Below are positions 1 to 64,000 of a stretch of DNA of 64,000 bases, one piece after another. The notes beneath the pieces are model-generated. The model made no database searches. It was not told where the DNA came from and was given only the letters and a program-made list of their open reading frames with translations. Location of the stretch: NCBI RefSeq assembly GCF_002097715.1, contig NZ_CP020740.1, positions 62,001-126,000 on the forward strand. Reading direction: 5' to 3'. The DNA comes from Burkholderia ubonensis subsp. mesacidophila (lineage in GTDB: Bacteria > Pseudomonadota > Gammaproteobacteria > Burkholderiales > Burkholderiaceae). The position numbers and the translations under genes were made by a program. How positions within the stretch are numbered: the first letter of the stretch is position 1; the number at the start of each line of letters is the position of its first letter.

Positions 1-494
1 GGACACGTCTTCGCGATCTCCTCGATCTTGGCCGCGGCGTCCACCCCGTTCGCCACCCACGATTTGTCCTCTATCGCCACGTAGCTCCGCTCAAGACCCG
101 CCTGACGACGATCGACGTAATCGCCAAGCGTGCCGACGAGATTCGCCTTGCCCAGCCACTGCGCGAGCGCCCGCAGATACGTGAGCTTGTTCTCGATCGT
201 GCCGCCCGACTGCTCATCCATCACCCATCGATCGACGAGGTATTCGACGTGCTTGGTTTTCAACGACCAGGGGGTTTGCAAGGCGAACCCGCCTTCGCGT
301 AGTTCAACGAACGCCTTGCAAATCGCCGTTGCCCGGTATTCCTGCGTCTTGATCGACAACGCGCGTTTGCTGATCCGCGTCGTGCTGTGGATCTCCGCGA
401 CGTGCTGATCGAAGAGCACCAGCAGCGCATCGCGCAACTCGGGCGACAGTCGATAGCGGCCCACAACAGCGCGAACGTTGAGGATCGCAGCCAT
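1..494 (-). CDS. Phage-integrase-like protein, N-terminal part (cut by window edge)
   Basis: The minus strand reads open from an ATG at 494 to the left edge (164 codons, no stop). The start is well placed: AAGGAG lies 7 bases upstream. The visible part holds a helical N-terminal region, then a stretch like the core-binding domain of plasmid/phage integrases (TTRISKRALSIKTQEYR near residue 40, then DRWVMDEQSGGTIENKLTYL near residue 90). The catalytic domain would lie outside the window. It is not close to the three larger recombinases at 35-57 kb. Assignment to the phage-integrase N-terminal family is by pattern only. Confidence 0.6.
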   Translation of the reverse strand, partial: MAAILNVRAVVGRYRLSPELRDALLVLFDQHVAEIHSTTRISKRALSIKTQEYRATAICKAFVELREGGFALQTPWSLKTKHVEYLVDRWVMDEQSGGTIENKLTYLRALAQWLGKANLVGTLGDYVDRRQAGLERSYVAIEDKSWVANGVDAAAKIEEIAKTC

Positions 495-1780
495 ACACCT
501 ACTCCTTGCGGCCGACGCCGCTCACACCCGGCGGGATTCACCCACCGCTCAATACCGTTAACCGTTCATCCCGAGCTCGTCGCACCTTTCCGCGGCGCCC
601 GCGCAGATCTCACGCTCCGCGACGTCGTCGGCCTCAACCGATAGAGCGAGTGTCGATCCTATTCGCGAACCCATCGTACGACGCGAGGGAGCACCGTCAA
701 GAACCGACGTTCGCTGCACCACGCTCGAGTGCCGCCCCACCCAAGAAGCCTACTTCGTGCGGCGCCGTCGGCTCGCGCGACATCCGCTCGGTACCGCGGA
801 TCGTGCATCAATCAACGGCACTCGCTCCGCGCTGCCTTTCCCAAGGTCGGCCAGCGCGATCCATTCCTGATTGTTTGTGCCGTCTCAAGAAGACGCTCCA
901 TCATCCATCGCGTGAGCGCCCCTACCTGGCGCTGCCCCGGTCCCTTCCTCTACCGCCATTGCTCTCGCACAAATGGCTCCGCCGATATCCGTCGGCGCGG
1001 TCCTGCTGCTTCCGGTCCTTTAGCGATTCCATCCGATCAGCCCGGTGCATGGGAAGTGCATGCAATCCGACCGTCCATCCTGCTGCCGTGACCGACGCAG
1101 CCCGCGCTTCGCGCAAGCCGTCGCCGGTCATTTCTCGCCCGCTTTGTCGGACGCGCTGCGCGGATTGTCTCCGCACAGTTCAGCTTCGTGGCTACCCTGC
1201 CAGCCTGACGCTTGCGCGTCTCGACGTCGACGATCCTCGCGGTCGCCGGCGCCGGGCTAAGTGCCGGGCAATTCCTGCTGCGCATTTGGGTTACGGCTGC
1301 GCCTACCGTTCGTTCTTCCAATCAGGGAATCGCGATACCGGTCTCTCCGGGTCGCAAGACTTCCCCCGCCCCCAAGCACGTTCATGTCAGCCGCGGTGTA
1401 TCGGGCTTCCTGAACGCACCCAGCTCGTTCGCTGAAAGGGCGTGAGCAGACGCCAACGAGGCCGCGTGGACTGTCCGGTGTCCGGTGTCCACATGTCCTC
1501 ATTGCGTCCCATTGCGGCAAACCGCCGCCGATCGTATGGATATCGCACTGTCCAGGGGTCCTCAAGGTGGACCACTGTGTATTTGATTTGCTTCAGAAAA
1601 AGGCCGCTTCAAAGTGCGGCCCGGACATTTCACTGCGTAGGAGGCCCAGGACGGGCCAGAAGGGGGGCTTGAGCGCCTGACGCTCAGGTTCGATGCGTCG
1701 ATGACGCGGTAGGTGATGCCAAGAATAGGCCGATTTGTCACGCACGGACGCGCGAAAGCTGGTGGGAAGTGCGCCGCTTT
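495..1780. other. Region without a supported gene
   Basis: About 1.3 kb with only Arg/Pro/Ser-rich open frames on both strands and no convincing ribosome binding site or domain. A small tandem GTCCGGT repeat occurs near 1477. It may be a decayed gene or spacer DNA. I see no function. Confidence 0.5.
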
Positions 1781-1816
1781 CCGAAACTTGACTTTGCACC
1801 GCGCTAGATAGACTGA
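1781..1816 (+). promoter_or_regulatory. Putative promoter element (CCGAAACTTGACTT)
   Basis: TTGACT at 1788-1793 fits a -35 box, with only a weak -10 (TAGACT at 1809-1814, short spacing). The 14-base string CCGAAACTTGACTT recurs exactly at 8502-8515 and nearly so at 12679-12691, each time upstream of a plus-strand gene. It probably drives the ParM-like operon. It could also be an operator. Confidence 0.4.
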
Positions 1817-1828
1817 ATCACGCAATCT

Positions 1829-1934
1829 CGGACTTTATCCGGGAGATTCAAGGGCTCGCCACTGCTATCTCCCACTTTATGTCCGACTTCGGAAATGGCC
1901 CGTTGTCAACGTCCGACTTTATCTAGGACTTTTG
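1829..1934 (+). repeat. Short repeat cluster, site I (TTTATCYRGGA motif)
   Basis: Three related motifs (ACTTTATCCGGGAGATT near 1831, CACTTTATGTCCGACTT near 1874, GACTTTATCTAGGACTT near 1912) lie just upstream of the ParM-like gene. Closely similar strings (ATCTGGGAGATT, ATCTAGGACTT, ATCTGGGAC) lie at 35158-35255. They may be binding sites for a DNA-binding protein, such as a centromere for the ParM/ParR-like pair, or recombination-site remnants. Confidence 0.4.
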
Positions 1935-2014
1935 AATGGATGTTGTGCCGGAGTCCGACTCCGGGTTCGACGTTGCACCTGCCATCCCCAAACCATCGAC
2001 CGAAGGAGTCGCTC

Positions 2015-3019
2015 TTGAGAACTGCAGTCTTTGCTATCGACGTCGGCTACGGCAATACGAAGTACGCCCACAGGGCCGCGAACAACTCTGTCGCCACCGG
2101 CATGTTCCCCTCCCTTGCGCCACTTGCGGCCAGTCGCTCCCTCGCCGGCTACGGAGAAGGGATTCTGACCGCGCGCAAGGTCGCCCCGATCGTAGTCGAT
2201 CAGGTCGAGTACGAGGTCGGCCCCGACGTCTCGCTAACCGCCGCCTACGGCAACACGGGGCGCACACTTGCGGACGACTACGTCCTCTCGGACAACTATG
2301 CCGCGCTGCTCTTCGGCGCAATCCACTTCGCCGGCGTCTCACACATCGAACGCCTGGTGCTTGGCCTGCCGGTCCACAATATGAAGAAGTACGCGGCCGA
2401 ACTCAAGGAACGCTTCGCCGGCGAATTGGATTTCGGCGCCGGCCGCGTGAAGATCGACAAGGTCATGGTGATCCCGCAGCCGCTCGGCTCGCTCGTCCTC
2501 GCGTCCAGCAACCGCCAAGGCGGCTTCGCGCGAGATGTCGAGCACCTCGTCATCGACGTCGGCTACTTCACGACAGATTGGGTCTACGCGAGCGGTTTCA
2601 CGATGGACGACAAGCGCAGCGGGGGCATGCCGGGCGGCGCATCGCAGATCTATCAGCGGATCGCGTCGCTGATTGCGCGGGACCAGGGCGACGCTGTAGA
2701 AGATATCGAGCGGATCGACAAGGCGCTGCGCGAACAGAAGCCTTTCTTCTTCTACGGTACCAACATCGACCTCGCGCCCTATCTCGAGCAGGCGCAACCG
2801 CTGATCTCGGGTGTCGTGAAGGAAATACAGAACAACGTCGGCCGGCTGGCGAACGTCCGGTCGATTATCCTGGCCGGCGGAGGCGCGGCACTATACGCGG
2901 CGATCATTCGCCGCGCGTTTCCGCGCGTTGTGATTGAGGTGATCGACGCGCCGTGTTACGCGAACGTTCGAGGATTCCTGTTGGTCGGTGAATCGACCAT
3001 CGCTCGCGAACGTCGATAA
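2015..3019 (+). CDS. ParM/StbA-like plasmid segregation actin
   Basis: A 334-residue actin-fold ATPase, probably forming filaments that push plasmid copies apart. The phosphate-1 loop is DVGYGNTKYA (residues 8-17), the second phosphate region VIDVGYFTTDW (about 178-188) and the adenosine loop AGGGAALY (about 286). The length fits StbA/ParM and archaeal-type actin-like proteins. I chose the TTG at 2015 because GAAGGAG sits 6 bases upstream and the actin motif follows at once. Earlier in-frame ATGs lack a binding site and would add an unrelated leader. The next gene follows after 9 bases, as expected for a ParR/StbB-like partner. Confidence 0.8.
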   Translation: MRTAVFAIDVGYGNTKYAHRAANNSVATGMFPSLAPLAASRSLAGYGEGILTARKVAPIVVDQVEYEVGPDVSLTAAYGNTGRTLADDYVLSDNYAALLFGAIHFAGVSHIERLVLGLPVHNMKKYAAELKERFAGELDFGAGRVKIDKVMVIPQPLGSLVLASSNRQGGFARDVEHLVIDVGYFTTDWVYASGFTMDDKRSGGMPGGASQIYQRIASLIARDQGDAVEDIERIDKALREQKPFFFYGTNIDLAPYLEQAQPLISGVVKEIQNNVGRLANVRSIILAGGGAALYAAIIRRAFPRVVIEVIDAPCYANVRGFLLVGESTIARERR

Positions 3020-3028
3020 GGAGCCGAC

Positions 3029-3364
3029 ATGAGCGACAAGATCGAGATGACCATCACGATCAACGAGCTCGTGTCGCCGCTGCTGTTCGAGCGGTTGAGC
3101 ACGTGTCCCTCGGCCCGTCGCCGGGCAGCCGTTCTCAAGTCGCTGGCGGAAGCCGCGCTGCGTCAGGAGTTGACTGGGCACGGCATCACCGCCCCGCCGG
3201 CGGCCGCGACGTTTGCGACGCCGACACCACGACAGGCACCACCCGCACGCAACACGGACGCGGGCGGTAGCGAGGAGTTTCAGATGCTCCGCGTCGGGGA
3301 TGGAAGCCTCGACAGGGTGGGCTTTGACGACTCGCTTAACGATCAGCTCGGGACGTGGATGTGA
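3029..3364 (+). CDS. Probable adaptor partner of the ParM-like protein (ParR/StbB-like)
   Basis: A 111-residue protein beginning 9 bases after the ParM-like gene, with AAGGAG just upstream. The N-terminal 50 residues look like a helical, possibly ribbon-helix-helix, DNA-binding segment (ITINELVSPLLFERLSTCP, then an Arg-rich helix). A Pro/Ala-rich linker and an acidic tail follow. That plan matches ParR adaptors, which bind centromere repeats and grip actin filaments through their C-terminus. The role comes from gene order and size. No family motif is diagnostic. Confidence 0.55.
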   Translation: MSDKIEMTITINELVSPLLFERLSTCPSARRRAAVLKSLAEAALRQELTGHGITAPPAAATFATPTPRQAPPARNTDAGGSEEFQMLRVGDGSLDRVGFDDSLNDQLGTWM

Positions 3365-3482
3365 CAGGAGACCACCGCGTTTGATCGCGACTTGCTTTTC
3401 GAATAGACCTGAGAAAATGGCAGTACGAGGTCGGTGTTCAAGGCGTGTTCCACGCCCTGCACCGGTGGATAAGGAGAACAAC

Positions 3483-3638
3483 ATGCTGGAACTGATCGAC
3501 TGGGTCCGCAACGGGGAATTGATCCACAAGCTGGCGTCCCCGTTCTTTTGGCTCGCCGCAGCGGCGGCCGTCATCGCAGCCGAGTACTTCGTCGCCGCGT
3601 GGCACGCCCACATGGCCAACAACAAGGACGGGAAATGA
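3483..3638 (+). CDS. Small single-pass membrane protein
   Basis: A 51-residue protein starting at an ATG 6 bases after AAGGAG. Residues about 19-40 form one hydrophobic helix (FFWLAAAAAVIAAEYFVAAW) and the tail is polar. Its stop overlaps the next start in an ATGA junction, so the two are probably co-translated. Function unknown; small membrane pairs like this are common in plasmid transfer regions. Confidence 0.6.
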   Translation: MLELIDWVRNGELIHKLASPFFWLAAAAAVIAAEYFVAAWHAHMANNKDGK

Positions 3639-3889
3639 ACGCCGTCGCCGGAGCGCTGTCAGCGATCGCCCGCAGGTTCCGCGCCCTCCCTTTTGTGCTG
3701 CGCCGCCTCCTCATCGTGATGGCGTGCTCGGCGATCTGGCTGGTCGGTTGCTTCATGCGCAAGGCGGGTGCGGGTGACCTCGCCATGCTGTTTCTCTTCG
3801 GTGGCGCGATCGGCGCACTGTGGGCCAGTGGGACGTGGCGGATCTTCCGCTTCGTGCTCCTCCTGGTGCTCATCCTCGTGGGCGATTGA
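3635..3889 (+). CDS. Small membrane protein
   Basis: An 84-residue protein translationally coupled to the gene before it by an ATGA overlap. It has a basic N-terminus, then three hydrophobic stretches (about residues 25-41, 47-64 and 68-83). Not recognised. A strong terminator follows immediately, so it ends the operon that begins with the ParM-like gene or with the preceding small gene. Confidence 0.6.
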   Translation: MNAVAGALSAIARRFRALPFVLRRLLIVMACSAIWLVGCFMRKAGAGDLAMLFLFGGAIGALWASGTWRIFRFVLLLVLILVGD

Positions 3890-3892
3890 GCA

Positions 3893-3927
3893 AAAAAAAG
3901 GCGACTTCCCGAGGGAAGCCGCCTTTT
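3893..3927. terminator. Bidirectional intrinsic terminator
   Basis: AAAAGGCGACTTCCC at 3896-3910 pairs with GGGAAGCCGCCTTTT at 3913-3927, with one mismatch. There is an A-run on the left and a T-run on the right, so it can stop transcripts from both converging genes. Confidence 0.85.
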
Positions 3928-3933
3928 GCCACG

Positions 3934-4161
3934 TTAATGCGTCTTGCTCTTCGCTTTTTCTTCGAGCCAAGCCATACAAAAATCGACCGCCGGCTGGAAC
4001 GCTTCATCCCGGAGGATGTAGCGATCGTCACCTTCAAGCTGCCGGTCGATCACGTCGAAGCGCGGGCCTTCGGAGTGGTCCGGCGATCCCTCAGGCGCCA
4101 CCGCAGGTGGTGCCTCGACCACCTCAAACTCATCCAGCACAAGTCGAAACGAGCCCATCAT
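3934..4161 (-). CDS. Small acidic protein of unknown function
   Basis: A 75-residue protein with a good binding site (GAGGTGA) before its ATGATG start. It is rich in Glu/Asp/Pro, with a helical C-terminal part (FQPAVDFCMAWLEEKAKS). No known domain. It shares the bidirectional terminator with the convergent membrane-protein gene and lies downstream of the primase-like gene. Confidence 0.55.
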   Translation of the reverse strand: MMGSFRLVLDEFEVVEAPPAVAPEGSPDHSEGPRFDVIDRQLEGDDRYILRDEAFQPAVDFCMAWLEEKAKSKTH

Positions 4162-4230
4162 TCACCTCGTGATGTGGCCCGGCGCTATACGGCCCGGAGG
4201 GGACGTATCCCCACCGGGTAAGAAAAGATG

Positions 4231-4248
4231 TGCCGGCAAACGCCGGCG
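4231..4248 (-). terminator. Hairpin, probable terminator of the primase-like gene
   Basis: GCCGGC at 4232-4237 and 4242-4247 flank an AAAC loop. Read on the minus strand, the hairpin is followed by a T-rich stretch (CATCTTTTCTTA). It lies just past the primase-like stop codon. Confidence 0.55.
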
Positions 4249-4254
4249 TCAAAG

Positions 4255-5397
4255 TCACACTGCTGCGCACATCTCAAAACTGCGGATTCGCGCCAAGTTC
4301 CGCTTCCGCGTTTCCTCGCGCGCTAGTTGTCGGGCCCGGACGAGTTCACGCTGTCGCGTCCGCCGCTGGTGCTGCATCTTCCACACGTCGCAGAAATCCA
4401 CGCCGTCGACCACTGACGTCACGATCGAAACGCGCTTGCCGTGTTCGCGAATACGATCGGCAAGGACCTGCGCGTGATGTTCACCTGGCCTAAAGCCCCG
4501 CAGACGGTCGACCTCATCGCGATCGGCGTAGATGATCACGTGGTCGTAGTCGGTCCAGTTGATATCGGCATGTTCGAGGGCACCGCAATTCAGCAGGCTG
4601 CGTACCTCGATGCGATTCTCATACCGAGCGACGACCGCAAAACCAGTCTCTGCGCCTTCCACCAACGCCAGCGTGCGAGACCGCGTCGTGTTGAGCAACA
4701 CCGACGACCCGAAACTTCCGGCCGGCGCGCTCATCTCCAACTTCGCTCGCTGTTTCCCTTTCTTCGTGCGAAAAGGAACCTTCTCGCCGTCAACGGTGAC
4801 GTAGGTCCGGTGGAGGCGCCGCGGCTTTCCGACCTGCGATCGCGCTCGCAGCAGCATCACGGGAAACTTCCCCTGCTTCTTCCCGAAGGCGTCGATGTAC
4901 TCCATGCCAGGGTGATAGCGCACATCACGTCCGATCCATTCAAGCCGCAGCCCCGGAACTCGCGTGGACAGGTAGGTCCACACAGGCGAATCGCTCGTGA
5001 CCGGGGCGGCACCATCCCATGCTGCCTGCATCTCGCAACATTTCTGCTTGTCGCTCTTTTCAGGCCGGGCCGGGACAGGCTTCGCCTTGCGCGCTACTGC
5101 GACGGGAATGCCGCCGTTGTAGTTGCCGGTCTCGAGCTCATAGTAGATCTCGCGATACGGCTTGCCAGTCACCTCACGGATAAGCTGCACACCCGTGCCC
5201 CCCTTCAGGCAACGTGCGCAATGCCAACCGCCGCTAGGGTCTTTTTCGGCGGGAAAGAGCCGAAATGTCTCTTCCCCATCACAGAGCGGGCACGTCCACC
5301 AACGCTTGCCATTGCCAAGAAATCGACTGTCGATGTAGTGCGGAAAGATGTTGTTCCAGTCCAGGGCCGCAAGATTCAGCTTTTTCAGTTCACGCAT
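4255..5397 (-). CDS. Plasmid primase-like protein (zinc ribbon plus Toprim)
   Basis: A 380-residue protein of the DnaG/TraC primase type. An N-terminal zinc ribbon has Cys36, Cys39, Cys60 and Cys63 (CPLC ... CARC). A Toprim-like core follows, with the glutamate signature LVEGAETG near residue 250 and the acidic YADRDEVD near residue 295. The tail is basic. Such proteins prime lagging-strand or post-transfer synthesis on plasmids; SSB, its usual partner, is encoded 436 bp upstream on the same strand. The start overlaps the 61-residue gene before it by 13 bases. No helicase domain is present. Confidence 0.75.
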   Translation of the reverse strand: MRELKKLNLAALDWNNIFPHYIDSRFLGNGKRWWTCPLCDGEETFRLFPAEKDPSGGWHCARCLKGGTGVQLIREVTGKPYREIYYELETGNYNGGIPVAVARKAKPVPARPEKSDKQKCCEMQAAWDGAAPVTSDSPVWTYLSTRVPGLRLEWIGRDVRYHPGMEYIDAFGKKQGKFPVMLLRARSQVGKPRRLHRTYVTVDGEKVPFRTKKGKQRAKLEMSAPAGSFGSSVLLNTTRSRTLALVEGAETGFAVVARYENRIEVRSLLNCGALEHADINWTDYDHVIIYADRDEVDRLRGFRPGEHHAQVLADRIREHGKRVSIVTSVVDGVDFCDVWKMQHQRRTRQRELVRARQLAREETRKRNLARIRSFEMCAAV

Positions 5398-5570
5398 GAT
5401 TCGTCCTCCATTCGACCGACGGCGGAAACGCGTGCATCGGCCGCCACTCGAGCAGTCAGCACGGATGGATCACCAACTCCCTCGACCGTCGAGTCCTCCA
5501 ACGTCGCGTCGAATCGACGTGACACGAAGAGCCCCGTGCGGCGCGAAAGGCAAAAACACTTCACGTTCAT
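5385..5570 (-). CDS. Small unknown protein coupled to the primase-like gene
   Basis: A 61-residue protein with a strong binding site (AAAGGAGAG) 5 bases before its ATG. Three N-terminal cysteine/basic positions (MNVKCFCLSRR) are followed by an acidic tail. Its 3' end overlaps the primase-like start by 13 bases, suggesting translational coupling. No recognised domain. I preferred this start to a longer frame from 5672, which lacks a binding site. Confidence 0.5.
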   Translation of the reverse strand: MNVKCFCLSRRTGLFVSRRFDATLEDSTVEGVGDPSVLTARVAADARVSAVGRMEDESCVN

Positions 5571-5711
5571 AGATCTCTCCTTTCGGATTGCGGGTTTTAT
5601 CGATGCCTGAGACAGGCGCAGAAACGCTTGCTCAACGAAGCCGTGCGCGAGCGCGTCGGCTTGGTTCAGCAACGTCAGCGGACCAAGGAAATGCGGGAAG
5701 GAAGAAAGACG

Positions 5712-5743
5712 GCGTGTGACGTGCCCAAGGGCACGTCACACGC
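5712..5743 (-). terminator. Long hairpin downstream of ssb
   Basis: GCGTGTGACGTGCCC (5712-5726) is perfectly complementary to 5729-5743 with only two bases between, so the loop must open slightly. On the minus strand a T-rich tract (CGTCTTTCTT) follows. Probably terminates ssb transcription. As a 15-bp palindrome it could also be a protein site. Confidence 0.55.
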
Positions 5744-5832
5744 TAAAGGTGAGAAAAATCGGGAGAGCGAAGCTGAATGGTGAGCTTTCCCGGGATCAGA
5801 GCGCGGCCCTCGGCTTGCTCGGATACGGGAAA

Positions 5833-6387
5833 TCAGAACGGAATGTCGTCATCCATGTCGTCGAAGCCGCCGCCGCCACCATGCGACTGCGTCTGAGCCG
5901 GCGGGGGCGCCGAATGCTGGGGACGTGCCGAGGTGTTTGCAGGCGGTTGGCTGGATGCCGGGCGCGATGCCGGGGCAGCTACCTGACGGCGCGTGCCCTG
6001 CTCGAACTCACCATCGCCACCGTGACCACCGCCTTCGCCGCGGCCGCCATTATTGCGGCCGCCGAGCATCTGCATCTGGTCAGCAACGATCTCGGTCGAG
6101 TAGCGATCCTGCCCGTCCTGGCCTTGCCATTTGCGTGTGCGAATCCTGCCTTCGATGTAGATCGAGCTGCCCTTCTTCAGGTACTCGCTCACGATCTCGG
6201 CCAGCCGGCCAAAGAACGCGATGCGATGCCACTCGGTCATTTCCTTGAACTCGCCGCTCGCCTTGTCCTTGTAGCGGTCGGTCGTCGCAAGACGCACATT
6301 TGCCACGGCATCACCACTCGGCAGGTAGCGTACTTCCGGATCCGCACCGAGATTGCCGACGAGGATCACTTTGTTAACAGAGGCCAT
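5833..6387 (-). CDS. ssb: Single-stranded DNA-binding protein
   Basis: A 184-residue SSB. The OB-fold fills residues 1-110 ([20 protein letters not shown] start, [14 protein letters not shown] middle, [12 protein letters not shown] end). A Gly/Pro/Gln-rich linker follows, then the acidic tip DDDIPF that recruits partner proteins. The length fits bacterial SSB. It is a plasmid-borne copy, presumably coating DNA during replication or transfer together with the nearby primase-like protein. Confidence 0.95.
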
Positions 6388-6398
6388 CTAGAACTCCT

Positions 6399-7232
6399 TC
6401 ATTTGGTAATTGACCACAGCCACTTGTCCCACATGACTTGCTGGCCGTTCTTGTGAATGGGTGAACCGTCGTCCTTGCGGAACGCCGGTACCTTGATCTT
6501 GCGCAGACGCTTCACCGTGACGATGTCGCCGACGCGGCAACCACAGTCGTTGATCGCTTCTTTCAGTCCCTCGCCCTGTAGTACCTGCTCACCGCCCCGC
6601 GTCTCGAGACGAAGTGCAAACGAACGATAGGTACGAGATTTACCCTGTCGACGATCGGGGAAGGTTTCTTCGCCCCAACCCGTGATCCGGCCTTCAACCG
6701 CGGACGAACGCCACGCGTCATCACTGCCACCACGCTGATTCCAGGACCGACTGGACTCGCCTGTTGGTGATGAGCGGCGTCGTTCGCCTTCTTCGTCAGA
6801 TGTCGATTGCGGCGCGTCCGACGGTTGCGGCGGCCGAGGATCCGAATCTGCAGATGCCGAGGTACCGCCCGGTGCGGCAGACGCCGGTACGCTTTCGCGA
6901 CGGATCGCCGTGGCAATCGCATCCTTCAGCGGAACCGCGTGCTCGTTCACCAGCGCCCAATGTGGCGCCAGCGCCGGCAGGATCTTCGTACCGAACATCG
7001 TGTCGCCTGGTGCGTCGTCAAATGCCGGTGCGAACTCGACCACGCAATCGCCTTCGTCGACGAACAGATGGGCGATCCCATCGATCGTCACGAACGTTTC
7101 GTTGGATGCGCCAGTCCCGACCGTGCGTTCACCGCTTCCAGACGCCGGCGGCTGATGTGCCGTCGACGCCCGGGGGCCGCCGGGAAACGCTTGCGCGAGC
7201 AGGCGTGTGAAAAACATCGCTACGCCACCCAT
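6399..7232 (-). CDS. Unknown protein with a relaxase-tail-like C-terminal module
   Basis: A 277-residue protein beginning 5 bases after GGAGG and overlapping the previous gene by 13 bases. Residues about 45-110 form one globular unit. A Ser/Arg-rich disordered linker follows (about 115-170). Residues 181-250 (GRITGWGEETF ... INDCGCRVGDIVTVKRL) resemble the small beta-rich module found at the C-terminus of some TraI/primase-type plasmid proteins (GkIlewGeApY...VGDrV pattern). It sits just upstream of ssb in the same operon, so a DNA-processing role is plausible. The similarity is by eye only. Confidence 0.55.
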   Translation of the reverse strand: MGGVAMFFTRLLAQAFPGGPRASTAHQPPASGSGERTVGTGASNETFVTIDGIAHLFVDEGDCVVEFAPAFDDAPGDTMFGTKILPALAPHWALVNEHAVPLKDAIATAIRRESVPASAAPGGTSASADSDPRPPQPSDAPQSTSDEEGERRRSSPTGESSRSWNQRGGSDDAWRSSAVEGRITGWGEETFPDRRQGKSRTYRSFALRLETRGGEQVLQGEGLKEAINDCGCRVGDIVTVKRLRKIKVPAFRKDDGSPIHKNGQQVMWDKWLWSITK

Positions 7233-7669
7233 TGCGCCTCCAGCGACAGTTGACCGCTACACCAGCGGTTGAGTCGGATGAAGTCATAGTTGAGCAACGG
7301 ATTGTCTCGGATCGCGTCCTGCATTGCGCGCGGCCGCACTCGCCCGAGCGCGCAGACGACTTGGTACGGGATCGCTCCCGTCCAAAGCTCCATGATCCAG
7401 CCGAGCGTCGCGTAGTAGTCGACCTTGTCGACCGGCCGGTTGCACAGCCGTTGATGCAGCATTTCGGCGCAGTCGATCAACGCTTCGGGCACGTTGTCGC
7501 TATGTCGGCTGTCGAGGGCGAAGAAGACCACCGCCTCGGCAAGCTTTTCCCGCACGTGCGGCTCCCAGAGATCGGGATCCGGCAGGGGATCGGGTTTAGG
7601 TGGGGTGATGAGAATCGGCGATTCGCTGCCGAACATGTCGAGCTGCCAACCAGCCACATGCGGTTCCAT
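7220..7669 (-). CDS. Conserved-looking plasmid protein of unknown function
   Basis: A 149-residue protein with no recognised domain. It has an N-terminal Pro-rich segment, then a mostly helical body rich in Trp, Leu and Arg. The start at 7669 has GGAG 7 bases upstream; a longer start at 7702 has a poorly spaced site. It overlaps the next gene and probably heads an operon running through ssb. A 21-bp inverted repeat lies about 40 bp upstream and may be its operator. Confidence 0.5.
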   Translation of the reverse strand: MEPHVAGWQLDMFGSESPILITPPKPDPLPDPDLWEPHVREKLAEAVVFFALDSRHSDNVPEALIDCAEMLHQRLCNRPVDKVDYYATLGWIMELWTGAIPYQVVCALGRVRPRAMQDAIRDNPLLNYDFIRLNRWCSGQLSLEAQWVA

Positions 7670-7709
7670 GAACGTGCTCCGTGTATCGACCGGGCACCTC
7701 ATTCCCCTT

Positions 7710-7730
7710 ACCGGGAACGTGGTTCCCGGT
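7710..7730. promoter_or_regulatory. Perfect inverted repeat, candidate operator
   Basis: ACCGGGAAC-GTG-GTTCCCGGT: 9-bp perfect arms with a 3-bp spacer, between two minus-strand genes and upstream of the ssb-containing operon. The form is typical of a dimeric repressor site. There is no T-run, so a terminator is less likely. Confidence 0.5.
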
Positions 7731-7783
7731 GGGAGATAGGGGGCGACCGTGCGAATTTCTTCGCATGGTCGGACAGGGGCGAC

Positions 7784-8146
7784 TTACTTCGTGCCCGTCT
7801 TCAGAGATTGGGCGCTCGTCGGACTAGACCGCGCCTTCATGGGGATGACAACGGCCGATTTCGCGTACTGCCGTTGCGGGGTCGGCGATGCCTGCACAAC
7901 GGAACGTGCAGATGCGCCTTGGCGGCGATTCGCCTGTTGGGGAGCCTCGTCAACATCGTAACGGTCGCCACTATCGCGCTCGGCAGAGCGCGGTGCACTC
8001 TTCGCGCTGTTCTTGAAGTGGTTGAATGTTGCAGCGATCAGGAAGATGAAAACGAGAACTGAGTGCGCGGCGATATATACCGCCAGGCACAGAGCGAGGA
8101 GCTTGGCCGGCGATTTGACCGCGCCGCTGATCAGGGACTTCAACAT
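7784..8146 (-). CDS. Single-pass membrane protein with a long charged tail
   Basis: A 120-residue protein starting 6 bases after GGAGAG. Residues about 13-40 are hydrophobic (LLALCLAVYIAAHSVLVFIF). The remaining 80 residues are Ser/Ala/Arg/Gln-rich and probably disordered. An upstream extension to 8251 lacks a binding site. Function unknown. Confidence 0.5.
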   Translation of the reverse strand: MLKSLISGAVKSPAKLLALCLAVYIAAHSVLVFIFLIAATFNHFKNSAKSAPRSAERDSGDRYDVDEAPQQANRRQGASARSVVQASPTPQRQYAKSAVVIPMKARSSPTSAQSLKTGTK

Positions 8147-8500
8147 CTTTCTCTCCAGAGAAAATCGAACAAGGGAATGTCCGGACAATGCCCGGTGGTT
8201 TCGATGCTCAGAACGAGCAAGGAAATCGGCGCGAAGCACTTTCGTCCGCAACCATGTGGTCAGCGCACGAAACAGCTCAGGGCCGATCGAAAGGAAGGTG
8301 CGGGCAGGCCGCGAGGTGGCAGAGCCAGTTGGCTCAGGAATGTCGATGCGTCAGGAACGCGTGATAGAGGTAGAGTAAGCCGCGCCGAAGCGCGGTCCGC
8401 GTGGAATGCTCGCCAATCGGGTACAGCTTTGGCCCCATCGCTCGAACGCAACCGGTTGAGGGACTAAACCGAGAATGCTCCAGAAAATCGTATAGCTTTC
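8147..8500. other. Divergent intergenic region without a supported gene
   Basis: This stretch separates the minus-strand membrane-protein gene from the plus-strand NERD gene. Several short frames exist, but none has a good start or a protein-like composition. It presumably holds the membrane-protein promoter. Confidence 0.45.
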
Positions 8501-8537
8501 TCCGAAACTTGACTTCGAAAATTCGGCGGCAAACTGG
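8501..8537 (+). promoter_or_regulatory. Putative promoter of the NERD gene (CCGAAACTTGACTT)
   Basis: TTGACT at 8509-8514 lies within CCGAAACTTGACTT, identical to the element upstream of the ParM-like gene. GCTTTC also precedes it in both places. The -10 is weak (AACTGG at the right distance). Confidence 0.4.
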
Positions 8538-8569
8538 ACGCGTCACTTCAACAAACGAGGCGCATCCAC

Positions 8570-9271
8570 ATGGTCTTGACGATCATTCTTCTTTGCGGTG
8601 CTTGGGCACTGTACAAGCAGTACGCGAAACCCCACCCGCGTCGCATATCGACGCCAGCGGTAACACGGAGTCAAGCATCGGGCAACGAAGGCGAGGCGCG
8701 CGTGAACGACGAACTGCGCCGCATTCTGTCCCAGCTCTGCGGTAGCGACTTCTATGTGCATCCCACGGCGCTGTTGTTGCTTCACGCGCCGGGCACCGAG
8801 TTTCCGACCGCCGAGGTCGATCACCTCGTCGTCACGCCGTTCGGCATCTTCGTGATCGAGACCAAGAACTGGGCCGGCTCGATCCTGCCCGGCCGGACCC
8901 CCGATCTCCTTGTTTGCCACCTGCCCGGCGGCAAGGTGGAGGAGCGCCGCTCGCCGATCAGCCAGAACCGCGCGAAGGTCGCCTTCCTGCGTGGCACGCT
9001 CCCGGCTACGTGGGACGTACAAGGCCTCGGCGTCTTTGCTCACGACGCATGTACCCTTTCCGCTGACCTGCCCCTCGCCCTGGTCACCCTCCGCGACCTC
9101 GGCTACTGGTTGCGAACCCAACGGGATCGGCATGCGAAATCCGGGAATCCGAGCATCAACGTCCCGGCAGCCTGGGGTGTCGTGCGTCGTCTCAGCGTGG
9201 ACGACCCAACCGGATCGGCGCTATCCGCACACCGCCATAAAGTTGCGGGAAATTCAACCGTAAACATATGA
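8570..9271 (+). CDS. Membrane-anchored NERD (nuclease-related) domain protein
   Basis: A 233-residue protein with an N-terminal hydrophobic helix (residues 2-16) and a NERD domain of the PD-(D/E)xK nuclease fold. Visible motifs are GNEGEARV (38-45), the acidic EVDHLVVT (82-89, Asp84) and FVIETKNW (94-101, Glu97 and Lys99). NERD proteins are thought to cut or process DNA, often on plasmids, but most are uncharacterised. GAGG precedes the ATG. It stands alone behind its own putative promoter. Confidence 0.75.
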   Translation: MVLTIILLCGAWALYKQYAKPHPRRISTPAVTRSQASGNEGEARVNDELRRILSQLCGSDFYVHPTALLLLHAPGTEFPTAEVDHLVVTPFGIFVIETKNWAGSILPGRTPDLLVCHLPGGKVEERRSPISQNRAKVAFLRGTLPATWDVQGLGVFAHDACTLSADLPLALVTLRDLGYWLRTQRDRHAKSGNPSINVPAAWGVVRRLSVDDPTGSALSAHRHKVAGNSTVNI

Positions 9272-9499
9272 CCGGCAGTTTACCTTTTCTTACAATCTGT
9301 AACATTTAGTTTCAGATTGACGGCGGGCGTCATTCCGCGAAAGGCACATTGTTTCGTGCAGCTTTCGGCCCCTGATTCGAAAAAGCGCCGCGTAAGCTGG
9401 TGCACACCCCCCCAAGTCTCGCTTCCGTCGGACGGCCCCGCCCAACCCGACTTGCTGCCTAACCCGTGCCAGGGAAGGCCCCTTTTACTGGAGAGCGCT

Positions 9500-10732
9500 T
9501 TGTCCAAGAAAACGTCGAAGTCTGTAGACGACGAAACCTTCAACCCCACCGTCCCCGACAATCCCGCGTCAGATATCGACGAACTCGACCTGCCGGCCAC
9601 GTTTGCGCACGTCCCCGACAAGCTCGAACTCAGTGCCACTGCGCGCGAGGTGTTCGCCGATCTGCCCGAAAACCTGGTTCGGATCATCATCCATGAGAGC
9701 GAGGAGGTCGCGCATTCGACTCGCAAGATCCTGCAGGAACATATGCGGATTGGCGGCAACTTTGCGCACATCCATGCCTCCGTGATCGGGCATTTCGTCA
9801 GTACGCAAGGGGATAGTCGGAAGGTCCGGAACCACGCCGCCGAGCTCGTCTACGCCTTTCTCACCAAGCTCTTCCGCAAATCGAAGTCATCGGTCAGCTT
9901 GTACATCCGGTGCTACAACAAATTCTCGAACAATATTGGCGCGGTCGAAATGCTGACGATCAGCGACATGTCTCTGCTCGTCCACAACCACATCAGCGAT
10001 GAAGTTGTCGAGAAGGTGATCGAGGCAAAGCGCGAGAACCCCGACCTCAGCAAGAGCGAAGTCACACGCCTCATCGCGTCACTGAAGGATCAGATCGCGG
10101 GAAAGGACAACAGCATCGAGGAGGCGACCTCCCAGTTGACCGCCACCGTCGGACGGCTGGACGACGCACAAAGGGAGATCGACCGCCTTTCCGCCGAACT
10201 TTCAAACGTGCGACAGGAACAAGCCCGAGAGAAAGTGAAGGCGCAGGAAACTCAGGTCTCACTCGCCTCGACCGGCAAGCAGGTGAGCACACTGCAGCAC
10301 ACGATCGCGAACAGGGAACGCGAAGTCGAGCAGCTCACCGCCGAAATCGTCAAGCTGAAAGCGAACCCGTTGAAGACCGAAGTCCCGGTGCCGACGCTGC
10401 CGGAGTCCTACACGACCCTGCAGGAAGCGATGTCGGCAAAGCTCGCCGAGTTCGATGCAGCCAGCGCCCAGCTTGAGCAGGCTCAAGCACAACTTTCAGA
10501 GCTTGAGGCCCGCGTGCAGGAGCACCGTGCGTCGATCGAAGCGAGCGAGGTGCTCGAAAAGAAAATCCGCGGGCTGATCGACACCTTCAGCTCGTTCGTC
10601 CAGGACTACCACAGCGCGCAGTTGCTCGCGACCGCTGACGGAAATCCGGCCCGCTTCAAACCGCTGTTTCAGGCATTCAGCGACCTGATCGGCAAGTTCC
10701 ATGGCGAGGTGGCGGCGGCCTTAAGGGCCTGA
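9500..10732 (+). CDS. Long coiled-coil protein, possible DUF3102/KfrA-like DNA-binding protein
   Basis: A 410-residue protein. The TTG at 9500 is chosen because GGAGAG is 5 bases upstream; a longer frame from 9317 has no binding site. Residues about 25-190 are globular and helical, with an element like DUF3102 (NFAHIHASVIGHFV, then KSKSSVSLYIRCYNKF near residue 130). Residues about 200-370 form a heptad-rich coiled coil full of Gln/Glu/Arg. A short helical tail ends the protein. The plan recalls plasmid KfrA-type proteins, which combine DNA binding with a long coiled coil. It lies directly upstream of the FlhDC-like regulator. Confidence 0.55.
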   Translation: MSKKTSKSVDDETFNPTVPDNPASDIDELDLPATFAHVPDKLELSATAREVFADLPENLVRIIIHESEEVAHSTRKILQEHMRIGGNFAHIHASVIGHFVSTQGDSRKVRNHAAELVYAFLTKLFRKSKSSVSLYIRCYNKFSNNIGAVEMLTISDMSLLVHNHISDEVVEKVIEAKRENPDLSKSEVTRLIASLKDQIAGKDNSIEEATSQLTATVGRLDDAQREIDRLSAELSNVRQEQAREKVKAQETQVSLASTGKQVSTLQHTIANREREVEQLTAEIVKLKANPLKTEVPVPTLPESYTTLQEAMSAKLAEFDAASAQLEQAQAQLSELEARVQEHRASIEASEVLEKKIRGLIDTFSSFVQDYHSAQLLATADGNPARFKPLFQAFSDLIGKFHGEVAAALRA

Positions 10733-10781
10733 ATTTGGCGGGCCGAGCAACATTGTTGTGCAGTAGAAGAGAGATAGAAAA

Positions 10782-11984
10782 ATGGACAAGAAAAACTCGC
10801 GCGAGACCTACCGGTCGATCGAGCGACTATACGTACCACACTGGCTAACCGAGCGCATCCAGGTGACAAACTTCGACCTCGTCGACCAGATGAAATGGCT
10901 GCTTGAGATGGATGGCGCCTTCAACGACATTCTGGCCGTCGAGCGCAAAGAGATCGACCACGTCAAGCACAACGAGGCGTCGTTGCGAAACCTCTTGCGC
11001 ACGCCATTTTTAATGGTCGCTCCAACCCTCGAGTCGGTGGAGGACTGGCGCTGCTTCGTCGACGATACCCCCACAACCGTCGCGGTCGATCAGCTGTTTC
11101 GCAAACTTCCCCCGCTGGACGCGCTCGCGAAGTTCTCGGTTGAGCACCACAACCGCGTCTTCCTCGATCTGGTCACGAGCGTCATTCACCTGAGCGTGCT
11201 TGCTGCCCCGCTCCTCGGGATCACGACCGAGGTAGCCGCCTACCTTGCGTCGGTACCGACCTACAGACTGAGAATTGCTCTCGGTCGAATGAACGGTCTG
11301 CCGCTGTTCCGGTGGCGCTTCAACTCGACGACGTTTTGGTACCAGTTCACCGCCAGCGATTTGAGCGACGAGATGGTCGCGCACCAGATCATGGCGACCT
11401 CGCCAATCCGAATGAACAGCGCACCCGGCAAGGCCGGTTGGAGCGAACTGCGCCTGCCGCGCGACAAGAACGAGACGTACGCCCACGCCCTGATGGCATA
11501 TGGCTGCCGCGCATCGACGGCCGCCAGCCTGTTCCGGCTGAATCAGAACGCGATGCGCCAGCGGTATGTCGAGATGCACGGCACCAGCTCGCCGTGCGGC
11601 AACACGCCGAACTCGCTCAACTGGTTCGTCGAGACGCCGACCAATCGCCTCCACGGAACGATCTTCACGTGGCTCTACCGCGCCGCGCTGGCGTCCGGCG
11701 CCAACGCACCGCAAGCCCTGATCGCCACCAACGACGTCTACCAGCAGATCTTCGGCGGCCAGCACTCGATCTCCGTCGACCGCGGCTGCAACCTGACTCG
11801 CGCGATGGCAGCAGACAACCGACTCACAATTGCACCGTGCCGGACCTGCCGAACTGAATACATCGTCAGCAATAACGAGACGAAAATCGAGATGCACCAT
11901 AGCTTCGACTGTCCGGCCTGCACGGGGCAGCTTGGCGCGAAACGCCGCGGCGGCAAAGCGAGGGCGCGCAATGAGGAACAGTAA
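10782..11984 (+). CDS. FlhD-FlhC-like fused transcriptional regulator
   Basis: A 400-residue protein that I read as an FlhD-like domain followed by an FlhC-like domain. Residues 122-195 follow FlhD: a helix, then LGITTEVAAYLAS (FlhD: LGINEEMATTLAA), then a second helix and LPLFRWRF (FlhD: LVCHFRF). Residues 230-385 follow FlhC: LMAYGCRAS, RQRYVEMHGTSSPCG (FlhC: LIKLYKELRGSPPPKG), SLNWFVE, an ATNDVYQQIF helix and four zinc-type cysteines 353, 356, 377 and 380 (CRTC ... CPAC). FlhD4C2 is a transcription activator; plasmid relatives (AcaCD, SgaCD) switch on transfer genes. The two overlapping small genes downstream form an operon with it. The N-terminal 120 residues are unassigned. Confidence 0.75.
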   Translation: MDKKNSRETYRSIERLYVPHWLTERIQVTNFDLVDQMKWLLEMDGAFNDILAVERKEIDHVKHNEASLRNLLRTPFLMVAPTLESVEDWRCFVDDTPTTVAVDQLFRKLPPLDALAKFSVEHHNRVFLDLVTSVIHLSVLAAPLLGITTEVAAYLASVPTYRLRIALGRMNGLPLFRWRFNSTTFWYQFTASDLSDEMVAHQIMATSPIRMNSAPGKAGWSELRLPRDKNETYAHALMAYGCRASTAASLFRLNQNAMRQRYVEMHGTSSPCGNTPNSLNWFVETPTNRLHGTIFTWLYRAALASGANAPQALIATNDVYQQIFGGQHSISVDRGCNLTRAMAADNRLTIAPCRTCRTEYIVSNNETKIEMHHSFDCPACTGQLGAKRRGGKARARNEEQ

Positions 11985-12168
11985 CGATCGCCCCGACTCC
12001 GATGCCCTCCCCGACCTGCCGGCGAGCCTGATCGTGATCAACGGCGATCGCAGGCCGCAGTTCGCGTGGTACGACGCCGAGACTGAGCAGTACTACTCGG
12101 AGGCCGACGGGCAAGTCATCGTCGACGTCCGAGCGGCGATGCCGTGGGCGGCGGTCTACGTTCACTAG
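11971..12168 (+). CDS. Small protein overlapping the FlhDC-like gene
   Basis: A 65-residue acidic protein whose ATG lies inside the end of the FlhDC-like gene (14-base overlap). It has Pro/Asp-rich ends and a compact middle (FAWYDAETEQYYSEADG). Not recognised. The overlap implies coupled translation, so it may be a modulator of the regulator. Confidence 0.5.
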   Translation: MRNSNDRPDSDALPDLPASLIVINGDRRPQFAWYDAETEQYYSEADGQVIVDVRAAMPWAAVYVH

Positions 12169-12175
12169 GCGCCCT

Positions 12176-12541
12176 ATGGACGACCTCGCCTACCTCGTCG
12201 CCGAAAGCAATGCCGCCTGGCTCGACGGCCGTGGCGACGGCCGATTCGAGCGATACGAACGGTTCTACCAGTCGCAGCGCGAAACGCAGGCCGAGTCGTT
12301 CGAGCTCGAGCAGATCAACGAAGCCTACCCCGCGTGGGCTGGCAGTCAGCCGCCACCGATGCTCGGACTGCTGGTCAGGCCGTGGTTCGGCAAGGTGCTG
12401 GTCGCACTCACGTGCATGTACGTCGGTGCGCAAGTCGTCCCTGCCGTGTCTTCGGCGATTCCGTACAAGTCGACCGTGCTGTTGGGCGTGGCTTTCGTCG
12501 GGTTGCGGGTATTTCACTGGAAGCGACGACGAGCCAGATGA
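12176..12541 (+). CDS. Membrane protein, last gene of the FlhDC-like operon
   Basis: A 121-residue protein beginning 7 bases after the previous stop. Residues 1-60 are soluble and acidic. Two hydrophobic helices follow (about 70-88 and 95-111), then a basic tail (WKRRRAR). Not recognised. An intrinsic terminator follows. Confidence 0.55.
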   Translation: MDDLAYLVAESNAAWLDGRGDGRFERYERFYQSQRETQAESFELEQINEAYPAWAGSQPPPMLGLLVRPWFGKVLVALTCMYVGAQVVPAVSSAIPYKSTVLLGVAFVGLRVFHWKRRRAR

Positions 12542-12555
12542 GCGCCAAAACTTGA

Positions 12556-12580
12556 TTCCCGCCCTATGGCGGGATTTTTT
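12556..12580 (+). terminator. Intrinsic terminator
   Basis: TCCCGCC-CTAT-GGCGGGA followed by TTTTTT, 15 bases after the stop of the membrane-protein gene. Confidence 0.9.
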
Positions 12581-12678
12581 GCCAGAACCCCATTAAGTCT
12601 GATGAAATCGGGCCGTAATTTAGAATTGGCGGTTTTTTGGCTCGCCCAAGCCATTTTGAAAAGTGGGCCGTCGGCCAC

Positions 12679-12712
12679 GCGAACTTGACTTCGCCGCCGC
12701 GTCCGTAGGATG
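12679..12712 (+). promoter_or_regulatory. Putative promoter of the CAP lipoprotein gene
   Basis: GCGAACTTGACTTCG resembles the shared CCGAAACTTGACTT element (8502-8515). TTGACT at 12685-12690 could pair with TAGGAT at 12706-12711, at a short 15-base spacing. Confidence 0.35.
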
Positions 12713-12762
12713 GAATCAAGGGTTCGCAAGGTGCGCACCCGACAACAAAATGAGGACCAACA

Positions 12763-13812
12763 ATGAAGAAGATCACGACCATCAGCCTTTCTGCCCTTTC
12801 GGTAGCGACGGTTCTGGCGCTCGCAGCATGCGGCGGAGGCGGTGGTGACGGTAGTGGCAGTTCCAACGGTGCGCCGAGCAGCAATTCTGGCTCCTCGGGC
12901 GGGAACTCCGGATCGTCCGGCGGCGGCTCGACGCCGCCTGCCGTGCCCGGTACGGTCGGTAGCCCTCAATACAGCACACAGAGCGCGCAACTTGCCGCAT
13001 TCAATTTGCTGAACCAGTACCGTCAACAGTGCGGCTTCCCTGCCCTCAAGCAGAACACCGTGCTCGATCAAGCCGCCCAGAATCACGCAAAATACATTGG
13101 GCTCAATGGCGCGGTGACAGATTCGGAGCTGGCCGGAAATCAAGGTTACACGGGAGCCAGCTATGTTGATCGGGCGACCGCGGTGGGTTTTCCGAATGGC
13201 CCTATTGGAGTCGGAGCTAGCGGAGCCGGGAACGCCGTATTCACGAGCAACTTCAATGCGGCCCTTGCTGGGCAACAGTTCGTCTATTCGCTGCTAGGTG
13301 GCGCATACCACGCCGTCGTTGCTGCATTCCCGGTCGATAACGCGGGTTTCGGCGAGTATGAAACTCAGGCCAGTTCGGGCTCCTACACCTATACGGAATC
13401 TTGGCAGTCGATCAGTCTGTACAGCACAAGCGCGCAGACGATTCAAAACGGACCGAAAACGTTCCCATGTGATGGCGTGACCGGTGTCCCGTATCGCGAG
13501 GTTGGTGAAATTCCGGCTCCTCCGAACGTATCGTCGTCTGGCTCGGGCACTCCGATCGTCGTGATGGGTAACCTCTCCGACTCAATCACGCTGCAATCCG
13601 CATCCATGACTGGACCGTCCGGTGCTGTTGCAATTCAAATTCTCAATGCGAACACCGATCCGAACAAGCTACTCGGCAAGTATCAGGCGATTGCATATCC
13701 GACCTCGCCGTTGTCGCCTAATACCACCTACAGCGTATCAGTTACGGGCACGGTGAACGGCACCTCGTTCTCCCGGACCTTCTCGTTCACGACTGGGAAT
13801 GTCGTCGGCTGA
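12763..13812 (+). CDS. Secreted lipoprotein with a CAP (SCP/PR-1) domain
   Basis: A 349-residue lipoprotein. The signal peptide ends at the lipobox LAAC (Cys23). A Gly/Ser-rich linker runs to about residue 55, then a CAP/SCP domain (AAFNLLNQYRQQCGFPALKQN, DQAAQNHAKYI) to about 240. The final 90 residues look like an immunoglobulin/fibronectin-type beta module (PLSPNTTYSVSVTGTV). CAP proteins are extracellular; many bind lipids or walls and their activity is rarely known. It lies between the FlhDC-like operon and the end of the pilus operon, so a surface role in cell contact is an inference. It has its own promoter and terminator. Confidence 0.8.
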   Translation: MKKITTISLSALSVATVLALAACGGGGGDGSGSSNGAPSSNSGSSGGNSGSSGGGSTPPAVPGTVGSPQYSTQSAQLAAFNLLNQYRQQCGFPALKQNTVLDQAAQNHAKYIGLNGAVTDSELAGNQGYTGASYVDRATAVGFPNGPIGVGASGAGNAVFTSNFNAALAGQQFVYSLLGGAYHAVVAAFPVDNAGFGEYETQASSGSYTYTESWQSISLYSTSAQTIQNGPKTFPCDGVTGVPYREVGEIPAPPNVSSSGSGTPIVVMGNLSDSITLQSASMTGPSGAVAIQILNANTDPNKLLGKYQAIAYPTSPLSPNTTYSVSVTGTVNGTSFSRTFSFTTGNVVG

Positions 13813-13826
13813 CGTGAAGCGTCATT

Positions 13827-13860
13827 GACCTGCCGAGCAATCCGTTCGGCAGGTCGTTTT
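13827..13860 (+). terminator. Intrinsic terminator
   Basis: GACCTGCCGA at 13827-13836 pairs perfectly with 13846-13855, followed by GTTTT. It ends the CAP lipoprotein transcript, and may also shield it from the convergent pilus operon. Confidence 0.8.
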
Positions 13861-13876
13861 CGACATCTCGATATCG

Positions 13877-14539
13877 TCATAGCCCCCAGGGCGCAGTCGG
13901 GAGGCGACTCCATCCGTAACCGATGACATGAAGGTTATTATCGATTACGCATCCAAACTCCACCGGCCAAACTCCTGAATGCCCCATCGCTATAACCGCC
14001 CGGGTTCCATTCGGGCTGATGACATCACCGAAAACGTCATCGTGATCAACGAGGGTTGAACCAAGGTCCGTACTCATGGAGACGGATCCCCATGCCCACA
14101 TATCATTCGAGTACGTGACGAATTTGGAAGGCGTAAAGCTCGGGTACGGCGCAGGATTCGCGAAATACAGCGCCCTGCATTGCGAAAGTGGCGTCGCAGA
14201 CGGCTGCGGGGTTACATGCGGAGTGCAGGTTGGCTGGGTCCAACTGGAACCGCTCCACGAGGACGGTAAGACCATATCGTAACCACTCGGACAAGCAGGG
14301 GGTGCCTGATAATTGCATTGCGGTGCACTCCAACGCGATCCCTGCCAGACTGCCGCTGAAACTGTTGTCCAGCCCGCCCCGGACTGGCACTGCGGCTGGG
14401 GAATCGGTGCATTCTGGATCGGTGTCGTGCACGAAGAATCCTGGTACCCGTAAGAGCAACGGACTGGCGCTGCGTCAGCCCGGGCCACTAAGGCCAGCCA
14501 AACAGCGAGCGCAAAAAGCACTCGCGGCATAATTGTCAT
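13877..14539 (-). CDS. Secreted Cys/Trp-rich protein at the end of the pilus operon
   Basis: A 220-residue exported protein with a signal peptide (MTIMPRVLFALAVWLALVARADA). The mature N-terminus has a two-fold repeat of about 35 residues containing W-(S/V)-x-W-x-x-P-x-C (AVWQGSRWSAPQC and SWSGSSWTQPTC). An unrelated C-terminal domain follows. It starts 12 bases after pilV, as the last gene of the operon. Position and repeats suggest an adhesin or pilus-tip accessory. Such Trp/Cys repeats also occur in PilV-type tip proteins. Confidence 0.55.
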   Translation of the reverse strand: MTIMPRVLFALAVWLALVARADAAPVRCSYGYQDSSCTTPIQNAPIPQPQCQSGAGWTTVSAAVWQGSRWSAPQCNYQAPPACPSGYDMVLPSSWSGSSWTQPTCTPHVTPQPSATPLSQCRALYFANPAPYPSFTPSKFVTYSNDMWAWGSVSMSTDLGSTLVDHDDVFGDVISPNGTRAVIAMGHSGVWPVEFGCVIDNNLHVIGYGWSRLPTAPWGL

Positions 14540-14551
14540 TCTTTCTCTCCG

Positions 14552-15766
14552 CTAAAACGCGCAGTAGGTCTCGGCGACAGCCGAACCGGCGATACCGCTA
14601 TCACTTCCATCCGTAATCCATACGGTCCACGGTCCTGATCCAGACGTCGTGACGTTCACCGTCGCGGTTGTGTCGACATAGACGTTCTGCAGGTTCACGA
14701 CAATTTGCGGGGTTCCACCCGCCGAGCAAGACGGGGCCGGCACCCCCCAACCGTTTTGCACGACATAGTAGTTGTAGCGAAGCGCTGTGCCCCCGATCGG
14801 CAACCACACGTGGTCCTGGCAGGACAGCCATTGCCCGCGGCCGTCGGTATTCTGAGCACCATCACCGTTGATTGGGCACCAGGTTCTCGGCACAGCAACG
14901 GCTCCCGGCCGCACTACGCCTTCTGAAATCACGTCACCCGAATGCAAGGGCGCGTAAGTCGAGGTCCCGTCCTTGAGTACCTGTAGCGAACCGCTCTGAT
15001 AGACGTTCGTGTTTCCGGACCCGTCGTTCGCGATCCGAGAAACGTTTCCGTTGGTGCTCGAGAGCAGTTGCGCACCCTGTACGTTGCCGGTCGCCGTCAG
15101 GTTCTTCAGGTTGTTGATGCTGACGCCGTTGGCGTTCTGGTCGCCCGTCCAGGTCAGCGAACCGTCGCGCCGGATATAGACGGAATTGCCGTCCGTCGTT
15201 GGCCCGTTCGTCGCCATCACGACCGCTGCCGGCGCGCCGGGTACGGGATTGGCCGCGTTCCACGCGCCGTTTAGCCCGAAAACCGTCGCCGAGTTCTGTG
15301 CCTTCGAGAAGCCGAATCCGTTGCCGGCGGCCTGCGCGACGATACCCGCGCCCGCGACATCCGGCTGCCCATCCCTCGTCACCGGCTTCGACGGGTACAG
15401 GAGATAGCTGACACGACATCCGCTCGCACTGGTCGAACAGCCAGCCGGCCCGACACTCATTTGGACCGTGTACGTGCCGCCCCAGAACGGACCCGCCGCG
15501 TAATTTGCCTTCAGGTAGCCGGAGGACTGCAGTTGTGCCAACGTCGGCGGCGTAACGGCCGTCGGCCCGGGCGCAACCAGTTGAGCGACCAAGTTGCCAT
15601 AGTTGTCGGTCACCCAGTTCGCCAGGGCAGCATTGATGACCGCTTCGTTCTTCCCTTCGGCAGTCAGCACCTCGCGCCGGCGCTTCGCCACGTCATCCTT
15701 GATGCCCTGTAACGTCAAGAAGGCCATGGCGACGAGCACAATCGTCGTTTCGATGATGCTGAGCAT
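14552..15766 (-). CDS. pilV: PilV-type minor pilin / pilus-tip adhesin
   Basis: A 404-residue type IVb minor pilin. The N-terminal hydrophobic helix MLSIIETTIVLVAMAFL carries the pilin Glu. Residues about 25-180 form a pilin-like head. The C-terminal half is rich in Asn/Gly/Thr with short beta repeats and Cys, like the receptor-binding tails of shufflon PilV proteins. No inverted 19-bp shufflon repeats are visible in or after the gene, so it appears fixed. There is no leader before the hydrophobic helix: a stop codon lies just upstream in frame and AGGACAGG precedes this ATG. Confidence 0.75.
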   Translation of the reverse strand: MLSIIETTIVLVAMAFLTLQGIKDDVAKRRREVLTAEGKNEAVINAALANWVTDNYGNLVAQLVAPGPTAVTPPTLAQLQSSGYLKANYAAGPFWGGTYTVQMSVGPAGCSTSASGCRVSYLLYPSKPVTRDGQPDVAGAGIVAQAAGNGFGFSKAQNSATVFGLNGAWNAANPVPGAPAAVVMATNGPTTDGNSVYIRRDGSLTWTGDQNANGVSINNLKNLTATGNVQGAQLLSSTNGNVSRIANDGSGNTNVYQSGSLQVLKDGTSTYAPLHSGDVISEGVVRPGAVAVPRTWCPINGDGAQNTDGRGQWLSCQDHVWLPIGGTALRYNYYVVQNGWGVPAPSCSAGGTPQIVVNLQNVYVDTTATVNVTTSGSGPWTVWITDGSDSGIAGSAVAETYCAF

Positions 15767-15775
15767 CGCCTGTCC

Positions 15776-16372
15776 TCAATGGTCGTGGGTCGCGTACATC
15801 ACGACGCTCGCTGTTGCGCCCGCCGACGCGCAGGCGCTGGCTGACGCGCTCGAGCTGTACGTCGTACCCGGCCCCGAGATGGTCGTGTTGTTCACCTTGA
15901 CCATCGTGTAGGCGGACGCGATCGCGTCCGCCGAGAGCGTGCAGACTGTCGAAGGAACCGGATAGGTGACTGCCACGGCGTCGTTAGACGCGGTCACCGT
16001 GGCTGCTGCTGCGGTCACGGGGCCACCGAAGAGCCCGGTCAACGCACCGGTCGTGGTACTGAGACGGCGGCCCGCGGAATCGAACGCGTGGTTCTGGGTC
16101 AGCGACAGCATGGACACACTGGCGAAATCGACATCGCCCGACGTAGCGTCCTGAATCCCACTGCGGAAATACTGCGCCTCGCTCTTGAACTGGAAAGCGT
16201 GGACGCGATCCATGATGTAGCCGCGCCCCATATACGCGACGAGCGTGATCAACGCAGCAGCAGCCATGACGGCTGCGGCCTCGACCAGCGACAGCTCCCC
16301 CTTTTGTCGACGGAGCCCTTTCCCGACAAAACGCGGCCGACTCATCGGTTTCTTGCTGGTTTGCTTCATCAT
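15776..16372 (-). CDS. pilS: Type IVb major prepilin PilS
   Basis: A 198-residue prepilin. A basic leader of about 23 residues ends in RRQKG, then ELSLVEAAAVMAAAALITLVAYMG forms the pilin helix. The head resembles PilS (YFRSGIQDAT near residue 80), with paired cysteines in the C-terminal half. Type IVb pilins normally read G-LSLIE; here an extra Glu sits between Gly and Leu, so the cleavage point is unclear. The start is one of two adjacent ATGs after AGGAG; the second (16369) has the better spacing. Gene order pilR-pilS-pilV matches R64-type operons. Confidence 0.8.
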   Translation of the reverse strand: MMKQTSKKPMSRPRFVGKGLRRQKGELSLVEAAAVMAAAALITLVAYMGRGYIMDRVHAFQFKSEAQYFRSGIQDATSGDVDFASVSMLSLTQNHAFDSAGRRLSTTTGALTGLFGGPVTAAAATVTASNDAVAVTYPVPSTVCTLSADAIASAYTMVKVNNTTISGPGTTYSSSASASACASAGATASVVMYATHDH

Positions 16373-16379
16373 TCGACTC

Positions 16380-17513
16380 CTAGAATTTCTGATTGATAGA
16401 GGTAGAGGCACCGTCAAACGCGACAGCACCGGTTGCGAAGTACGACCCCACGCCAAGTGTCAGGAACATCAGCGCCGCCCCCGCGAGGAGCACGTAATGG
16501 GTCACTTTCGCGTTGCGCCGAACGGCCTCGACAACGCGGGTCAGCGAGTTCTGCCCGAGATCCTTGATGGACTCGACGAACTGATCGCGCCCGGCGGCGT
16601 CGGTCATGATGTCGATCGTGCGTTCCGAGAAGATCCCGGTATCGAGCGCGCGCATCGGTTGGTCTGGGTTCGCCGTCAGTCGCGCGTTCATGCGGTGGAG
16701 GTGCCATCGCATCCACGGATCGGCAGATTTCGTCAATTTGTTCAGCGCTGCGCGCAACGGCATGTTTGAATCAAACAATCCCGCCAACGACACAATCAGC
16801 AGCGCAGCGCGCAGATCGCGGCGATTGCGCCACATCAGCGGCATCGCGTCGACTCGGTTGCGCAGTTCACCGGTCCATCGTTTGAGCGTGTGAAAGTACG
16901 CTGTCACCAACGCCGCAACGATCGAACCCGTCAGCCACCAGTACTCTGCGCAAAACGTGTCGACCGCATAAACGAACTGGCCGAACGCGGACCATTTCTC
17001 CAGTGGTTTCACGTCGAGCGTCGCCGGCAGGATCTCGGCGCCGAATAGCACGAGGAAGCCGTACAGATAGACGAGCAGGAAGGCCGGGTAAGCCATCTGC
17101 ATCGACGTCGTGCCGGACAACACGCCCTTTGCGTGTGCAGCCATCTCCGCAAGCTCGAGGCCCCGTACCGCCGCATCGTCACGCGGCGACTGTCCTGCCA
17201 ACTCCAGCAGCGTGAACTCGTCATTTGGTACAAACGGTTTGATCGCGACCGCGAAATCGTCCCCGGCACGCATGCGCTGTGCGATCTTCTGGAAAGCTAG
17301 CCACGCCATGTTCTTGCGGGAGCGATGCCGCTGCTCCAGCGTCGTCAGTCGCTCGAGTAACGTTTCACTGTTGCGCAGCCCTTTCTTCGCGACGTCGAGG
17401 CGGGTCTCGCGATAGAACATTTCGCGCATAGCGCGAAAGCGCCAGGTCGCGACGCGCATGCGTTCGTTTGCCGGCAACATCATGGAGGCTGAGTAAATGA
17501 GCGACTTCATCAC
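16380..17513 (-). CDS. pilR: Type IVb pilus inner-membrane platform protein PilR
   Basis: A 377-residue GspF/TcpE-type platform protein that links the assembly ATPase to pilin insertion. Transmembrane helices lie near residues 140-160 (PAFLLVYLYGFLVLFG), 188-210 and 345-370, separated by cytoplasmic GspF-like helical bundles. The start overlaps the pilQ stop by 4 bases. The length is normal for PilR. Confidence 0.85.
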   Translation of the reverse strand: MMKSLIYSASMMLPANERMRVATWRFRAMREMFYRETRLDVAKKGLRNSETLLERLTTLEQRHRSRKNMAWLAFQKIAQRMRAGDDFAVAIKPFVPNDEFTLLELAGQSPRDDAAVRGLELAEMAAHAKGVLSGTTSMQMAYPAFLLVYLYGFLVLFGAEILPATLDVKPLEKWSAFGQFVYAVDTFCAEYWWLTGSIVAALVTAYFHTLKRWTGELRNRVDAMPLMWRNRRDLRAALLIVSLAGLFDSNMPLRAALNKLTKSADPWMRWHLHRMNARLTANPDQPMRALDTGIFSERTIDIMTDAAGRDQFVESIKDLGQNSLTRVVEAVRRNAKVTHYVLLAGAALMFLTLGVGSYFATGAVAFDGASTSINQKF

Positions 17514-19771
17514 GACGGCAGCCCCCCACCCGCCTCCGGAAACACGCGATACAGGTCAAACGCGCTCATCGATTCGTCGATGTACCGCGGATCAATAACC
17601 CCACACGCAGCCTTGTACAGCGCGTGCTCATAAACCGTCTTGCCTGTCATGTCCGGGTTGCCAAACTCGGACTTGCGGCTCGTCCGCCACACGTGTTCCG
17701 CTCCGCGCCAGTCGCGCGCCGCGACGCGATCGAGGAATTCAGGCGTCGGCTGGTACAGTTCCATTGCGAGCGTTTGTCCCTTGATCCCGGCTGCCACCTT
17801 GCCCGAACGGGTAAGCAGGCCCGGTCGGCGGCAATGCTGGCACCCCTCTTCGTCGCGGCAAGCCATCTTCGACGTGTCGAGACCGAACTTCTTCTCGAGA
17901 GTGGCGAGTTGCTGCGGCGACAACACGTCGCGTGCCGGCCGCTTGCAGTGCGGACACAACTTCGGAATGAGCTTCTGGTTGCCGACGGCGTTCAGAAATT
18001 TCCCGGACGCGACTTCGTCCATCGGCAGCTTGAGGCGACCGCCCACCAGCCGCATCACCGCACCGATGATGTTGTCCCCGTGCAGCGTGGCCCGAACCGG
18101 GTGACCGGTCAGCGCGAGTTCGGCGACCAGGCCAGCGAGCACCGCATCGCGCACTTCGCCGATCGTCAGGTCGTCGGGGTCCATCCGCATCAGCGTGCGA
18201 ATCACTTCCACGATCTTCCGGTTTGCGTCTTCCTCGGTCTCCCCGGGCCGCCTCTGGATCGAAATATCAGACAACCACGGCGCGGGTATTTCGGACGGCT
18301 CGTTGACTGCAAACTGCTTCTTCCGGTCCCGGTCGGGGAGCAGGTACGACAGTGCGCGCAAGAGCGTCGTCTTGCCGGAACCCGTTTCCCCTGTCAGGAA
18401 GGTCGCCCCGCCGCTGACTTTGCCGAGCGTCTCGATGATCGCCAGTTGGCTCGGCTCCAGGCCCATTTCCTCCGGGAGCAGCACCTTGTAGTTCTTGAAG
18501 TTGCCGTCGAGCAGTCGCAGCGCGACGTCGAAACCGCCGACGGTTGGCGCACTCTGCCAGCGAATATTTACGATATCCATGTGGGCGACCAGCGGGATCA
18601 TCGCGGACTGCGGCGCGGTCGGCTGAAACGTCTCGCCCGAGTTGGTATTGCGTTGGACCAGATCCTGATACGCCGCGGATAGCGCGCGGCGCACCAGCGC
18701 CTTCGGCATCTTGCGGTACGAATAGAGGTCGCCGTCGACGCGCAGCCGCAGCTCGACCTCGTCCACGTAATCGCGGTACTCCCAGTGCGCGTCGGTGGCG
18801 CCGTAGGCATGCGCTGCCTCCAGCACATCGCGAAAGGTGCCGATAGCGCGGGACGATTCGGGAACCACGTTGGCCGCCCGCTGTTTCTCCTTGTCGTAAA
18901 GCGCAGCGATGACGTCTTCGTCCGCGACCATTTCTTCGTGAACGGCAATGTCCGCACGCCCGAGATCCTTCAGATATGTGGCGTACAGCTGGCTCTCGTG
19001 AAAGCGCTGCGTCGTCACGACGATCGAGATCCCGGCCTGCAGCTCGACGGCGATGAACTCGCGGCGCGCCGCGTCGGTGATTCGAAGCGCGGCATTCGGA
19101 TCGCGCTGGCACAAGATCCGCTTGAACTGGAGTGCTTCAGCCGAAACCAATTTCGGCAGACCGATGCCGACCTCCATGGCTGGCGGCTCGACGAGATCCG
19201 GGCCGACACGGCGAATCGTGGGGGGCTCGTCAGCCTCGGACGTCGGGCACGCCTCAGTCGCGTCGTCTACACGCACGTCGCCCGTCGGCCGCTCTGCCAC
19301 GGGGTCCATCACCTCATCCGCATCTTCTCGGTTCGTGAGCGTGCGCATATCATCGCCCTCGCCCCTTGATTGCGGTTGGTCGGCACCCGTCACCGGCGTT
19401 GCAACGACATCGGCGCTGCCCGGATCAGAAGCCGCATGCGCGTGGCGGTCTTCTCGTACCGGTGCAAACGGCGCATCGTCGACAACGACGACGTCTTCGA
19501 CGTCCGCCTCCGCCATTCGCAACAGCATACCCATCGTCATCGGCTGACCTTCCATCGCCTGACGCGGGTTCTTCGGCTTGCTGGTCGACCTGAACCGCGG
19601 CTCCTGCGGCTCGAACGGCGACGCTGGTTCATCGATATCAGCGGGTGGCTTGCCGACGATCGGCATTGCGCCGGCGGACGGCTCGATAAAGCCGGCCTTC
19701 AATGCTTTGAGCCGTCCAAAAAGGCCGCGCTTGGCCTTCTCCGGAACTTCGTGATCTGCGAACATGCTCAT
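17510..19771 (-). CDS. pilQ: Type IVb pilus assembly ATPase PilQ
   Basis: A 753-residue GspE/VirB11-superfamily ATPase driving pilin polymerisation. An acidic N-terminal extension of about 220 residues is longer than in most PilQ. Walker A GETGSGKTT lies near residue 460, Asp/His boxes follow, and a tetracysteine zinc site (CPHC near 606, CQHC near 640) marks it as an assembly rather than a retraction ATPase. GGGAGGG precedes the ATG, which overlaps the pilP stop by 4 bases. It is the only complete secretion ATPase seen in the window. Confidence 0.9.
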   Translation of the reverse strand: MSMFADHEVPEKAKRGLFGRLKALKAGFIEPSAGAMPIVGKPPADIDEPASPFEPQEPRFRSTSKPKNPRQAMEGQPMTMGMLLRMAEADVEDVVVVDDAPFAPVREDRHAHAASDPGSADVVATPVTGADQPQSRGEGDDMRTLTNREDADEVMDPVAERPTGDVRVDDATEACPTSEADEPPTIRRVGPDLVEPPAMEVGIGLPKLVSAEALQFKRILCQRDPNAALRITDAARREFIAVELQAGISIVVTTQRFHESQLYATYLKDLGRADIAVHEEMVADEDVIAALYDKEKQRAANVVPESSRAIGTFRDVLEAAHAYGATDAHWEYRDYVDEVELRLRVDGDLYSYRKMPKALVRRALSAAYQDLVQRNTNSGETFQPTAPQSAMIPLVAHMDIVNIRWQSAPTVGGFDVALRLLDGNFKNYKVLLPEEMGLEPSQLAIIETLGKVSGGATFLTGETGSGKTTLLRALSYLLPDRDRKKQFAVNEPSEIPAPWLSDISIQRRPGETEEDANRKIVEVIRTLMRMDPDDLTIGEVRDAVLAGLVAELALTGHPVRATLHGDNIIGAVMRLVGGRLKLPMDEVASGKFLNAVGNQKLIPKLCPHCKRPARDVLSPQQLATLEKKFGLDTSKMACRDEEGCQHCRRPGLLTRSGKVAAGIKGQTLAMELYQPTPEFLDRVAARDWRGAEHVWRTSRKSEFGNPDMTGKTVYEHALYKAACGVIDPRYIDESMSAFDLYRVFPEAGGGLPS

Positions 19772-20352
19772 TGCGCCCTCCCGATCGGCGTACCGGGCAG
19801 CGGCCCTCCTCCCGGCAACGGAGAATTAAGATCGATCAGTGATCGAATCGCGGTCGTCGCTGCGGACGGGACCGGCGCAACACCACGAATCGGCTCCTTT
19901 CGGGTGCTGCCGCCTTCGGCGACCGTCACGGTGTAGCCGTCCACATTCTTGACGACCCAGCCATTGAGCAAGGTCGTGCCAACGTGCGCCGGATAGATCG
20001 CATCTCGATACGCGTACAGAACGTACGAACCGGTCTCGTCGCGATACGCGCCCAGAAACGACACGGGCTCTGCGCTGGCTCGAGGGGCGCGCGCCGGCTT
20101 ATCCGCCGGTTTCGGGGTCCCTGGGACGGCAGGGCCGCTTGCCGAAATACCAGGTTGCAGCGTCGTCATGCCGCCAGCGTTTGGTGGGAGTGCCGAAGCG
20201 CCCGGTGCGCCTCCGGACAGCTGACGCACGACGTTGGCTCGCGCAATCTGGTCGATATCGTCGATCGACAGGCGAGGCGCTGCCGGGTCCGCGTGGGCGG
20301 TCACGGCGACCCCTACACCCGCAACGACGAGTGCGTGCTTAATCGTAAACAT
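19768..20352 (-). CDS. pilP: Type IVb pilus periplasmic protein PilP
   Basis: A 194-residue exported protein with a signal peptide (MFTIKHALVVAGVGVAVTAHA), a Pro/Ala-rich linker and a C-terminal GspC/PilP-like beta domain (LNGWVVKNVDGYTVTVAEGG). PilP aligns the inner-membrane complex with the secretin PilN. The start at 20352 has AAAGG upstream and overlaps the pilO end by 14 bases. A longer frame from 20430 would bury the signal peptide. Confidence 0.8.
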   Translation of the reverse strand: MFTIKHALVVAGVGVAVTAHADPAAPRLSIDDIDQIARANVVRQLSGGAPGASALPPNAGGMTTLQPGISASGPAVPGTPKPADKPARAPRASAEPVSFLGAYRDETGSYVLYAYRDAIYPAHVGTTLLNGWVVKNVDGYTVTVAEGGSTRKEPIRGVAPVPSAATTAIRSLIDLNSPLPGGGPLPGTPIGRAQ

Positions 20353-21670
20353 AGAATTTGCCTTTCGCGGTGAAATGGACGCCATACGGCGAGTCGCCTG
20401 TTTCGCTGTTCGTCGTCGCCCCAACCGCATCGTTGAGACGGAGTTCGACTTTCAGTGATTCGAGCGTCATGTTGGGCGGAAGCTTCGCGAGCAGCGGGGC
20501 TTGCCAGCGAAAGCCCTCGATCGCCCAGTCGCCCTGCTTGATCAAGCGGCCGCCGTGACCGCCCTGTCCGCCGGCAGGGGCATCAACAAGGAGCGGGCGG
20601 GCTTCGCCGAGCGTTACGGTGTAACCGTATGCGCGGAGATCGAACGGATGCGACGACATGCGCTGCGGCGGCGTTTGCAGCATCTCGATGAAGGCCTGTT
20701 CCGACGGCCATTGGGACGACTCCTCGGGCGACAGCATGTGCACCTTGGGAACCGCCGGCCCGCGCGCAGTGGACGTGCGCCCGTCCCGCGAAAACGTCAC
20801 TGGTCGCATCGCCGGTGTCGCCGCCCCGTCAAAATCCTCGAACGTGCCGCCTTGCCGCCGAAAGGTCATCGTGCAATAGCCAGACGACGGACAATCCGCC
20901 TCCCTGAAAATCCACCCTTTGCGCACTGTTTCACTGCCACCCACGGCCACGAGCAAGGCGGGCGCAAGCGCCGATGCACGCGGCAATGCGTGTGAGAACG
21001 TGCCGCGTACGGCTTCGGCATAACGCTCGGCGTAAGTCGGCACGTGTGGAGGCGGCGGCGGCGGTGACAAAACGTCCATCAGCTTCAGACCGCCGAAGAC
21101 GGTTGTGCCCACGATAGCGAGCACCGGAAGCGCCGTCGGAATCGCAACCGGAACCTTCGCGATCCGCCCGGCTTTCCGGTTCGCGAGCAGCTCGCTCGCT
21201 TGAAAAGGTTCGTCGACGTCGCTCACCTGGTCGCCGACGCCCAGCGTCGCCAGCGGCAGATTGCTGCGCAGGCATTCCTGTTCAATCTCGAGCCGGCGCG
21301 CCTGTGCGGTTTCGGGGGACAACACCTCGTCGCTTCGGACCGCACCGCGCACCACGAACACTGCGTGCACGCGTACGCCGTCCTGCAGCAGCACCAGCGC
21401 CGCAGGCCTGGACTTGATTCGATCGTGCAGCGCAATTCGCGCGGCTCCCGAATACAGCCGCGCGCCCTTGACGTCGGCTGGCTCGGGCATGGCGAAGCCG
21501 CCGATCAGCTCCGTTCCGACCTTGTACTCGACGAAATGGGTCGCATCAAAAGCGTCGGCGTAGCGGCGCCGGTCGGCGCGCCCGCCCTTGACGGGGTAGG
21601 CCCGCCAGTCGAGGCCGAAGACGAGCCGCGCGCGTTTGTCAGTCGGCAGGGGTTCCGTAATGTGCATCAT
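20339..21670 (-). CDS. pilO: Type IVb pilus biogenesis protein PilO
   Basis: A 443-residue PilO2-type protein. The N-terminal cytoplasmic region (about 1-180) is actin/PilM-like in character, a hydrophobic helix follows (VPVAIPTALPVLAIVGTTVFGG, about 182-203), then a Pro-run and a periplasmic domain. It forms the inner-membrane assembly complex with PilP, PilR and PilQ. It begins 4 bases after the pilN stop. Confidence 0.8.
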   Translation of the reverse strand: MMHITEPLPTDKRARLVFGLDWRAYPVKGGRADRRRYADAFDATHFVEYKVGTELIGGFAMPEPADVKGARLYSGAARIALHDRIKSRPAALVLLQDGVRVHAVFVVRGAVRSDEVLSPETAQARRLEIEQECLRSNLPLATLGVGDQVSDVDEPFQASELLANRKAGRIAKVPVAIPTALPVLAIVGTTVFGGLKLMDVLSPPPPPPHVPTYAERYAEAVRGTFSHALPRASALAPALLVAVGGSETVRKGWIFREADCPSSGYCTMTFRRQGGTFEDFDGAATPAMRPVTFSRDGRTSTARGPAVPKVHMLSPEESSQWPSEQAFIEMLQTPPQRMSSHPFDLRAYGYTVTLGEARPLLVDAPAGGQGGHGGRLIKQGDWAIEGFRWQAPLLAKLPPNMTLESLKVELRLNDAVGATTNSETGDSPYGVHFTAKGKFYVYD

Positions 21671-21674
21671 TGCG

Positions 21675-23279
21675 TCACATCGACGGAACGACCGTCGCCT
21701 TCAGCATGATGATCTGGAACGTCTTCGACTTGTTCCAGGCCCCGGTAAACCCGCCGATGCCAGAATTCGTCGTGCTGTCCGCGTGGTCTGTCATCGCTCC
21801 ATACAGAACGACCGTCTGCCCGTCCGACAACGCGATCGTCTGGTCGTCCTTGGTGCCGATAGTGTGCGCCAGCTGGATCTGTTGCTGCGTCTGGCCGGAT
21901 CCGACACCAGCGCTCGTGAAGGGCCCGTTCAGCTTCGAGCTATCCGCCCAGTACGCGAGAACGATTTGATTGTGGTCGTTGACCGCCGGCAGTACGTTCA
22001 CGAAATCACCGGTCGTGATCGTGCCCGGCGTCAGGCCCGGTACGCCACCCGATGTCGAGTTGAGGGTGCCGGCTGACGGCGCCGTCGAGCGCAGGTAGTC
22101 GTCGCTCTGGAACGAGGCGACCGACACGGGCAGCCCGTTCAGCGTCATTTTGGTTAACGTATTGTCCTGCACGGTTCGGCCGTACTTGTTGAGCGCATTG
22201 ACCACTGCGTTTGTACCGGAGAACGGCGCGTCCGGGCGCAACACCGAGACCCCGACGGAGCCGCCGCCCGTCGCGATCGACGTCGGCGACATGAAGCTGA
22301 TCGCGTAGCGCGCGAGGCCTGCATGCATCGACTGAAACACAACGTCCGCATTCATGCCCGCCTGGCTGCCGTTATTCAGCGCGATCTGGATCGTGCGTAC
22401 CGTGATCGCGACCTGGCGCGTCGATATGGCGTTCTCGCGCTGCAACAGCTTGCCGATGTTGTCCGCCGCTTCCTTCGTGTCGCGCACCATCACGAGTCGA
22501 CTCTGCGGGTTCACGCTGACACGACCCATCGGCGAGCGCAGCTTTTCGATTTCCGCGGTAATGGCCGCGATCTGGTCGAAATCGCCCTCCCGCCCTGTCG
22601 AGGTCTGCGCAGAGAACGAACCGGTGTTGCCGCCGGACCCGCCGCCCGAGCCGCCGTTGGACTGATTGCCCGTCGACGTGTCCATACCCTTGCTCATCGT
22701 CGATTTGATCGACACCTTGCCCGGGATCGCAGCGATCTGGTACATCCGCGTCACAAACCGGGACACGTTGATCGTGCCGCCGTCGAACGACCAGTCGAGA
22801 CCGAGATCGGACGTCATGCTCTTCATGTAGAGGCCGACCTTGCCGGTAAAGGCTTGGCGGTAGACGGGTTCTTCCGTCTTCGCGCCGCTGCTTTGGGTCT
22901 TCCCGTCACCTTGGCCAGGCACGAGCGAGTCACGCGACACGAACACGTCCGGGCTCAGATGCACCGGATAGCCAGTGGCCGTCGAAACCAGCGTCGCGAT
23001 TTGCTTTATTCCAAGGTTCGCCGGAAGCGTAACGGCCTTCTCGCGGAACACGGCGGGCAGCGTTGCCTCGTACGCAAGTGGGACGAGTCTGTCACCAAGG
23101 AAGGCAGTCGGCACGTCCTCGACGAGCGCCATCGACGCCGGGCCCTTCGCCAGTGCGTCGCTGATCACGCGATGCGCGGCATCGTAACTGTCATTCACGT
23201 CCTGCTGCGTCACCGCACAGCCGGCGGCCAGCAGAGCGGCCCCGATCGCCACGGCGGATTTCAAAAGGTGCATGCGCAT
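21675..23279 (-). CDS. pilN: Outer-membrane secretin lipoprotein PilN
   Basis: A 534-residue type IVb secretin. The lipoprotein signal peptide ends in LAAGC. N-domain modules follow (about 60-180), then a Gly/Ser-rich low-complexity loop near 215-240, and the secretin core with conserved stretches (TREGDFDQIAAITAEIEKL, RTVQDNTLTKMTLNGLPV, NVLPAVNDHNQIVLAYW). It forms the gated outer-membrane pore for the pilus. The ATG at 23279 gives a proper lipoprotein leader. Confidence 0.9.
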   Translation of the reverse strand: MRMHLLKSAVAIGAALLAAGCAVTQQDVNDSYDAAHRVISDALAKGPASMALVEDVPTAFLGDRLVPLAYEATLPAVFREKAVTLPANLGIKQIATLVSTATGYPVHLSPDVFVSRDSLVPGQGDGKTQSSGAKTEEPVYRQAFTGKVGLYMKSMTSDLGLDWSFDGGTINVSRFVTRMYQIAAIPGKVSIKSTMSKGMDTSTGNQSNGGSGGGSGGNTGSFSAQTSTGREGDFDQIAAITAEIEKLRSPMGRVSVNPQSRLVMVRDTKEAADNIGKLLQRENAISTRQVAITVRTIQIALNNGSQAGMNADVVFQSMHAGLARYAISFMSPTSIATGGGSVGVSVLRPDAPFSGTNAVVNALNKYGRTVQDNTLTKMTLNGLPVSVASFQSDDYLRSTAPSAGTLNSTSGGVPGLTPGTITTGDFVNVLPAVNDHNQIVLAYWADSSKLNGPFTSAGVGSGQTQQQIQLAHTIGTKDDQTIALSDGQTVVLYGAMTDHADSTTNSGIGGFTGAWNKSKTFQIIMLKATVVPSM

Positions 23280-23284
23280 GGTTC

Positions 23285-23830
23285 TCAGTCCTGGCAGTTG
23301 CCCGCGCGCGCGATCACGCGGATGACGTTGTTGGTGTGTCGGCACGCGCGCGTGGGCGTGCGCATGTGGTTCGTGGCCTTCATGACCTGCTCGAGGACAG
23401 ACGTGAAGTCTCCCGAGAACGCTGCGTTGAACTCGAGCGGCAGGTCGTCATCAATCTTCCAGGCCAGTTGCCAGCCCTGTTGCTGCAGCCAGCGATCGAG
23501 CGCATCGCGCAGGTTGACGTCCTGCGGCGTAACCGAAAAGGTCAGCGTGCTGGGAGACCGCGGCGCTCCCGCTCCAGGCAGCACGACCGCGGCAACATCG
23601 GTCGCGTTCGACGCCTGACTCGAAAAGGCGTTGGCTGCCGGCGCAGCGACAGCTGGCGTTGCGTCCGGCGAGCCGCTCACTGCCGATGGCTGAGCCGTAG
23701 CTTTCGGCGCCGCGGTAAGAAGCTGCCAACCGTCAGGATCAACTGCCGCACGAACATGAACGGCCGTTGCGAAGAGGGACACGGCAGCGAGGACGCGCAC
23801 CAGCGCGCGGGTTCGGGTGGTGATCTGCAT
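23285..23830 (-). CDS. TcpQ/PilL C-terminal-type pilus protein
   Basis: A 181-residue exported protein: signal peptide (RALVRVLAAVSLFATAVHVRAA), low-complexity linker, then a TcpQ-C domain in the last 85 residues (LTFSVTPQDVNLRDALDRWL, WQLAWKIDDDLPLEF, FSGDFTSVLEQVM). TcpQ-type domains help secretins reach the outer membrane. In R64 this domain is the end of PilL, a much larger lipoprotein, so here PilL functions may be split between this gene and the one at 24255. It starts 2 bases after the transglycosylase stop. Confidence 0.75.
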   Translation of the reverse strand: MQITTRTRALVRVLAAVSLFATAVHVRAAVDPDGWQLLTAAPKATAQPSAVSGSPDATPAVAAPAANAFSSQASNATDVAAVVLPGAGAPRSPSTLTFSVTPQDVNLRDALDRWLQQQGWQLAWKIDDDLPLEFNAAFSGDFTSVLEQVMKATNHMRTPTRACRHTNNVIRVIARAGNCQD

Positions 23831-23832
23831 GA

Positions 23833-24258
23833 TTAATGGCCCTGTTGCATAAGGCGGCGATAGATCGCGCTCGCGTAGACGAGCTGCTTTGAAGGGGTGA
23901 CCGCGTTGTACGCACCGACCGCCTTCCAGTTCGGCCCGAATTGCTTGATGTTCGACGCGAGAATCCACGCGCCGACGTACGCGCTCACGCACCCGTTGAA
24001 CAGGTTTTCGCGACGGATCCCGTACTGCGCGAGCTTCGGCAGCCAGGACGAATTGATCTGCATCAGGCCGATGTCCTCGCTGCCGTTGGAATTGCGATTG
24101 ATCGCATCGGGACGCATACCCGATTCGTGCTGGGCGATCGCACGCAGCAGCCGAGGATTCAGCTGGTGGTACATTGCCGCGTCGTCAATGCAGTCGGCGC
24201 GACCCGCTATCGCGACGCCGAACAGGGTGCACGTGAGAATCAAATGACGGACGGTCAC
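23833..24258 (-). CDS. Lytic transglycosylase (PilT/VirB1-type)
   Basis: A 141-residue exported SLT-fold enzyme that opens peptidoglycan for envelope machines. Signal peptide to about residue 21; catalytic Glu45 in AQHESGM; then GSEDIGLMQINSSWL and the YNAVTPSK region typical of VirB1/IpgF/PilT-type enzymes. It overlaps the upstream gene by 4 bases. It is the first of two such enzymes in the operon. Confidence 0.85.
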   Translation of the reverse strand: MTVRHLILTCTLFGVAIAGRADCIDDAAMYHQLNPRLLRAIAQHESGMRPDAINRNSNGSEDIGLMQINSSWLPKLAQYGIRRENLFNGCVSAYVGAWILASNIKQFGPNWKAVGAYNAVTPSKQLVYASAIYRRLMQQGH

Positions 24259-25541
24259 GGCGCAGACTCTCCTTTCGATTGCGCCACCGCGGAAGACCCT
24301 GCCGGACTCGCGGGCGGCACTTCCCGATACGTCACCTCATGGCGGCGCTTGACGTTGATCGTATTGCCGTCGGCCGTCACGATGAACTCATCGCCCGTGC
24401 CTTCGAACATGTAGTAGCGGCCCTTCTGCTCGCCCGTGCCCAGGTGACGCGGGTCGGTCACGCTGACCTTCACCACGGATTCGGCGAACTTGAAGAACGT
24501 GCGCCCTTCGCGATCGAACACACCTTCGAGACGCACACGGCTCGCCTGGTCGAAGTCGTAGACGGTCTTCGCATCGCGCGTGACCTCGACGCGGTTGGTC
24601 GCGTCGGCCACCACGAAGCGCTCCGCCCGATCGATCGTCATGACGCCAGTGGCGTCATCCCAACTGGTGCGCAATATTTTTCCGTCCGGCGTCTTGAACG
24701 TTACGGCTTTGGCCGGCTTCGACGTGAAGCGGATCTGCATATGCGTGTCGTCGCCGTCCCGGATCGCCTGCGCACCAAAGCGTTCTGCGAGGCGCGAAGC
24801 CGGGGCCGGTTCGGCCGAGACACGCGCGACGATACTGTTCAACCCTGCTTCGTCGGCATCGCGGTTCGACGACGCGTAGTTCAAGGCCGCGGACTTCGGC
24901 GGATCGCGATGCAAGCGTATGTGCCGCGAACCGAAATCGACGTCGGCGTACAGCCCGGTTTGCGTCATCAGGCGATCGAGCGCCTGCATCCAGTTCTCGC
25001 CATCACGCGTGCCGAACAGCTCTGACGTCGTCAGGTCCACGTCCTTCTGCGCCGACCCGGTCCAGCCCTGCGGGACAAGCGACTTGACGACGTTGCCGAC
25101 CGGCATCGACGCGTGAAGCGCGCGGACTGGTGCGAGCGCGGTCCGCGTGCCGATCAGCACCAGCCGGTTCGTGAAACCGTCGAATCCGGCCGGCTGATCG
25201 TCTTTCATTGCTGGTAGCGCGCCGGTACCACCGATGAACGTGTTCGCTTTCTTCCAGCGGGCCGTGGCCGAATGGGTACCGACCTTGTAGGTGATCGACG
25301 CCGGCGTGCCTTCGACGACCACATACGGGCCTTCGGTATGGCCACCTTCGGCGACGATGACCTGGCCCGCGCGCGGCTGGATATAGGTCTTCGCTCCGTC
25401 GTTGAAGATGAGCGCCGGCCTTTCGGAGATGCCGCCCAGGATGTCGTAGTCGAAGTCGAACGGATCCGTGTTCGCCGCCGAGGCGGATGCGCATACGATC
25501 ACCGACGCGGCGCACGCGAGTAACTTAGTCGTGTGCTTCAC
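24255..25541 (-). CDS. PilL/TrbG-like envelope protein with a TcpQ-like middle
   Basis: A 428-residue exported protein (signal peptide MKHTTKLLACAASVIVCASASA). Residues about 35-95 resemble a VirB9 C-terminal beta domain (PALIFNDGAKTYIQP, YVVVEGTPASITYKVG). Residues about 150-215 look like a secretin N-domain/TcpQ segment (LTTSELFGTRDGENWMQALD). The C-terminal part again looks VirB9-like (GVFDREGRTFFKFAE, FIVTADGNTINVKRR). It would bridge the VirB8-10 and pilus parts of the operon. All domain calls here are by eye. Confidence 0.55.
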   Translation of the reverse strand: MKHTTKLLACAASVIVCASASAANTDPFDFDYDILGGISERPALIFNDGAKTYIQPRAGQVIVAEGGHTEGPYVVVEGTPASITYKVGTHSATARWKKANTFIGGTGALPAMKDDQPAGFDGFTNRLVLIGTRTALAPVRALHASMPVGNVVKSLVPQGWTGSAQKDVDLTTSELFGTRDGENWMQALDRLMTQTGLYADVDFGSRHIRLHRDPPKSAALNYASSNRDADEAGLNSIVARVSAEPAPASRLAERFGAQAIRDGDDTHMQIRFTSKPAKAVTFKTPDGKILRTSWDDATGVMTIDRAERFVVADATNRVEVTRDAKTVYDFDQASRVRLEGVFDREGRTFFKFAESVVKVSVTDPRHLGTGEQKGRYYMFEGTGDEFIVTADGNTINVKRRHEVTYREVPPASPAGSSAVAQSKGESAP

Positions 25542-26344
25542 AGACCTGCCTCGATCAGGGATAGATGTCGGACGAACCGTGCAAGGTACGAGCGACCGGG
25601 ATTGGGATTCGCGCTGTGGTAATAGGCAATTGCCTTCGCGACCGAGTCAGTCCGAGCGAAGTTCTCGGTAAGGATCGCCTCGGCGACCGCGACGTTCGTT
25701 GCGGGCGCGAGCGCGTCCCACGCCGACGCAAAGCGCTTACCGTGGTAGCACCAGTTCACCTGCATGAGGCCGACGTCGAAATTGCAGCGCTCACGCGCGA
25801 GCAGCGCCTCGATTGCCTTGTAGGCTTCCTCGCGCGACTTGAAGAAGTAGCCCTGGCCCGCGATATTCAGCGTCCAAGGCCACGCGCGTCCCCGGTAGTT
25901 CGATTCGTTCAGCGCGATGCCGGCGAGGATCTTCGGATCGACGTTGGTGTGCAGCAGCTCGAACGGGACAACCGCACGGGAGCACGCCCATCCACCCCGC
26001 CGCTCGGCGAGCGCCGCCTGCGCGCCGTCATCCAGCACGAGCGGCCGCAGCCAGCCACGTTCGATGAACAGATCATCCAGCGCGACATCGCGCCCATCGA
26101 TCGATACGGTGATGCCCGCGTTGCGCGAACTGCGCACTGTCTGTCCGATCAGCGGGGACGCCCATTCGACAAAGGCATCGAGGCCGCAGTAATAGACCGG
26201 CTTCCCGGGGAGCATCGCAACCTGGCGCCTCGGTCCGTCTTGAATGACGACGCTCACCGGACTGATCACCCGGGCAATCACGGCCGACTGGGCGTATGCG
26301 CTCGCCAACGCCATCGCGGCGACGAATGCCATACGGATGATCAT
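25538..26344 (-). CDS. Second lytic transglycosylase with an extra N-terminal domain
   Basis: A 268-residue exported protein. Signal peptide to about residue 20; residues 22-105 form a small beta domain (VIARVISPVSVVIQDG, GITVSIDGRDVAL) like a nuclease/SH3-type module. An SLT domain follows, with the probable catalytic Glu in ALNESNYRG (about residue 147) and DVGLMQVNW. The junctions on both sides are 4-base overlaps. A second, larger muramidase in one operon suggests separate wall openings for the VirB core and the pilus. Confidence 0.75.
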   Translation of the reverse strand: MIIRMAFVAAMALASAYAQSAVIARVISPVSVVIQDGPRRQVAMLPGKPVYYCGLDAFVEWASPLIGQTVRSSRNAGITVSIDGRDVALDDLFIERGWLRPLVLDDGAQAALAERRGGWACSRAVVPFELLHTNVDPKILAGIALNESNYRGRAWPWTLNIAGQGYFFKSREEAYKAIEALLARERCNFDVGLMQVNWCYHGKRFASAWDALAPATNVAVAEAILTENFARTDSVAKAIAYYHSANPNPGRSYLARFVRHLSLIEAGL

Positions 26345-27615
26345 CGCGGCCCCCTGTACGGCTCGAGCACCATGTCACGATTGATCTTGAGCATGAAGTG
26401 GCGTTCACCCGGCGCCGACTTGATGGTCGGCGGGATGTTCTTGTAACGGTCGAGTACCGACTGCGCGGTTTGCGCCGCGATCTGACCCGCCGTGCTTCCT
26501 ACTTGGGTGACGCCAAGCGGGCCCGTCGTCGTGGACTGGTCGCCTTTGCTGAACGCTCTAACCAGAATGGCCGTCAGGAATGAGGTCGAGTAGATCTTCC
26601 AGAAATGGTTGTTCACGTGACCACTGAAGCCGGCCGCGCCATCACCGTCCGTTCCTTGTGCGCCATACAACGGCACGTGCTTGCCGTTCGGCAGACGCAT
26701 TTCTGCACCGGCCACGAGAATCGACTCCTGCCCAGGTTGAATGTCCGAGCTATACGGCGCGACAATCGTGGTTCCCCACGGAATTACCAGACAGCGACCG
26801 TCACCGTTGTTCGCGTACACATCGCTCTCGACGGTCAGCGACGCCGTGCCGGGGCGATCCGAGTTGAGCAACTCGCTCGAAAGAACGGGAATCTTTGCAG
26901 GCGGCGACAGCGTGCAGCCTTGCGATTGACCAACAAAGCCTGTCCGCGCGAAATCCTTGTCGCCTTCGCTCAGTTGCGCTACGTCGCGCATGAAGGCGTT
27001 GTCGCGCTGTTGAGTCGTCGCCGGGCCAGCGACTTGGCTTCCCCTCGAAGCCAATGCCGCCTGCGCCGTCGCGTCTTTCATCGCGGCGTCTTGAGCTGCC
27101 GCCTGCTGGAGCAGCATCTGCTGCGGCGAGATGACGCCGTTCGGCAACTGCGGTTGCTGCGGCTGGGCGTCCTTGACCTTCACACCCGGACGGAAGATCG
27201 GCGAGGCGTAGATGCTGTCTTCGTCGTTCGCCGCTTTGAGTTCCGCCGTGCCCGCGCTCGGCAAAACGGCGTCGGCCGACAGCGTCGGCTTCTTCGTATT
27301 CGCTGCGGCCGCGGCGCTGGCGGCCGCAGCGGCTTCAGCTGCGCGCCGATGTGCCTCGGACTCTTGTTGGTCGATGATCTTGTCGACGTCCGCCTTGTCG
27401 GCATTGCTTTTGTCAACCGCTTCGGCCGCGCGTTCGCGTTTCGCCTTCAGCGCCTCCGCCTCTGCTTTGTTGGCTTCGAGGGTCTGCGTGTAGAAGCCCA
27501 GCGTGCCGATCGCGATGGCAGCGATCGCGCCAATGGCAATCATGACGTTGCGAGGCACCTTGCCCTTGAGCAAGGTCTTTTCTTGCGGGCTGGTCGGATC
27601 GGTCTGCGTTGCCAT
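26341..27615 (-). CDS. virB10: VirB10/TrbI-like type IV secretion protein
   Basis: A 424-residue protein: short cytoplasmic N-terminus, one transmembrane helix (NVMIAIGAIAAIAIGTLGFY, about 25-44), an Ala/Gln-rich coiled linker (45-200) and the VirB10 beta-barrel domain (LTVESDVYANNGDGRCLVIPWGT onward, with an FSGHVNNHFW antenna region). VirB10 spans both membranes and couples ATPase energy to pore opening. The ATG at 27615 follows GAGGA. No virB4 or virB11 neighbour is seen. Confidence 0.85.
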   Translation of the reverse strand: MATQTDPTSPQEKTLLKGKVPRNVMIAIGAIAAIAIGTLGFYTQTLEANKAEAEALKAKRERAAEAVDKSNADKADVDKIIDQQESEAHRRAAEAAAAASAAAAANTKKPTLSADAVLPSAGTAELKAANDEDSIYASPIFRPGVKVKDAQPQQPQLPNGVISPQQMLLQQAAAQDAAMKDATAQAALASRGSQVAGPATTQQRDNAFMRDVAQLSEGDKDFARTGFVGQSQGCTLSPPAKIPVLSSELLNSDRPGTASLTVESDVYANNGDGRCLVIPWGTTIVAPYSSDIQPGQESILVAGAEMRLPNGKHVPLYGAQGTDGDGAAGFSGHVNNHFWKIYSTSFLTAILVRAFSKGDQSTTTGPLGVTQVGSTAGQIAAQTAQSVLDRYKNIPPTIKSAPGERHFMLKINRDMVLEPYRGPR

Positions 27616-27622
27616 ACCGTCC

Positions 27623-28498
27623 TCAGAAGCCAAACAGACCGCGACGGCCGCGGGTGATCGTCACTTCCTCGCCCGGTCGCGTGAGCGTCACCTCGTCAGC
27701 CAGTCGCTGGATGACGAGGTACGGGCCGCGGCGGATAAAGTTCGGGCTGACGACGTCGCCGCCGTCTTTGATGGTTGGCACAGCGAATGGCGTACGCGGA
27801 GGCATCCGAATCCAGATGAACGTGCCGTCGTCGAAGACCGTCTCAGGTTTGAGCGAGTTTGTGCCGGACACGGTGTACTCGAAGTTCAGCTTGTCGGGTG
27901 ACACGCCGATGGGGCCGGAATCCGAGGGGCCAGCATGGTCAGAATCGCGATCCTCGCCCGCCACGATTTCGCGCGCACGCACCTTCGACATCAATGAATT
28001 CGGGTAGTTGAAGCGCACACTCTGATAGAACAGGCCGCCCACGGGCGACGAGACAAGCGTCAGCTCGTATTCGCGCTTATTCGTGCTCAGATGCAGCGTG
28101 TTGACGAGGCCTGGCTTGATAGGCTTCACGTACACGTGGTTTGCGCCATCGGTATCGATGGCCCACTGCACCGAGTCGCCCATCGCCGGCTCGCTGATCA
28201 GGCTCTCCCCTCGCTCCAACTCGATCGTCGTGAGCTTCAGCGGCGCCGTCATCACGCGGAAGATCTGGTCGCGGCTGTACGGAAACACGGCCATGCGCGC
28301 GTCGCCCGGCATCGTGATCGGGTCGGCGCCCGAGTTGTAAGGGTTCACTGGGCTCATCGCGTCACCGATGATGCTGCCGACGTCGAAGTTCGGGATCGGT
28401 GCAATCGGACTGGCGGCCGTCTTCGCGGCGAACGCATTGACCGACGCGGCGATCAACGCGAGCGCGCCCCAGGTCGGGAGGGAACGTGGTCGTTTCAT
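27623..28498 (-). CDS. virB9: VirB9/TrbG-like type IV secretion protein
   Basis: A 291-residue exported protein (signal peptide to about residue 25). The N-terminal VirB9 domain includes MAVFPYSRDQIFRVMTAP and YVKPIKPGLVNTLHLST. The C-terminal domain has NFEYTVSGTNSLKPETVFDDGTFIWIRMP, the hallmark VirB9 strand. It builds the outer-membrane core with VirB10. The start overlaps the virB8 stop by 4 bases. Confidence 0.9.
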   Translation of the reverse strand: MKRPRSLPTWGALALIAASVNAFAAKTAASPIAPIPNFDVGSIIGDAMSPVNPYNSGADPITMPGDARMAVFPYSRDQIFRVMTAPLKLTTIELERGESLISEPAMGDSVQWAIDTDGANHVYVKPIKPGLVNTLHLSTNKREYELTLVSSPVGGLFYQSVRFNYPNSLMSKVRAREIVAGEDRDSDHAGPSDSGPIGVSPDKLNFEYTVSGTNSLKPETVFDDGTFIWIRMPPRTPFAVPTIKDGGDVVSPNFIRRGPYLVIQRLADEVTLTRPGEEVTITRGRRGLFGF

Positions 28499-29211
28499 GC
28501 GCCGGTTTTCTGCAGGGTGAAGAACGGGTAGTAGAGGCCGTACGGATTCGTGCCAAGCACGTCTTCGGCGGTCGGGGGAATGATCTGGTAGCGCATCGTC
28601 AACGCGAAGCGGATCTCGACAGGCTTGTCGGTCGGCGATTGCCGCGTCGATGTCGTGAGCTCGACGACAACCGTCGAATCCTCGAGCAGGGATACGTTCG
28701 TGACCTTCGTCTCTCGCACCAACTTCGGATTCGTCGTGATCTGGTCGAACGGCTTGTCCTCGCTGATCCACGTTGCGAACTGATTCTTCGCGTTGCCGAT
28801 CATCTTGGCCTTGACCGCGTTGATGTTTTTGGCGAGGCGGGAGGTCCGGATATCGTCGGTGAGGACCGGCTCGATCGTGAACCAGTGCTCGACGTCCTGT
28901 CTGATCGCCGTCCGCTTCGCTTGGTCGTCGGGGTTGTAAGCGGCCAGCTGCTTGACCATCGGATTACCGCCGGCGTCCGACGAAACGCCATACGACTTCA
29001 CAACGGACGGCGGCGGCTGCCGGGTGTAGACGGCGCCGCCGGCGATGATCGCGAGGATGAAGCAGAAGGTCTTCCAGTGATTGGCTTCGACGCGCAGACG
29101 CGTCCCCTGATCGAAGATGATCTTTTCGGGATCTTCGTTCGAGTAGTGGCCGGGCGCCGGCGACAGCGCGACCTGCTTCTTGCTACGGGGAAAGAGTCTG
29201 GGGAATCGCAT
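28495..29211 (-). CDS. virB8: VirB8/TrbF-like inner-membrane type IV secretion protein
   Basis: A 238-residue protein with a basic cytoplasmic N-terminus, one transmembrane helix (HWKTFCFILAIIAGGAVY, about residue 45-62) and a periplasmic NTF2-like VirB8 domain. It heads the long minus-strand operon. The start at 29211 is preceded only by a weak site (GGAAC); a longer frame from 29451 looks unlike protein. Confidence 0.75.
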   Translation of the reverse strand: MRFPRLFPRSKKQVALSPAPGHYSNEDPEKIIFDQGTRLRVEANHWKTFCFILAIIAGGAVYTRQPPPSVVKSYGVSSDAGGNPMVKQLAAYNPDDQAKRTAIRQDVEHWFTIEPVLTDDIRTSRLAKNINAVKAKMIGNAKNQFATWISEDKPFDQITTNPKLVRETKVTNVSLLEDSTVVVELTTSTRQSPTDKPVEIRFALTMRYQIIPPTAEDVLGTNPYGLYYPFFTLQKTGA

Positions 29212-29613
29212 CGCGGAGTTCCAATTGGTACGGATCAATTGGAACAGCGGGGGCGACCGCGGCACTTGGGAAAAGAGCGGTGATTTCAGAGACCTTTTCG
29301 CGACCGGTACATGAGCAAGCGCGACGACCGCGAGCACCCAACCGGTTGCATGGGATGAAGGAGAAAGCCACCAAAAATAGGCGAGCTTTCCGGTCTTGCT
29401 TTTGCGTCTACAACGATAAAATCGGGACGCCGATCGTTGCACGCGTTGCACGCAGAACGATGACCGTCACGTAAGGACGATCACTGCAAGTTTTTTAAAA
29501 AACAATGACTTGCGATCGATCGTCGTTCGAGACATACCGGTGTACCGCCACAACCGGTTGCGCGGCATTTTTCAGAAACCGCAACAATCTGTGGCAAACG
29601 ACAGTCCGCCTCT
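29212..29613. promoter_or_regulatory. Divergent control region between virB8 and the KorB-like gene
   Basis: About 400 bp with several dyad or tandem elements. CGTTGCACG is repeated in tandem at 29436-29453. GCAAGT at 29486-29491 and ACTTGC at 29508-29513 flank an AT-rich core (TTTTTTAAAAAA). GATCGATC lies at 29514-29521. These are candidate operators for the divergently encoded KorB-like regulator, controlling the VirB/pilus operon. No gene is seen here. Confidence 0.5.
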
Positions 29614-30189
29614 ATGACCCGTTCCAGTTCGCGCAAAAATCCATCCGTTGAGAATGACGACGCCCCTCAAGACCGCTTGACCGCAATTGCGCAACATGAC
29701 GATCTCCGCCGGGTCGATACCCCTCCGGTGGTGTTGGGTCGCTTTTATCGTGAGCAGCTAGATCGCAGGCTTTGGCCCAGCCAAGCACAACTGGCCGCAG
29801 ACCTCGGCGTGTCGAGGGCCATCGTCACACGATCGATCCAAGCATCTCAGCTTCCGTCCGAAGTGATAGCGGCGTTTGGCGGCCCGGATCGTGTCTCATT
29901 TCGTGCAGCGGAAATCGTTACGAGATTGGTCCGGGAGCTTGGCAGCGAGGTTGTAGCCCGCAGGGCATTGACGGTACCGGCCGGAACCGCTCCGGGGAAC
30001 GTGAGATCGATATTGTGTTCAGGCGTTTTTCGAGCTGAGGACGGACTCGCACTGAGGTTATCTCCAGGAGCAAGCGGTCGACACATCCGAATCGACTCCC
30101 CGCATATTCAACGCGTGCTCCCTCACCTTTCTGTATTGGAAGACCTAGTCAACGCACTCCTGCCGTCCTTGCTTAGCCGCTGCAGCTAA
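29614..30189 (+). CDS. KorB/ParB-like DNA-binding regulator
   Basis: A 191-residue protein with a central helix-turn-helix of the ParB/KorB type (SQAQLAADLGVSRAIVTRSI, about residues 52-71, then LPSEVIAAFGGP). It lacks the N-terminal GxxRxxA CTPase region of true ParB. It lies divergent from virB8 and beside the replication origin, so it probably represses the transfer/pilus operon or acts in copy control. The ATG has only a weak upstream site. Confidence 0.65.
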   Translation: MTRSSSRKNPSVENDDAPQDRLTAIAQHDDLRRVDTPPVVLGRFYREQLDRRLWPSQAQLAADLGVSRAIVTRSIQASQLPSEVIAAFGGPDRVSFRAAEIVTRLVRELGSEVVARRALTVPAGTAPGNVRSILCSGVFRAEDGLALRLSPGASGRHIRIDSPHIQRVLPHLSVLEDLVNALLPSLLSRCS

Positions 30190-30250
30190 GCGCGTCGGAT
30201 AGGGCGGCGGTCCCAAAGAAGGCAACCCGTGCCGGAGCGTTCGGCCAAGA

Positions 30251-31157
30251 GGTGACAGAAACCGACCCGTCAGCTGTGAGTCACCGGGTCGGTGACATTT
30301 TCCGACCGGAGCACGGCGCGAAACTATGACAAATTCCGACCTGCCCGTACGCCCCAAAGGTGACGAATTCCGACCTACTGAGGGACGCAGAACAGTGACA
30401 GATTCCGACCCACGACTCAAACACCAGAAAGGTGACTTGTTCCGACCTACCGGATCAAGGGAAAAGTGACGCAATCCGACCCACAGTAACGGCCGAATGG
30501 TGACCTATTCCGACCTGCGGGACTACCCGCAAAGGTGACATATTTCGACCTGGCGCTACGACATTTGAATCTGGGTATGACACCGCAGCAACGCGACACA
30601 CCACCGTGTGCACGAGCGTAACTCCAGAACGGTGACATTTCCCGACCCGGAAACGGGTCTGTTGAGAAGTGACTTTTTCCGACCCGTGGGTGCGCGCTGG
30701 GCGAAAGGTGACTTTTTCCGACCCGCTAGGCGCAATCACGCCCCCGCGTGGCTACCAAAGGCTTGAAGCTAGGACGTATTCAGCCTCTTTGCCGGCACCG
30801 GGTCGGAAAGTGTCACTTTTCAGGTGAGCTTTCGGGTTAGTCGAGCTTTCGGTCGACTGAAACTGGTTGATCGGGTCGGGAAATGTCACCTTTTAACGGG
30901 GAGAACCAGTGCGGAGCACGTGCTAGGGTTGGGTTTTGTTGTTTCAGGACGACATTTCTTAGATGGTCCTTTGTAAGACAGATAGTAGAACCGTTTGTAA
31001 ACACCTTTGTAAACGGCGGACCGATCCTCGGAATGCCTTGCTAGACATGGGTTTGCGGCAAGTCACAGTCTTTTAACTGTGACTTGATCCGACCCCGGAG
31101 TGACTCAATCCGACCCAGAGTGGACACGACCCGGGCTGGACATGACTTTTTCCGACC
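30251..31157 (+). repeat. oriV: Iteron array (17-bp repeats) at the replication origin
   Basis: I count 15 direct copies of a repeat with consensus GGTGACNNNTTCCGACC, starting at 30251, 30291, 30325, 30359, 30394, 30431, 30465, 30499, 30534, 30631, 30668, 30707, 31078, 31099 and 31141. Two inverted copies lie at 30801-30817 and 30874-30890. Start-to-start spacing is mostly 34-40 bp. The array ends just before a consensus DnaA box and the rep gene. Such repeats bind the Rep initiator and set copy number. Confidence 0.9.
30891..31077. other. AT-richer segment inside the origin, possible unwinding region
   Basis: Between the inverted iterons and the last direct iterons lies a T-rich stretch with three related strings (CCTTTGTAAGAC, CGTTTGTAAACA, CCTTTGTAAACG, 30980-31016). 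It is less GC-rich than the surroundings and could be the duplex-unwinding element. No gene. Confidence 0.4.
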
Positions 31158-31158
31158 G

Positions 31159-31167
31159 TTATCCACA
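31159..31167 (+). promoter_or_regulatory. Consensus DnaA box
   Basis: TTATCCACA, an exact match to the DnaA box, 2 bases after the last iteron and upstream of rep. Confidence 0.8.
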
Positions 31168-31175
31168 AGGGTGAC

Positions 31176-31210
31176 TTGCGCCTATCCCGTGTCACCTTAT
31201 AATTGTGACA
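31176..31210 (+). promoter_or_regulatory. rep promoter with overlapping operator
   Basis: TATAAT at 31198-31203 is a perfect -10, with a TTGCGC -35 at 31176-31181 (16-base spacing). TGTCAC (31190-31195) and GTGACA (31205-31210) form an inverted repeat around the -10. Each arm contains the iteron half GTGAC, as expected for Rep autorepression. Confidence 0.75.
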
Positions 31211-31232
31211 TCCCACCCGGAAGGTCACCTTT

Positions 31233-32084
31233 GTGAAAAAGAAGGCGAAGCAAGCGAGCAAAGAAGCGCAGGTCGAGATCGTCGAGATCGAAGCACTTCG
31301 AATCGAGCCGTCGGATGAGCCGGCGCTTGATACTGACGGCCGGGTAAAGGGAACTGTGGCGATGAGTCGAGCGCTCGTCAATGCACAGCAAGGGCTCACC
31401 CTCAATGAAAAGCGCGTGATGATGGCCGCATTGAGGTGCATCGATAGCAAGAAGTCTCCATACCTACATGGTCGAGGTAACGGCTACGTCAGTGTTCGAG
31501 TTCGAGCGGACGAGTTTGCCGCGCTTGCGGCCCTTGCGCCCCGATCTGGTGAGAAGCAAGCGACAGCCGCTTACGAAGGGCTGAAGGAAGGGTGCGCGAG
31601 CCTGCAAAAGCGGACTCTGACTTACATGGACGGCCCTCGCAAGGTGATTTTGAATTGGGTGTGGAAGGCCGTCTATCACGAAGGTGAGGGTTGGGCAGAA
31701 ATCTCGTTCTCACCGGACCTAACGCCGCACATATTCATGCTTCAACGTAGGTTCGTGTCCTACCAGCTCGAGTTTGCGCGTGGCCTCCAGTCGCTTTACT
31801 CATGGCGGTTACTTGAACTCTTGATGCGCGAGCGCGATCGCGGCCGGTTGCTCATTACCTTGGCGGACTTCCGAACTGTTCTCGAGATCCCGGAAACGTA
31901 TCGCTTCGCAGACATCAAACGTCGCGTGATCGAAACGGCGGTGAACGAGCTGAACGCCAAGGCGGACCTGGTAATCACATGGACTCCAGTGAAGCTCGGG
32001 CGAGCCGTGAACTCATTGGACTTCAAGTTTGACCAGAACCCTCAAAGCCGGTTGGATCTGGGCGAGGTAGCTGAAGTCGCGTAG
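31233..32084 (+). CDS. rep: Replication initiator, Rep_3 (RepB) family
   Basis: A 283-residue initiator starting at GTG with GGAAGG 8 bases upstream. The first winged helix begins LTLNEKRVMMAALRCI (about residue 52). The signature region AEISFSPDLTPHIFML and FARGLQSLYSWRLLELLM lies in the middle, and the second winged helix (FRTVLEIPETYRFADIKRRVIETAVNELN) at 205-245. It binds the upstream iterons to open the origin and, as a dimer, its own promoter. The length is typical. Confidence 0.92.
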   Translation: MKKKAKQASKEAQVEIVEIEALRIEPSDEPALDTDGRVKGTVAMSRALVNAQQGLTLNEKRVMMAALRCIDSKKSPYLHGRGNGYVSVRVRADEFAALAALAPRSGEKQATAAYEGLKEGCASLQKRTLTYMDGPRKVILNWVWKAVYHEGEGWAEISFSPDLTPHIFMLQRRFVSYQLEFARGLQSLYSWRLLELLMRERDRGRLLITLADFRTVLEIPETYRFADIKRRVIETAVNELNAKADLVITWTPVKLGRAVNSLDFKFDQNPQSRLDLGEVAEVA

Positions 32085-32212
32085 TCGGACCGCGGAGGCC
32101 CACTGCGAGGCCGGCAATTCAGTTGGGGCGCGCGCCTCGTCGCGATCGGCGCGACGAAGGATGCAGTCTTCGTGTTGTGATAGGTGGGCAGGTCAATCCT
32201 GCCCATCGGCCG

Positions 32213-33289
32213 TCAGTCTTGTCGGTTTCCGAGATCAAGAGAATCGGAATCCTTCATTTCTTCAGCGAGCAGCGCAACGATGTTGCGTTGGATGCGGTCA
32301 CGGACTTCGCGCGGTAATCCCTGAAGTTCGAGACGTAGCTTGTCGTCACCGTACAGACGAAGGTCCCCGACCTTCACGTTGCCGTGCATGTTGATGTCTA
32401 CGCGTTCGGAGTATCGTTGGCGGTTGGGTGCGGTCGCCAAGTTTGCGTCAGATGCTCGCTTGACTAGATCGTTAACTTTCCGGACGCTGAGCCCTTCGTC
32501 GACGATCTTCCGGATCAACTGGGTCGCTTCCTTTTCACCCGTCGCGCGGTAGTACTTAACAATCGCGTAGGCCATGTTCATGCCGAATGTCTTCGGCTGT
32601 TCGAGCATCTCCTCAATCAGCGCGTCGGGGAGCTCCGCGACCGAAAGCGTTGCAGTTACCGACGATTTGTCGACGCCAAGTTGCTCGCTGAGTGCCGTCT
32701 GGCTAGCGAAATGACCTTCGTTCAGCAATCGCTTCCATACGACTGCATCGTCGAACACTGTTTGAGTCTCATGCTGCGTGTTGAGGTCGTAGCCAAGCTT
32801 GTAGCTCTCGATGCCCTGAGGCACGTCGACTACGATAGCCTTCACGCTGCTCTCTTTCGATTCACGAAGTGCCCGGGTCCGTCGGCCGCCGTCGACGATG
32901 AAGTATCCCTCACCCTTTACGTAGTCCGGAGTAACGTGTACTGCGTGCTGCTGCCCTTGTGTTGCGATGTTCAGGGCCAGCGTTGTGATCGATTGTGCGC
33001 GATAGAAGTGGCGCGGATTGAAGGGGCTTGCCTTCACCGACGCCAGGGGCAGGTCGATCGGTGTTCCGGGCGTATAGTGGTTCGCAACACACCATTCGCG
33101 ATAGGCATCGGAACCCGTGATGCCACTAGCATCAGCGGTAGTTGCCGGGACGACTCTAAGTTCGGGGTGTGGCGCTTGCCTCTGACCGTCCCCTACGATC
33201 GCATCGACGGCGGCAAACCGATCAATAGCGGTGTGCTTCGCCGGTACCGCGACCGTAAAGCCGGCATCAAGACTTCGTCGCCCCTTCAT
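32213..33289 (-). CDS. parB: Plasmid partition protein ParB
   Basis: A 358-residue ParB. The N-terminal CTPase region includes SPFNPRHFY and VDGGRRTRALRESK (about residue 130-145). The central helix-turn-helix is TALSEQLGVDKSSVTATLSV (about 205-224). The C-terminal part dimerises. It should bind the GTTGATACGTATCAAC sites 0.8-1.7 kb away beyond parA. The start overlaps the parA stop by 4 bases and has GGGAG upstream. Confidence 0.92.
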   Translation of the reverse strand: MKGRRSLDAGFTVAVPAKHTAIDRFAAVDAIVGDGQRQAPHPELRVVPATTADASGITGSDAYREWCVANHYTPGTPIDLPLASVKASPFNPRHFYRAQSITTLALNIATQGQQHAVHVTPDYVKGEGYFIVDGGRRTRALRESKESSVKAIVVDVPQGIESYKLGYDLNTQHETQTVFDDAVVWKRLLNEGHFASQTALSEQLGVDKSSVTATLSVAELPDALIEEMLEQPKTFGMNMAYAIVKYYRATGEKEATQLIRKIVDEGLSVRKVNDLVKRASDANLATAPNRQRYSERVDINMHGNVKVGDLRLYGDDKLRLELQGLPREVRDRIQRNIVALLAEEMKDSDSLDLGNRQD

Positions 33290-33975
33290 ACTGCTCCCTC
33301 CTTAACTTGCTCGATGTCCAGGAACTCGAGAATCTCATCGGTGATGGCTTTGATCTCGTCGCGGGCTGCGCGAGCCCCCTTGTCCGAGAGGGCTGATACC
33401 GCTACCCCGTATGCTGCCGCTTGCTTGAAGGATTCTCGATCGCTGAGGCTAGTTTTCAGCACCGGAATCCCCGTGTCAGCGATGGCCTTGCCAAGCGCAC
33501 GTGTGAGCAGGCGCTTGGGCTTTGCTTTGTTGAGCAGCCAAACGGCTTTCAGCTCATCGTTGGTTACGCGGGCTTGCTCGATTAACTGAATGAAGCCGCG
33601 GCTGGACCAAAAGTCCGTCGGCGACGAGGACGTTGGCATCACCACCAAGTCTGCGATCATCAGGACGACAGCTGGTCGCGGATCCTCAACGGATGGCGGG
33701 CAGTCGATCACGATGAAATCGTAGTCGTTGATGTATTTTTTCACCTCGCGGTGGATCATTTTTCCTGACGCGGCGAGGTTTGCGACCGGAAACGAAAGTC
33801 CTTCTTCGCCCTCACCTGCGGCAGCACTCCATTGCAAGAGAGTGTTCTGGGGGTCCGCATCGATCCCAAGGACGCGGTATCCGCGCTCGGCAATGTCGCT
33901 TGCTACGTTGACGCTGATCGTGGACTTGCCCACACCGCCCTTCTGATTCGCTATCGCAAAGATTTTTGCTGTCAT
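33286..33975 (-). CDS. parA: Plasmid partition ATPase ParA
   Basis: A 229-residue Walker-type ParA without an N-terminal helix-turn-helix. The deviant Walker A NQKGGVGKST lies at residues 9-18, the A' motif GIDADPQN near 38 and Walker B FIVIDCPPS near 93. The ATG at 33975 has GAGGA 8 bases upstream; an extension to 34002 is unlikely. The short form is type Ib-like in size although its ParB is large. Transcription runs away from the parS cluster. Confidence 0.92.
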   Translation of the reverse strand: MTAKIFAIANQKGGVGKSTISVNVASDIAERGYRVLGIDADPQNTLLQWSAAAGEGEEGLSFPVANLAASGKMIHREVKKYINDYDFIVIDCPPSVEDPRPAVVLMIADLVVMPTSSSPTDFWSSRGFIQLIEQARVTNDELKAVWLLNKAKPKRLLTRALGKAIADTGIPVLKTSLSDRESFKQAAAYGVAVSALSDKGARAARDEIKAITDEILEFLDIEQVKEGAV

Positions 33976-34551
33976 TGATCGGGTCCTCAAGAATCCACCC
34001 AATCATAATTTGAAAATACAAAAACTCAAGCATTTTGTTGTAGAACGGCAATTATTCGTATCACCGAACTGATCGTTGCGGACCCATACCCTGCCCTCGA
34101 TCCCGTACCCTGACTCGTTGATACGTACCAACGAGTCGCCCGCTGGCTCGGAGGCAAAGGTCCAACTTTCGGCTTGAGGTGTAACGGCGGTACCTGTCGC
34201 GCAGACGCGGACGCATGACATTGAATAACCGACCTGTTGATACGTATCAACGGTCCCTCGCCGTCCCAGAGGCGAAGAGCCAACTCTCGACTTGAGGTGC
34301 AACGACATCACTGCCGTTAGGACATTGACACGGGATATTGTGTCGTCGGTCTGTTGATACGAATCAACGCAGCACACGGAGGATGACAGGTGATGTCCCA
34401 ATGGAATGGCGCGCGGTGTTGATACGTATCAACAGTGGGATCAGTGATCGGATCGCAGGTGCGGATAACGTGAATGTCATCCGGTCGAATTTGAATCGGC
34501 GAAGACGACGAAGTACCGCGCTATCGCTATGAGGAGCGATTGAAATGGCAC

Positions 34552-34601
34552 TTGATGGTCATGGGGGTGTTGATACGTATCAACACCCCCATGACCATCA
34601 A
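34552..34601. repeat. 50-bp perfect palindrome centred on a parS site
   Basis: The parS core at 34569-34584 is extended on both sides by 17 perfectly complementary bases, giving an uninterrupted 50-bp palindrome. It could extrude a cruciform. Confidence 0.85.
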
Positions 34602-34950
34602 ATATTCGTTGGTGGACTGATTCACGAATTCTGGATTGAACCAAACAGAGTATGAGTGACCGGGCCGGGCCGTTGATACGTATCAACGGCCACTTTGCAT
34701 CTCCGTACGGCGGCGAGAGAAGTCGACATCCGGTCGCGCGGCTCCCTGGGTCACGCGGCTTCGCGCAAAGACATCAGAATGGAAGCCGTGTGCGACCCCG
34801 GCGCAATACATCGAGCGTGGGTGATACGGCCTGGTCGTTGATACGTATCAACGGCGGCTTTGTCTTGGGCTGCGACCGTCAGAACGTTGGTTTCCTGTCG
34901 CGCGGTTCGTTGCGTCAGGGGACTAGCGCGGAATCTCCGTGGCGGACTCC

Positions 34951-34994
34951 GTATGTACTCTGGCGTTGATACGTATCAACGCCAGAGTACATAC
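34951..34994. repeat. 44-bp perfect palindrome centred on a parS site
   Basis: The parS core at 34965-34980 is extended by 14 complementary bases each side (GTATGTACTCTGGC and its complement). It is the last site of the cluster. Confidence 0.85.
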
Positions 34995-35091
34995 AAGGTC
35001 ACACGAAGTCATAAGGGATACGGCCACGTGGAAAGGCAGAACTTCCACCCGGAGTGACGCAGAGTCGGTGGGACCTCGATCATTCTGGCGT

Positions 35092-35105
35092 ACCTTATAT
35101 ACTGA
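35092..35105 (+). repeat. 14-bp direct repeat flanking recombinase A, copy 1
   Basis: ACCTTATATACTGA; the same 14 bases recur at 37344-37357 on the far side of the recombinase A segment. Candidate attachment or crossover sites. Confidence 0.45.
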
Positions 35106-35154
35106 CTTGGTCTGGAGCGCCTGAAAGTGTCGCGAGACTAGAGGCTTCAAACTC

Positions 35155-35255
35155 CGAGTAAATCTGGGAGATTGCTTATCAATGAAAGAAAATGTCCAAG
35201 ATAATCTAGGACTTGGTGGTTCCGCTTCGCCAAAGTCGGACCAAATCTGGGACAT
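35155..35255 (+). repeat. Short repeat cluster, site II
   Basis: Motifs AAATCTGGGAGATT (35159), ATAATCTAGGACTT (35202) and AAATCTGGGACAT (35242) match the cluster at 1829-1934. It marks the edge between the parS region and the accessory region. Confidence 0.4.
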
Positions 35256-35325
35256 ACCTAAATGACGGCCGTCGGGGAGGGGGCGCGATGCAGGCATATC
35301 AGGCCGAGAAAGTCCGCGAGCGACA

Positions 35326-37141
35326 CTACTCGTTAGACTCCGGCTGACCCCGTCCGAAGTAACGAGACACCTCCGCGATGACGCGCTGCTGTTCGGCCTG
35401 CACGTAGATCGATGTCGTTTGCAAGGACGCGTGGCCAAGCACCTTCTGCACCACATCGAGCGGAACGTCATTCGCCACTGCTTGGGTGCCGAAGGTATGG
35501 CGAAAGTCGTGCGGCGACAGACTGGCCAGTGCGTAGCGGGTCGGTTCGTCGATGTTGTCCAGTTCGGCAATCAGTTTTTTTCTAACCCACTCGATCAGGT
35601 CTTTGAGTCCATTTGGGGAATAGGGCTGGCGCTCGGGCGTGCCGTGCTTCAGCTGCGCGAACTTGGTCCGCGGAATCCGCATAGGTGAGACAAGTGGCCC
35701 GCTTGTGGCAGCGTCGAAATTTTCGCCCCGATCAAGCGAGTGCGCGCGCAGCGCATCGATCGCGTCCGGGCTGACGGGGACTGTCCGCTCCTTGTTGCGC
35801 TTTCCGACCAGGGTCAGCTGCCACACTGGTTGATCGGGCTGGGCGTGCGGCGACGGACATAGCGCGCCGCGCTGCGCCCCGACGACTTCTTCGCGCCGCA
35901 AACCCGAATCCCCCATCAACAGCATCAGGGCGAGCGCGACGCGCCATTGCGGCGGAGTCGGGCGCTTGGCCGAGGTATCCCCGAGTGCTCCGGCCTGCCG
36001 CGTTGCATGGGCGCGGATCTGCTCCCAGAGCGTAGCCGGCAGGGCACGCTCGACCTTCAGCTTGCGCTCGCGTACCACGACGGGCGGATCGTTCACGGCG
36101 GTCCACGGGTTGCCCGCGAGATAGCGCACTTCAACGAGCCAGGCGAACGCCGCACGCAGCGTGCGTACGGCATAGCGCTGCGAAGAACCTCCGAGCTGGC
36201 CATCGGCGAACGGCCGCCAGCGATGGGAGCCGCGAGGCGCGCGCGGGCCGACGAATCCCGGCGTCGGAGCCTTTAGAAAATCCTTGTATGCCTCGCAGTC
36301 GTCGACGAGCAACGAACTGAGCGGCTTGCGCCGGATCGTGACGGCCCAGAGCAGGAAGCGTTCGAGTTCCTTGGTGTACGCGCGCAAGGTCTTCGGCTGG
36401 TCGCGGTACTGGTACAGGTAGCCGCGCACCGCTGCCAAATCGTTCGGTGCCTGAATATAGGGGAAGAGGGCAGCCCGGTTCTCGCCGGTACTGCCGGACA
36501 AGGGATGCGCAACGGCCATCCGTTCGAGCGGCGCGAGCACGCTGGCTCGCCCGCCGACCTCGACGATCTGGCTGTCCGGCGCTGCGAGCGGGTCACGAGC
36601 GTCGACGTCGTCCTCGACCCGCAAGCCGATCGTCGCTTCGTGGCGACGCAGCCACGCGACGATGTTGCGCGCCCGGCCGGCGCCGATGCGCGGCACGGCT
36701 CGCCACCAGGTGCCGCCGCGCGCGTTGCAGAACGCCACGAGTTCCGCGAGCGTCGCGATGTGCCGCGACTTCAGACGGACGGCGACCAGCGGCCGGAACC
36801 ACATCCCGACCGCGTGAGCGGCTTCCGGCTGCGCGACGGCGAGCTGCGCCGCCTGCTCAACCATCTTCAGGGAGACGGCAGCGAGCTTGACGCTGCCGTG
36901 CTTCTTCGCGGAGGCCTTCAGGTGCTCGGCCAACACGGGCGAGCCATGCTCGAGCGCGAGCGCGACCAAATCGCGCGCATGCGTCGCTCGACCGCGGCCG
37001 AAAGCGGGTCACCGTTCTCGTCCTCGCCCAGATACAGGCGGCCGATGGTCGCCGCCGCGACGTGCTGGACATAGGCCCGCAGCGCGGTGAAATCGTTGCG
37101 AGTCTAGGTGCGTTGGTGCGCGACGGTCTGCGGCCGATTGA
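35326..37141 (-). pseudogene. Tyrosine recombinase A with broken N-terminus
   Basis: The open part (ATG at 36969 to 35326, 547 residues) keeps a DUF3701-like helical domain (WWRAVPRIGAGRARNIVAWL), a core-binding domain and a full catalytic domain: Arg in GDSGLRREE, HDFRHTF, and Tyr in GHASLQTTSIYVQ. Upstream, comparison with the second copy at 57724-58413 shows an ATG-to-GTG change at the original start (37141), an in-frame TAG after 13 codons near 37105, and a 13-base deletion near 36980. The missing N-terminus makes normal function doubtful, though the catalytic half could still be made. Confidence 0.75.
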
Positions 37142-37154
37142 ACACGGCGGATCC

Positions 37155-37331
37155 TCAGAAAGCAGGTTGGTCGGTGTAGCGTGGTCGGTCGAGCTGCTCG
37201 CGCAGCCAGCCGTCGTCGGCCAGCGCGATGGCGAGGAAAGGGGGGACGGTCAGCCAGCGCAGACCGAATTCCTCGTCGTCCGCGGGATTCTTGCGACGCC
37301 GATACCACTCGGCGAGCCCCCGGCGGACCGG
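37155..37331 (-). pseudogene. C-terminal remnant of the ParB/Srx-motif gene
   Basis: About 58 codons nearly identical to the end of the gene at 58423-59310 (LAEWYRRRKNPA ... TDQPAF). The match stops abruptly at 37331, 13 bases before the second ACCTTATATACTGA. So the recombinase A copy was cut out together with only the tail of its upstream neighbour. Confidence 0.8.
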
Positions 37332-37343
37332 GGTGACGAGGAA

Positions 37344-37357
37344 ACCTTATATACTGA
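37344..37357 (+). repeat. 14-bp direct repeat flanking recombinase A, copy 2
   Basis: ACCTTATATACTGA, identical to 35092-35105. The truncated duplicate gene ends just before it, consistent with an element boundary. Confidence 0.45.
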
Positions 37358-37512
37358 ACTTCCCTCGATCGCGCGAAAGTTACGGCGGCGCCTCCGCCGG
37401 TGAAATGACTCCAGTTTTTCCGCTAAAGTCGCCTCCAGCACGGCTGCACTGCTTGTCGGGCAGGGGGGGCGCCGTCGGGTAGTCAGCGGCGTCGCGCGAT
37501 TCTCCATTGATC

Positions 37513-39648
37513 TCAGGCGCCGGCGCGTCGCAGGAACGACTCCGCTTCCCGGTACTGACGACCGAGTTCGGCAGTCGCGTAGATCGACGTGGTATCGAGG
37601 GAGTCGTGACCCGCAAAATTTCGCGCGCTCTCGAGGCTCATGCCATTGGCGAGTGCATGCGACACGAATGTGTGTCGCAACCAGTGCGGACTGGCTGCGC
37701 TGAAGGCGCGCGCATGGGGCGAGTCCTCGCGCAGCGCCGCGGCGGTCGCGGTCGCGAAAAACTGCTTGATCGCCTTGTAGAGCTGCACCGGATGGATCGG
37801 CCCGGCTTGCCGCATGCGGCTCGCGAGCTCGGGCGCCGGATCGGTCTTGCTCGCCTTCGCCGCGCGCCGGATCTGGCCGATCTCGGCATTCGACAGCAGC
37901 GCCGGGATCAGCGGGGTCGCGGCCGGGCAGGCGAGGGGATCGCGCGGCAGGCCTCGCGATTCCAGATAGTCGCCCATCAAGTCCAGCACCGCCGGCACCA
38001 GCGGCACGAAGCGTTCCTTCGCGCGCTTGCCGACCACACGCAGCAATCGGATCGTCCCCAGCTCGGGGCCAGCGTAGCGCTCCTGCACGTCGTCCGTGAA
38101 GGCCTCGCACAGCTCGGCGCGGCGCAGGCCGGTGCTGTATGCAAAGCCCAGCACGAAACGCATGCGTGTCGCGGCGGCCGTGTCCGGCATCGCGTCGAGC
38201 ACGCGCATCGCGAAGCGCCAGGCATCGGACGTCAAGCCGCGCTCGATCTGCAGACGCGACTTCGCGGCCACGCGCCGCTCGTTGCCGGCGGCGTCATGCG
38301 TCGACCCGGTGAACACACGAACCTTCGCGAACGCGCTGTGATCCAGGTACTGCGCGTCGACCAGCTCAGCGAAGAACTTCTTCAGCGCGGACAGCGCGTC
38401 CTGACGGCTCTTGACCGACAGCGGGCCGCGGAACGGACGCCATTCCAGGGCATCGCGCGGCGCGGTGCCTTCCATCACCCATTGGGCGGCCGGTTGCGGA
38501 TTGACCAGGAAGCCGTTGATATAGCCGCGTGCGTCGTCGGTATCGAGGCTCGACAGCGCCTTGCGCTTCACGAAGATCGCCCACAGCAGCAGTCGCTCGG
38601 CTTCGGTGCGGTAGCGCTGCCGCGTATGCGGGTTCTCGTAGTCGGCGAGCCAGAAATCGATCGCCTCGCGATCGTTGTGGGCGCGGCTGTTGTTCTTGAC
38701 CAGATTGCGGTGCGCCCCGTGTGAGCCATCCAGCTCGGGCGGCAGCAAGAAGCGCTCGAGCGGCACGATCGCGGTGACCGGGCCGGCCGCGGCGAGCCGC
38801 GGCACCGGCAGCGTGCAATCGGACGGGTGGGTTTGCACGCCGGCGGCCAGCTGCAGGCCCGCGACGTCCCCGTAGTGCGCCAGCCACGCGGTGATGCGGC
38901 GGGCGCCGATCTCGCCGAGACGCGGCACGCGTCGGTACCAGCGGTAGCCGACCGCATTGATCGTCTCGACCAACTTGCCGATCGTCGTAAGGCCGACGTC
39001 GGACAGCCGCAGCGCGACGGCGGTGTCGAACCAGCCGAGCACGTGGTGCTCGGGGCGCGGATCCTCGACCACCAGGCGCGCGAGCGCCTCGAGCGCCGTC
39101 ATCTGCCGGGCGCGCAGGCGGGCGTTGCGCTGCTGCCGGCGCAGGGTCGCGCCCGCGTCGGCGTCCGCGCCGGCATGCCGGGCGGCGAACAAATCGAGCA
39201 ACTCCTTCTCGGTATAGAAGCCGTCCGGATCGAGCTCGGCGGCAAAGTCCTCCAGCGACGGCGTGGCGTGCGCCGAGACGTCGACCGCGGGCGTCGCGGC
39301 GAGCACGGCCGGCCGGATCGCGAGGAGGCGCGCGGTCGCGAAGTCCTGGCGTTTGCGCGCCGCGGCGACGAACGAGGTTACGAGCCAGCTGCGTGTGGCG
39401 GCAGCCTTGCGGGCGTCACGACCGAACTCGAGATACTGGTCGGCCAGCTCGGCGAGATCCAGTCCTTCCAGATAGCCGCGGAAGAACGCGAGGTGCTGCA
39501 GGCCGATCCGGCGCTGCGCGGCCGCCTCGCGCCGAGCCTGGCGCGTGCGCGCCTTGCGCTGGGTCGCCGGCGCGGTCGCACGGCGTGGCGCGGCCGGCAG
39601 CTCGCGAAACTCGACATCGAGCACGTCAGGGTCGTCGGTGATCGGCAT
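37513..39648 (-). CDS. Large tyrosine recombinase B (DUF3701-type)
   Basis: A 711-residue integrase. A long basic N-terminal region precedes a DUF3701-like helix-hairpin unit (YRWYRRVPRLGEIGARRITAWL, about 245-265). A core-binding domain (NPHTRQRYRTEAERLLLW) and a catalytic domain follow: Arg in STGLRRAEL, HWLRHTF and Tyr in GHDSLDTTSIYAT. Members of this group are often found in pairs or trios. It runs in the same direction as recombinase A upstream of it. The target is unknown; a 17-bp hairpin lies about 180 bp upstream. Confidence 0.85.
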   Translation of the reverse strand: MPITDDPDVLDVEFRELPAAPRRATAPATQRKARTRQARREAAAQRRIGLQHLAFFRGYLEGLDLAELADQYLEFGRDARKAAATRSWLVTSFVAAARKRQDFATARLLAIRPAVLAATPAVDVSAHATPSLEDFAAELDPDGFYTEKELLDLFAARHAGADADAGATLRRQQRNARLRARQMTALEALARLVVEDPRPEHHVLGWFDTAVALRLSDVGLTTIGKLVETINAVGYRWYRRVPRLGEIGARRITAWLAHYGDVAGLQLAAGVQTHPSDCTLPVPRLAAAGPVTAIVPLERFLLPPELDGSHGAHRNLVKNNSRAHNDREAIDFWLADYENPHTRQRYRTEAERLLLWAIFVKRKALSSLDTDDARGYINGFLVNPQPAAQWVMEGTAPRDALEWRPFRGPLSVKSRQDALSALKKFFAELVDAQYLDHSAFAKVRVFTGSTHDAAGNERRVAAKSRLQIERGLTSDAWRFAMRVLDAMPDTAAATRMRFVLGFAYSTGLRRAELCEAFTDDVQERYAGPELGTIRLLRVVGKRAKERFVPLVPAVLDLMGDYLESRGLPRDPLACPAATPLIPALLSNAEIGQIRRAAKASKTDPAPELASRMRQAGPIHPVQLYKAIKQFFATATAAALREDSPHARAFSAASPHWLRHTFVSHALANGMSLESARNFAGHDSLDTTSIYATAELGRQYREAESFLRRAGA

Positions 39649-39830
39649 GGGTGTTTTCAGGGGCTACGGAAACCGTGTTGTTCGATACAGTGCCGCGCGT
39701 CGATCGAGGTGGTCGCCGAGGCGCGGGGGCAGCGGTCGTGCCGGCCCGATCGCCGGCGACCGGCCGCCAGGCCTTGCTGAATAAGGAGGCGGTGAAGATG
39801 CGCTTAGAAACAGGGCGATTTGGCCAATAA

Positions 39831-39870
39831 AATGAAGGGTAACATAGTAAGGGCTATGTTCCCCTTCATT
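39831..39870. repeat. 17-bp inverted repeat upstream of recombinase B
   Basis: AATGAAGGGTAACATAG (39831-39847) pairs with 39854-39870, one mismatch, 6-base spacer. It lies in the 550-bp gap between recombinase B and the membrane-protein gene; the rest of the gap holds nothing I recognise. Candidate recombinase site or operator. Confidence 0.5.
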
Positions 39871-40204
39871 TCGGGACACTTTTCAGGAACCCACGGATCA
39901 CCCCTGCAGCGCTGCTGCGTGCGGGCTGAGGCTGTCCAATCGGTGCCCTTGGCGGGCCGCACTGCCCGTGGCTGTCCCGCGCGCCGTCAGGCTGACTGCG
40001 CGACAGGGGGCCTCCTGCAGCATGTCAGAACCAGTCATCCGGATATCAGAACGGCTGGCTTGACTATCCGAGTCTTGCGCCGGCGACGCCGGCGAGCTCG
40101 CTCACACATTGGTGACGAATCGGTGAGAATTAGAGCGTGCGCTTCGACCCCAAGTCCGAGCGCCGGTCTGTTATTCACCGTGGTTTTGCTCATCAAGGGG
40201 AACC

Positions 40205-41002
40205 GTGCGTCCGTCATCTTCCTTTGCTCGGCGCGCCCGCGCCGGTCGCGCGGCATCGACCGCATTACCCGCGCATATCGTCGCAGCGGTCAATCTTGCC
40301 CTGAGTGCGGCACTGTGGCTGACCATCATCAGTGCGCTGCTGTATAGCCAGGGGCGGGCATTTCGGGACGCTTACCTGATCACCTACGGGGTGGATGCTG
40401 AGTTGTTGCCATGGGATCGAGGCGCGCTCGCGTATTGGGGCATGGTGGTCGGGGTGCAGGGTTTCTATAGCAGCGTCCTGCTCCCAACCGTTGCGATTGC
40501 GATGTGGTTCATGCTCGTGTGGGTGGTCAAGGAGTGGCTTCTCGCCCGACGGGGACCGCGGGCACCTTCACGCGCGCCAGCCGGCGAGCCACGAACAATC
40601 CCGTTTGTGATCTGGGGCTGCGTGGGCGTGGCCGCAGCCGTGATATTGGTGGGTGTCGTGTTGTTGGGCTTCCAATGGATACAGTATGAAGCTGAAAGAC
40701 GAGGCATCAATGATGCGCGACACGAGATGCGAACGATCGATAGCTGCGCATCGTCGATCTTCGGCTCGTCGAGCTACCGGCCGGTGCATGTTGAACGGGC
40801 GATCGCCGGCGGGCGCGAGAATTACGATGGCTTCATCGCGACATGTACCGACAAACGATGCGCCTTGTACGATCCGCTGCAGCACCGTACGCAGGTTGTT
40901 CCGCTTGATCAGGTGATCCGCTTTGACACGGTGCAGCCCGAGCAGGTGTATTGGCGAGGATCGTCGGAGGTGGGCACCAAGTCGTCAGCTGGTACCAAAT
41001 GA
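40205..41002 (+). CDS. Multi-pass membrane protein of unknown function
   Basis: A 265-residue protein starting at GTG (GGGGA just upstream). Hydrophobic helices lie near residues 24-48, 78-105 and 135-158; the remaining 105 residues have Cys pairs (SCASSIFG, CTDKRC) and are probably outside. No known domain. It lies 245 bp upstream of the interrupted HNH gene on the same strand and could be its partner. Confidence 0.55.
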   Translation: MRPSSSFARRARAGRAASTALPAHIVAAVNLALSAALWLTIISALLYSQGRAFRDAYLITYGVDAELLPWDRGALAYWGMVVGVQGFYSSVLLPTVAIAMWFMLVWVVKEWLLARRGPRAPSRAPAGEPRTIPFVIWGCVGVAAAVILVGVVLLGFQWIQYEAERRGINDARHEMRTIDSCASSIFGSSSYRPVHVERAIAGGRENYDGFIATCTDKRCALYDPLQHRTQVVPLDQVIRFDTVQPEQVYWRGSSEVGTKSSAGTK

Positions 41003-41246
41003 GCGGAGTGGCCTTGATTGAAATGTCGGAGCATCCGGGCGGAGGTGTCGAGGGAGATCAGCCCATGTTGGTCGCGCGATGGCGTGTGAGAATCATGTGG
41101 CCGGAACCGAGTCTCCACCAGGCGATCAATCAACGAGGCCTAGCGCTTCGGGTCTCGGTTTCATTTGCCGACGATCGCGAGAGAACATACGACGCCCAGG
41201 ACCGACGCGGCAATGGGCGAGCGGTGAATCAATTTCGGGGAAGACG

Positions 41247-41419
41247 ATGCCAGACGACATTTCGATCAGTCGATTTTTTGAGAACATCGGCATGCGCTTG
41301 CACAACGCCCGGTGGTCGTGGGGCGCGCAACGGGATCATGTGATCGTTTTACGTACGTGGGAGGACCAGTGTCTCGTTCGCGAGCGGCGGGTCGCGGTGC
41401 TTCATCAACGCACGTTGAT
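41247..41419 (+). pseudogene. HNH endonuclease gene, 5' fragment (split by transposon)
   Basis: The first 57 codons of an HNH endonuclease gene (MPDDISISRFFENIGMRLHN ...), cut by the transposon at 41420. Joining this piece through one copy of TTGAT to position 56685 restores a single 402-residue frame ending at 57720. Confidence 0.8.
41415..41419. repeat. Target-site duplication TTGAT, left
   Basis: TTGAT directly before the GGGG end of the transposon; the same 5 bases follow the right end at 56680-56684. Five bp is the usual Tn3-family duplication. Confidence 0.9.
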
Positions 41420-41473
41420 GGGGCATGAACAAGGTAAGCGCGAATTCCTATCATAAGCCTTGTAGTTATGAAA
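41420..41473 (+). repeat. Left terminal inverted repeat of the Tn3-family element
   Basis: Begins GGGGCATGAACAAGG and ends TAGTTATGAAA; matches 56626-56679 in inverse orientation with six differences. Confidence 0.92.
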
Positions 41474-41561
41474 GCGGCCCCGGTTATTACGACGTGACGC
41501 AGTAACGCCGGATTTTTCTTGCGCTAATCTGAGCGGCCCTCTGCGATCCGGACGATCCGCA

Positions 41562-44558
41562 ATGGCTACCCTCGAACGCACGGCGTACCCGCGCTTTCCC
41601 GAGGTTCTGTCGCCCCGGGAATTACAAGCCTGCTACACCCCACTGCCCGACGAGCTCGAATGGGCGCGCCGGTCGACACGCGGCGAGCGACCTCGACTGG
41701 GCCTGCTGGCGCTGTTGAAGGTTTTTCAGCAACTACACTATTTCCCGCCGGTCGACACCATTCCGGCCACCGTCGTCGAGCACATTCGGGCAGCCGCGGA
41801 TATCGGCGACACCGTACAATTCGTCTACGACACAGAGACCTCCCCAACGCTGTTCCGGCATTACGCGGCTGTTCGCGCCTACCTGGACGTGAAGCCGTAT
41901 TACGGCACGGACGCGAACGCGATTGCGACTCGGGCAGCGCACACGGCGTCGCTGACAATGGACCAGCCGGTCGACATCATCAACGCGACGATCGACGAGC
42001 TGATCGCGCGCGATATCGAACTGCCGGCGTTCTCGACGCTCGATCGGCTCACCGAGCAGATCCATGCCCGGGCGCAGTCGAGACTCTTCAAACGCGTCAC
42101 GCGACGCCTGACCGATGAACAGAAACGCGCGCTCGACCGGTTGCTCGCGCGTGATCTGTCGAGCCGGCAAACTGCCTACAACCGGATCAAGCGTCATGCG
42201 AAACGCCCATCGCGCCAGCATCTGGACCTGCTGATCAACCAGGTCGCCTGGCTCGACGAGCTCGGCGATTTCTCACTGGCCATCGCCGGGATTCCAGCAT
42301 CAAAGCTGCGCTCGCTCGCCAATCAGGCGATGGCGCTTGACGCGTCGGCGCTCAGGAACGACTCTCTGCCCGAGAAGCGCTATACGTTGATCGTTGCGCT
42401 GCTCAACCGCATGCGCGTGCGCGCCCGCGACGATCTCGCCGACATGTTCGTACGGCGCATGGGCGCCATCCACAAGCGCGCGAGCGACGAACTGGACGCC
42501 ATTCAGCGAAAACAGCGTGATCAGGTCGAGGATCTCGTCGGCTTGCTGGACGGCGTGGCCGACATTCTCGCCGATGAATCCGACGAGACGGCCATCGCCC
42601 GAGCGGTCAGGAAGCTGCTTGCACCGAAAGGCGATCTCGAGCCGTTGCGCGAGAGCTGTGCGGCGATCCGCGCCTTCAGCGGCCGCAACTATCTGCCGCT
42701 GCTCTGGAAGCACTTCAAGGCGCACCGCTCGGTCATGATGCGTGTCGTCCGTACGCTCGAATGGGATTCGACCAGCCCGGTTCGCTCGCTGCTCAATGCA
42801 CTTGATGTGGTGCTGGAGAACGAATCGTTGCATCGGGAGTGGATCGATGCGGATGTCGACATGAGCTTTGCCGCGCCGCGGTGGCGCAGGCTCGTGCGGC
42901 GCTCGCACGGCGAGGGGTCTCCGACCAATCGCCGGTATCTCGAGCTTTGTGTGTTCTCGTACATGGCCGAGGAACTACGGGTCGGTGATCTATGCGTGTC
43001 GGGCTCCGACGCGTACGCGGACTATCGCGATCACCTGTTGCCGTGGCGGCATTGCGAGCAGCAGTTGCCGGACTACTGCGACAAGCTCGGCATGCCCACG
43101 ACCAGCAGTGACTTCGTGCGCCACCTGCGTCAATGGCTCACGGACGCTTCCCACAAGCTTGACGCTGAATTGCCGCGCAAGCGCGAGCACGTCGTGATCG
43201 ACCGTCATGGCGAGCCGATCCTGCGCAAGACTGTCGCCAAAGAGATCCCCGCGAGCGCAATCGCCTTGCAGGAGCGGCTGAACGCCCGCCTGCCAACGCG
43301 GAATATGCTGGACATCCTCGCGAACATCGAGCACTGGGCTCATTTTACGCGGCACTTCGGGCCGTTGTCCGGGAGCGATCCGCAGATTCGCAAGGCCGCC
43401 GAGCGCTACCTGCTCACGATTTTCGCGATGGGCTGCAATCTCGGCCCGACCCAGGCGGCTCGCCATCTTGATTCCGATGTCACCGCGCACATGCTGTCGT
43501 TCGTCAACCGTCGGCATATGAGCCTGGACAGGCTTGAAACCGCACAACGCGAGCTGATCGAACTGTACCTGCGGCTGGACCTGCCAAAACACTGGGGCGA
43601 TGGCAAGACGGTCGCGGCCGACGGCACGCAGTACGACTTCTACGACAACAACCTGCTCGCCGGCTATCACTTCCGCTACCGGAAAATGGGCGCGGTCGCG
43701 TACCGGCACGTTGCCGACAATTACATCGCGGTATTCCAGCACTTCATTCCGCCGGGCGTCTGGGAAGCGATCTATGTGATCGAGGGCCTGCTGAAAACGG
43801 GCCTGTCAGTCAAGGCGGACACCGTCCATGCGGACACGCAGGGCCAGTCGGCCGCCGTGTTCGCGTTCACGTACCTGCTTGGCATCAACCTGATGCCGCG
43901 GATTCGCAACTGGAAAGATCTCGTGCTGTACCGGCCGGACGGCAAGACCAAATACAAGCACATCGACAAGCTGTTCACGGCGACCATCGACTGGACGCTG
44001 ATCGAGCAGCACTGGCAGGAGCTGATGCAGGTCGCGCTGTCGATTCAGGCAGGCACGATTTCGTCACCGCTGCTGCTGCGCCGGCTGGGTTCCGAAAGCC
44101 GCAAGAATCGCCTGTACCTGGCCGCCCGCGAGCTCGGCAACGTCGTTCGCACCGTGTTCCTGCTCGAGTGGATCGGCAGCCTCGAATTGCGGCAGGAGGT
44201 CACCGCGAACACGAACAAGATCGAGTCGTACAATGGCTTCTCGAAGTGGCTGTCGTTCGGCGGGGACGTGATCGCCGAGAACGAGCCCGAGGAGCAGCAA
44301 AAGCGCCTACGCTACAACGACCTGGTCGCATCGGCCGTGATCTTGCAGAACACGGTGGACATGATGCAGGCGCTTCGCGAGATGGTGGCAAACGGCGAGA
44401 AAGTGCGCGCCGAAGACATCGAGTTTCTGAGCCCCTATCCGACCCACAACATCCGCCGCTTCGGCCACTACAAACTGCATCTCGATCGCCGGCCGGAAGC
44501 CTGGATCAGGGACCCGCTGTTTGGTCTGGCTGCCCGCACCTACGCATCCCGTTCATGA
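41562..44558 (+). CDS. tnpA: Tn3-family transposase
   Basis: A 998-residue DDE transposase of normal Tn3-family length. The N-terminal part is DUF4158-like (LSPRELQACYTPLPDEL, LGLLALLKVFQQL). The catalytic core includes VAADGTQYDFY (first Asp, about residue 686), VHADTQGQSAAVF (second Asp, about 756) and NKIESYNGFSKW (Glu, about 887). It is intact and lies 88 bp inside the left inverted repeat, transcribed inward. Its stop overlaps the next start (ATGA). Confidence 0.95.
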   Translation: MATLERTAYPRFPEVLSPRELQACYTPLPDELEWARRSTRGERPRLGLLALLKVFQQLHYFPPVDTIPATVVEHIRAAADIGDTVQFVYDTETSPTLFRHYAAVRAYLDVKPYYGTDANAIATRAAHTASLTMDQPVDIINATIDELIARDIELPAFSTLDRLTEQIHARAQSRLFKRVTRRLTDEQKRALDRLLARDLSSRQTAYNRIKRHAKRPSRQHLDLLINQVAWLDELGDFSLAIAGIPASKLRSLANQAMALDASALRNDSLPEKRYTLIVALLNRMRVRARDDLADMFVRRMGAIHKRASDELDAIQRKQRDQVEDLVGLLDGVADILADESDETAIARAVRKLLAPKGDLEPLRESCAAIRAFSGRNYLPLLWKHFKAHRSVMMRVVRTLEWDSTSPVRSLLNALDVVLENESLHREWIDADVDMSFAAPRWRRLVRRSHGEGSPTNRRYLELCVFSYMAEELRVGDLCVSGSDAYADYRDHLLPWRHCEQQLPDYCDKLGMPTTSSDFVRHLRQWLTDASHKLDAELPRKREHVVIDRHGEPILRKTVAKEIPASAIALQERLNARLPTRNMLDILANIEHWAHFTRHFGPLSGSDPQIRKAAERYLLTIFAMGCNLGPTQAARHLDSDVTAHMLSFVNRRHMSLDRLETAQRELIELYLRLDLPKHWGDGKTVAADGTQYDFYDNNLLAGYHFRYRKMGAVAYRHVADNYIAVFQHFIPPGVWEAIYVIEGLLKTGLSVKADTVHADTQGQSAAVFAFTYLLGINLMPRIRNWKDLVLYRPDGKTKYKHIDKLFTATIDWTLIEQHWQELMQVALSIQAGTISSPLLLRRLGSESRKNRLYLAARELGNVVRTVFLLEWIGSLELRQEVTANTNKIESYNGFSKWLSFGGDVIAENEPEEQQKRLRYNDLVASAVILQNTVDMMQALREMVANGEKVRAEDIEFLSPYPTHNIRRFGHYKLHLDRRPEAWIRDPLFGLAARTYASRS

Positions 44559-44920
44559 CTGCACGCCCAGCCACCACTACGACCTGTTTCGGCGATGTCG
44601 ACACCGCCGCACTCGAGCGGCTCGAATCGAGTTACGACACAACGCGCCTGCTGGCCGCCGTCGATATCGTCGATCGCATTCGCGTTCAACTTCATGATCC
44701 CGAGGGGCTACGCGACGATCTCCTGGAGATCCACAGCATGGCGCATTCGGTGCTGAATGGAGCACTATCAGTGCCGTCGCGACGCGAAGGCCCCTTGCCC
44801 GAGCGGGTGCTGGACGCGCTCGATCTGATTGACCAATTTGTCATGGAACTCACCCAGGTGAGAGCGATCCTCGAGCCTCTCGAAACGCTACATCCGGACG
44901 ACGGTTTTGGCGAGGGTTGA
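44555..44920 (+). CDS. tnpC: TnpC-like protein coupled to the transposase
   Basis: A 121-residue acidic helical protein whose ATG overlaps the tnpA stop by 4 bases. In Tn4652-type elements a protein of this size, TnpC, lowers TnpA levels after transcription. The assignment rests on position, size and general composition (LDALDLIDQFVMELTQVRAIL); I cannot confirm homology. Confidence 0.6.
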   Translation: MTARPATTTTCFGDVDTAALERLESSYDTTRLLAAVDIVDRIRVQLHDPEGLRDDLLEIHSMAHSVLNGALSVPSRREGPLPERVLDALDLIDQFVMELTQVRAILEPLETLHPDDGFGEG

Positions 44921-45200
44921 ACGGCGCCCGCCCACTGATCGAGACCATGGGGTAGCCAGTCCCGGCCGGTGTTATGCGACTGCAGACGGCCCATCTCCAG
45001 CCGCTCGCCCGCGCGCTTAGACGGGTACTCAAACGCCGGCTCCTCTCAGATAGCGGCCCTTCGCCTCCGACGCGATGCGCATGAAGAGCGACACCCGCGT
45101 TGTGGCAAGGAAGGATCGTCGAAGCCGTGACCGGATGGTCTTGAGACAATATTGTCCGGCATCGATGCGACGCCGACGAGTTGCCTGGACGAGTTCATCG

Positions 45201-45341
45201 TCAGCGCTTTTTTTGCGCTTCCGCACAATTCGACCGCACGCTGGGTGGGACGGATCTGGACGGCGACCAAACTGACGGCGGCTTTTTCGGCTGCTTCAGT
45301 TTCTTTGCTTCGCGATTGCTGCGCAACTGACCTTTTGCCAT
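45201..45341 (-). CDS. Tiny basic protein (RSNREAKK type)
   Basis: A 46-residue Lys/Arg/Pro/Ser-rich protein starting MAKGQLRSNREAKKLKQ, with GGAG 8 bases before its ATG. Very similar small basic proteins are common in Burkholderia and relatives, but their role is unknown. Probably nucleic-acid-binding or disordered. Confidence 0.5.
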   Translation of the reverse strand: MAKGQLRSNREAKKLKQPKKPPSVWSPSRSVPPSVRSNCAEAQKKR

Positions 45342-45490
45342 CACACTACTCCGATGGTATCGATGCTCTCCAAAAAGCGCGAGCGTCCAAGCAGTGTTCG
45401 CTGATTTCACCTCGCTGTCGCGAAGCGTTTTCAGCGATCTGGCCGTAGCAGAGGATTTTCTTCGACAGACACGACTACCGCGAGTGCAAA

Positions 45491-46075
45491 ATGCAAAACC
45501 CCGCCGAGCTTGCCGAGAAATTTCTCGGCGTACCCTATGAAACGTTGGACGAGCGCGCCAAGAATGTTGCGCGACTGGTCGCGGAGCGCAGACACGTAGC
45601 AAGAGATGCGGCGAAAGAACTGGATGCCTCGATGACGCGAGGCCAGCGCGCAGCCGATGCCGTGGCGGCCTTCGGCGGATCGTGGATATTCATCACGTGT
45701 TTTATCGTGATCATGATTGTCTGGGTTGGCTTGAATTCGGTGATTCTAGCCAAGTACAGCGAGACTTTTGATCCATACCCCTACATTCTGCTCAACCTGT
45801 TTCTCTCGATGCTTGCGGCCATCCAAGCGCCCATCATCCTGATGGCGCAGAACCGGCAGTCGTATAAGGACCGGATGTCCGCCGAGCACGACTACGAAAT
45901 CAATCTGAAGGCCGAACTCGAGATTATGTTGCTGCATGAAAAGGTGGATATCCTGCGTGACAAGCAATGGACCGAATTGCTGAACATCCAGAAGGAGCAG
46001 ATGGAAGCGCTGAAGAACCTGCTCGTGTCCAGCAGGACGTCGAGCGACAAAGTGTCGGGGTCGCCCGCTGCGTAA
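45491..46075 (+). CDS. DUF1003 membrane protein
   Basis: A 194-residue protein with the DUF1003 pattern: basic helical N-terminus, two transmembrane helices (SWIFITCFIVIMIVWVGLN about 73-91, YILLNLFLSMLAAIQAPIIL about 103-122), the conserved MAQNRQ motif, then a coiled-coil tail (KVDILRDKQWTELLNIQ). Often associated with metal or stress loci; biochemical role unknown. First cargo gene on the plus strand. Confidence 0.8.
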   Translation: MQNPAELAEKFLGVPYETLDERAKNVARLVAERRHVARDAAKELDASMTRGQRAADAVAAFGGSWIFITCFIVIMIVWVGLNSVILAKYSETFDPYPYILLNLFLSMLAAIQAPIILMAQNRQSYKDRMSAEHDYEINLKAELEIMLLHEKVDILRDKQWTELLNIQKEQMEALKNLLVSSRTSSDKVSGSPAA

Positions 46076-46286
46076 AACGATATGACCGAACCGCGACGGT
46101 CTGTGGGTTCGGCCCGGCGGGGTCCGCTTTCCGGAATCGCTGTACATCCGCCAGGAAAGGTATACAGTGGGTTTTGTTGCGACGCAGCATTGGCAGTGCT
46201 AGTCGCTCCGACCTGCTGATCTTTAGCGAAACACTCGCCTCCGAAATCCCTTGGACGCACGTGCCGGGTCGATTCGGGAGCATACA

Positions 46287-46790
46287 ATGAACACCACCGC
46301 CGTTGAACAATCCGCCGACTTCGGCCTGCGTACTTTACCGGCAATTTTTCGTTTGCAGAATGAAGGGTTCGAGCGTCTGCGGAAGCTGACGGAACTCAAT
46401 CTCGCGGCCATAAAGGGGATGCTGGACGGGGGACAATCCGCCTTGTCATCGTTGCCATCTGGATTACCGTCATCCACTGGTGCGGTCGGCCTGCCGCAGC
46501 AATTTTTCGAGCGCGCCCTGGCGTATGCGGAGCAGGTCCAACAGATCGATTCGCAGTTCTTGGCAGCCGTGACACAGGCGGGCGAGGACCTGCATAACCA
46601 GTACAACGTCATCTGCAAGCAGTTGGCAGCGAATCTTGGGCAGACCGCGCCCTTTGGTTCTGACGCCGCCTACACCGCGATGCAGTCTGCAATCGGCGGG
46701 ATGATGCGGTCCCAGGGAATGATGCAGGAAGCCATCAAGCATGCGGCCGGTGCGCGCACGCCCGGCAACCCAGTACCGGACATCGCATAG
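46287..46790 (+). CDS. Phasin-family protein
   Basis: A 167-residue phasin-like helical protein (RLQNEGFERLRKLTELNLAAIK, QQFFERALAYAEQVQQID). Phasins coat polyhydroxyalkanoate granules; many Burkholderiales carry several, some stress-linked. GGGAG precedes the ATG. A terminator hairpin follows 82 bp downstream. Confidence 0.7.
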   Translation: MNTTAVEQSADFGLRTLPAIFRLQNEGFERLRKLTELNLAAIKGMLDGGQSALSSLPSGLPSSTGAVGLPQQFFERALAYAEQVQQIDSQFLAAVTQAGEDLHNQYNVICKQLAANLGQTAPFGSDAAYTAMQSAIGGMMRSQGMMQEAIKHAAGARTPGNPVPDIA

Positions 46791-46872
46791 CCGATAGCGA
46801 TGCGCGGCTTGCGCGCAAGCACGAAAACGACGCCCTGCACGAGCGGGTCGTTGGGCGGTCTCGCCGCCTAGT

Positions 46873-46912
46873 GGGAAGCCGGCAAGACGCCGGCTTTCCC
46901 CATTTTGTGCCG
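46873..46912 (+). terminator. Intrinsic terminator after the phasin gene
   Basis: GGGAAGCCGGC at 46873-46883 pairs with GCCGGCTTTCCC at 46889-46900 (one bulged T), followed by CCATTTTG. Confidence 0.65.
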
Positions 46913-47042
46913 TCAAAATATAGTTGCTTTGCAATGGCATTGAGCGCATTGTGAAATGATCCAGATGTACCTGACCGCCCTTTTTCGCATCCGGATAAAC
47001 ACTGTTCGATGACGGTCAGCACCGCTTAAGGAGCACGTCATC

Positions 47043-47315
47043 ATGTCCATCCCGACCATCGAATACAGAGGGTACGCACTCAGCGCATACCCGCGCCAGG
47101 AATTCCCGCTGCATCGCGATCCGTATGCCAAAGGTCCAAGGCAGTTCTCGTGCATCGTGAGAATTGACCCCATTCCGGCCGCCGGGGTCAAGGCCGGGCG
47201 CTATTCAACGTTATTCGGTACAGCAAGTCCCACCAACGAGGACGACGCCGTCGACCTCGCGATGCAATACGGCAAAGACATCATAGACGGCAAGGTTCAG
47301 GCGACCGAACTCTGA
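47043..47315 (+). CDS. Small unknown protein (YRGYALSAY type)
   Basis: A 90-residue protein with MSIPTIEYRGYALSAYPR at the start and a compact alpha/beta look. The gene at 54369-54605 encodes a protein with a similar opening (VAYRGFEIHI) and general plan, so the transposon carries two members of one small family. Function unknown. Confidence 0.55.
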   Translation: MSIPTIEYRGYALSAYPRQEFPLHRDPYAKGPRQFSCIVRIDPIPAAGVKAGRYSTLFGTASPTNEDDAVDLAMQYGKDIIDGKVQATEL

Positions 47316-47358
47316 CACGCCGAATGCCAGTCAGTCGACCGCTCGAGGGGAGTAGGTC

Positions 47359-47898
47359 ATGGAATATCCACTTTACGTCCACCGCGATGGCGACACCGGT
47401 TTTCGCGCCAGTTTTCCCGATTTTCCCCGCGCCGATGCGCGCGGCAATTCGTTGGACGAACTGAAGCGCAACGCGCAAGAGATGGTCGAGTTGATGTACG
47501 ACCGCAGCGAGCAACTCATACCCGCCCCCACCTGCAGTACATCGGAATTGCATGCGCTCGACGTGGACGACGGGGAAGGGATCTGGATGTTTATCGACAT
47601 CAACCTGACGCGGGTTACCTCGAAGGCCGTGGGCGTTCAATTGAGCCTGCTTGAGAGTGTGCTGCAGCGAGTCGATGCGGCCCCTCGCTACACGAGCACA
47701 CCTCACTTCGGAGGATCTATGAAATACTATCCAAGCACATTACCTGATCGACGCGATCAGGCGACCCGAGAAAAGGAGCGCGACGATCTGGCCCGAGCCG
47801 ATATCGAACGGGCCGAAAAGCGTTCTCGCGACTATGCCGGCATCAATTCCAATGTGAGCAAGTGGCGCTATTCCGATTCCGACCGTCGGGTGAAGTAG
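47359..47898 (+). CDS. HicB-like antitoxin-type protein with an unusual tail
   Basis: A 179-residue protein. Residues 1-95 form a degenerate RNase-H-like HicB fold (MEYPLYVHRDGDTGFRASFPDFP, then GNSLDELKRNAQEMVELMYD). The C-terminal ribbon-helix-helix expected of HicB is cut short near residue 110. The remaining 65 residues start at an internal Met preceded by GGAGG (47713) and look like a separate Arg/Asp/Glu-rich small protein fused in frame. No HicA toxin is adjacent. A paralogue lies at 52215. Confidence 0.6.
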   Translation: MEYPLYVHRDGDTGFRASFPDFPRADARGNSLDELKRNAQEMVELMYDRSEQLIPAPTCSTSELHALDVDDGEGIWMFIDINLTRVTSKAVGVQLSLLESVLQRVDAAPRYTSTPHFGGSMKYYPSTLPDRRDQATREKERDDLARADIERAEKRSRDYAGINSNVSKWRYSDSDRRVK

Positions 47899-48074
47899 TG
47901 GTACAGCGTTGCTCGCGATGCCGCCAGAGGGTGGCGCTCCCCGATGGGCGGGCAAATTCCCCCACCTGTGGGCACCTCAAAATCCTCCACCTAGAGACAC
48001 GCGAAGCATGATGCTAGCGCGGTCTGGCAGGACGTTACCTTGCACCCCTCGAATGAATAAGAGGGGTTGTTGGA

Positions 48075-49649
48075 GTGAATGTCTTGAAGCCGCATCTGCA
48101 AACAACCATAGCCACGCTTGTGGCCGCAGGCAAACGTCAGCGGGAGATTGCCCGGATTACGGGCGTTGACCGGAAGACGATCCGTAAGTACCAGGAGCAA
48201 TTCGCGGCGGCGCAGGCAAATTCCCCCACGGTGCCCACCGGCCCCGAGCTGCAAATTCCCCCACCCTGCCCACCGGCAAAGGGCAGCCAGCCATCGGTCT
48301 GCGAGCCACACCGCGAGTTCATAGAGGCCCAGTTACGGCTTCGACGCAATGCCATGGCCATCTACCAGGATCTGGTGGACCGTTTTGGTTTCGCCGCCGG
48401 TTACGACAGCGTCAAGCGGTTCGTCCGGACATTGCGCCAGCATGAACCGGCCCAGTTTGACCGGCTGGATTTCCTGCCCGGCGAAGAAGCGCAAGTTGAC
48501 TATGGTGAGGGTGCCCTGACCAGGGTGCCGGGCACAAACCGCTACCGAAAGCCGCGGCTGTTCGTGATGACGCTTCGCTACTCACGGCGCAGCTTCCGCC
48601 GGGTCGTGTGGAAGTCCAGCAAACAGGTCTGGGCCGAGCTGCACGAGCAGGCCTGGCGCCACTTTGGTGGCGTAACGCAATACGTTGTCCTCGACAATCT
48701 GAAGGAGGGCGTTGTCAAACCGGACCTGTACGAGCCGGAGCTCAATCCGGTGTATGCCGCCATGCTTGCTCACTACGGCGTGGTGGCGGACCCCGCTCGC
48801 GTACGGGACCCGAATCGCAAGGGCACCGTCGAGAACGCGATCCAGCACACCCAGGGCACGGCTCTGAAGGGACGCCGGTTCGAATCGATCGAGGAACAAA
48901 ACGCCTTCCTTGAGCAATGGGAATCGAACTGGGCGGCCAGAAGAATTCACGGCAGCACCCGTCGCCAGGTTCAGGCGATGTTCGAGGAAGAGCGCCCCAT
49001 CTGCGTGCCTTGCCGACGCGCAATTTCGAATACTTCACCGACAAGCTCTACACGGTCTGCGACGACACGTGCGTACGGGTGGAGCACAGCAGCTACGCAG
49101 CCCGACCGGCTCTCATTGGCAGCCAGGTACTGGTGCGTAAATTTGCCCGTCGTCTGGAAATCCGCAACCTCCAGACACAGGCATTGCTGCGCACCCACAT
49201 TCTGGCCGACAGGCCGGGCGGTGGTACTGCCGCAGGACGAGCGACCGTTCAATCCCTCCCGGGAAACACGTCGCATCCTCTCGCAGGCCAAGGCAATCGG
49301 GCCATCGGCCGAGCGCCTCTGCCAGCATCTGTTCGACACCGAAGGGCGAGTCGGTCAACGCAAGCTCTGGGGCATCGTCGGCCTGATTCGGCGCTACCCC
49401 CGCCGTCTGATCGAAGCAGCCTGCGAGATCGTCATGAGAGAAGGCGTACCGGGCTACAAACAGGTCAAGGCGCTCACCGAGCGTCTGCTGGAGCAGGCGC
49501 TGGCTGAGCTGGACGCGCCCGTTCAGGGCGAACTGCCCTTGACTCAGGAACATCACCTCATCCGGGACGGCGACGACTATGCCGACCTGTTCACCCTCGG
49601 CGCCAAACACAGCGCCGACATGCCATCCACCACAGGAGATCTCCTTTGA
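48075..49649 (+). CDS. istA: IS21-family transposase IstA
   Basis: A 524-residue DDE transposase. An N-terminal helix-turn-helix (QREIARITGVDRKTIRKY, 22-39) precedes the rve core: GEEAQVDYGEG (first Asp), YVVLDNLKEGVVKP (second Asp) and GTVENAIQ (Glu). Between about 48997 and 49220 the family-like reading moves to another frame (NFEYFTDKLYT, VLVRKFARRLEIRNLQ). A lost base and a gained base thus cancel, leaving about 72 altered residues in an otherwise open gene. Activity is uncertain; a sequencing error is possible. Its stop overlaps istB. Confidence 0.85.
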   Translation: MNVLKPHLQTTIATLVAAGKRQREIARITGVDRKTIRKYQEQFAAAQANSPTVPTGPELQIPPPCPPAKGSQPSVCEPHREFIEAQLRLRRNAMAIYQDLVDRFGFAAGYDSVKRFVRTLRQHEPAQFDRLDFLPGEEAQVDYGEGALTRVPGTNRYRKPRLFVMTLRYSRRSFRRVVWKSSKQVWAELHEQAWRHFGGVTQYVVLDNLKEGVVKPDLYEPELNPVYAAMLAHYGVVADPARVRDPNRKGTVENAIQHTQGTALKGRRFESIEEQNAFLEQWESNWAARRIHGSTRRQVQAMFEEERPICVPCRRAISNTSPTSSTRSATTRAYGWSTAATQPDRLSLAARYWCVNLPVVWKSATSRHRHCCAPTFWPTGRAVVLPQDERPFNPSRETRRILSQAKAIGPSAERLCQHLFDTEGRVGQRKLWGIVGLIRRYPRRLIEAACEIVMREGVPGYKQVKALTERLLEQALAELDAPVQGELPLTQEHHLIRDGDDYADLFTLGAKHSADMPSTTGDLL

Positions 49650-50419
49650 GCATGAGCTTTGCAGAAATCGACCGCGCCCTGCGCGAACTGCGCCTGTCCG
49701 GCATCAGCGCCACGCTGGAAACCCGGGTGCTGCAAGCCCAGACCAGCCAGCAGCCCTTCCTTGAAACCTTCTCCATGATTCTGCAGGACGAACTTGATCG
49801 CCGGCAGTCCCGGCTACTCGAAAGACGTTACCAGCAATCCGGCCTGGACGAGCGCAAAACCCTGGCCGACTTCGACTGGTCCTTCAATCCAAAAGTACCT
49901 CGTGGGGCCTGCTTCGAGCTACACACCCTGAAGTTCATCGCCGACAGCGACAACGCACTGCTGATCGGCAAAACCGGCACCGGCAAAAGCCACATCGCCA
50001 AGGCCGTCGCCTACAACGCCACCCTGCAGGGAATAAAGGTGCGCTACGTCGAATCCGATACCGTGTTTGCCGGCTATGCCGTGGAAACGCGTGCCGATCA
50101 GGACCGCCTGCTCAAGGCTCTCGTCGAACCCGAACTCCTCGTGCTTGACGATCTGTTCCTCGCCAAACGCATTCCCGATGCCGCAGCCGAACTGCTGCAG
50201 ACCTTGGTCCATCAACGCTACAAGCTGCGACGCAGTATCCTCGTCACGTCCAACCGCATCGTCCAGGACTGGGGGCGCTACCTTCGCGACAACACCATGG
50301 CCTCGACGATCCTTGACCGTCTACTGCATCGCTCCAGACTCCTCGAGTTTGAAGGCAAGAGCTATCGCCTCCGGGAAGCTGCCACCAGGCTTGCCGTCAC
50401 TGAGGAATCCGACGCATAA
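49646..50419 (+). CDS. istB: IS21-family helper ATPase IstB
   Basis: A 257-residue AAA+ protein (DnaC/IstB type) that selects the target and activates IstA. Walker A GKTGTGKSHIAKA (about residues 109-121), Walker B LLVLDDLFLAK (about 168) and sensor region SILVTSNRIVQDW. The start lies in a 4-base overlap with istA. Intact. Confidence 0.93.
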   Translation: MSMSFAEIDRALRELRLSGISATLETRVLQAQTSQQPFLETFSMILQDELDRRQSRLLERRYQQSGLDERKTLADFDWSFNPKVPRGACFELHTLKFIADSDNALLIGKTGTGKSHIAKAVAYNATLQGIKVRYVESDTVFAGYAVETRADQDRLLKALVEPELLVLDDLFLAKRIPDAAAELLQTLVHQRYKLRRSILVTSNRIVQDWGRYLRDNTMASTILDRLLHRSRLLEFEGKSYRLREAATRLAVTEESDA

Positions 50420-50599
50420 TCCGATCGTCCTGCCTGGGGGAATTTAGCCGCCCACAAGTGGAGGAGTTTGAACTGCCCATCGGGGCGCTCGCCCCTCGGG
50501 TTGTTGCACGCCGATCCCGCGTGGCGCGTCGCGGACGTTCCGGGATCAGGTATACCGGCGCAGGCGTATCAAAAAATCGGCGATCGCCTCGACACCACT

Positions 50600-50978
50600 C
50601 TGTCGTCCGACGTGCCCAACCCATATCTGCGTAGCGTTTCCTCGTTCCGCGCTTCGGCTCGGTACAGCTCCGCGCCGCGGAGCTGTACGGTCGCGAAGCC
50701 CCGGATCCGCGGGCTGTGCGGATCTTCCGCGGTCTCGTCCCTGGCGTGTGCTTGCGACGCACCGCGACCCACTGCGTGGTCAGCATACCGGGCGTCAACC
50801 ACAGCCAGAACCGGAAGAAGTGGCTGACGCCCGGGTGCAAATCCAGCGCCCGGTGCGCCTGACAGCGGTGCAGGTACACCGTCACGCTGATGATGGTGAC
50901 ATGCGTGAGCGCGAGCACGACCTAGGCAAGCTGCCACCAGGACAGTCTCAGCTCACCGTTCAGGAGAAATGCCGACAT
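50600..50978 (-). pseudogene. Remnant of an acyl-CoA (delta-9) desaturase gene
   Basis: Reading the minus strand from ATG 50978 gives MSAFLLNGELRLSWWQLA, a TAG at codon 19, then VVLALTHVTIISVTVYLHR and the desaturase histidine box HRCQAHRALDLHP. A one-base deletion follows after VRRKH near 50755; the next frame continues with family-like ETAEDPHSPRIRG and GAELYRAEARNEETLRRYG. Similarity stops near 50600, about 110 bp before the IS21 element. Nonsense, frameshift and truncation mean it is dead. Confidence 0.75.
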
Positions 50979-51086
50979 ACCGGTCGCACTCCGAGTCACC
51001 TTCGTATCGCGCGGGCTTCGCCGTGGCGGCGAGTTCGCCTTCCGATTCGCATCGAATGCCGCGAGCGACGCGCACTATCCGCGTGG

Positions 51087-51959
51087 CTATGCCGCTGTCT
51101 TGAGCGTCAGCGGCGATGTCGACTCCGTCACGTCATGCCCGGCAATTGCCAACGCCAGAACCGGGTTCAAGCTGTCCACCATCGAACTCGGAATCAGGAT
51201 CGTGGCCCCGCGCTCCTTTGTCGTTTCATAGATGATGTTCATTGCCCGCAATTGAAGTGCGGCCGGATGATTTTCGTAGACCCGCGAGGCTTCGACGAAT
51301 TTCGCCGCCACCTCGGCCTCCGCGGAACCGAGTATCACGCGCGCCTGCTTCTCGCGTTCGGCTTGCGCCTGCCGTGACATCGAATCCTGCAGCGCGACGG
51401 GGATCGCCACGTCCCGGGTTTCCACGGACCGTACCGTGATACCCCAATCTGCGGTTTTCCTGCCGATCTCGTCTGCGAGGTGTGCATCGGCAGCTTTTCG
51501 ATCAGAGAGCAGCGTGGCCAGCATCGATGAACCAATCATCTCCCGCAGCGAGGTTTGCGCGACGCGATCGATGGCCTGCCGGTAATCAGTGATGGCGAGT
51601 GCCGCTTTCTGAGCGTCGTGTACGTGCCAGAAAATGATGGCGTCGACGTTGACCGGCACTGTATCCCTGGTAAGCGCCTCCTGTGCGTTGAACGCAGTCG
51701 TTTGAATACGCTCGTCGATCACCGCGACAACGTTGTCCAGTATCGGGATAATCATAAAAAAACCAGCTCCCTTGACGCTCTGCAGTTTCCCGACGCGCAG
51801 GATTACGAACTTCTCCCAGACATTGGCCACTTTCACGGAGAGTGCGATAAGGACGGCGACGATGAAGAAGGGTAACGCGAGATACGGATTGACCAAGGTG
51901 CCGACGGCCAGCCCCGCCAACAAAAAGGCAGTGGAAAGAAATAGTGTGAGGGGGTTCAT
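51087..51959 (-). CDS. SPFH/slipin (stomatin-like) membrane protein
   Basis: A 290-residue SPFH-domain protein. The N-terminal hydrophobic hairpin (residues 3-45) anchors it; the SPFH domain runs from about 50 to 215 (VILRVGKLQSVKGAGFFMIIPILD, IQTTAFNAQEALTRDTVPVNVDAIIFW), then a charged helix (QAQAEREKQARVILGSAEAEVA). Slipins organise membrane microdomains and are often stress-linked. No NfeD-type protease gene is adjacent. The ATG at 51959 follows GGAG. Confidence 0.85.
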   Translation of the reverse strand: MNPLTLFLSTAFLLAGLAVGTLVNPYLALPFFIVAVLIALSVKVANVWEKFVILRVGKLQSVKGAGFFMIIPILDNVVAVIDERIQTTAFNAQEALTRDTVPVNVDAIIFWHVHDAQKAALAITDYRQAIDRVAQTSLREMIGSSMLATLLSDRKAADAHLADEIGRKTADWGITVRSVETRDVAIPVALQDSMSRQAQAEREKQARVILGSAEAEVAAKFVEASRVYENHPAALQLRAMNIIYETTKERGATILIPSSMVDSLNPVLALAIAGHDVTESTSPLTLKTAA

Positions 51960-52214
51960 GGTGGCGCTCCATTCAGTGATGCCGACTTCCGGCAAGGGTT
52001 ACGAAGCACGACATATGTTCGCCCGGTTGCCTCTGGCGCCCTGGCATCAGCGGATTGGGCGCTTGTCCTGAACGTGCGCCGGATTGCGATGCAATTCTGT
52101 ACGGTGACGTACCTGCACGAGGGCGAATCACTGGAGATAGTTCTCTAGCGTACCGACTCGCCCAGCCCCGGGACGAATAATGATCCACGTCACGCAGGAA
52201 TCCCGGAGCTGACC

Positions 52215-52637
52215 ATGGAATACCCCATTTTTATCACCCGACAGGAAGGCTCACGCTATCACGGGTGGTTGCCGGATTTTCCCGGCGCGCACGTGGAGGG
52301 CAACTCGTACAGCGAGTTGGCAAAGGCCGCAAACGACCGGGTCAATGCACTGTATGACCAATGCGCGCGCCTCATCCCTTCCCCTACAACGGACATGGCG
52401 GCATTGCAGGCGTCGTGCATCGACGACGGCGAGGGAATCTGGAGGTTCATCGATATTGCCCGGCCGACGTCGTGTTCGGTGCTGGTCTTGCTATGCCTCC
52501 CTAAGCAGCTCGTGGAAAAAATCGACTCAGTGGCGAAATCGCGCCATATGAGCCGCGAAGCGTTGGTGGCCGAGTGTACGGAAGGAATTGGCGTACCAGC
52601 GTTGGAGTCCTCGTGCCGCGAACTTGTCTTGGCGTAG
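52215..52637 (+). CDS. HicB-like antitoxin-type protein, orphan
   Basis: A 140-residue paralogue of the protein at 47359 (MEYPIFITRQEGSRYHGWLPDFP, GNSYSELAKAANDRVNALYDQ, DDGEGIWRFIDI). Unlike that copy, it keeps a plausible ribbon-helix-helix tail (PKQLVEKIDSVAKSRHMSREALVAECT). There is no HicA-like toxin on either side, so it may act as a stand-alone repressor. Confidence 0.65.
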   Translation: MEYPIFITRQEGSRYHGWLPDFPGAHVEGNSYSELAKAANDRVNALYDQCARLIPSPTTDMAALQASCIDDGEGIWRFIDIARPTSCSVLVLLCLPKQLVEKIDSVAKSRHMSREALVAECTEGIGVPALESSCRELVLA

Positions 52638-52746
52638 CTACCGAACGCGACTCTGCGGATTCATCTCATCTGCCCGGGTTGCGTCCCTTCACTGATGCTG
52701 GAGAGTCTTGCATGCGCCGATTGTCGTAACGAGCGACGTGCCAAAC

Positions 52747-52770
52747 AAAAAGCCGGCGCTTGGCCGGCTT
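52747..52770 (-). terminator. Intrinsic terminator (minus strand)
   Basis: AAGCCGGC (52750-52757) and GCCGGCTT (52763-52770) form a stem. On the minus strand it is followed by TTTTTGTTT. It lies downstream of the small gene at 52837-53040. Confidence 0.75.
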
Positions 52771-52836
52771 CGAGTTCCGCCTTGCTGGGGCGGCTCCACG
52801 TTCTGTTTGAGATCGAGGAGTTTTGCTACGCCTACG

Positions 52837-53040
52837 TTATAGCTTCGGCAGATAACCCATGCCCAGACGTTTCCTGGCATCGGCAATACGTTGCTTGGGT
52901 GTGACGGCTTTCCACGAACGGGCATGGCGTCTCTGCCACTCCGGGTGAACAACGGGCATTCCATCGTCGGTCGCGCGTGCTTCCACCTGTTCCTGTTGGC
53001 CGTCCTTCGCATTTTTTTCCCGTTTCGGGTAATCGTTCAT
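52837..53040 (-). CDS. Small basic protein of unknown function
   Basis: A 67-residue protein starting MNDYPKREKNAKDG, with GGAGGGAG 7 bases before the ATG. Rich in Arg/Lys/Gln, with a C-terminal helix (TPKQRIADARKRLG). It has a strong start signal and its own terminator but no known domain. Confidence 0.6.
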   Translation of the reverse strand: MNDYPKREKNAKDGQQEQVEARATDDGMPVVHPEWQRRHARSWKAVTPKQRIADARKRLGMGYLPKL

Positions 53041-53289
53041 CAATATGCTCCCTCCAAAACCCGCGTTTCGTCATTGATTAGCTCGCGCCGCTCGAGTCGA
53101 GATAAAGCTGCGCAAGCGATACGGATCGCGATGGCCCACTTCGATCACGGCGTTTCAATCTCGATGAAAGTCTGCGGTCGATCTGCAGTCTTTGCGTCAT
53201 GTCCCACCATGCGCCTGCGGGCTTCGGCAGTCGGTACGCTGCCGTACGGACCGGATGGCATGGATGCGAGTCTGGCCTCGGTGCCGGTT

Positions 53290-54009
53290 CTAAAGGCGTT
53301 TCAAATCAGGGAGCAGGCGGTCGAATTCTCGCCTAACCACGCCGTAGCATTCGCACACGCGCTTCTCAAGCCCGGAGCGATCCAATACCTCGATGTGCCC
53401 ATAGTTGTACCGGATCAACCCGGCATCCTGAAGTTTCAGCGCAGCTTCCGTCACGCCTGAACGTCGGACACCGAGCATGTTGGCGATCAGCTCCTGCGTC
53501 ATTTTCAGTTCGCTCGACGGCAGGCGATCAAGGCTGAGTAGGAGCCATCGACAGAGCTGCTGGTCGATCGAGTGATGCCGATTGCATACGGCCGTCTGCG
53601 CCATCTGAGTGATGAGCGCCTGAGTGTTTCGTAGCAACAGCCGCTGCATCGAACCGCCTCGACGGAACTCGTCTTTCAGGATGCGTGCATCGAGTCGGTA
53701 AGCGTGTCCTGCGCTTTGGACGATCGCACGGCTCGGCGTTGTTTCGCCCCCCATGAAAAGCGCGATGCCGATCAACCCGTCGTTGCCGACGATGGCAATT
53801 TCGGCTGACGAACCGTCTTCCATCACGTACAACAGCGACACGATGGATGTCGTCGGAAAATAGACGTGGCTGAGCGCACCACCCGACTCGTACAGCACCT
53901 TTCCCAACGGCATGTCGACCAACACAAGCCGCGGAGAAATACGCGCCAGATCTTCTGCAGGCAATGCTGCGAGCAGATGATTTTTGCTCCGAGATGGCTG
54001 ACCCGACAT
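53290..54009 (-). CDS. Crp/Fnr-family transcriptional regulator
   Basis: A 239-residue regulator: N-terminal cyclic-nucleotide-binding-type beta barrel (LVLVDMPLGKVLYESGGALSHVYF, GNDGLIGIALFMGG), a long dimer helix, and a C-terminal winged helix (MTQELIANMLGVRRSGVTEAAL). There is no N-terminal Cys cluster as in Fnr, and the usual cAMP-contact residues are not obvious. Many Burkholderiales have such orphan regulators in stress/PHA loci. It may control the transposon cargo. Confidence 0.85.
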   Translation of the reverse strand: MSGQPSRSKNHLLAALPAEDLARISPRLVLVDMPLGKVLYESGGALSHVYFPTTSIVSLLYVMEDGSSAEIAIVGNDGLIGIALFMGGETTPSRAIVQSAGHAYRLDARILKDEFRRGGSMQRLLLRNTQALITQMAQTAVCNRHHSIDQQLCRWLLLSLDRLPSSELKMTQELIANMLGVRRSGVTEAALKLQDAGLIRYNYGHIEVLDRSGLEKRVCECYGVVRREFDRLLPDLKRL

Positions 54010-54073
54010 ACGTCACTCCGGCAGTAGCTGCGGCCTCACCTAAGACGACCCGCCCACGCGAAGCGTCATCGGC

Positions 54074-54295
54074 TCAAACCTCGAACTCGCGAAGCAGGCG
54101 TTGAGCGAGGATCTTGGCGTCTTCGAGCGCGAGACGGTACAGCTCCCGATCGGTATCGGTCTGATAGGGGGGATCATCGTTCGGTCCCTCGCTGCTGCGA
54201 CGCACATACACATAGCCTCGGTACAAACCACGCGACGATTCCATCACACGAATGCGTGCAAAGTGTGTTTTGGTACTGAATGTGAAATCGTCCAT
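54074..54295 (-). CDS. Small unknown protein
   Basis: A 73-residue protein (MDDFTFSTKTHFARIRVMES ...) with an N-terminal beta part and a C-terminal helix (YRLALEDAKILAQRLLREFEV). Its composition is protein-like and it shares the minus-strand direction with the Crp/Fnr gene. No domain recognised. Confidence 0.55.
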   Translation of the reverse strand: MDDFTFSTKTHFARIRVMESSRGLYRGYVYVRRSSEGPNDDPPYQTDTDRELYRLALEDAKILAQRLLREFEV

Positions 54296-54368
54296 GATGA
54301 TTTCCGCGTGTATTGAATCATCGTAGCACTCAGCGTGAAATCGAACGGATGCGTCCCGTAGTGCGTGT

Positions 54369-54605
54369 CTACTCAGCGGGCCCGAGGATTACATCGACAG
54401 CGGCCTGGCCGGCGATCTCCGCAACAAGGTAGGCCCAGCGTTCGGAAAACGGACCACCCCGGATTTTGATGCGCTCGCCGAGCGCTGCCACACCAGGAGG
54501 CTTGATGGGTCCTTTGATGCGAAACCAGACATCGAACATATCCGCCGATGTGGAAAGCAGATCAATGTGAATCTCGAATCCGCGATATGCGACTGTTCGT
54601 TGCAT
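54369..54605 (-). CDS. Small unknown protein (YRGFEIHI type)
   Basis: A 78-residue protein; the ATG at 54605 has GAGG 5 bases upstream. It opens MQRTVAYRGFEIHIDL, resembling the protein at 47043, and ends in an Ala-rich helix. Function unknown. Confidence 0.55.
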   Translation of the reverse strand: MQRTVAYRGFEIHIDLLSTSADMFDVWFRIKGPIKPPGVAALGERIKIRGGPFSERWAYLVAEIAGQAAVDVILGPAE

Positions 54606-54673
54606 GAAGACCTCGGGTTGCAGCAGCGCGAGAAGCCACAAAAGCCAATGGTAAACCTATTTTCTTCTGCCTG

Positions 54674-54761
54674 CGTTAAGGGTTATTCGATGCCTGCCCG
54701 CACGCGTCGTCGCGCGCTCATAGTCACGCGAATGAGGGCAGGCATCGAATAACCCTTAACG
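54674..54761. repeat. 26-bp perfect inverted repeat upstream of recombinase C
   Basis: CGTTAAGGGTTATTCGATGC at the start of the left arm (54674-54699) is perfectly mirrored at 54736-54761, with 36 bp between. It lies 150 bp upstream of the third recombinase gene inside the transposon. Candidate resolution (res/IRS-type) site for that recombinase; an intrinsic terminator is less likely because no T-run follows. Confidence 0.65.
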
Positions 54762-54910
54762 TCTGCTGCCGCCCCGTAGGTCATGCCTCACGAGCTGACC
54801 GGAGAGCGAGACCGGGCTGCTCTGGGCACGGTTTGGGGTGCACGGAATACGGGCTAGACTGATAAATACTATTATCTGCCTGTCACTGTTTTTGATCTAA
54901 ACTGGCGACC

Positions 54911-56590
54911 ATGAAAACGCGCGAGACCGAACCCGTCACGTTTCCCGACGACGCCGAACTGGCCGCGCTGCGCGCCTGGTACGCCGGGCTCGACGCGCGA
55001 GCGGCCGTCGCACGCTATCTGGGCGACCGCAAGGCGCTAGGGGCATCCGCGCGCAGCGTGCTCGGTCGCATCCGGCGTGCATTGGTCGCATACGCGGCAA
55101 GCCGCCATCGAAACGATCTGGCGGAGGTATTCCGCGAAAGGAGCCCCACGTCGGCCGACACCGCTGTGCGCGCGATCGAAACTTTGCGCTATCTGCCAGC
55201 ACCGGCGCCGCGCATTGCCGACGAGATCGACCGGTGGTTGCCGCCGCGCGCTGTGGCCGCCCTGCGGGCGCATGGCATCCGGACGCTCGCCGATCTGACC
55301 GTGCGGATTCCGCGCCGGCGCCGCTGGTGGACAGCGATCGCCGGACTCGGCGTCACTGGCGCACGCCGCGTGGAGGCGTTTTTTGCTGCCCATCCGGCGC
55401 TGACCGAACGGGCGCGGGCGTTGATCGTCGCAGCGCCGGCCGGCGACATCGTGCCGTGGGAGAAGTTGCGCGTGCCGCACGAAGTCGATGGCTCGCGCGG
55501 GCAGTTCCGCGCACCGCAGGCCGCCTGCCTGCTGAATGCGTCCAACGATTACGAGGCGATCCAATCTTGGCTGTCACTGCACGAATCGGCCGCCACGCAA
55601 CGCTCCTACCGTAAAGAAGCTGAGCGCCTGATCCTGTGGGCGATCGTCGAGCGCGGCCGCGCGCTGTCGTCGCTCACCACTGACGATGCGATCGCGTACC
55701 GGACATTTCTGCGCCGGGCCACACCGCGCGAGCGTTGGGTCGGGCCGTCGCGCCCTCGGCACAGTATCGAATGGCGGCCGTTCACCGGCGCGCTCTCTGC
55801 CCGATCAGCAGCATACGCACTGAACGTCCTGTCAGCGCTGTTTCGCTGGCTGGTCGAGCAGCGCTACGTGCTCGCGAATCCATTCGCCGGCGTCAAGGTC
55901 AAGAGCCATGCACCACGCGCGGGATTGGACGTGTCGCGGGGCTTCTCGGAGGGCGAGTGGTTGCTGATCCGCACGCTAGCCGATGGCCTCGAATGGTCTT
56001 ATGGCTGGAGCGTGCTGGCCGCCCAGCGCTTGCGGTTTCTGCTCGACTTCGGCTATGCGACCGGCCTGCGCGCGAGCGAACTGGTCGGCGCGACGCTTGC
56101 CGACATTCGCCGGGACGAGCAAGGTGATCACTGGCTGCACGTGCTCGGCAAGGGTGGCAAGCACGGCAAGGTGGCATTGCCACCGCTTGCGCGGACGGCA
56201 CTCGACCAGTTTCTCGTGCAGCGGGGCCTGCCGGTCACGCCCGCGCGCTGGAATCCGGCGACGCCGCTCGTCGCGAGTCTCGAGGGGGACGGCGCGCACA
56301 TCGAAAGCACAAGGCTTTGGCGCGTGCTTAGGCGGTTCTTCGTACTGGTCGCAGATGCGATCCAGGACGAGCGGCCCGCGACAGCCGAGAAGTTGCGCCG
56401 CGCAAGCCCGCACTGGATGCGGCACACGCACGCGTCACATGCGCTGGCCCGAGGCGCCGAGCTAATCATGGTGCGTGACAATCTGCGCCATTCGTCGATC
56501 TCGACGACGTCAACCTATCTGCACAGCGACGAAGTGCAGCGAGCCCGCCAGTTCGATCAGGCGTTCGCCGCACGCGACCTCAAGCGATAG
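54911..56590 (+). CDS. Tyrosine recombinase C of the transposon
   Basis: A 559-residue integrase of the same DUF3701-containing type as recombinases A and B (RRWWTAIAGLGVTGARRVEAFF near residue 138). The core-binding domain includes ATQRSYRKEAERLILWAI. The catalytic domain keeps Arg in ATGLRASEL, HWMRHTH and Tyr in RHSSISTTSTYLH. It ends 36 bp before the right inverted repeat. In some Tn3 relatives (Tn4430 TnpI, Tn4651 TnpS) a tyrosine recombinase resolves cointegrates, so this is the likely resolvase, though far larger than TnpI. Confidence 0.85.
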   Translation: MKTRETEPVTFPDDAELAALRAWYAGLDARAAVARYLGDRKALGASARSVLGRIRRALVAYAASRHRNDLAEVFRERSPTSADTAVRAIETLRYLPAPAPRIADEIDRWLPPRAVAALRAHGIRTLADLTVRIPRRRRWWTAIAGLGVTGARRVEAFFAAHPALTERARALIVAAPAGDIVPWEKLRVPHEVDGSRGQFRAPQAACLLNASNDYEAIQSWLSLHESAATQRSYRKEAERLILWAIVERGRALSSLTTDDAIAYRTFLRRATPRERWVGPSRPRHSIEWRPFTGALSARSAAYALNVLSALFRWLVEQRYVLANPFAGVKVKSHAPRAGLDVSRGFSEGEWLLIRTLADGLEWSYGWSVLAAQRLRFLLDFGYATGLRASELVGATLADIRRDEQGDHWLHVLGKGGKHGKVALPPLARTALDQFLVQRGLPVTPARWNPATPLVASLEGDGAHIESTRLWRVLRRFFVLVADAIQDERPATAEKLRRASPHWMRHTHASHALARGAELIMVRDNLRHSSISTTSTYLHSDEVQRARQFDQAFAARDLKR

Positions 56591-56625
56591 CTCGTTTATG
56601 TCGATTCACGAATAAGCGCACGAAT

Positions 56626-56679
56626 TTTCATAACTTCGGGGCTTATGATAGGAAATTGCGCTTACCTTGTTCATCCCCC
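56626..56679 (-). repeat. Right terminal inverted repeat of the Tn3-family element
   Basis: Inverse of 41420-41473 with six differences; the outer end is CCCCC at 56675-56679. Confidence 0.92.
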
Positions 56680-56684
56680 TTGAT
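56680..56684. repeat. Target-site duplication TTGAT, right
   Basis: Matches 41415-41419 exactly. Confidence 0.9.
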
Positions 56685-57720
56685 GGAAAGCGTGTCCGCA
56701 GGTCTGGACGAGCGAGTTCAGCAGCTCAAGGCAATCTGGCAAGGCGGCATCGCCGCGTATACCGTAATTGCCGCTGCGGTCGATCCAACGCTGCCTGATC
56801 GGACGATCAAGTCGTACCGGGGAGATCTCTTCGCGATTGACGAGCTCCAAATTGACGAAAGCGGGACGTTTTACGCGCGGTACTCGCGTGTGCTGACACC
56901 GGTTGAGTTTAGGATCGACACGGCGACGCACCGGAGCGCCGCGGGCGAAGGGCTGTTCCCGGTTGACGCGCAAATGGAGTCCGGCCTGTCGTCGGCGACC
57001 GTTCGTGAAAAGTTGCCGCTTATGCGCGAGTGGCTCATTGGCGTCGCGCGGAATCGCGCGCCCGTGCAATACGCGGAGCTGATGCGTCGATTCGATCTCT
57101 GGTACGGCACGCTCTTCACGAGCCTGAAGCAGCTTGGTCAGGCGTGCGTCGCGGCAGGCGAGCCGGTGATCACGGCATTGGTCGTCGATAAGGAGACCGG
57201 GCGCTGCTCGAAAGGCTTCAAGGATGTCTTCGGTATCGAAGACGACGAGGCGGAGCGCACGCGCTGTTACGCGTACTGGTCGGTCCCAGGTGCGGCTATC
57301 GCGGCGAGCGGCTCCGACGCCGCGAGCGACGACCACGTGACTTCGCCTCCGGACAGTACCGGCGAGGACCTCGCGCGCGAAAATGCGGAAAGTATCGCGC
57401 GCTTCATGAGTGTCGAAGTTAGGCCGCAACAATCCGCGTTTCGTCGCGCAGTTTTCGTCGCCTATGGTGGCAAATGTGCCGTATCAGGGTGTGACGTTCC
57501 TGAGGCATTGGAGGCGGCGCACCGGCATGGCCGTATTTGGCGGGATGGCCACAATCAGGCGAGCGACGGAATCCTGCTTCGCCGAGACCTCCATGGTTTG
57601 TATGATCGCGAGCTGCTCGACTTGTCGGAGGGCGTTGCTCGCTTTGATGCCCGGGTTCTCCGCCACTACGAGCACCTCGAAGGTCTGAGGGTTTCTGCGG
57701 TATCCGACGGTGCCGACTAA
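56685..57720 (+). pseudogene. HNH endonuclease gene, 3' fragment (split by transposon)
   Basis: About 345 codons. The end holds an HNH_2-type nuclease domain: CAVSGCD (zinc-type Cys), AAHRHGRIWRDGHN, GILLRRDLHGLYDR. The first part is helical and of unknown specificity. The piece is open from an internal ATG (56683), so a truncated protein could still be made. Together with 41247-41419 it reconstructs a 402-residue enzyme. Confidence 0.8.
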
Positions 57721-57723
57721 CCG

Positions 57724-58413
57724 CTACTCGTTCGGTGCCTGAACATAGGGGAAGAGGGTGGCCCGGTTCTCGCCGGTGCTGCCGGACAATGGATGGGCGA
57801 CGGCCATCCGTTCGAGCGGCGCGAGCACGTTGGCCCGGCCGCCGACCTCGATGATCTGGTTGTCCGGGGCCGTGAGCGGATCGCAGATGTCGACGTCGGC
57901 GTCGACCCGCAGGCCGATCGTCGCTTCGTGCTGTCGCAGCCACGCGACGATGTGACGGGCGCGGCCGGCGCCGATGCGCGGCACGGCCCGCCACCAGGTG
58001 CCGCCGCGCGCGTTGCAAAACGCCACGAGTTCCGCGAGCGTCGCGATGTGCTGCGACTTCAGGCGCACGGCGACCAGCGGCCGGAACCACACCGCGAGCT
58101 GCGCCGCCTGCTCGACCATCTTCGGTGAGACGGCAGCGAGCTTGGCGCTGCCGTGCTTCTTCGTAGAGGCCTTCAGGTGCTCGGCCAGCACGGGCGAGCC
58201 GTGCTCGAGCGCGAGCGCGACCAAATCAGCCTGCATGTCGCGCATCCGTCGCTCGACGGCCGCGGCCGTAAGTGGGACACCGCTCTCGTCCTCGCCCAGG
58301 TACAGGCGGCCGATAGTCGCCGCCGCGACGTGCTGGACATAGGCCCGCAGCGCGGTGAACTCCTTGCGAGTGTAGGTGCGCTGGTGCGCGACGGTCTGCG
58401 GCCGATTGGACAT
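57724..58413 (-). pseudogene. Truncated second copy of recombinase A (N-terminal 229 residues)
   Basis: Starts MSNRPQTVAHQRTYTRKEF and follows recombinase A closely through DUF3701 (WWRAVPRIGAGRARHIVAWL) to FPYVQAPNE, where it stops; the core-binding and catalytic domains are missing. It keeps the N-terminus that is broken in the 35-kb copy. The truncation point lies 3 bases from the HNH stop codon. Confidence 0.8.
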
Positions 58414-58422
58414 GGCGGCTCC

Positions 58423-59310
58423 TCAGAAAGCGGGTTGGTTGGTGTAGCGTGGTCGGTCGAGTTGCTCGCGCAGCCAGTCGTCGTCGGCCAGCGCGACGGC
58501 GAGGAAAGGGGGGACGGCCAGCCAGCGCAGACCGAATTCTTCGTCGTGCGCGGGATTCTTGCGACGCCGGTACCACTCGGCGAGCCCCCGGCGGACCGGG
58601 TAAGGCCGCAGGTTGTCGGTCGTCTTGAGCCAGAAATCCGCGGTGTGCGGGCCGCTCACGCGAATCAGCGTGCCTGCTCCTACGGACGCGATGTCGACGC
58701 GCTTGCCGTTGCGTACTGCATTCGCAATCAGCGCGACGGCCGGCCGATGCGTTGTTGTATATCCCACGCGTACCTTGCGCAGCACTGCCGTGTCTCCGAA
58801 GCGAGCAGCCAGCCAGACCACGGCCGCAACCAAGCGGTGATTCCCGTTCGAGCAATGCACGGCGCCGCCGTACGCACTGAGGTCGAGCGTGCGGCGCGCG
58901 GTCGCGGACGGAAAGAGCGTCGCGCCAATCTCGGACTCGAAGTAGGTCAGTGCACGTTCGTCCCAGTCGCTGCACTGCAAGCCGTCGAACAGCTCGCGCC
59001 AGGTCGTCGCGCCGGTCGCGAAATTCTTGTGCGAGAGCGCGACAATCGACGTCAGCGGCACGTCGAAATACCCAGCTTGGTACTCGCCGTGCTCCAGCAG
59101 CGAAATCACTTCGCGCAGGTCCTGGTCGACGGCCACGGGCCGGTCGAGGATGGCGGTGCGGGAGCACTCCGCGGCGAGGCGTATCTTGGCCTTGATGGGC
59201 GCAATCGGGCGAGTCAGTCGCGCCGCGAACAGGGCAGCGGTGTAGGCCGGGAACTCGGAGGGGTCGCGCGGCGCCTGGGGGCGATTGGGGGTGTGCTTCG
59301 GGTCTTGCAT
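58423..59310 (-). CDS. Unknown protein with a ParB/Srx-like GNHR motif
   Basis: A 295-residue protein. Residues about 150-165 read HCSNGNHRLVAAVVWL, the GxHR-type signature of ParB/sulfiredoxin-fold proteins. The rest is unassigned, with a conserved-looking tail (LAEWYRRRKNPAHDEEFG). GGAA lies 6 bases before the ATG at 59310. It is directly upstream of the truncated recombinase copy. Its C-terminal 58 codons are duplicated at 37155-37331, which shows that this gene pair was the original unit. Confidence 0.6.
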   Translation of the reverse strand: MQDPKHTPNRPQAPRDPSEFPAYTAALFAARLTRPIAPIKAKIRLAAECSRTAILDRPVAVDQDLREVISLLEHGEYQAGYFDVPLTSIVALSHKNFATGATTWRELFDGLQCSDWDERALTYFESEIGATLFPSATARRTLDLSAYGGAVHCSNGNHRLVAAVVWLAARFGDTAVLRKVRVGYTTTHRPAVALIANAVRNGKRVDIASVGAGTLIRVSGPHTADFWLKTTDNLRPYPVRRGLAEWYRRRKNPAHDEEFGLRWLAVPPFLAVALADDDWLREQLDRPRYTNQPAF

Positions 59311-59523
59311 TTTCGTTTCCATGCGAAGGGTTGACGTGGACCAGCGAATCGACCGCTGGCCGACCCAGATCGCCTGCGCGGGTGCCGTGCACGCGTCGAT
59401 GGGCTGAAAACGTATAGCGAAGTTTTCGGTGCTACCGCGCGAATGAGATCGCGCGCGACAATGCCTGCTCGAGCAACGTTTCTTCGCGGCCGCGCGCAGC
59501 CGACGGGCGGGCCGGCATGCGCA

Positions 59524-59802
59524 TCATGCTGGCCGCCCCGTATAACGCCGTGCACGGTGCTGCGCGCGCAGCCAGCCCGTGTCCGCCGGCGCCGCCGCGA
59601 GCTCGCGCGACACCGGCTGCCAGTCCAGGCCCCTCCCGTCGCGTCGCAGTCCGCGGAAGTGCCGGCGCAGCCTGCCGAGCCAGCCGCCCGGCGCTGCGAT
59701 CGGCGTTACCTGCCGTCCTTGAGCTGCCCAATACCGGGTCCAGTCGGACGTGTGGGCGTGGAGGAACACCGGGCGGGACGGTATCGACCTGTAAGCCGGC
59801 AC
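59524..59802 (-). CDS. Small Arg/Trp-rich protein, tentative
   Basis: A 92-codon frame starting at GTG (VPAYRSIPSRPVFLHAHTSD ...) with a protein-like composition (DWTRYWAAQGRQV, GWLGRLRRHF). Two other frames are open over the same DNA, so this is the best guess rather than certain. It lies between the DUF6602 operon and the GNHR gene. Confidence 0.35.
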   Translation of the reverse strand: MPAYRSIPSRPVFLHAHTSDWTRYWAAQGRQVTPIAAPGGWLGRLRRHFRGLRRDGRGLDWQPVSRELAAAPADTGWLRAQHRARRYTGRPA

Positions 59803-59817
59803 GGAGCGGCGCGGACA

Positions 59818-59943
59818 TCACGCGAGCGCCGCGCGATCGACGGGCCGATAGCCGGTCGAGGTCTTGAGTTCGCGGAGTGCCCATGCCGCGCTGCGCCGTC
59901 GGATTAGAAGCGCGTAGGCGTCTGGGCCGCGCGGCCGATTCGT
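59818..59943 (-). CDS. Very small protein, tentative
   Basis: A 41-codon frame from GTG (GAGG 6 bases upstream, at the end of the DUF6602 gene): VTNRPRGPDAYALLIRRRSA, ending RPVDRAALA. It begins 6 bases after the DUF6602 stop, suggesting an operon. Confidence 0.35.
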   Translation of the reverse strand, partial: TNRPRGPDAYALLIRRRSAAWALRELKTSTGYRPVDRAALA

Positions 59944-59948
59944 CACGT

Positions 59949-60875
59949 TCAGGCCTCCGGCATCGGCACGGGCGAAAGATCCGGATCTGGCGGACTGCGG
60001 AAATCGGTCATCCCGCCCAGTGTTGAGCCACCCCAGCGACAGAACAGGTCCGCGTAGTTGACGTCGGAAGGCTGGTAGTGGCTGGCGCGTTGAATCACGA
60101 AGGTCAGGAATGCCAGCAGCACCAGACCATCGACCGCGGACGTCGAGAAATAGTCGTTGCACCAGGCGTCTTCGAACTGGAAATCCAGACGCTCTTCTTC
60201 GCGCTCGAGGTCAGTCCATTTGACCTCGTCGGGCGTCTGGCCGCGGTGGAGGCCGAACACGTGCGCGTAGCCGTGTCCCTTCACCAGCACCGAGAAATGG
60301 TCGTCCAGCACGAACACGCCGTCGGGTTGGCACCCCGCGCCAGCGTAGCGTGTCAGGGACAGTGCCGGAGTTAGCCAGCCGTCGAAATCGCAGTCCCGAT
60401 CCACTCGGTATGCAAACACATGCCGGAACGGGCGGTAGCCGCTGTCGGTTAAGCCGTGCTCCAGCAGGGTATCGAACTGGGCCAGCTTGGCGGTCGCCGC
60501 CGCGAGCGTGCGATCGTCGAGCGTCGACTTGACCTCGATCACACCGAGCGTGGCCTCGAGCGGCACGAGGCGTCGGGTGTCGTCGCCGATGTCCAGCGGC
60601 AGCGCCGGGCAGTTCAACGCGTCATAGACGATCACGTCGAATTCGGGCGTGGTCGCGTCGCCCGCATAGTACACGTGGCCGCGCGTGACGCCCCATTTCG
60701 GGGGCAGGCGCTCGCGCAGGAACTGCCGCACGCGCGCTTCGCGCGGGCCGCCCTTGTGGTCGGGGCGTGCGTGCGCGGCACTGTCGGCGAACGTGGCCCA
60801 CAGGCTGGCGGCAGCGGCACGGAGCAACTGGCGAACATCGACGGGCGGCGCCCGGTGCGCAGACGGCATAAACAC
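59949..60875 (-). CDS. DUF6602-type nuclease-like protein
   Basis: A 308-residue protein with the DUF6602 plan: EARVRQFLRERLPPKWGVTRG (about 46-66), FDVIVYD (about 79), PLEATLGVIEVKS (about 105-117), a pattern of D ... E-x-K as in PD-(D/E)xK enzymes. The C-terminal part is helical. The family is uncharacterised; relatives often occur near defence or restriction loci (inference). A 10-bp dyad lies 87 bp upstream and may be its operator. Confidence 0.7.
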   Translation of the reverse strand: MFMPSAHRAPPVDVRQLLRAAAASLWATFADSAAHARPDHKGGPREARVRQFLRERLPPKWGVTRGHVYYAGDATTPEFDVIVYDALNCPALPLDIGDDTRRLVPLEATLGVIEVKSTLDDRTLAAATAKLAQFDTLLEHGLTDSGYRPFRHVFAYRVDRDCDFDGWLTPALSLTRYAGAGCQPDGVFVLDDHFSVLVKGHGYAHVFGLHRGQTPDEVKWTDLEREEERLDFQFEDAWCNDYFSTSAVDGLVLLAFLTFVIQRASHYQPSDVNYADLFCRWGGSTLGGMTDFRSPPDPDLSPVPMPEA

Positions 60876-60961
60876 CTCGATGGACAGGTGGATTGGGTCG
60901 GTGACCCCTTAACCGGCAAGGCGCAAAGTGCCATACCCCTATTTAAGGCCACTAAGCGTAA

Positions 60962-60985
60962 CCGTGATAATACGAATTATCACGG
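60962..60985. promoter_or_regulatory. Perfect dyad upstream of the DUF6602 gene
   Basis: CCGTGATAAT-ACGA-ATTATCACGG, 10-bp perfect arms in an AT-rich patch (TATAATTATA follows). Typical of an operator in a promoter. Confidence 0.55.
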
Positions 60986-60989
60986 CTAT

Positions 60990-61379
60990 AATTATATGGG
61001 GTCAGATAACAATATTGGAATTCGCCGCTCACACAACGAAAGTTGTGTCCAAATTTCAACTAATGTTGTGTTGATGGAGCGCTCGCTGCTCCCTAGCTCC
61101 CTGTCGCACGCGGGTGCCGGACGTTGAACCTTGCCAGGTCTGGGTTCGTGGCCAATCCATGGCGGCAAGATCGGCGCGACCCCTGGCCGAGTCCGAGGAC
61201 GCGATCGCCGCCGCGGGTCCGTGGCGCACTGCCGCAGACAATTCAGACTATTGTCGGCGCCATCGTGACTTACTGCGAGCAGCTCGCGCGCTTCCCGGCC
61301 TGCGGAGATGTCCCGCATACCAGCTCAGGAGTTCGTGCAGATCCTCTCGCGGGCCTTCGCGCGCGCGGATCAAAATGCA
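60990..61379. other. Intergenic region without a supported gene
   Basis: Contains further small dyads (ACACAAC-GAAA-GTTGTGT near 61032, and AACATTAGTTGAAATT-like repeats) but no frame with a good start. Overlapping frames on the plus strand look like GC-rich noise. Confidence 0.4.
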
Positions 61380-61410
61380 GACGGCCCGCGCAGTTTCTGC
61401 ACGGGCCGTC
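61380..61410 (-). terminator. Strong hairpin downstream of the 61456 gene
   Basis: GACGGCCCG (61380-61388) pairs with CGGGCCGTC, with an inner GCAG/CTGC stem. There is no clear T-run, so termination is probable rather than certain. Confidence 0.45.
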
Positions 61411-61455
61411 AGGTTCAGGATGGGGCGGTACGCCGCCGGCGCGGGTGCTGGATCG

Positions 61456-62031
61456 TCACGGTCGCGTGCGCGGGCGCACGCCCAGACGGGTATGGATTTC
61501 TTCCCGGCCCTGTTCGGCCTGCTCGTCAGGATCGGTGAACTCTAGGGTCATCCGGGACGGATCGAGCGGTCCGCTGAGCGTGCGTCGCCGTGGGGGCTGA
61601 CGACGCTCGATCGCCACAAACCCCAGCGAGTCATTGCGCGCGACATGGTCCCCTGTTAGCGGCTCGCGCGGATCGCGCAGTATCGCGGCAGTCACCACAT
61701 CGGGACGCGGCACGCCCTCGCCGATCGTCCCAAACGTGAGCGAGCCGAACTTGTTCATCAGCGACAGCTCGCGCTCAAGGTTGGTCAGGCGCTCGTCCGT
61801 CCGCTTCTCCCGTCGCTGGATGTAACGCAGGTAAAAGCGGGCCTTCCGGATCGCACCAGACGGCACCGGAGCCTCCAGCAGACCGGAATGGGCCGCAGCC
61901 TTTTGCGTTTTCGGGTCCTTCAGCACCTTCAGGCCTTTGAGCGCCTTCGACGCAGACCGCCGGCCCGAGCCGGCACGCACGCGTCGGGCACCCTGCCGGC
62001 CTTGCGGGAATTCGCGGTCAGGGTTGCTCAT
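61456..62031 (-). CDS. Unknown basic protein
   Basis: A 191-residue protein; AAGGAG lies 8 bases before the ATG at 62031. The N-terminal half is Lys/Arg/Gly-rich (GRQGARRVRAGSGRRSASKALKG). Residues about 60-100 form a charged helix (RKARFYLRYIQRREKRTDERL, possible coiled coil). The C-terminus is variable. The start overlaps the upstream gene by 4 bases, so the two are coupled. No domain recognised. Confidence 0.55.
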   Translation of the reverse strand: MSNPDREFPQGRQGARRVRAGSGRRSASKALKGLKVLKDPKTQKAAAHSGLLEAPVPSGAIRKARFYLRYIQRREKRTDERLTNLERELSLMNKFGSLTFGTIGEGVPRPDVVTAAILRDPREPLTGDHVARNDSLGFVAIERRQPPRRRTLSGPLDPSRMTLEFTDPDEQAEQGREEIHTRLGVRPRTRP

Positions 62032-62747
62032 GCAAAAAACTCCTTTTCGTTCAGATACCTGTGTAACGTTATCACCGACGGACTGGACGCGGCAACCTCG
62101 AATGCGAGATCCCGCGCATCGCCCGCCACCATCCAGTATTGCGGGCCACCGCTGGTCTCGAACAGTTCCGACAGCGTGGAAACCGAGCCATCGGTCAGGC
62201 CTTCGGGGAAATAGGGGAACAGGTCGGCGATGTCCTGATCCGCCTGCGTGACGATGAACGGTCCGTCGAAGCCATAGCGCGGCCACGCGTAATACCCCAT
62301 CACCCGGTCGCCGTTCGCCAGCGCGGGCATGTTGATGCCTCCTGCCGCATGGCACTGGATTTGGGCCAGCCCGAGCGTGTCGCACGCGCGCACCATTCGC
62401 CACAGCATCGCCGCCCCCATGCCCCTCGGCGCATCCTGTTTCAGGTGGATGAAGTCCAGATACAGGTAACGGAAGGCCGGTGTGCGATGCACACTCACCG
62501 TGTTGACGCTTTCCAAATAGGTGGCGTGCCGGATATCAAACTTCAAGGCGTTGCGGTCGCGCGTCATTCTGATAGTGGCCCCGCCCGGCGCGCCGCAGAG
62601 GTGGGTGATCGTCTCGTCGTCGACCACGTCGAAGCCTTGCTGGTCGGCCGGCGCGACGGCCGAACGGTCCACCGTGACCGGCGCGTGGTCGAACCAGGCC
62701 GCTTCGATGTTCAGGGTTTCCGTCAGGTCTACAGGCGCGGTGCTCAT
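62028..62747 (-). CDS. Acetyltransferase-like (GNAT-fold-like) protein
   Basis: A 239-residue protein. The stretch LDFIHLKQDAPRGMGAAMLWRMVRACDTLGLAQIQCHAAGG (quoted in parts: PRGMGAAMLW, LGLAQIQCHA) followed by MGYYAWPRYGFDG fits the acetyl-CoA loop, beta strand and final motif of GNAT enzymes. The N-terminal 60 residues are separate. The start is chosen at 62747 because the upstream extension is not protein-like; the binding site is weak. Substrate unknown. Confidence 0.5.
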   Translation of the reverse strand: MSTAPVDLTETLNIEAAWFDHAPVTVDRSAVAPADQQGFDVVDDETITHLCGAPGGATIRMTRDRNALKFDIRHATYLESVNTVSVHRTPAFRYLYLDFIHLKQDAPRGMGAAMLWRMVRACDTLGLAQIQCHAAGGINMPALANGDRVMGYYAWPRYGFDGPFIVTQADQDIADLFPYFPEGLTDGSVSTLSELFETSGGPQYWMVAGDARDLAFEVAASSPSVITLHRYLNEKEFFA

Positions 62748-63085
62748 CTTGTTTCGGCGTGTGGGAGCGGAGCGGCGAGTGTAGCACCCGGCGCTGGTAC
62801 GGCCGGGTGGCGGTCCGGGTCGAGGCCGTGCTAGAAATGCTTCCTTTTTTCCCGCCAGCAAATTCCACATCTGTTAGCTCGGCTTCTCAGATCAGTGATT
62901 TTTGCCAGATTGGCGATTCTCGGCGACACTTTCGTCAGACCCTTGGCCGCGGGCCAGGACGGCCATCGATTCGCCGGCCGCCGCGCACGACCCTGCGTCG
63001 ATCAGATGGTCGGCGCTACGATTTCCATGGCAATCAACACGGTTCGCGTTGTGCGAGCCTCCACACCTTCACGGGGAATATCAGC

Positions 63086-63409
63086 ATGACGAGCATCACC
63101 CACGAAAACGAGGAGTGCCTGTGCGTCGGCGGCCCGCTGCCCGCTGGCGACGCATTCCCGGCCACCGGCGTCGCGGTCGTCTACACCTACCGGCCCGAAC
63201 CCTTCGACAACGTCCCTTCAATCACGGCGTCGTATGAACGCAAGCCGCTCACGCGTCAAACGTCAGAGGGCCCGGAAACCCGCGACTTCTTCGTGTTCGC
63301 CGGCGAACAGGATACAAAGGGCCATCAGGTCCGCAAGGGCCTGTCGGACGCCGAGGCGCTGGCCGTGACGCTGGCAACGCCCGATCTCTACTGGAAGTCA
63401 GCTCAGTGA
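63086..63409 (+). CDS. Small unknown protein
   Basis: A 107-residue protein (MTSITHENEECLCVGGPLPA ...) with GGGGAA 8 bases before the ATG. It looks globular: CVGGPL near the start and TPDLYWKSAQ at the end. It is followed 12 bases later by the next gene, suggesting an operon. No domain recognised. Confidence 0.5.
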   Translation: MTSITHENEECLCVGGPLPAGDAFPATGVAVVYTYRPEPFDNVPSITASYERKPLTRQTSEGPETRDFFVFAGEQDTKGHQVRKGLSDAEALAVTLATPDLYWKSAQ

Positions 63410-63421
63410 CTGGGAGCCGCC

Positions 63422-64000
63422 ATGTCGTCGACCGTCGACCAGCTCGGCACTCCGGAACTCGTCCGCCGCGCGCTGCTCGAGGATGACCGCGCGGTGCGCG
63501 CGCAATTTGCCGAGCATCTGGGTGCAGAGCTTGATCGCCTAGCGAGCACCCTCGCCGAATGCTTTGAGCGGCTGCCGACGCTGCATGCCCGGGTCGCGGC
63601 GCTGCGTACCCAGCGCAGTAGCCTGATGGATGTGCTCATGTTCGGCGTGCTGGATGACATTGTGATCTCGACCAAGCTGCTGTTGGGCGGCAAGGGAACG
63701 GCTGCCGGCAATCTGATGCGCCAGGCGATCGAAGGCGTCGCGATGTCGATCTTGTGTTCGGCCGATGGCGCAGTGGTGCTTGACGCGCGCAGCAAGAAGG
63801 GCGACCTGCTGGGTGAGTACTGGTCGTTGGTGATGGTCGACGATCCGCGCGTCCAAGCGCAGCGCGCGATCCAGCAGCTGACCTGGAACGCTGAGCTACT
63901 CGCGGTCGATCACAGCGGTCTCGACGAGTTGGCTGCGGTCGCGAAGCACTACAGTAGCCTCAGCCACGCCGGCATCATGACGATTCTCAGCCGGGTGCCG
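63422..64000 (+). CDS. Unknown helical protein, cut by the right edge
   Basis: At least 193 residues, open to the window edge, with GGGAG before the ATG. Mostly helical (LVRRALLEDDRAVRAQFAEHL, ECFERLPTLHARVAALRTQR). No domain recognised. Follows the gene at 63086 by 12 bases. Confidence 0.6.
   Translation, partial: MSSTVDQLGTPELVRRALLEDDRAVRAQFAEHLGAELDRLASTLAECFERLPTLHARVAALRTQRSSLMDVLMFGVLDDIVISTKLLLGGKGTAAGNLMRQAIEGVAMSILCSADGAVVLDARSKKGDLLGEYWSLVMVDDPRVQAQRAIQQLTWNAELLAVDHSGLDELAAVAKHYSSLSHAGIMTILSRVP

Follow-up and report, generated by a model that had tools for sequence, protein, structure and literature searches.

FlhD4C2 is the textbook multi-chain activator. FlhDC, AcaCD of IncA/C plasmids and SetCD of SXT/R391 ICEs are activators according to the available parts of PMC9962212, PMC4207636 and PMC4344509, and the available part of PMC11493245 adds that acaB of IncC plasmids is inducible by AcaCD. 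The regulator described here resembles AcaCD and SetCD in being of the FlhC/FlhD kind, in lying on a mobile element and in having candidate sites (box B, below) upstream of transfer operons. It further resembles AcaCD, a suggestive link, in that most of its plasmids carry an AcaB-like gene preceded by box B. It differs from both in being one chain with two D domains, in its motif and in having been seen in Burkholderiaceae. BisDC of ICEclc offers another parallel, as its FlhC-like subunit controls transfer and takes part in a positive feedback loop (PMC7423338, available part). Public annotation already names our protein an FlhC family regulator, so that half is known; its FlhD domains, their order (D-D-C) and a candidate operator are what the present analysis adds. 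In the literature searched, which left subscription papers mostly outside, we found no description of a regulator with FlhD and FlhC in a single chain, no mention of the D-D-C gene on plasmids pHG1 or pMOL28, and no account of transfer control in this plasmid group.

The window, the whole 64-kb stretch of DNA analysed, lies on C4, a 153-kb contig in a genome of 7.84 Mb. The regulator gene occupies 10782..11984 (+), with an ATG start and 400 codons for amino acids; the original prediction had these coordinates and the plasmid location right. It is a real gene, with full-length relatives in two protein searches and in plasmid records. The chain comprises a degenerate, probably FlhD-like domain, D1 (residues 20-108; 10839..11105, +), an FlhD domain, D2 (111-205; 11112..11396, +), and an FlhC domain (224-384; 11451..11933, +), and its AF2 model is confident (pLDDT 89.7, pTM 0.89). 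The motifs that had suggested a plasmid-borne FlhD-FlhC fusion are present: LLGITTEVAAYLAS at residues 144-157 and FRW at 176-178 for FlhD, and YVEMHGTSSP at 262-271 for FlhC, together with four zinc-type cysteines, 353, 356, 377 and 380, arranged as CxxC...CxxC (353-380; 11838..11921, +). These cysteines, N30, N124, R179 and F180 are invariant in an alignment of 100 of 112 family proteins, from which 8 short and 4 near-duplicate sequences were omitted. A second alignment held 88 of 95 proteins, omitting 7 short ones, and a third 46 of 47 prepared N-terminal pieces, omitting L024, where the reading frame is apparently interrupted.

Pfam FlhC (PF05280) matches residues 232-382 at 46.8 bits against a cut-off of 27. 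The score for the flagellar FlhC equivalog NF009365 is 46.2 bits, below its cut-off of 216, so the protein is FlhC-like and not flagellar FlhC. The FlhD half has no Pfam FlhD (PF05247) match at E up to 10 and no NCBIfam call, though profile methods detect D2. Absence of the FlhD fold, or a zinc domain of another family, would have spoken against a true fusion; a structure search with the full model finds the FlhD fold at residues 111-193, and the zinc domain is that of FlhC. Membership of a different zinc-finger family was considered and dismissed, as FlhC is above its Pfam cut-off and BigR (E 0.17) far below its own. A viral structure library gave no match at E <=0.001. The overall fold is well supported; we infer D1, the dimer, the DNA target and the function, each at a greater remove than the one before.

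The residues before D2 bear on how the protein assembles. The original prediction treated some 120 of them as a novel extension and the protein as a 1:1 fusion forcing a different stoichiometry. Residues 20-108 instead resemble another FlhD domain: D1 repeats D2 element by element in the AF2 model, the profiles of the two domains can be aligned in register, placing invariant N30 on N124, and in a structure search with D1 alone the two best Z scores go to the FlhD chains of the two FlhDC entries. These observations argue against a reading, in our judgement improbable, that takes D2 as the sole FlhD and the first 110 residues as an unrelated helical extension, and gives the 1:1 fusion a new stoichiometry such as D2C2. 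That reading draws on the lack of a match between D1 and the FlhD profile (prob 0.4), on the poor D1-alone model (pLDDT 64.6, pTM 0.41; Foldseek E 7.1 and 7.6) and on two separate FlhD-like proteins, described below, that also have N-terminal extensions. By sequence the likeness of D1 to D2 is weak, its score being reached by 6 of 200 shuffles. The full-model structure search yielded no separate FlhD row over D1, a gap that the tool does not treat as absence. Altogether, D1 is moderately supported as an FlhD-like domain and disfavoured as an unrelated fold. Because the chain is then D-D-C, a plain homodimer would have the usual D4C2 ratio and no other stoichiometry is forced; the 2:1 homodimer is what the domain count suggests.

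With D-D-C order, the pairing of D1 and D2 within a chain would stand in for the FlhD homodimer and covalent linkage would fix the 2:1 ratio, and the two domains could specialise, D1 being free to diverge and D2 being retained for FlhC. Such a natural single-chain version of FlhD4C2 would provide one expressible unit for structural work, and its diverged FlhD copies would allow one to ask which copy does what. The likeness to FlhD4C2 (E. coli 2avu, Cupriavidus necator 8j56) includes the FlhC fold with CxxC...CxxC, the FlhD fold in D2, the probable FlhD fold in D1, the implied D:C ratio and a dyad operator. In contrast to FlhD4C2, the regulator is one chain instead of two and is plasmid-borne, with two ordinary FlhD+FlhC pairs elsewhere in the genome (contig C1, 236477 and 900035). 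Its candidate 28-bp dyad also differs from the FlhDC operator AAYGSSNNAAATAGCG-N10-12-CGCTATTTNNSSCRTT (PMC9962212, available part), sharing one AAYGS-like half only.

Other single-chain homologues exist. A single-sequence search returned 94 relatives and a profile search 109, down to about 40% identity, with 7 and 8 of them, respectively, shorter than 380 residues. Since the chain is at least 380 residues long in 101 of the 109, we do not file the protein as AcaCD, only as working like it. In a plasmid collection, 47 records carry the gene, each covering at least 80% of the query and all from Burkholderiaceae (Cupriavidus 18, Burkholderia 14, Paraburkholderia 9, Caballeronia 4, Robbsia 2); pHG1 of C. 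necator H16 and pMOL28 of C. metallidurans CH34 are among them, with homologues about 34% identical to our protein, and 26 are typed as conjugative. Scanning one genome per species turned up 48 loci, of which two are short partial matches; every title names Burkholderia, Paraburkholderia, Caballeronia or Cupriavidus.

We also fetched 11 regions with weaker FlhC-family genes from other Burkholderiales genomes. A separate FlhD-profile ORF lies just upstream of the FlhC-like gene in nine (L134, L135, L137-L143; E 5.7e-4 to 0.93, several weak), so separate chains are the usual form among the regions examined. L133 has an upstream FlhD look-alike, recognised by eye only, and no FlhD-like ORF was seen in L136. 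The nine pairs resemble the D-D-C gene in the order of their FlhD- and FlhC-like parts and differ in that the chains are separate, with one FlhD-like stretch recognised in each. The FlhD-like proteins of L142 (2249-2860, -) and L143 (1956-2438, -), both upstream of FlhC-like genes, have an N-terminal extension before the FlhD motif and are possible relatives of an intermediate form.

The genes around the regulator recur with it; gene names on other plasmids are those of the records' annotation. Upstream and in the same direction are a NERD-domain gene (8570..9271, +; Pfam NERD 4.5e-17) and, in the regulator's operon, a coiled-coil gene (9500..10732, +). The frame of the latter is already open from a TTG at 9317, alignment with the contaminans homologue begins at the TTG at 9500, and Pfam gave coiled-coil matches only, none above cut-off. 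On the 3' side are two small ORFs (11971..12541, +), the first overlapping the regulator, a layout also annotated in L121, L122, L126, L129 and L130. The VirB/type IVb pilus operon that the original prediction placed nearby was borne out by Pfam (VirB8, CagX, TrbI, T2SSE, TcpQ) and synteny; it is convergent (13877..29211, -), and the regulator may activate it, as had been proposed. Its PilS is below the Pfam cut-off, and its virB8 starts at 29211 by homology in a frame open to 29451; the starts of virB11, PRTRC ParB and PRTRC protein D were likewise confirmed by homology. Divergent from virB8 is a ParB/SopB-type HTH gene (29614..30189, +; matches below cut-offs).

Across the regions read, Burkholderia to Cupriavidus, the coiled-coil gene is followed by the D-D-C gene, small genes and usually CAP, and the type IVb pilus/VirB operon comes after this block convergently; a few pilus and virB gene bounds in the contaminans table were supplied by eye. 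On pHG1 a gene without detected similarity takes the place of the coiled-coil gene, and in the savannae region insertion sequences separate the coiled-coil and D-D-C genes. The coiled-coil gene (E 1e-5) is found on 43 of the 47 D-D-C plasmids, and a gene that several records call AcaB or DUF1845 on 42, both overlaps having been compared by eye from listed rows. Pfam AcaB matches this AcaB-like gene below cut-off (E 0.06; 13.5 bits against 27), with weak matches in two of six members, so we take the AcaB name as a lead.

Comparison of promoter regions revealed a 28-bp dyad, box B (GAAWGCT-N14-AGCTTTC). At up to two mismatches it occurs at six places in the window, giving 12 strand matches against 0.38 expected, a number equalled in none of 100 shuffles. 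Two lie in the promoter of the regulator's operon, a perfect match at 8473..8500 (+) and one with a single mismatch at 8404..8431 (+). One precedes the gene for PRTRC protein D, which starts at 2015 by homology (1754..1781, +; one mismatch), and another is between the NERD gene and the likely coiled-coil start (9339..9366, no strand assigned; two mismatches), as also in L052, L126, L128, L129 and L130. The fifth is 152 bases upstream of virB8 (29363..29390, no strand assigned; one mismatch), with counterparts in contam, ceno, vietG4, pHG1 and pMOL28, and the sixth (30806..30833, no strand assigned; two mismatches) is within no ORF of at least 90 aa. All six are outside genes as we bounded them; those at 9339 and 29363 are inside the longest open frames but upstream of the homology starts at 9500 and 29211. 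Genome-wide, exact RAAWGCY-N14-AGCTTTY occurs at five places, all on contig C4, and the same pattern read backwards at none. Two correspond to window sites 8473 (C4:70473) and 29363 (C4:91363); the others are 141 bases upstream of virB11 (C4:40646), where a weaker box B stands 39 bases from the gene, 141 bases upstream of PRTRC ParB (C4:55096) and more than 900 bases upstream of the next gene tested (C4:56685).

Box B also keeps company with the regulator across genomes. Among 65 Burkholderia genomes, the seven with the regulator each have 3-5 box B places; box B is absent from 47 of the 58 without it and occurs at one or two places in the other 11. The backwards control occurs in 23 of the 65 (3 of 7 with and 20 of 58 without the regulator), so one or two places can be background. 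These counts, from related genomes, reflect plasmid presence and not regulator action, and the co-occurrence tracks the whole plasmid family, not the D-D-C gene alone. In three of the 11 (G122, G127, G138), box B is near related secretion genes in the absence of D-D-C. The G127 plasmid (L144, G127:C4) keeps virB8-10 and the virB8 box B and lacks the D-D-C gene, so box B can survive loss of the regulator or exist independently of it. We found no FlhC-family gene in G127 outside contig C1. No virB4 was found in this genome, so its transfer system may be broken, possibly decaying; the searches of genomes without the regulator covered five genomes for FlhC and four for virB4.

Scoring each lineage with the other's matrix is a score check and not a blind discovery, because the motif was first seen in both. 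With the Cupriavidus matrix, D-D-C operon promoters of Burkholderia and Paraburkholderia beat the best of 100 shuffles in nine of nine cases and virB8 regions in five of seven, the misses being viet2 and the window's own region, which was cut from 29452 and so excludes site 29363. With the Burkholderia matrix, the operon and virB8 promoters of pHG1 and pMOL28 were above shuffles in four of four. In other genomes, 24 of 45 upstream regions scored higher than any of 20 shuffles with the Cupriavidus matrix, those of Caballeronia mostly not (45 of 46 loci were scored, L016 being too short). Box B of the AcaB-like gene is weak on C4, where one matrix scores it 15.1 (best shuffle 15.7) and the other 11.8 (best shuffle 11.2), and on pHG1 it is inside an annotated, possibly overlong, gene.

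Other elements accompany box B. At many Burkholderia sites box A, an CAACCGGTTG palindrome, precedes box B by exactly 26 bases, as it does at 8473 (box A at 8447..8463, +) and virB8 (29337..29353, +; two mismatches); a further box A is at 29546. Other palindromes replace it in other plasmid groups, and we rejected it as the regulator's conserved operator on account of this variation. M2, TCGATGCGTCnnnGACGCG, lies 61 bases before box B 8404 (8343..8361, +; one mismatch) and 64 bases before box B 1754 (1690..1708, +), and in all six AcaB-like upstream regions examined it (TCGATGCGTCnnnGACGC) is followed by box B 63-64 bases later. The element is also present at C4:22961, 44506 and 55033, every match being on the + strand; it is mostly in backbone gene promoter regions, and at several of these promoters box B follows 61-64 bases later.

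The three TTGACTT promoters of the original prediction fared unevenly. The heptamer is at chance level (3 seen, 4.18 expected), and we dropped it as a signal by itself; two of the three copies nevertheless stand just downstream of the dyad, which is far above chance, at 1788..1794 (+), 6 bases after box B 1754, and at 8509..8515 (+), 8 bases after box B 8473, each a putative -35. Around the third (12685, before the CAP gene), no box B was found at up to five mismatches on the + strand of 12401-12800.

We think it probable that the D-D-C protein is a single-chain counterpart of FlhD4C2 and AcaCD that activates conjugation via box B. Each chain would contribute the degenerate D1, the well-kept D2 and FlhC with its four-cysteine site; D1 and D2 would pair like the two subunits of an FlhD homodimer, and two chains would join through FlhC to give (D-D-C)2, equivalent to D4C2. 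Acting as a class II activator, the complex would bind box B upstream of the -35 box, a reading based on the behaviour of FlhDC, AcaCD and SetCD and on the TTGACTT found 6 or 8 bases after box B. At virB8, virB11 and PRTRC ParB the boxes are about 140-150 bases from the gene starts, unlike the class II arrangement at 8473 and 1754, which at virB8 and virB11 leaves a gap in the class II reading. Targets would include both secretion operons, the AcaB-like gene and the regulator's own operon, and own-operon activation would make a self-reinforcing switch for conjugation. Positive feedback is suggested, as in IncC plasmids, by box B at the operon and before the AcaB-like gene; this loop, and activation itself, are read from such analogies.

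That the D-D-C protein is what binds box B we hold with slightly better than even confidence. Coiled-coil and AcaB-like genes are on nearly the same plasmids, box A and M2 are also conserved, and the G127 plasmid retains box B without D-D-C, all of which would fit a transfer activator with another target (box A, M2 or a site not seen here) while box B belongs to the coiled-coil, AcaB-like or ParB-type HTH protein. We regard this as a real but lesser possibility, as box B is shared by Burkholderia and Cupriavidus plasmids, whereas the pHG1 and pMOL28 regions yielded no box A in its Burkholderia form. A search for M2 at up to two mismatches, moreover, drew a blank in the virB8 regions of the contaminans plasmid and C4, both of which have box B, so that box B fits an AcaCD-like and not an AcaB-like target set. 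Sites at PRTRC protein D, PRTRC ParB, NERD, the coiled-coil gene and other backbone genes, and the box just 39 bases before virB11, could also speak for a repressor or a plasmid-maintenance regulator instead of a conjugation activator. We judge this quite unlikely, given that FlhDC, AcaCD and SetCD are activators and that box B is directly upstream of -35-like sequences at 8473 and 1754.

For the broader proposal, that the D-D-C chain, an AcaB-like partner and the shared dyad form the conjugation master switch of a Burkholderiaceae-wide plasmid family including pHG1 and pMOL28, with the intrachain D1-D2 pair replacing the FlhD homodimer, we see the chances as evenly balanced. The regulator would then be the likely switch for transfer in a large group of plasmids, acting at a DNA site open to testing. 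A repeat of another kind, GAACCATAGACGTTCACC, for which no copy was found on contig C4, occurs as thirteen iteron-like copies (up to four mismatches) before the replication gene in L124/L121 (NZ_CP090639.1 84203-85052).
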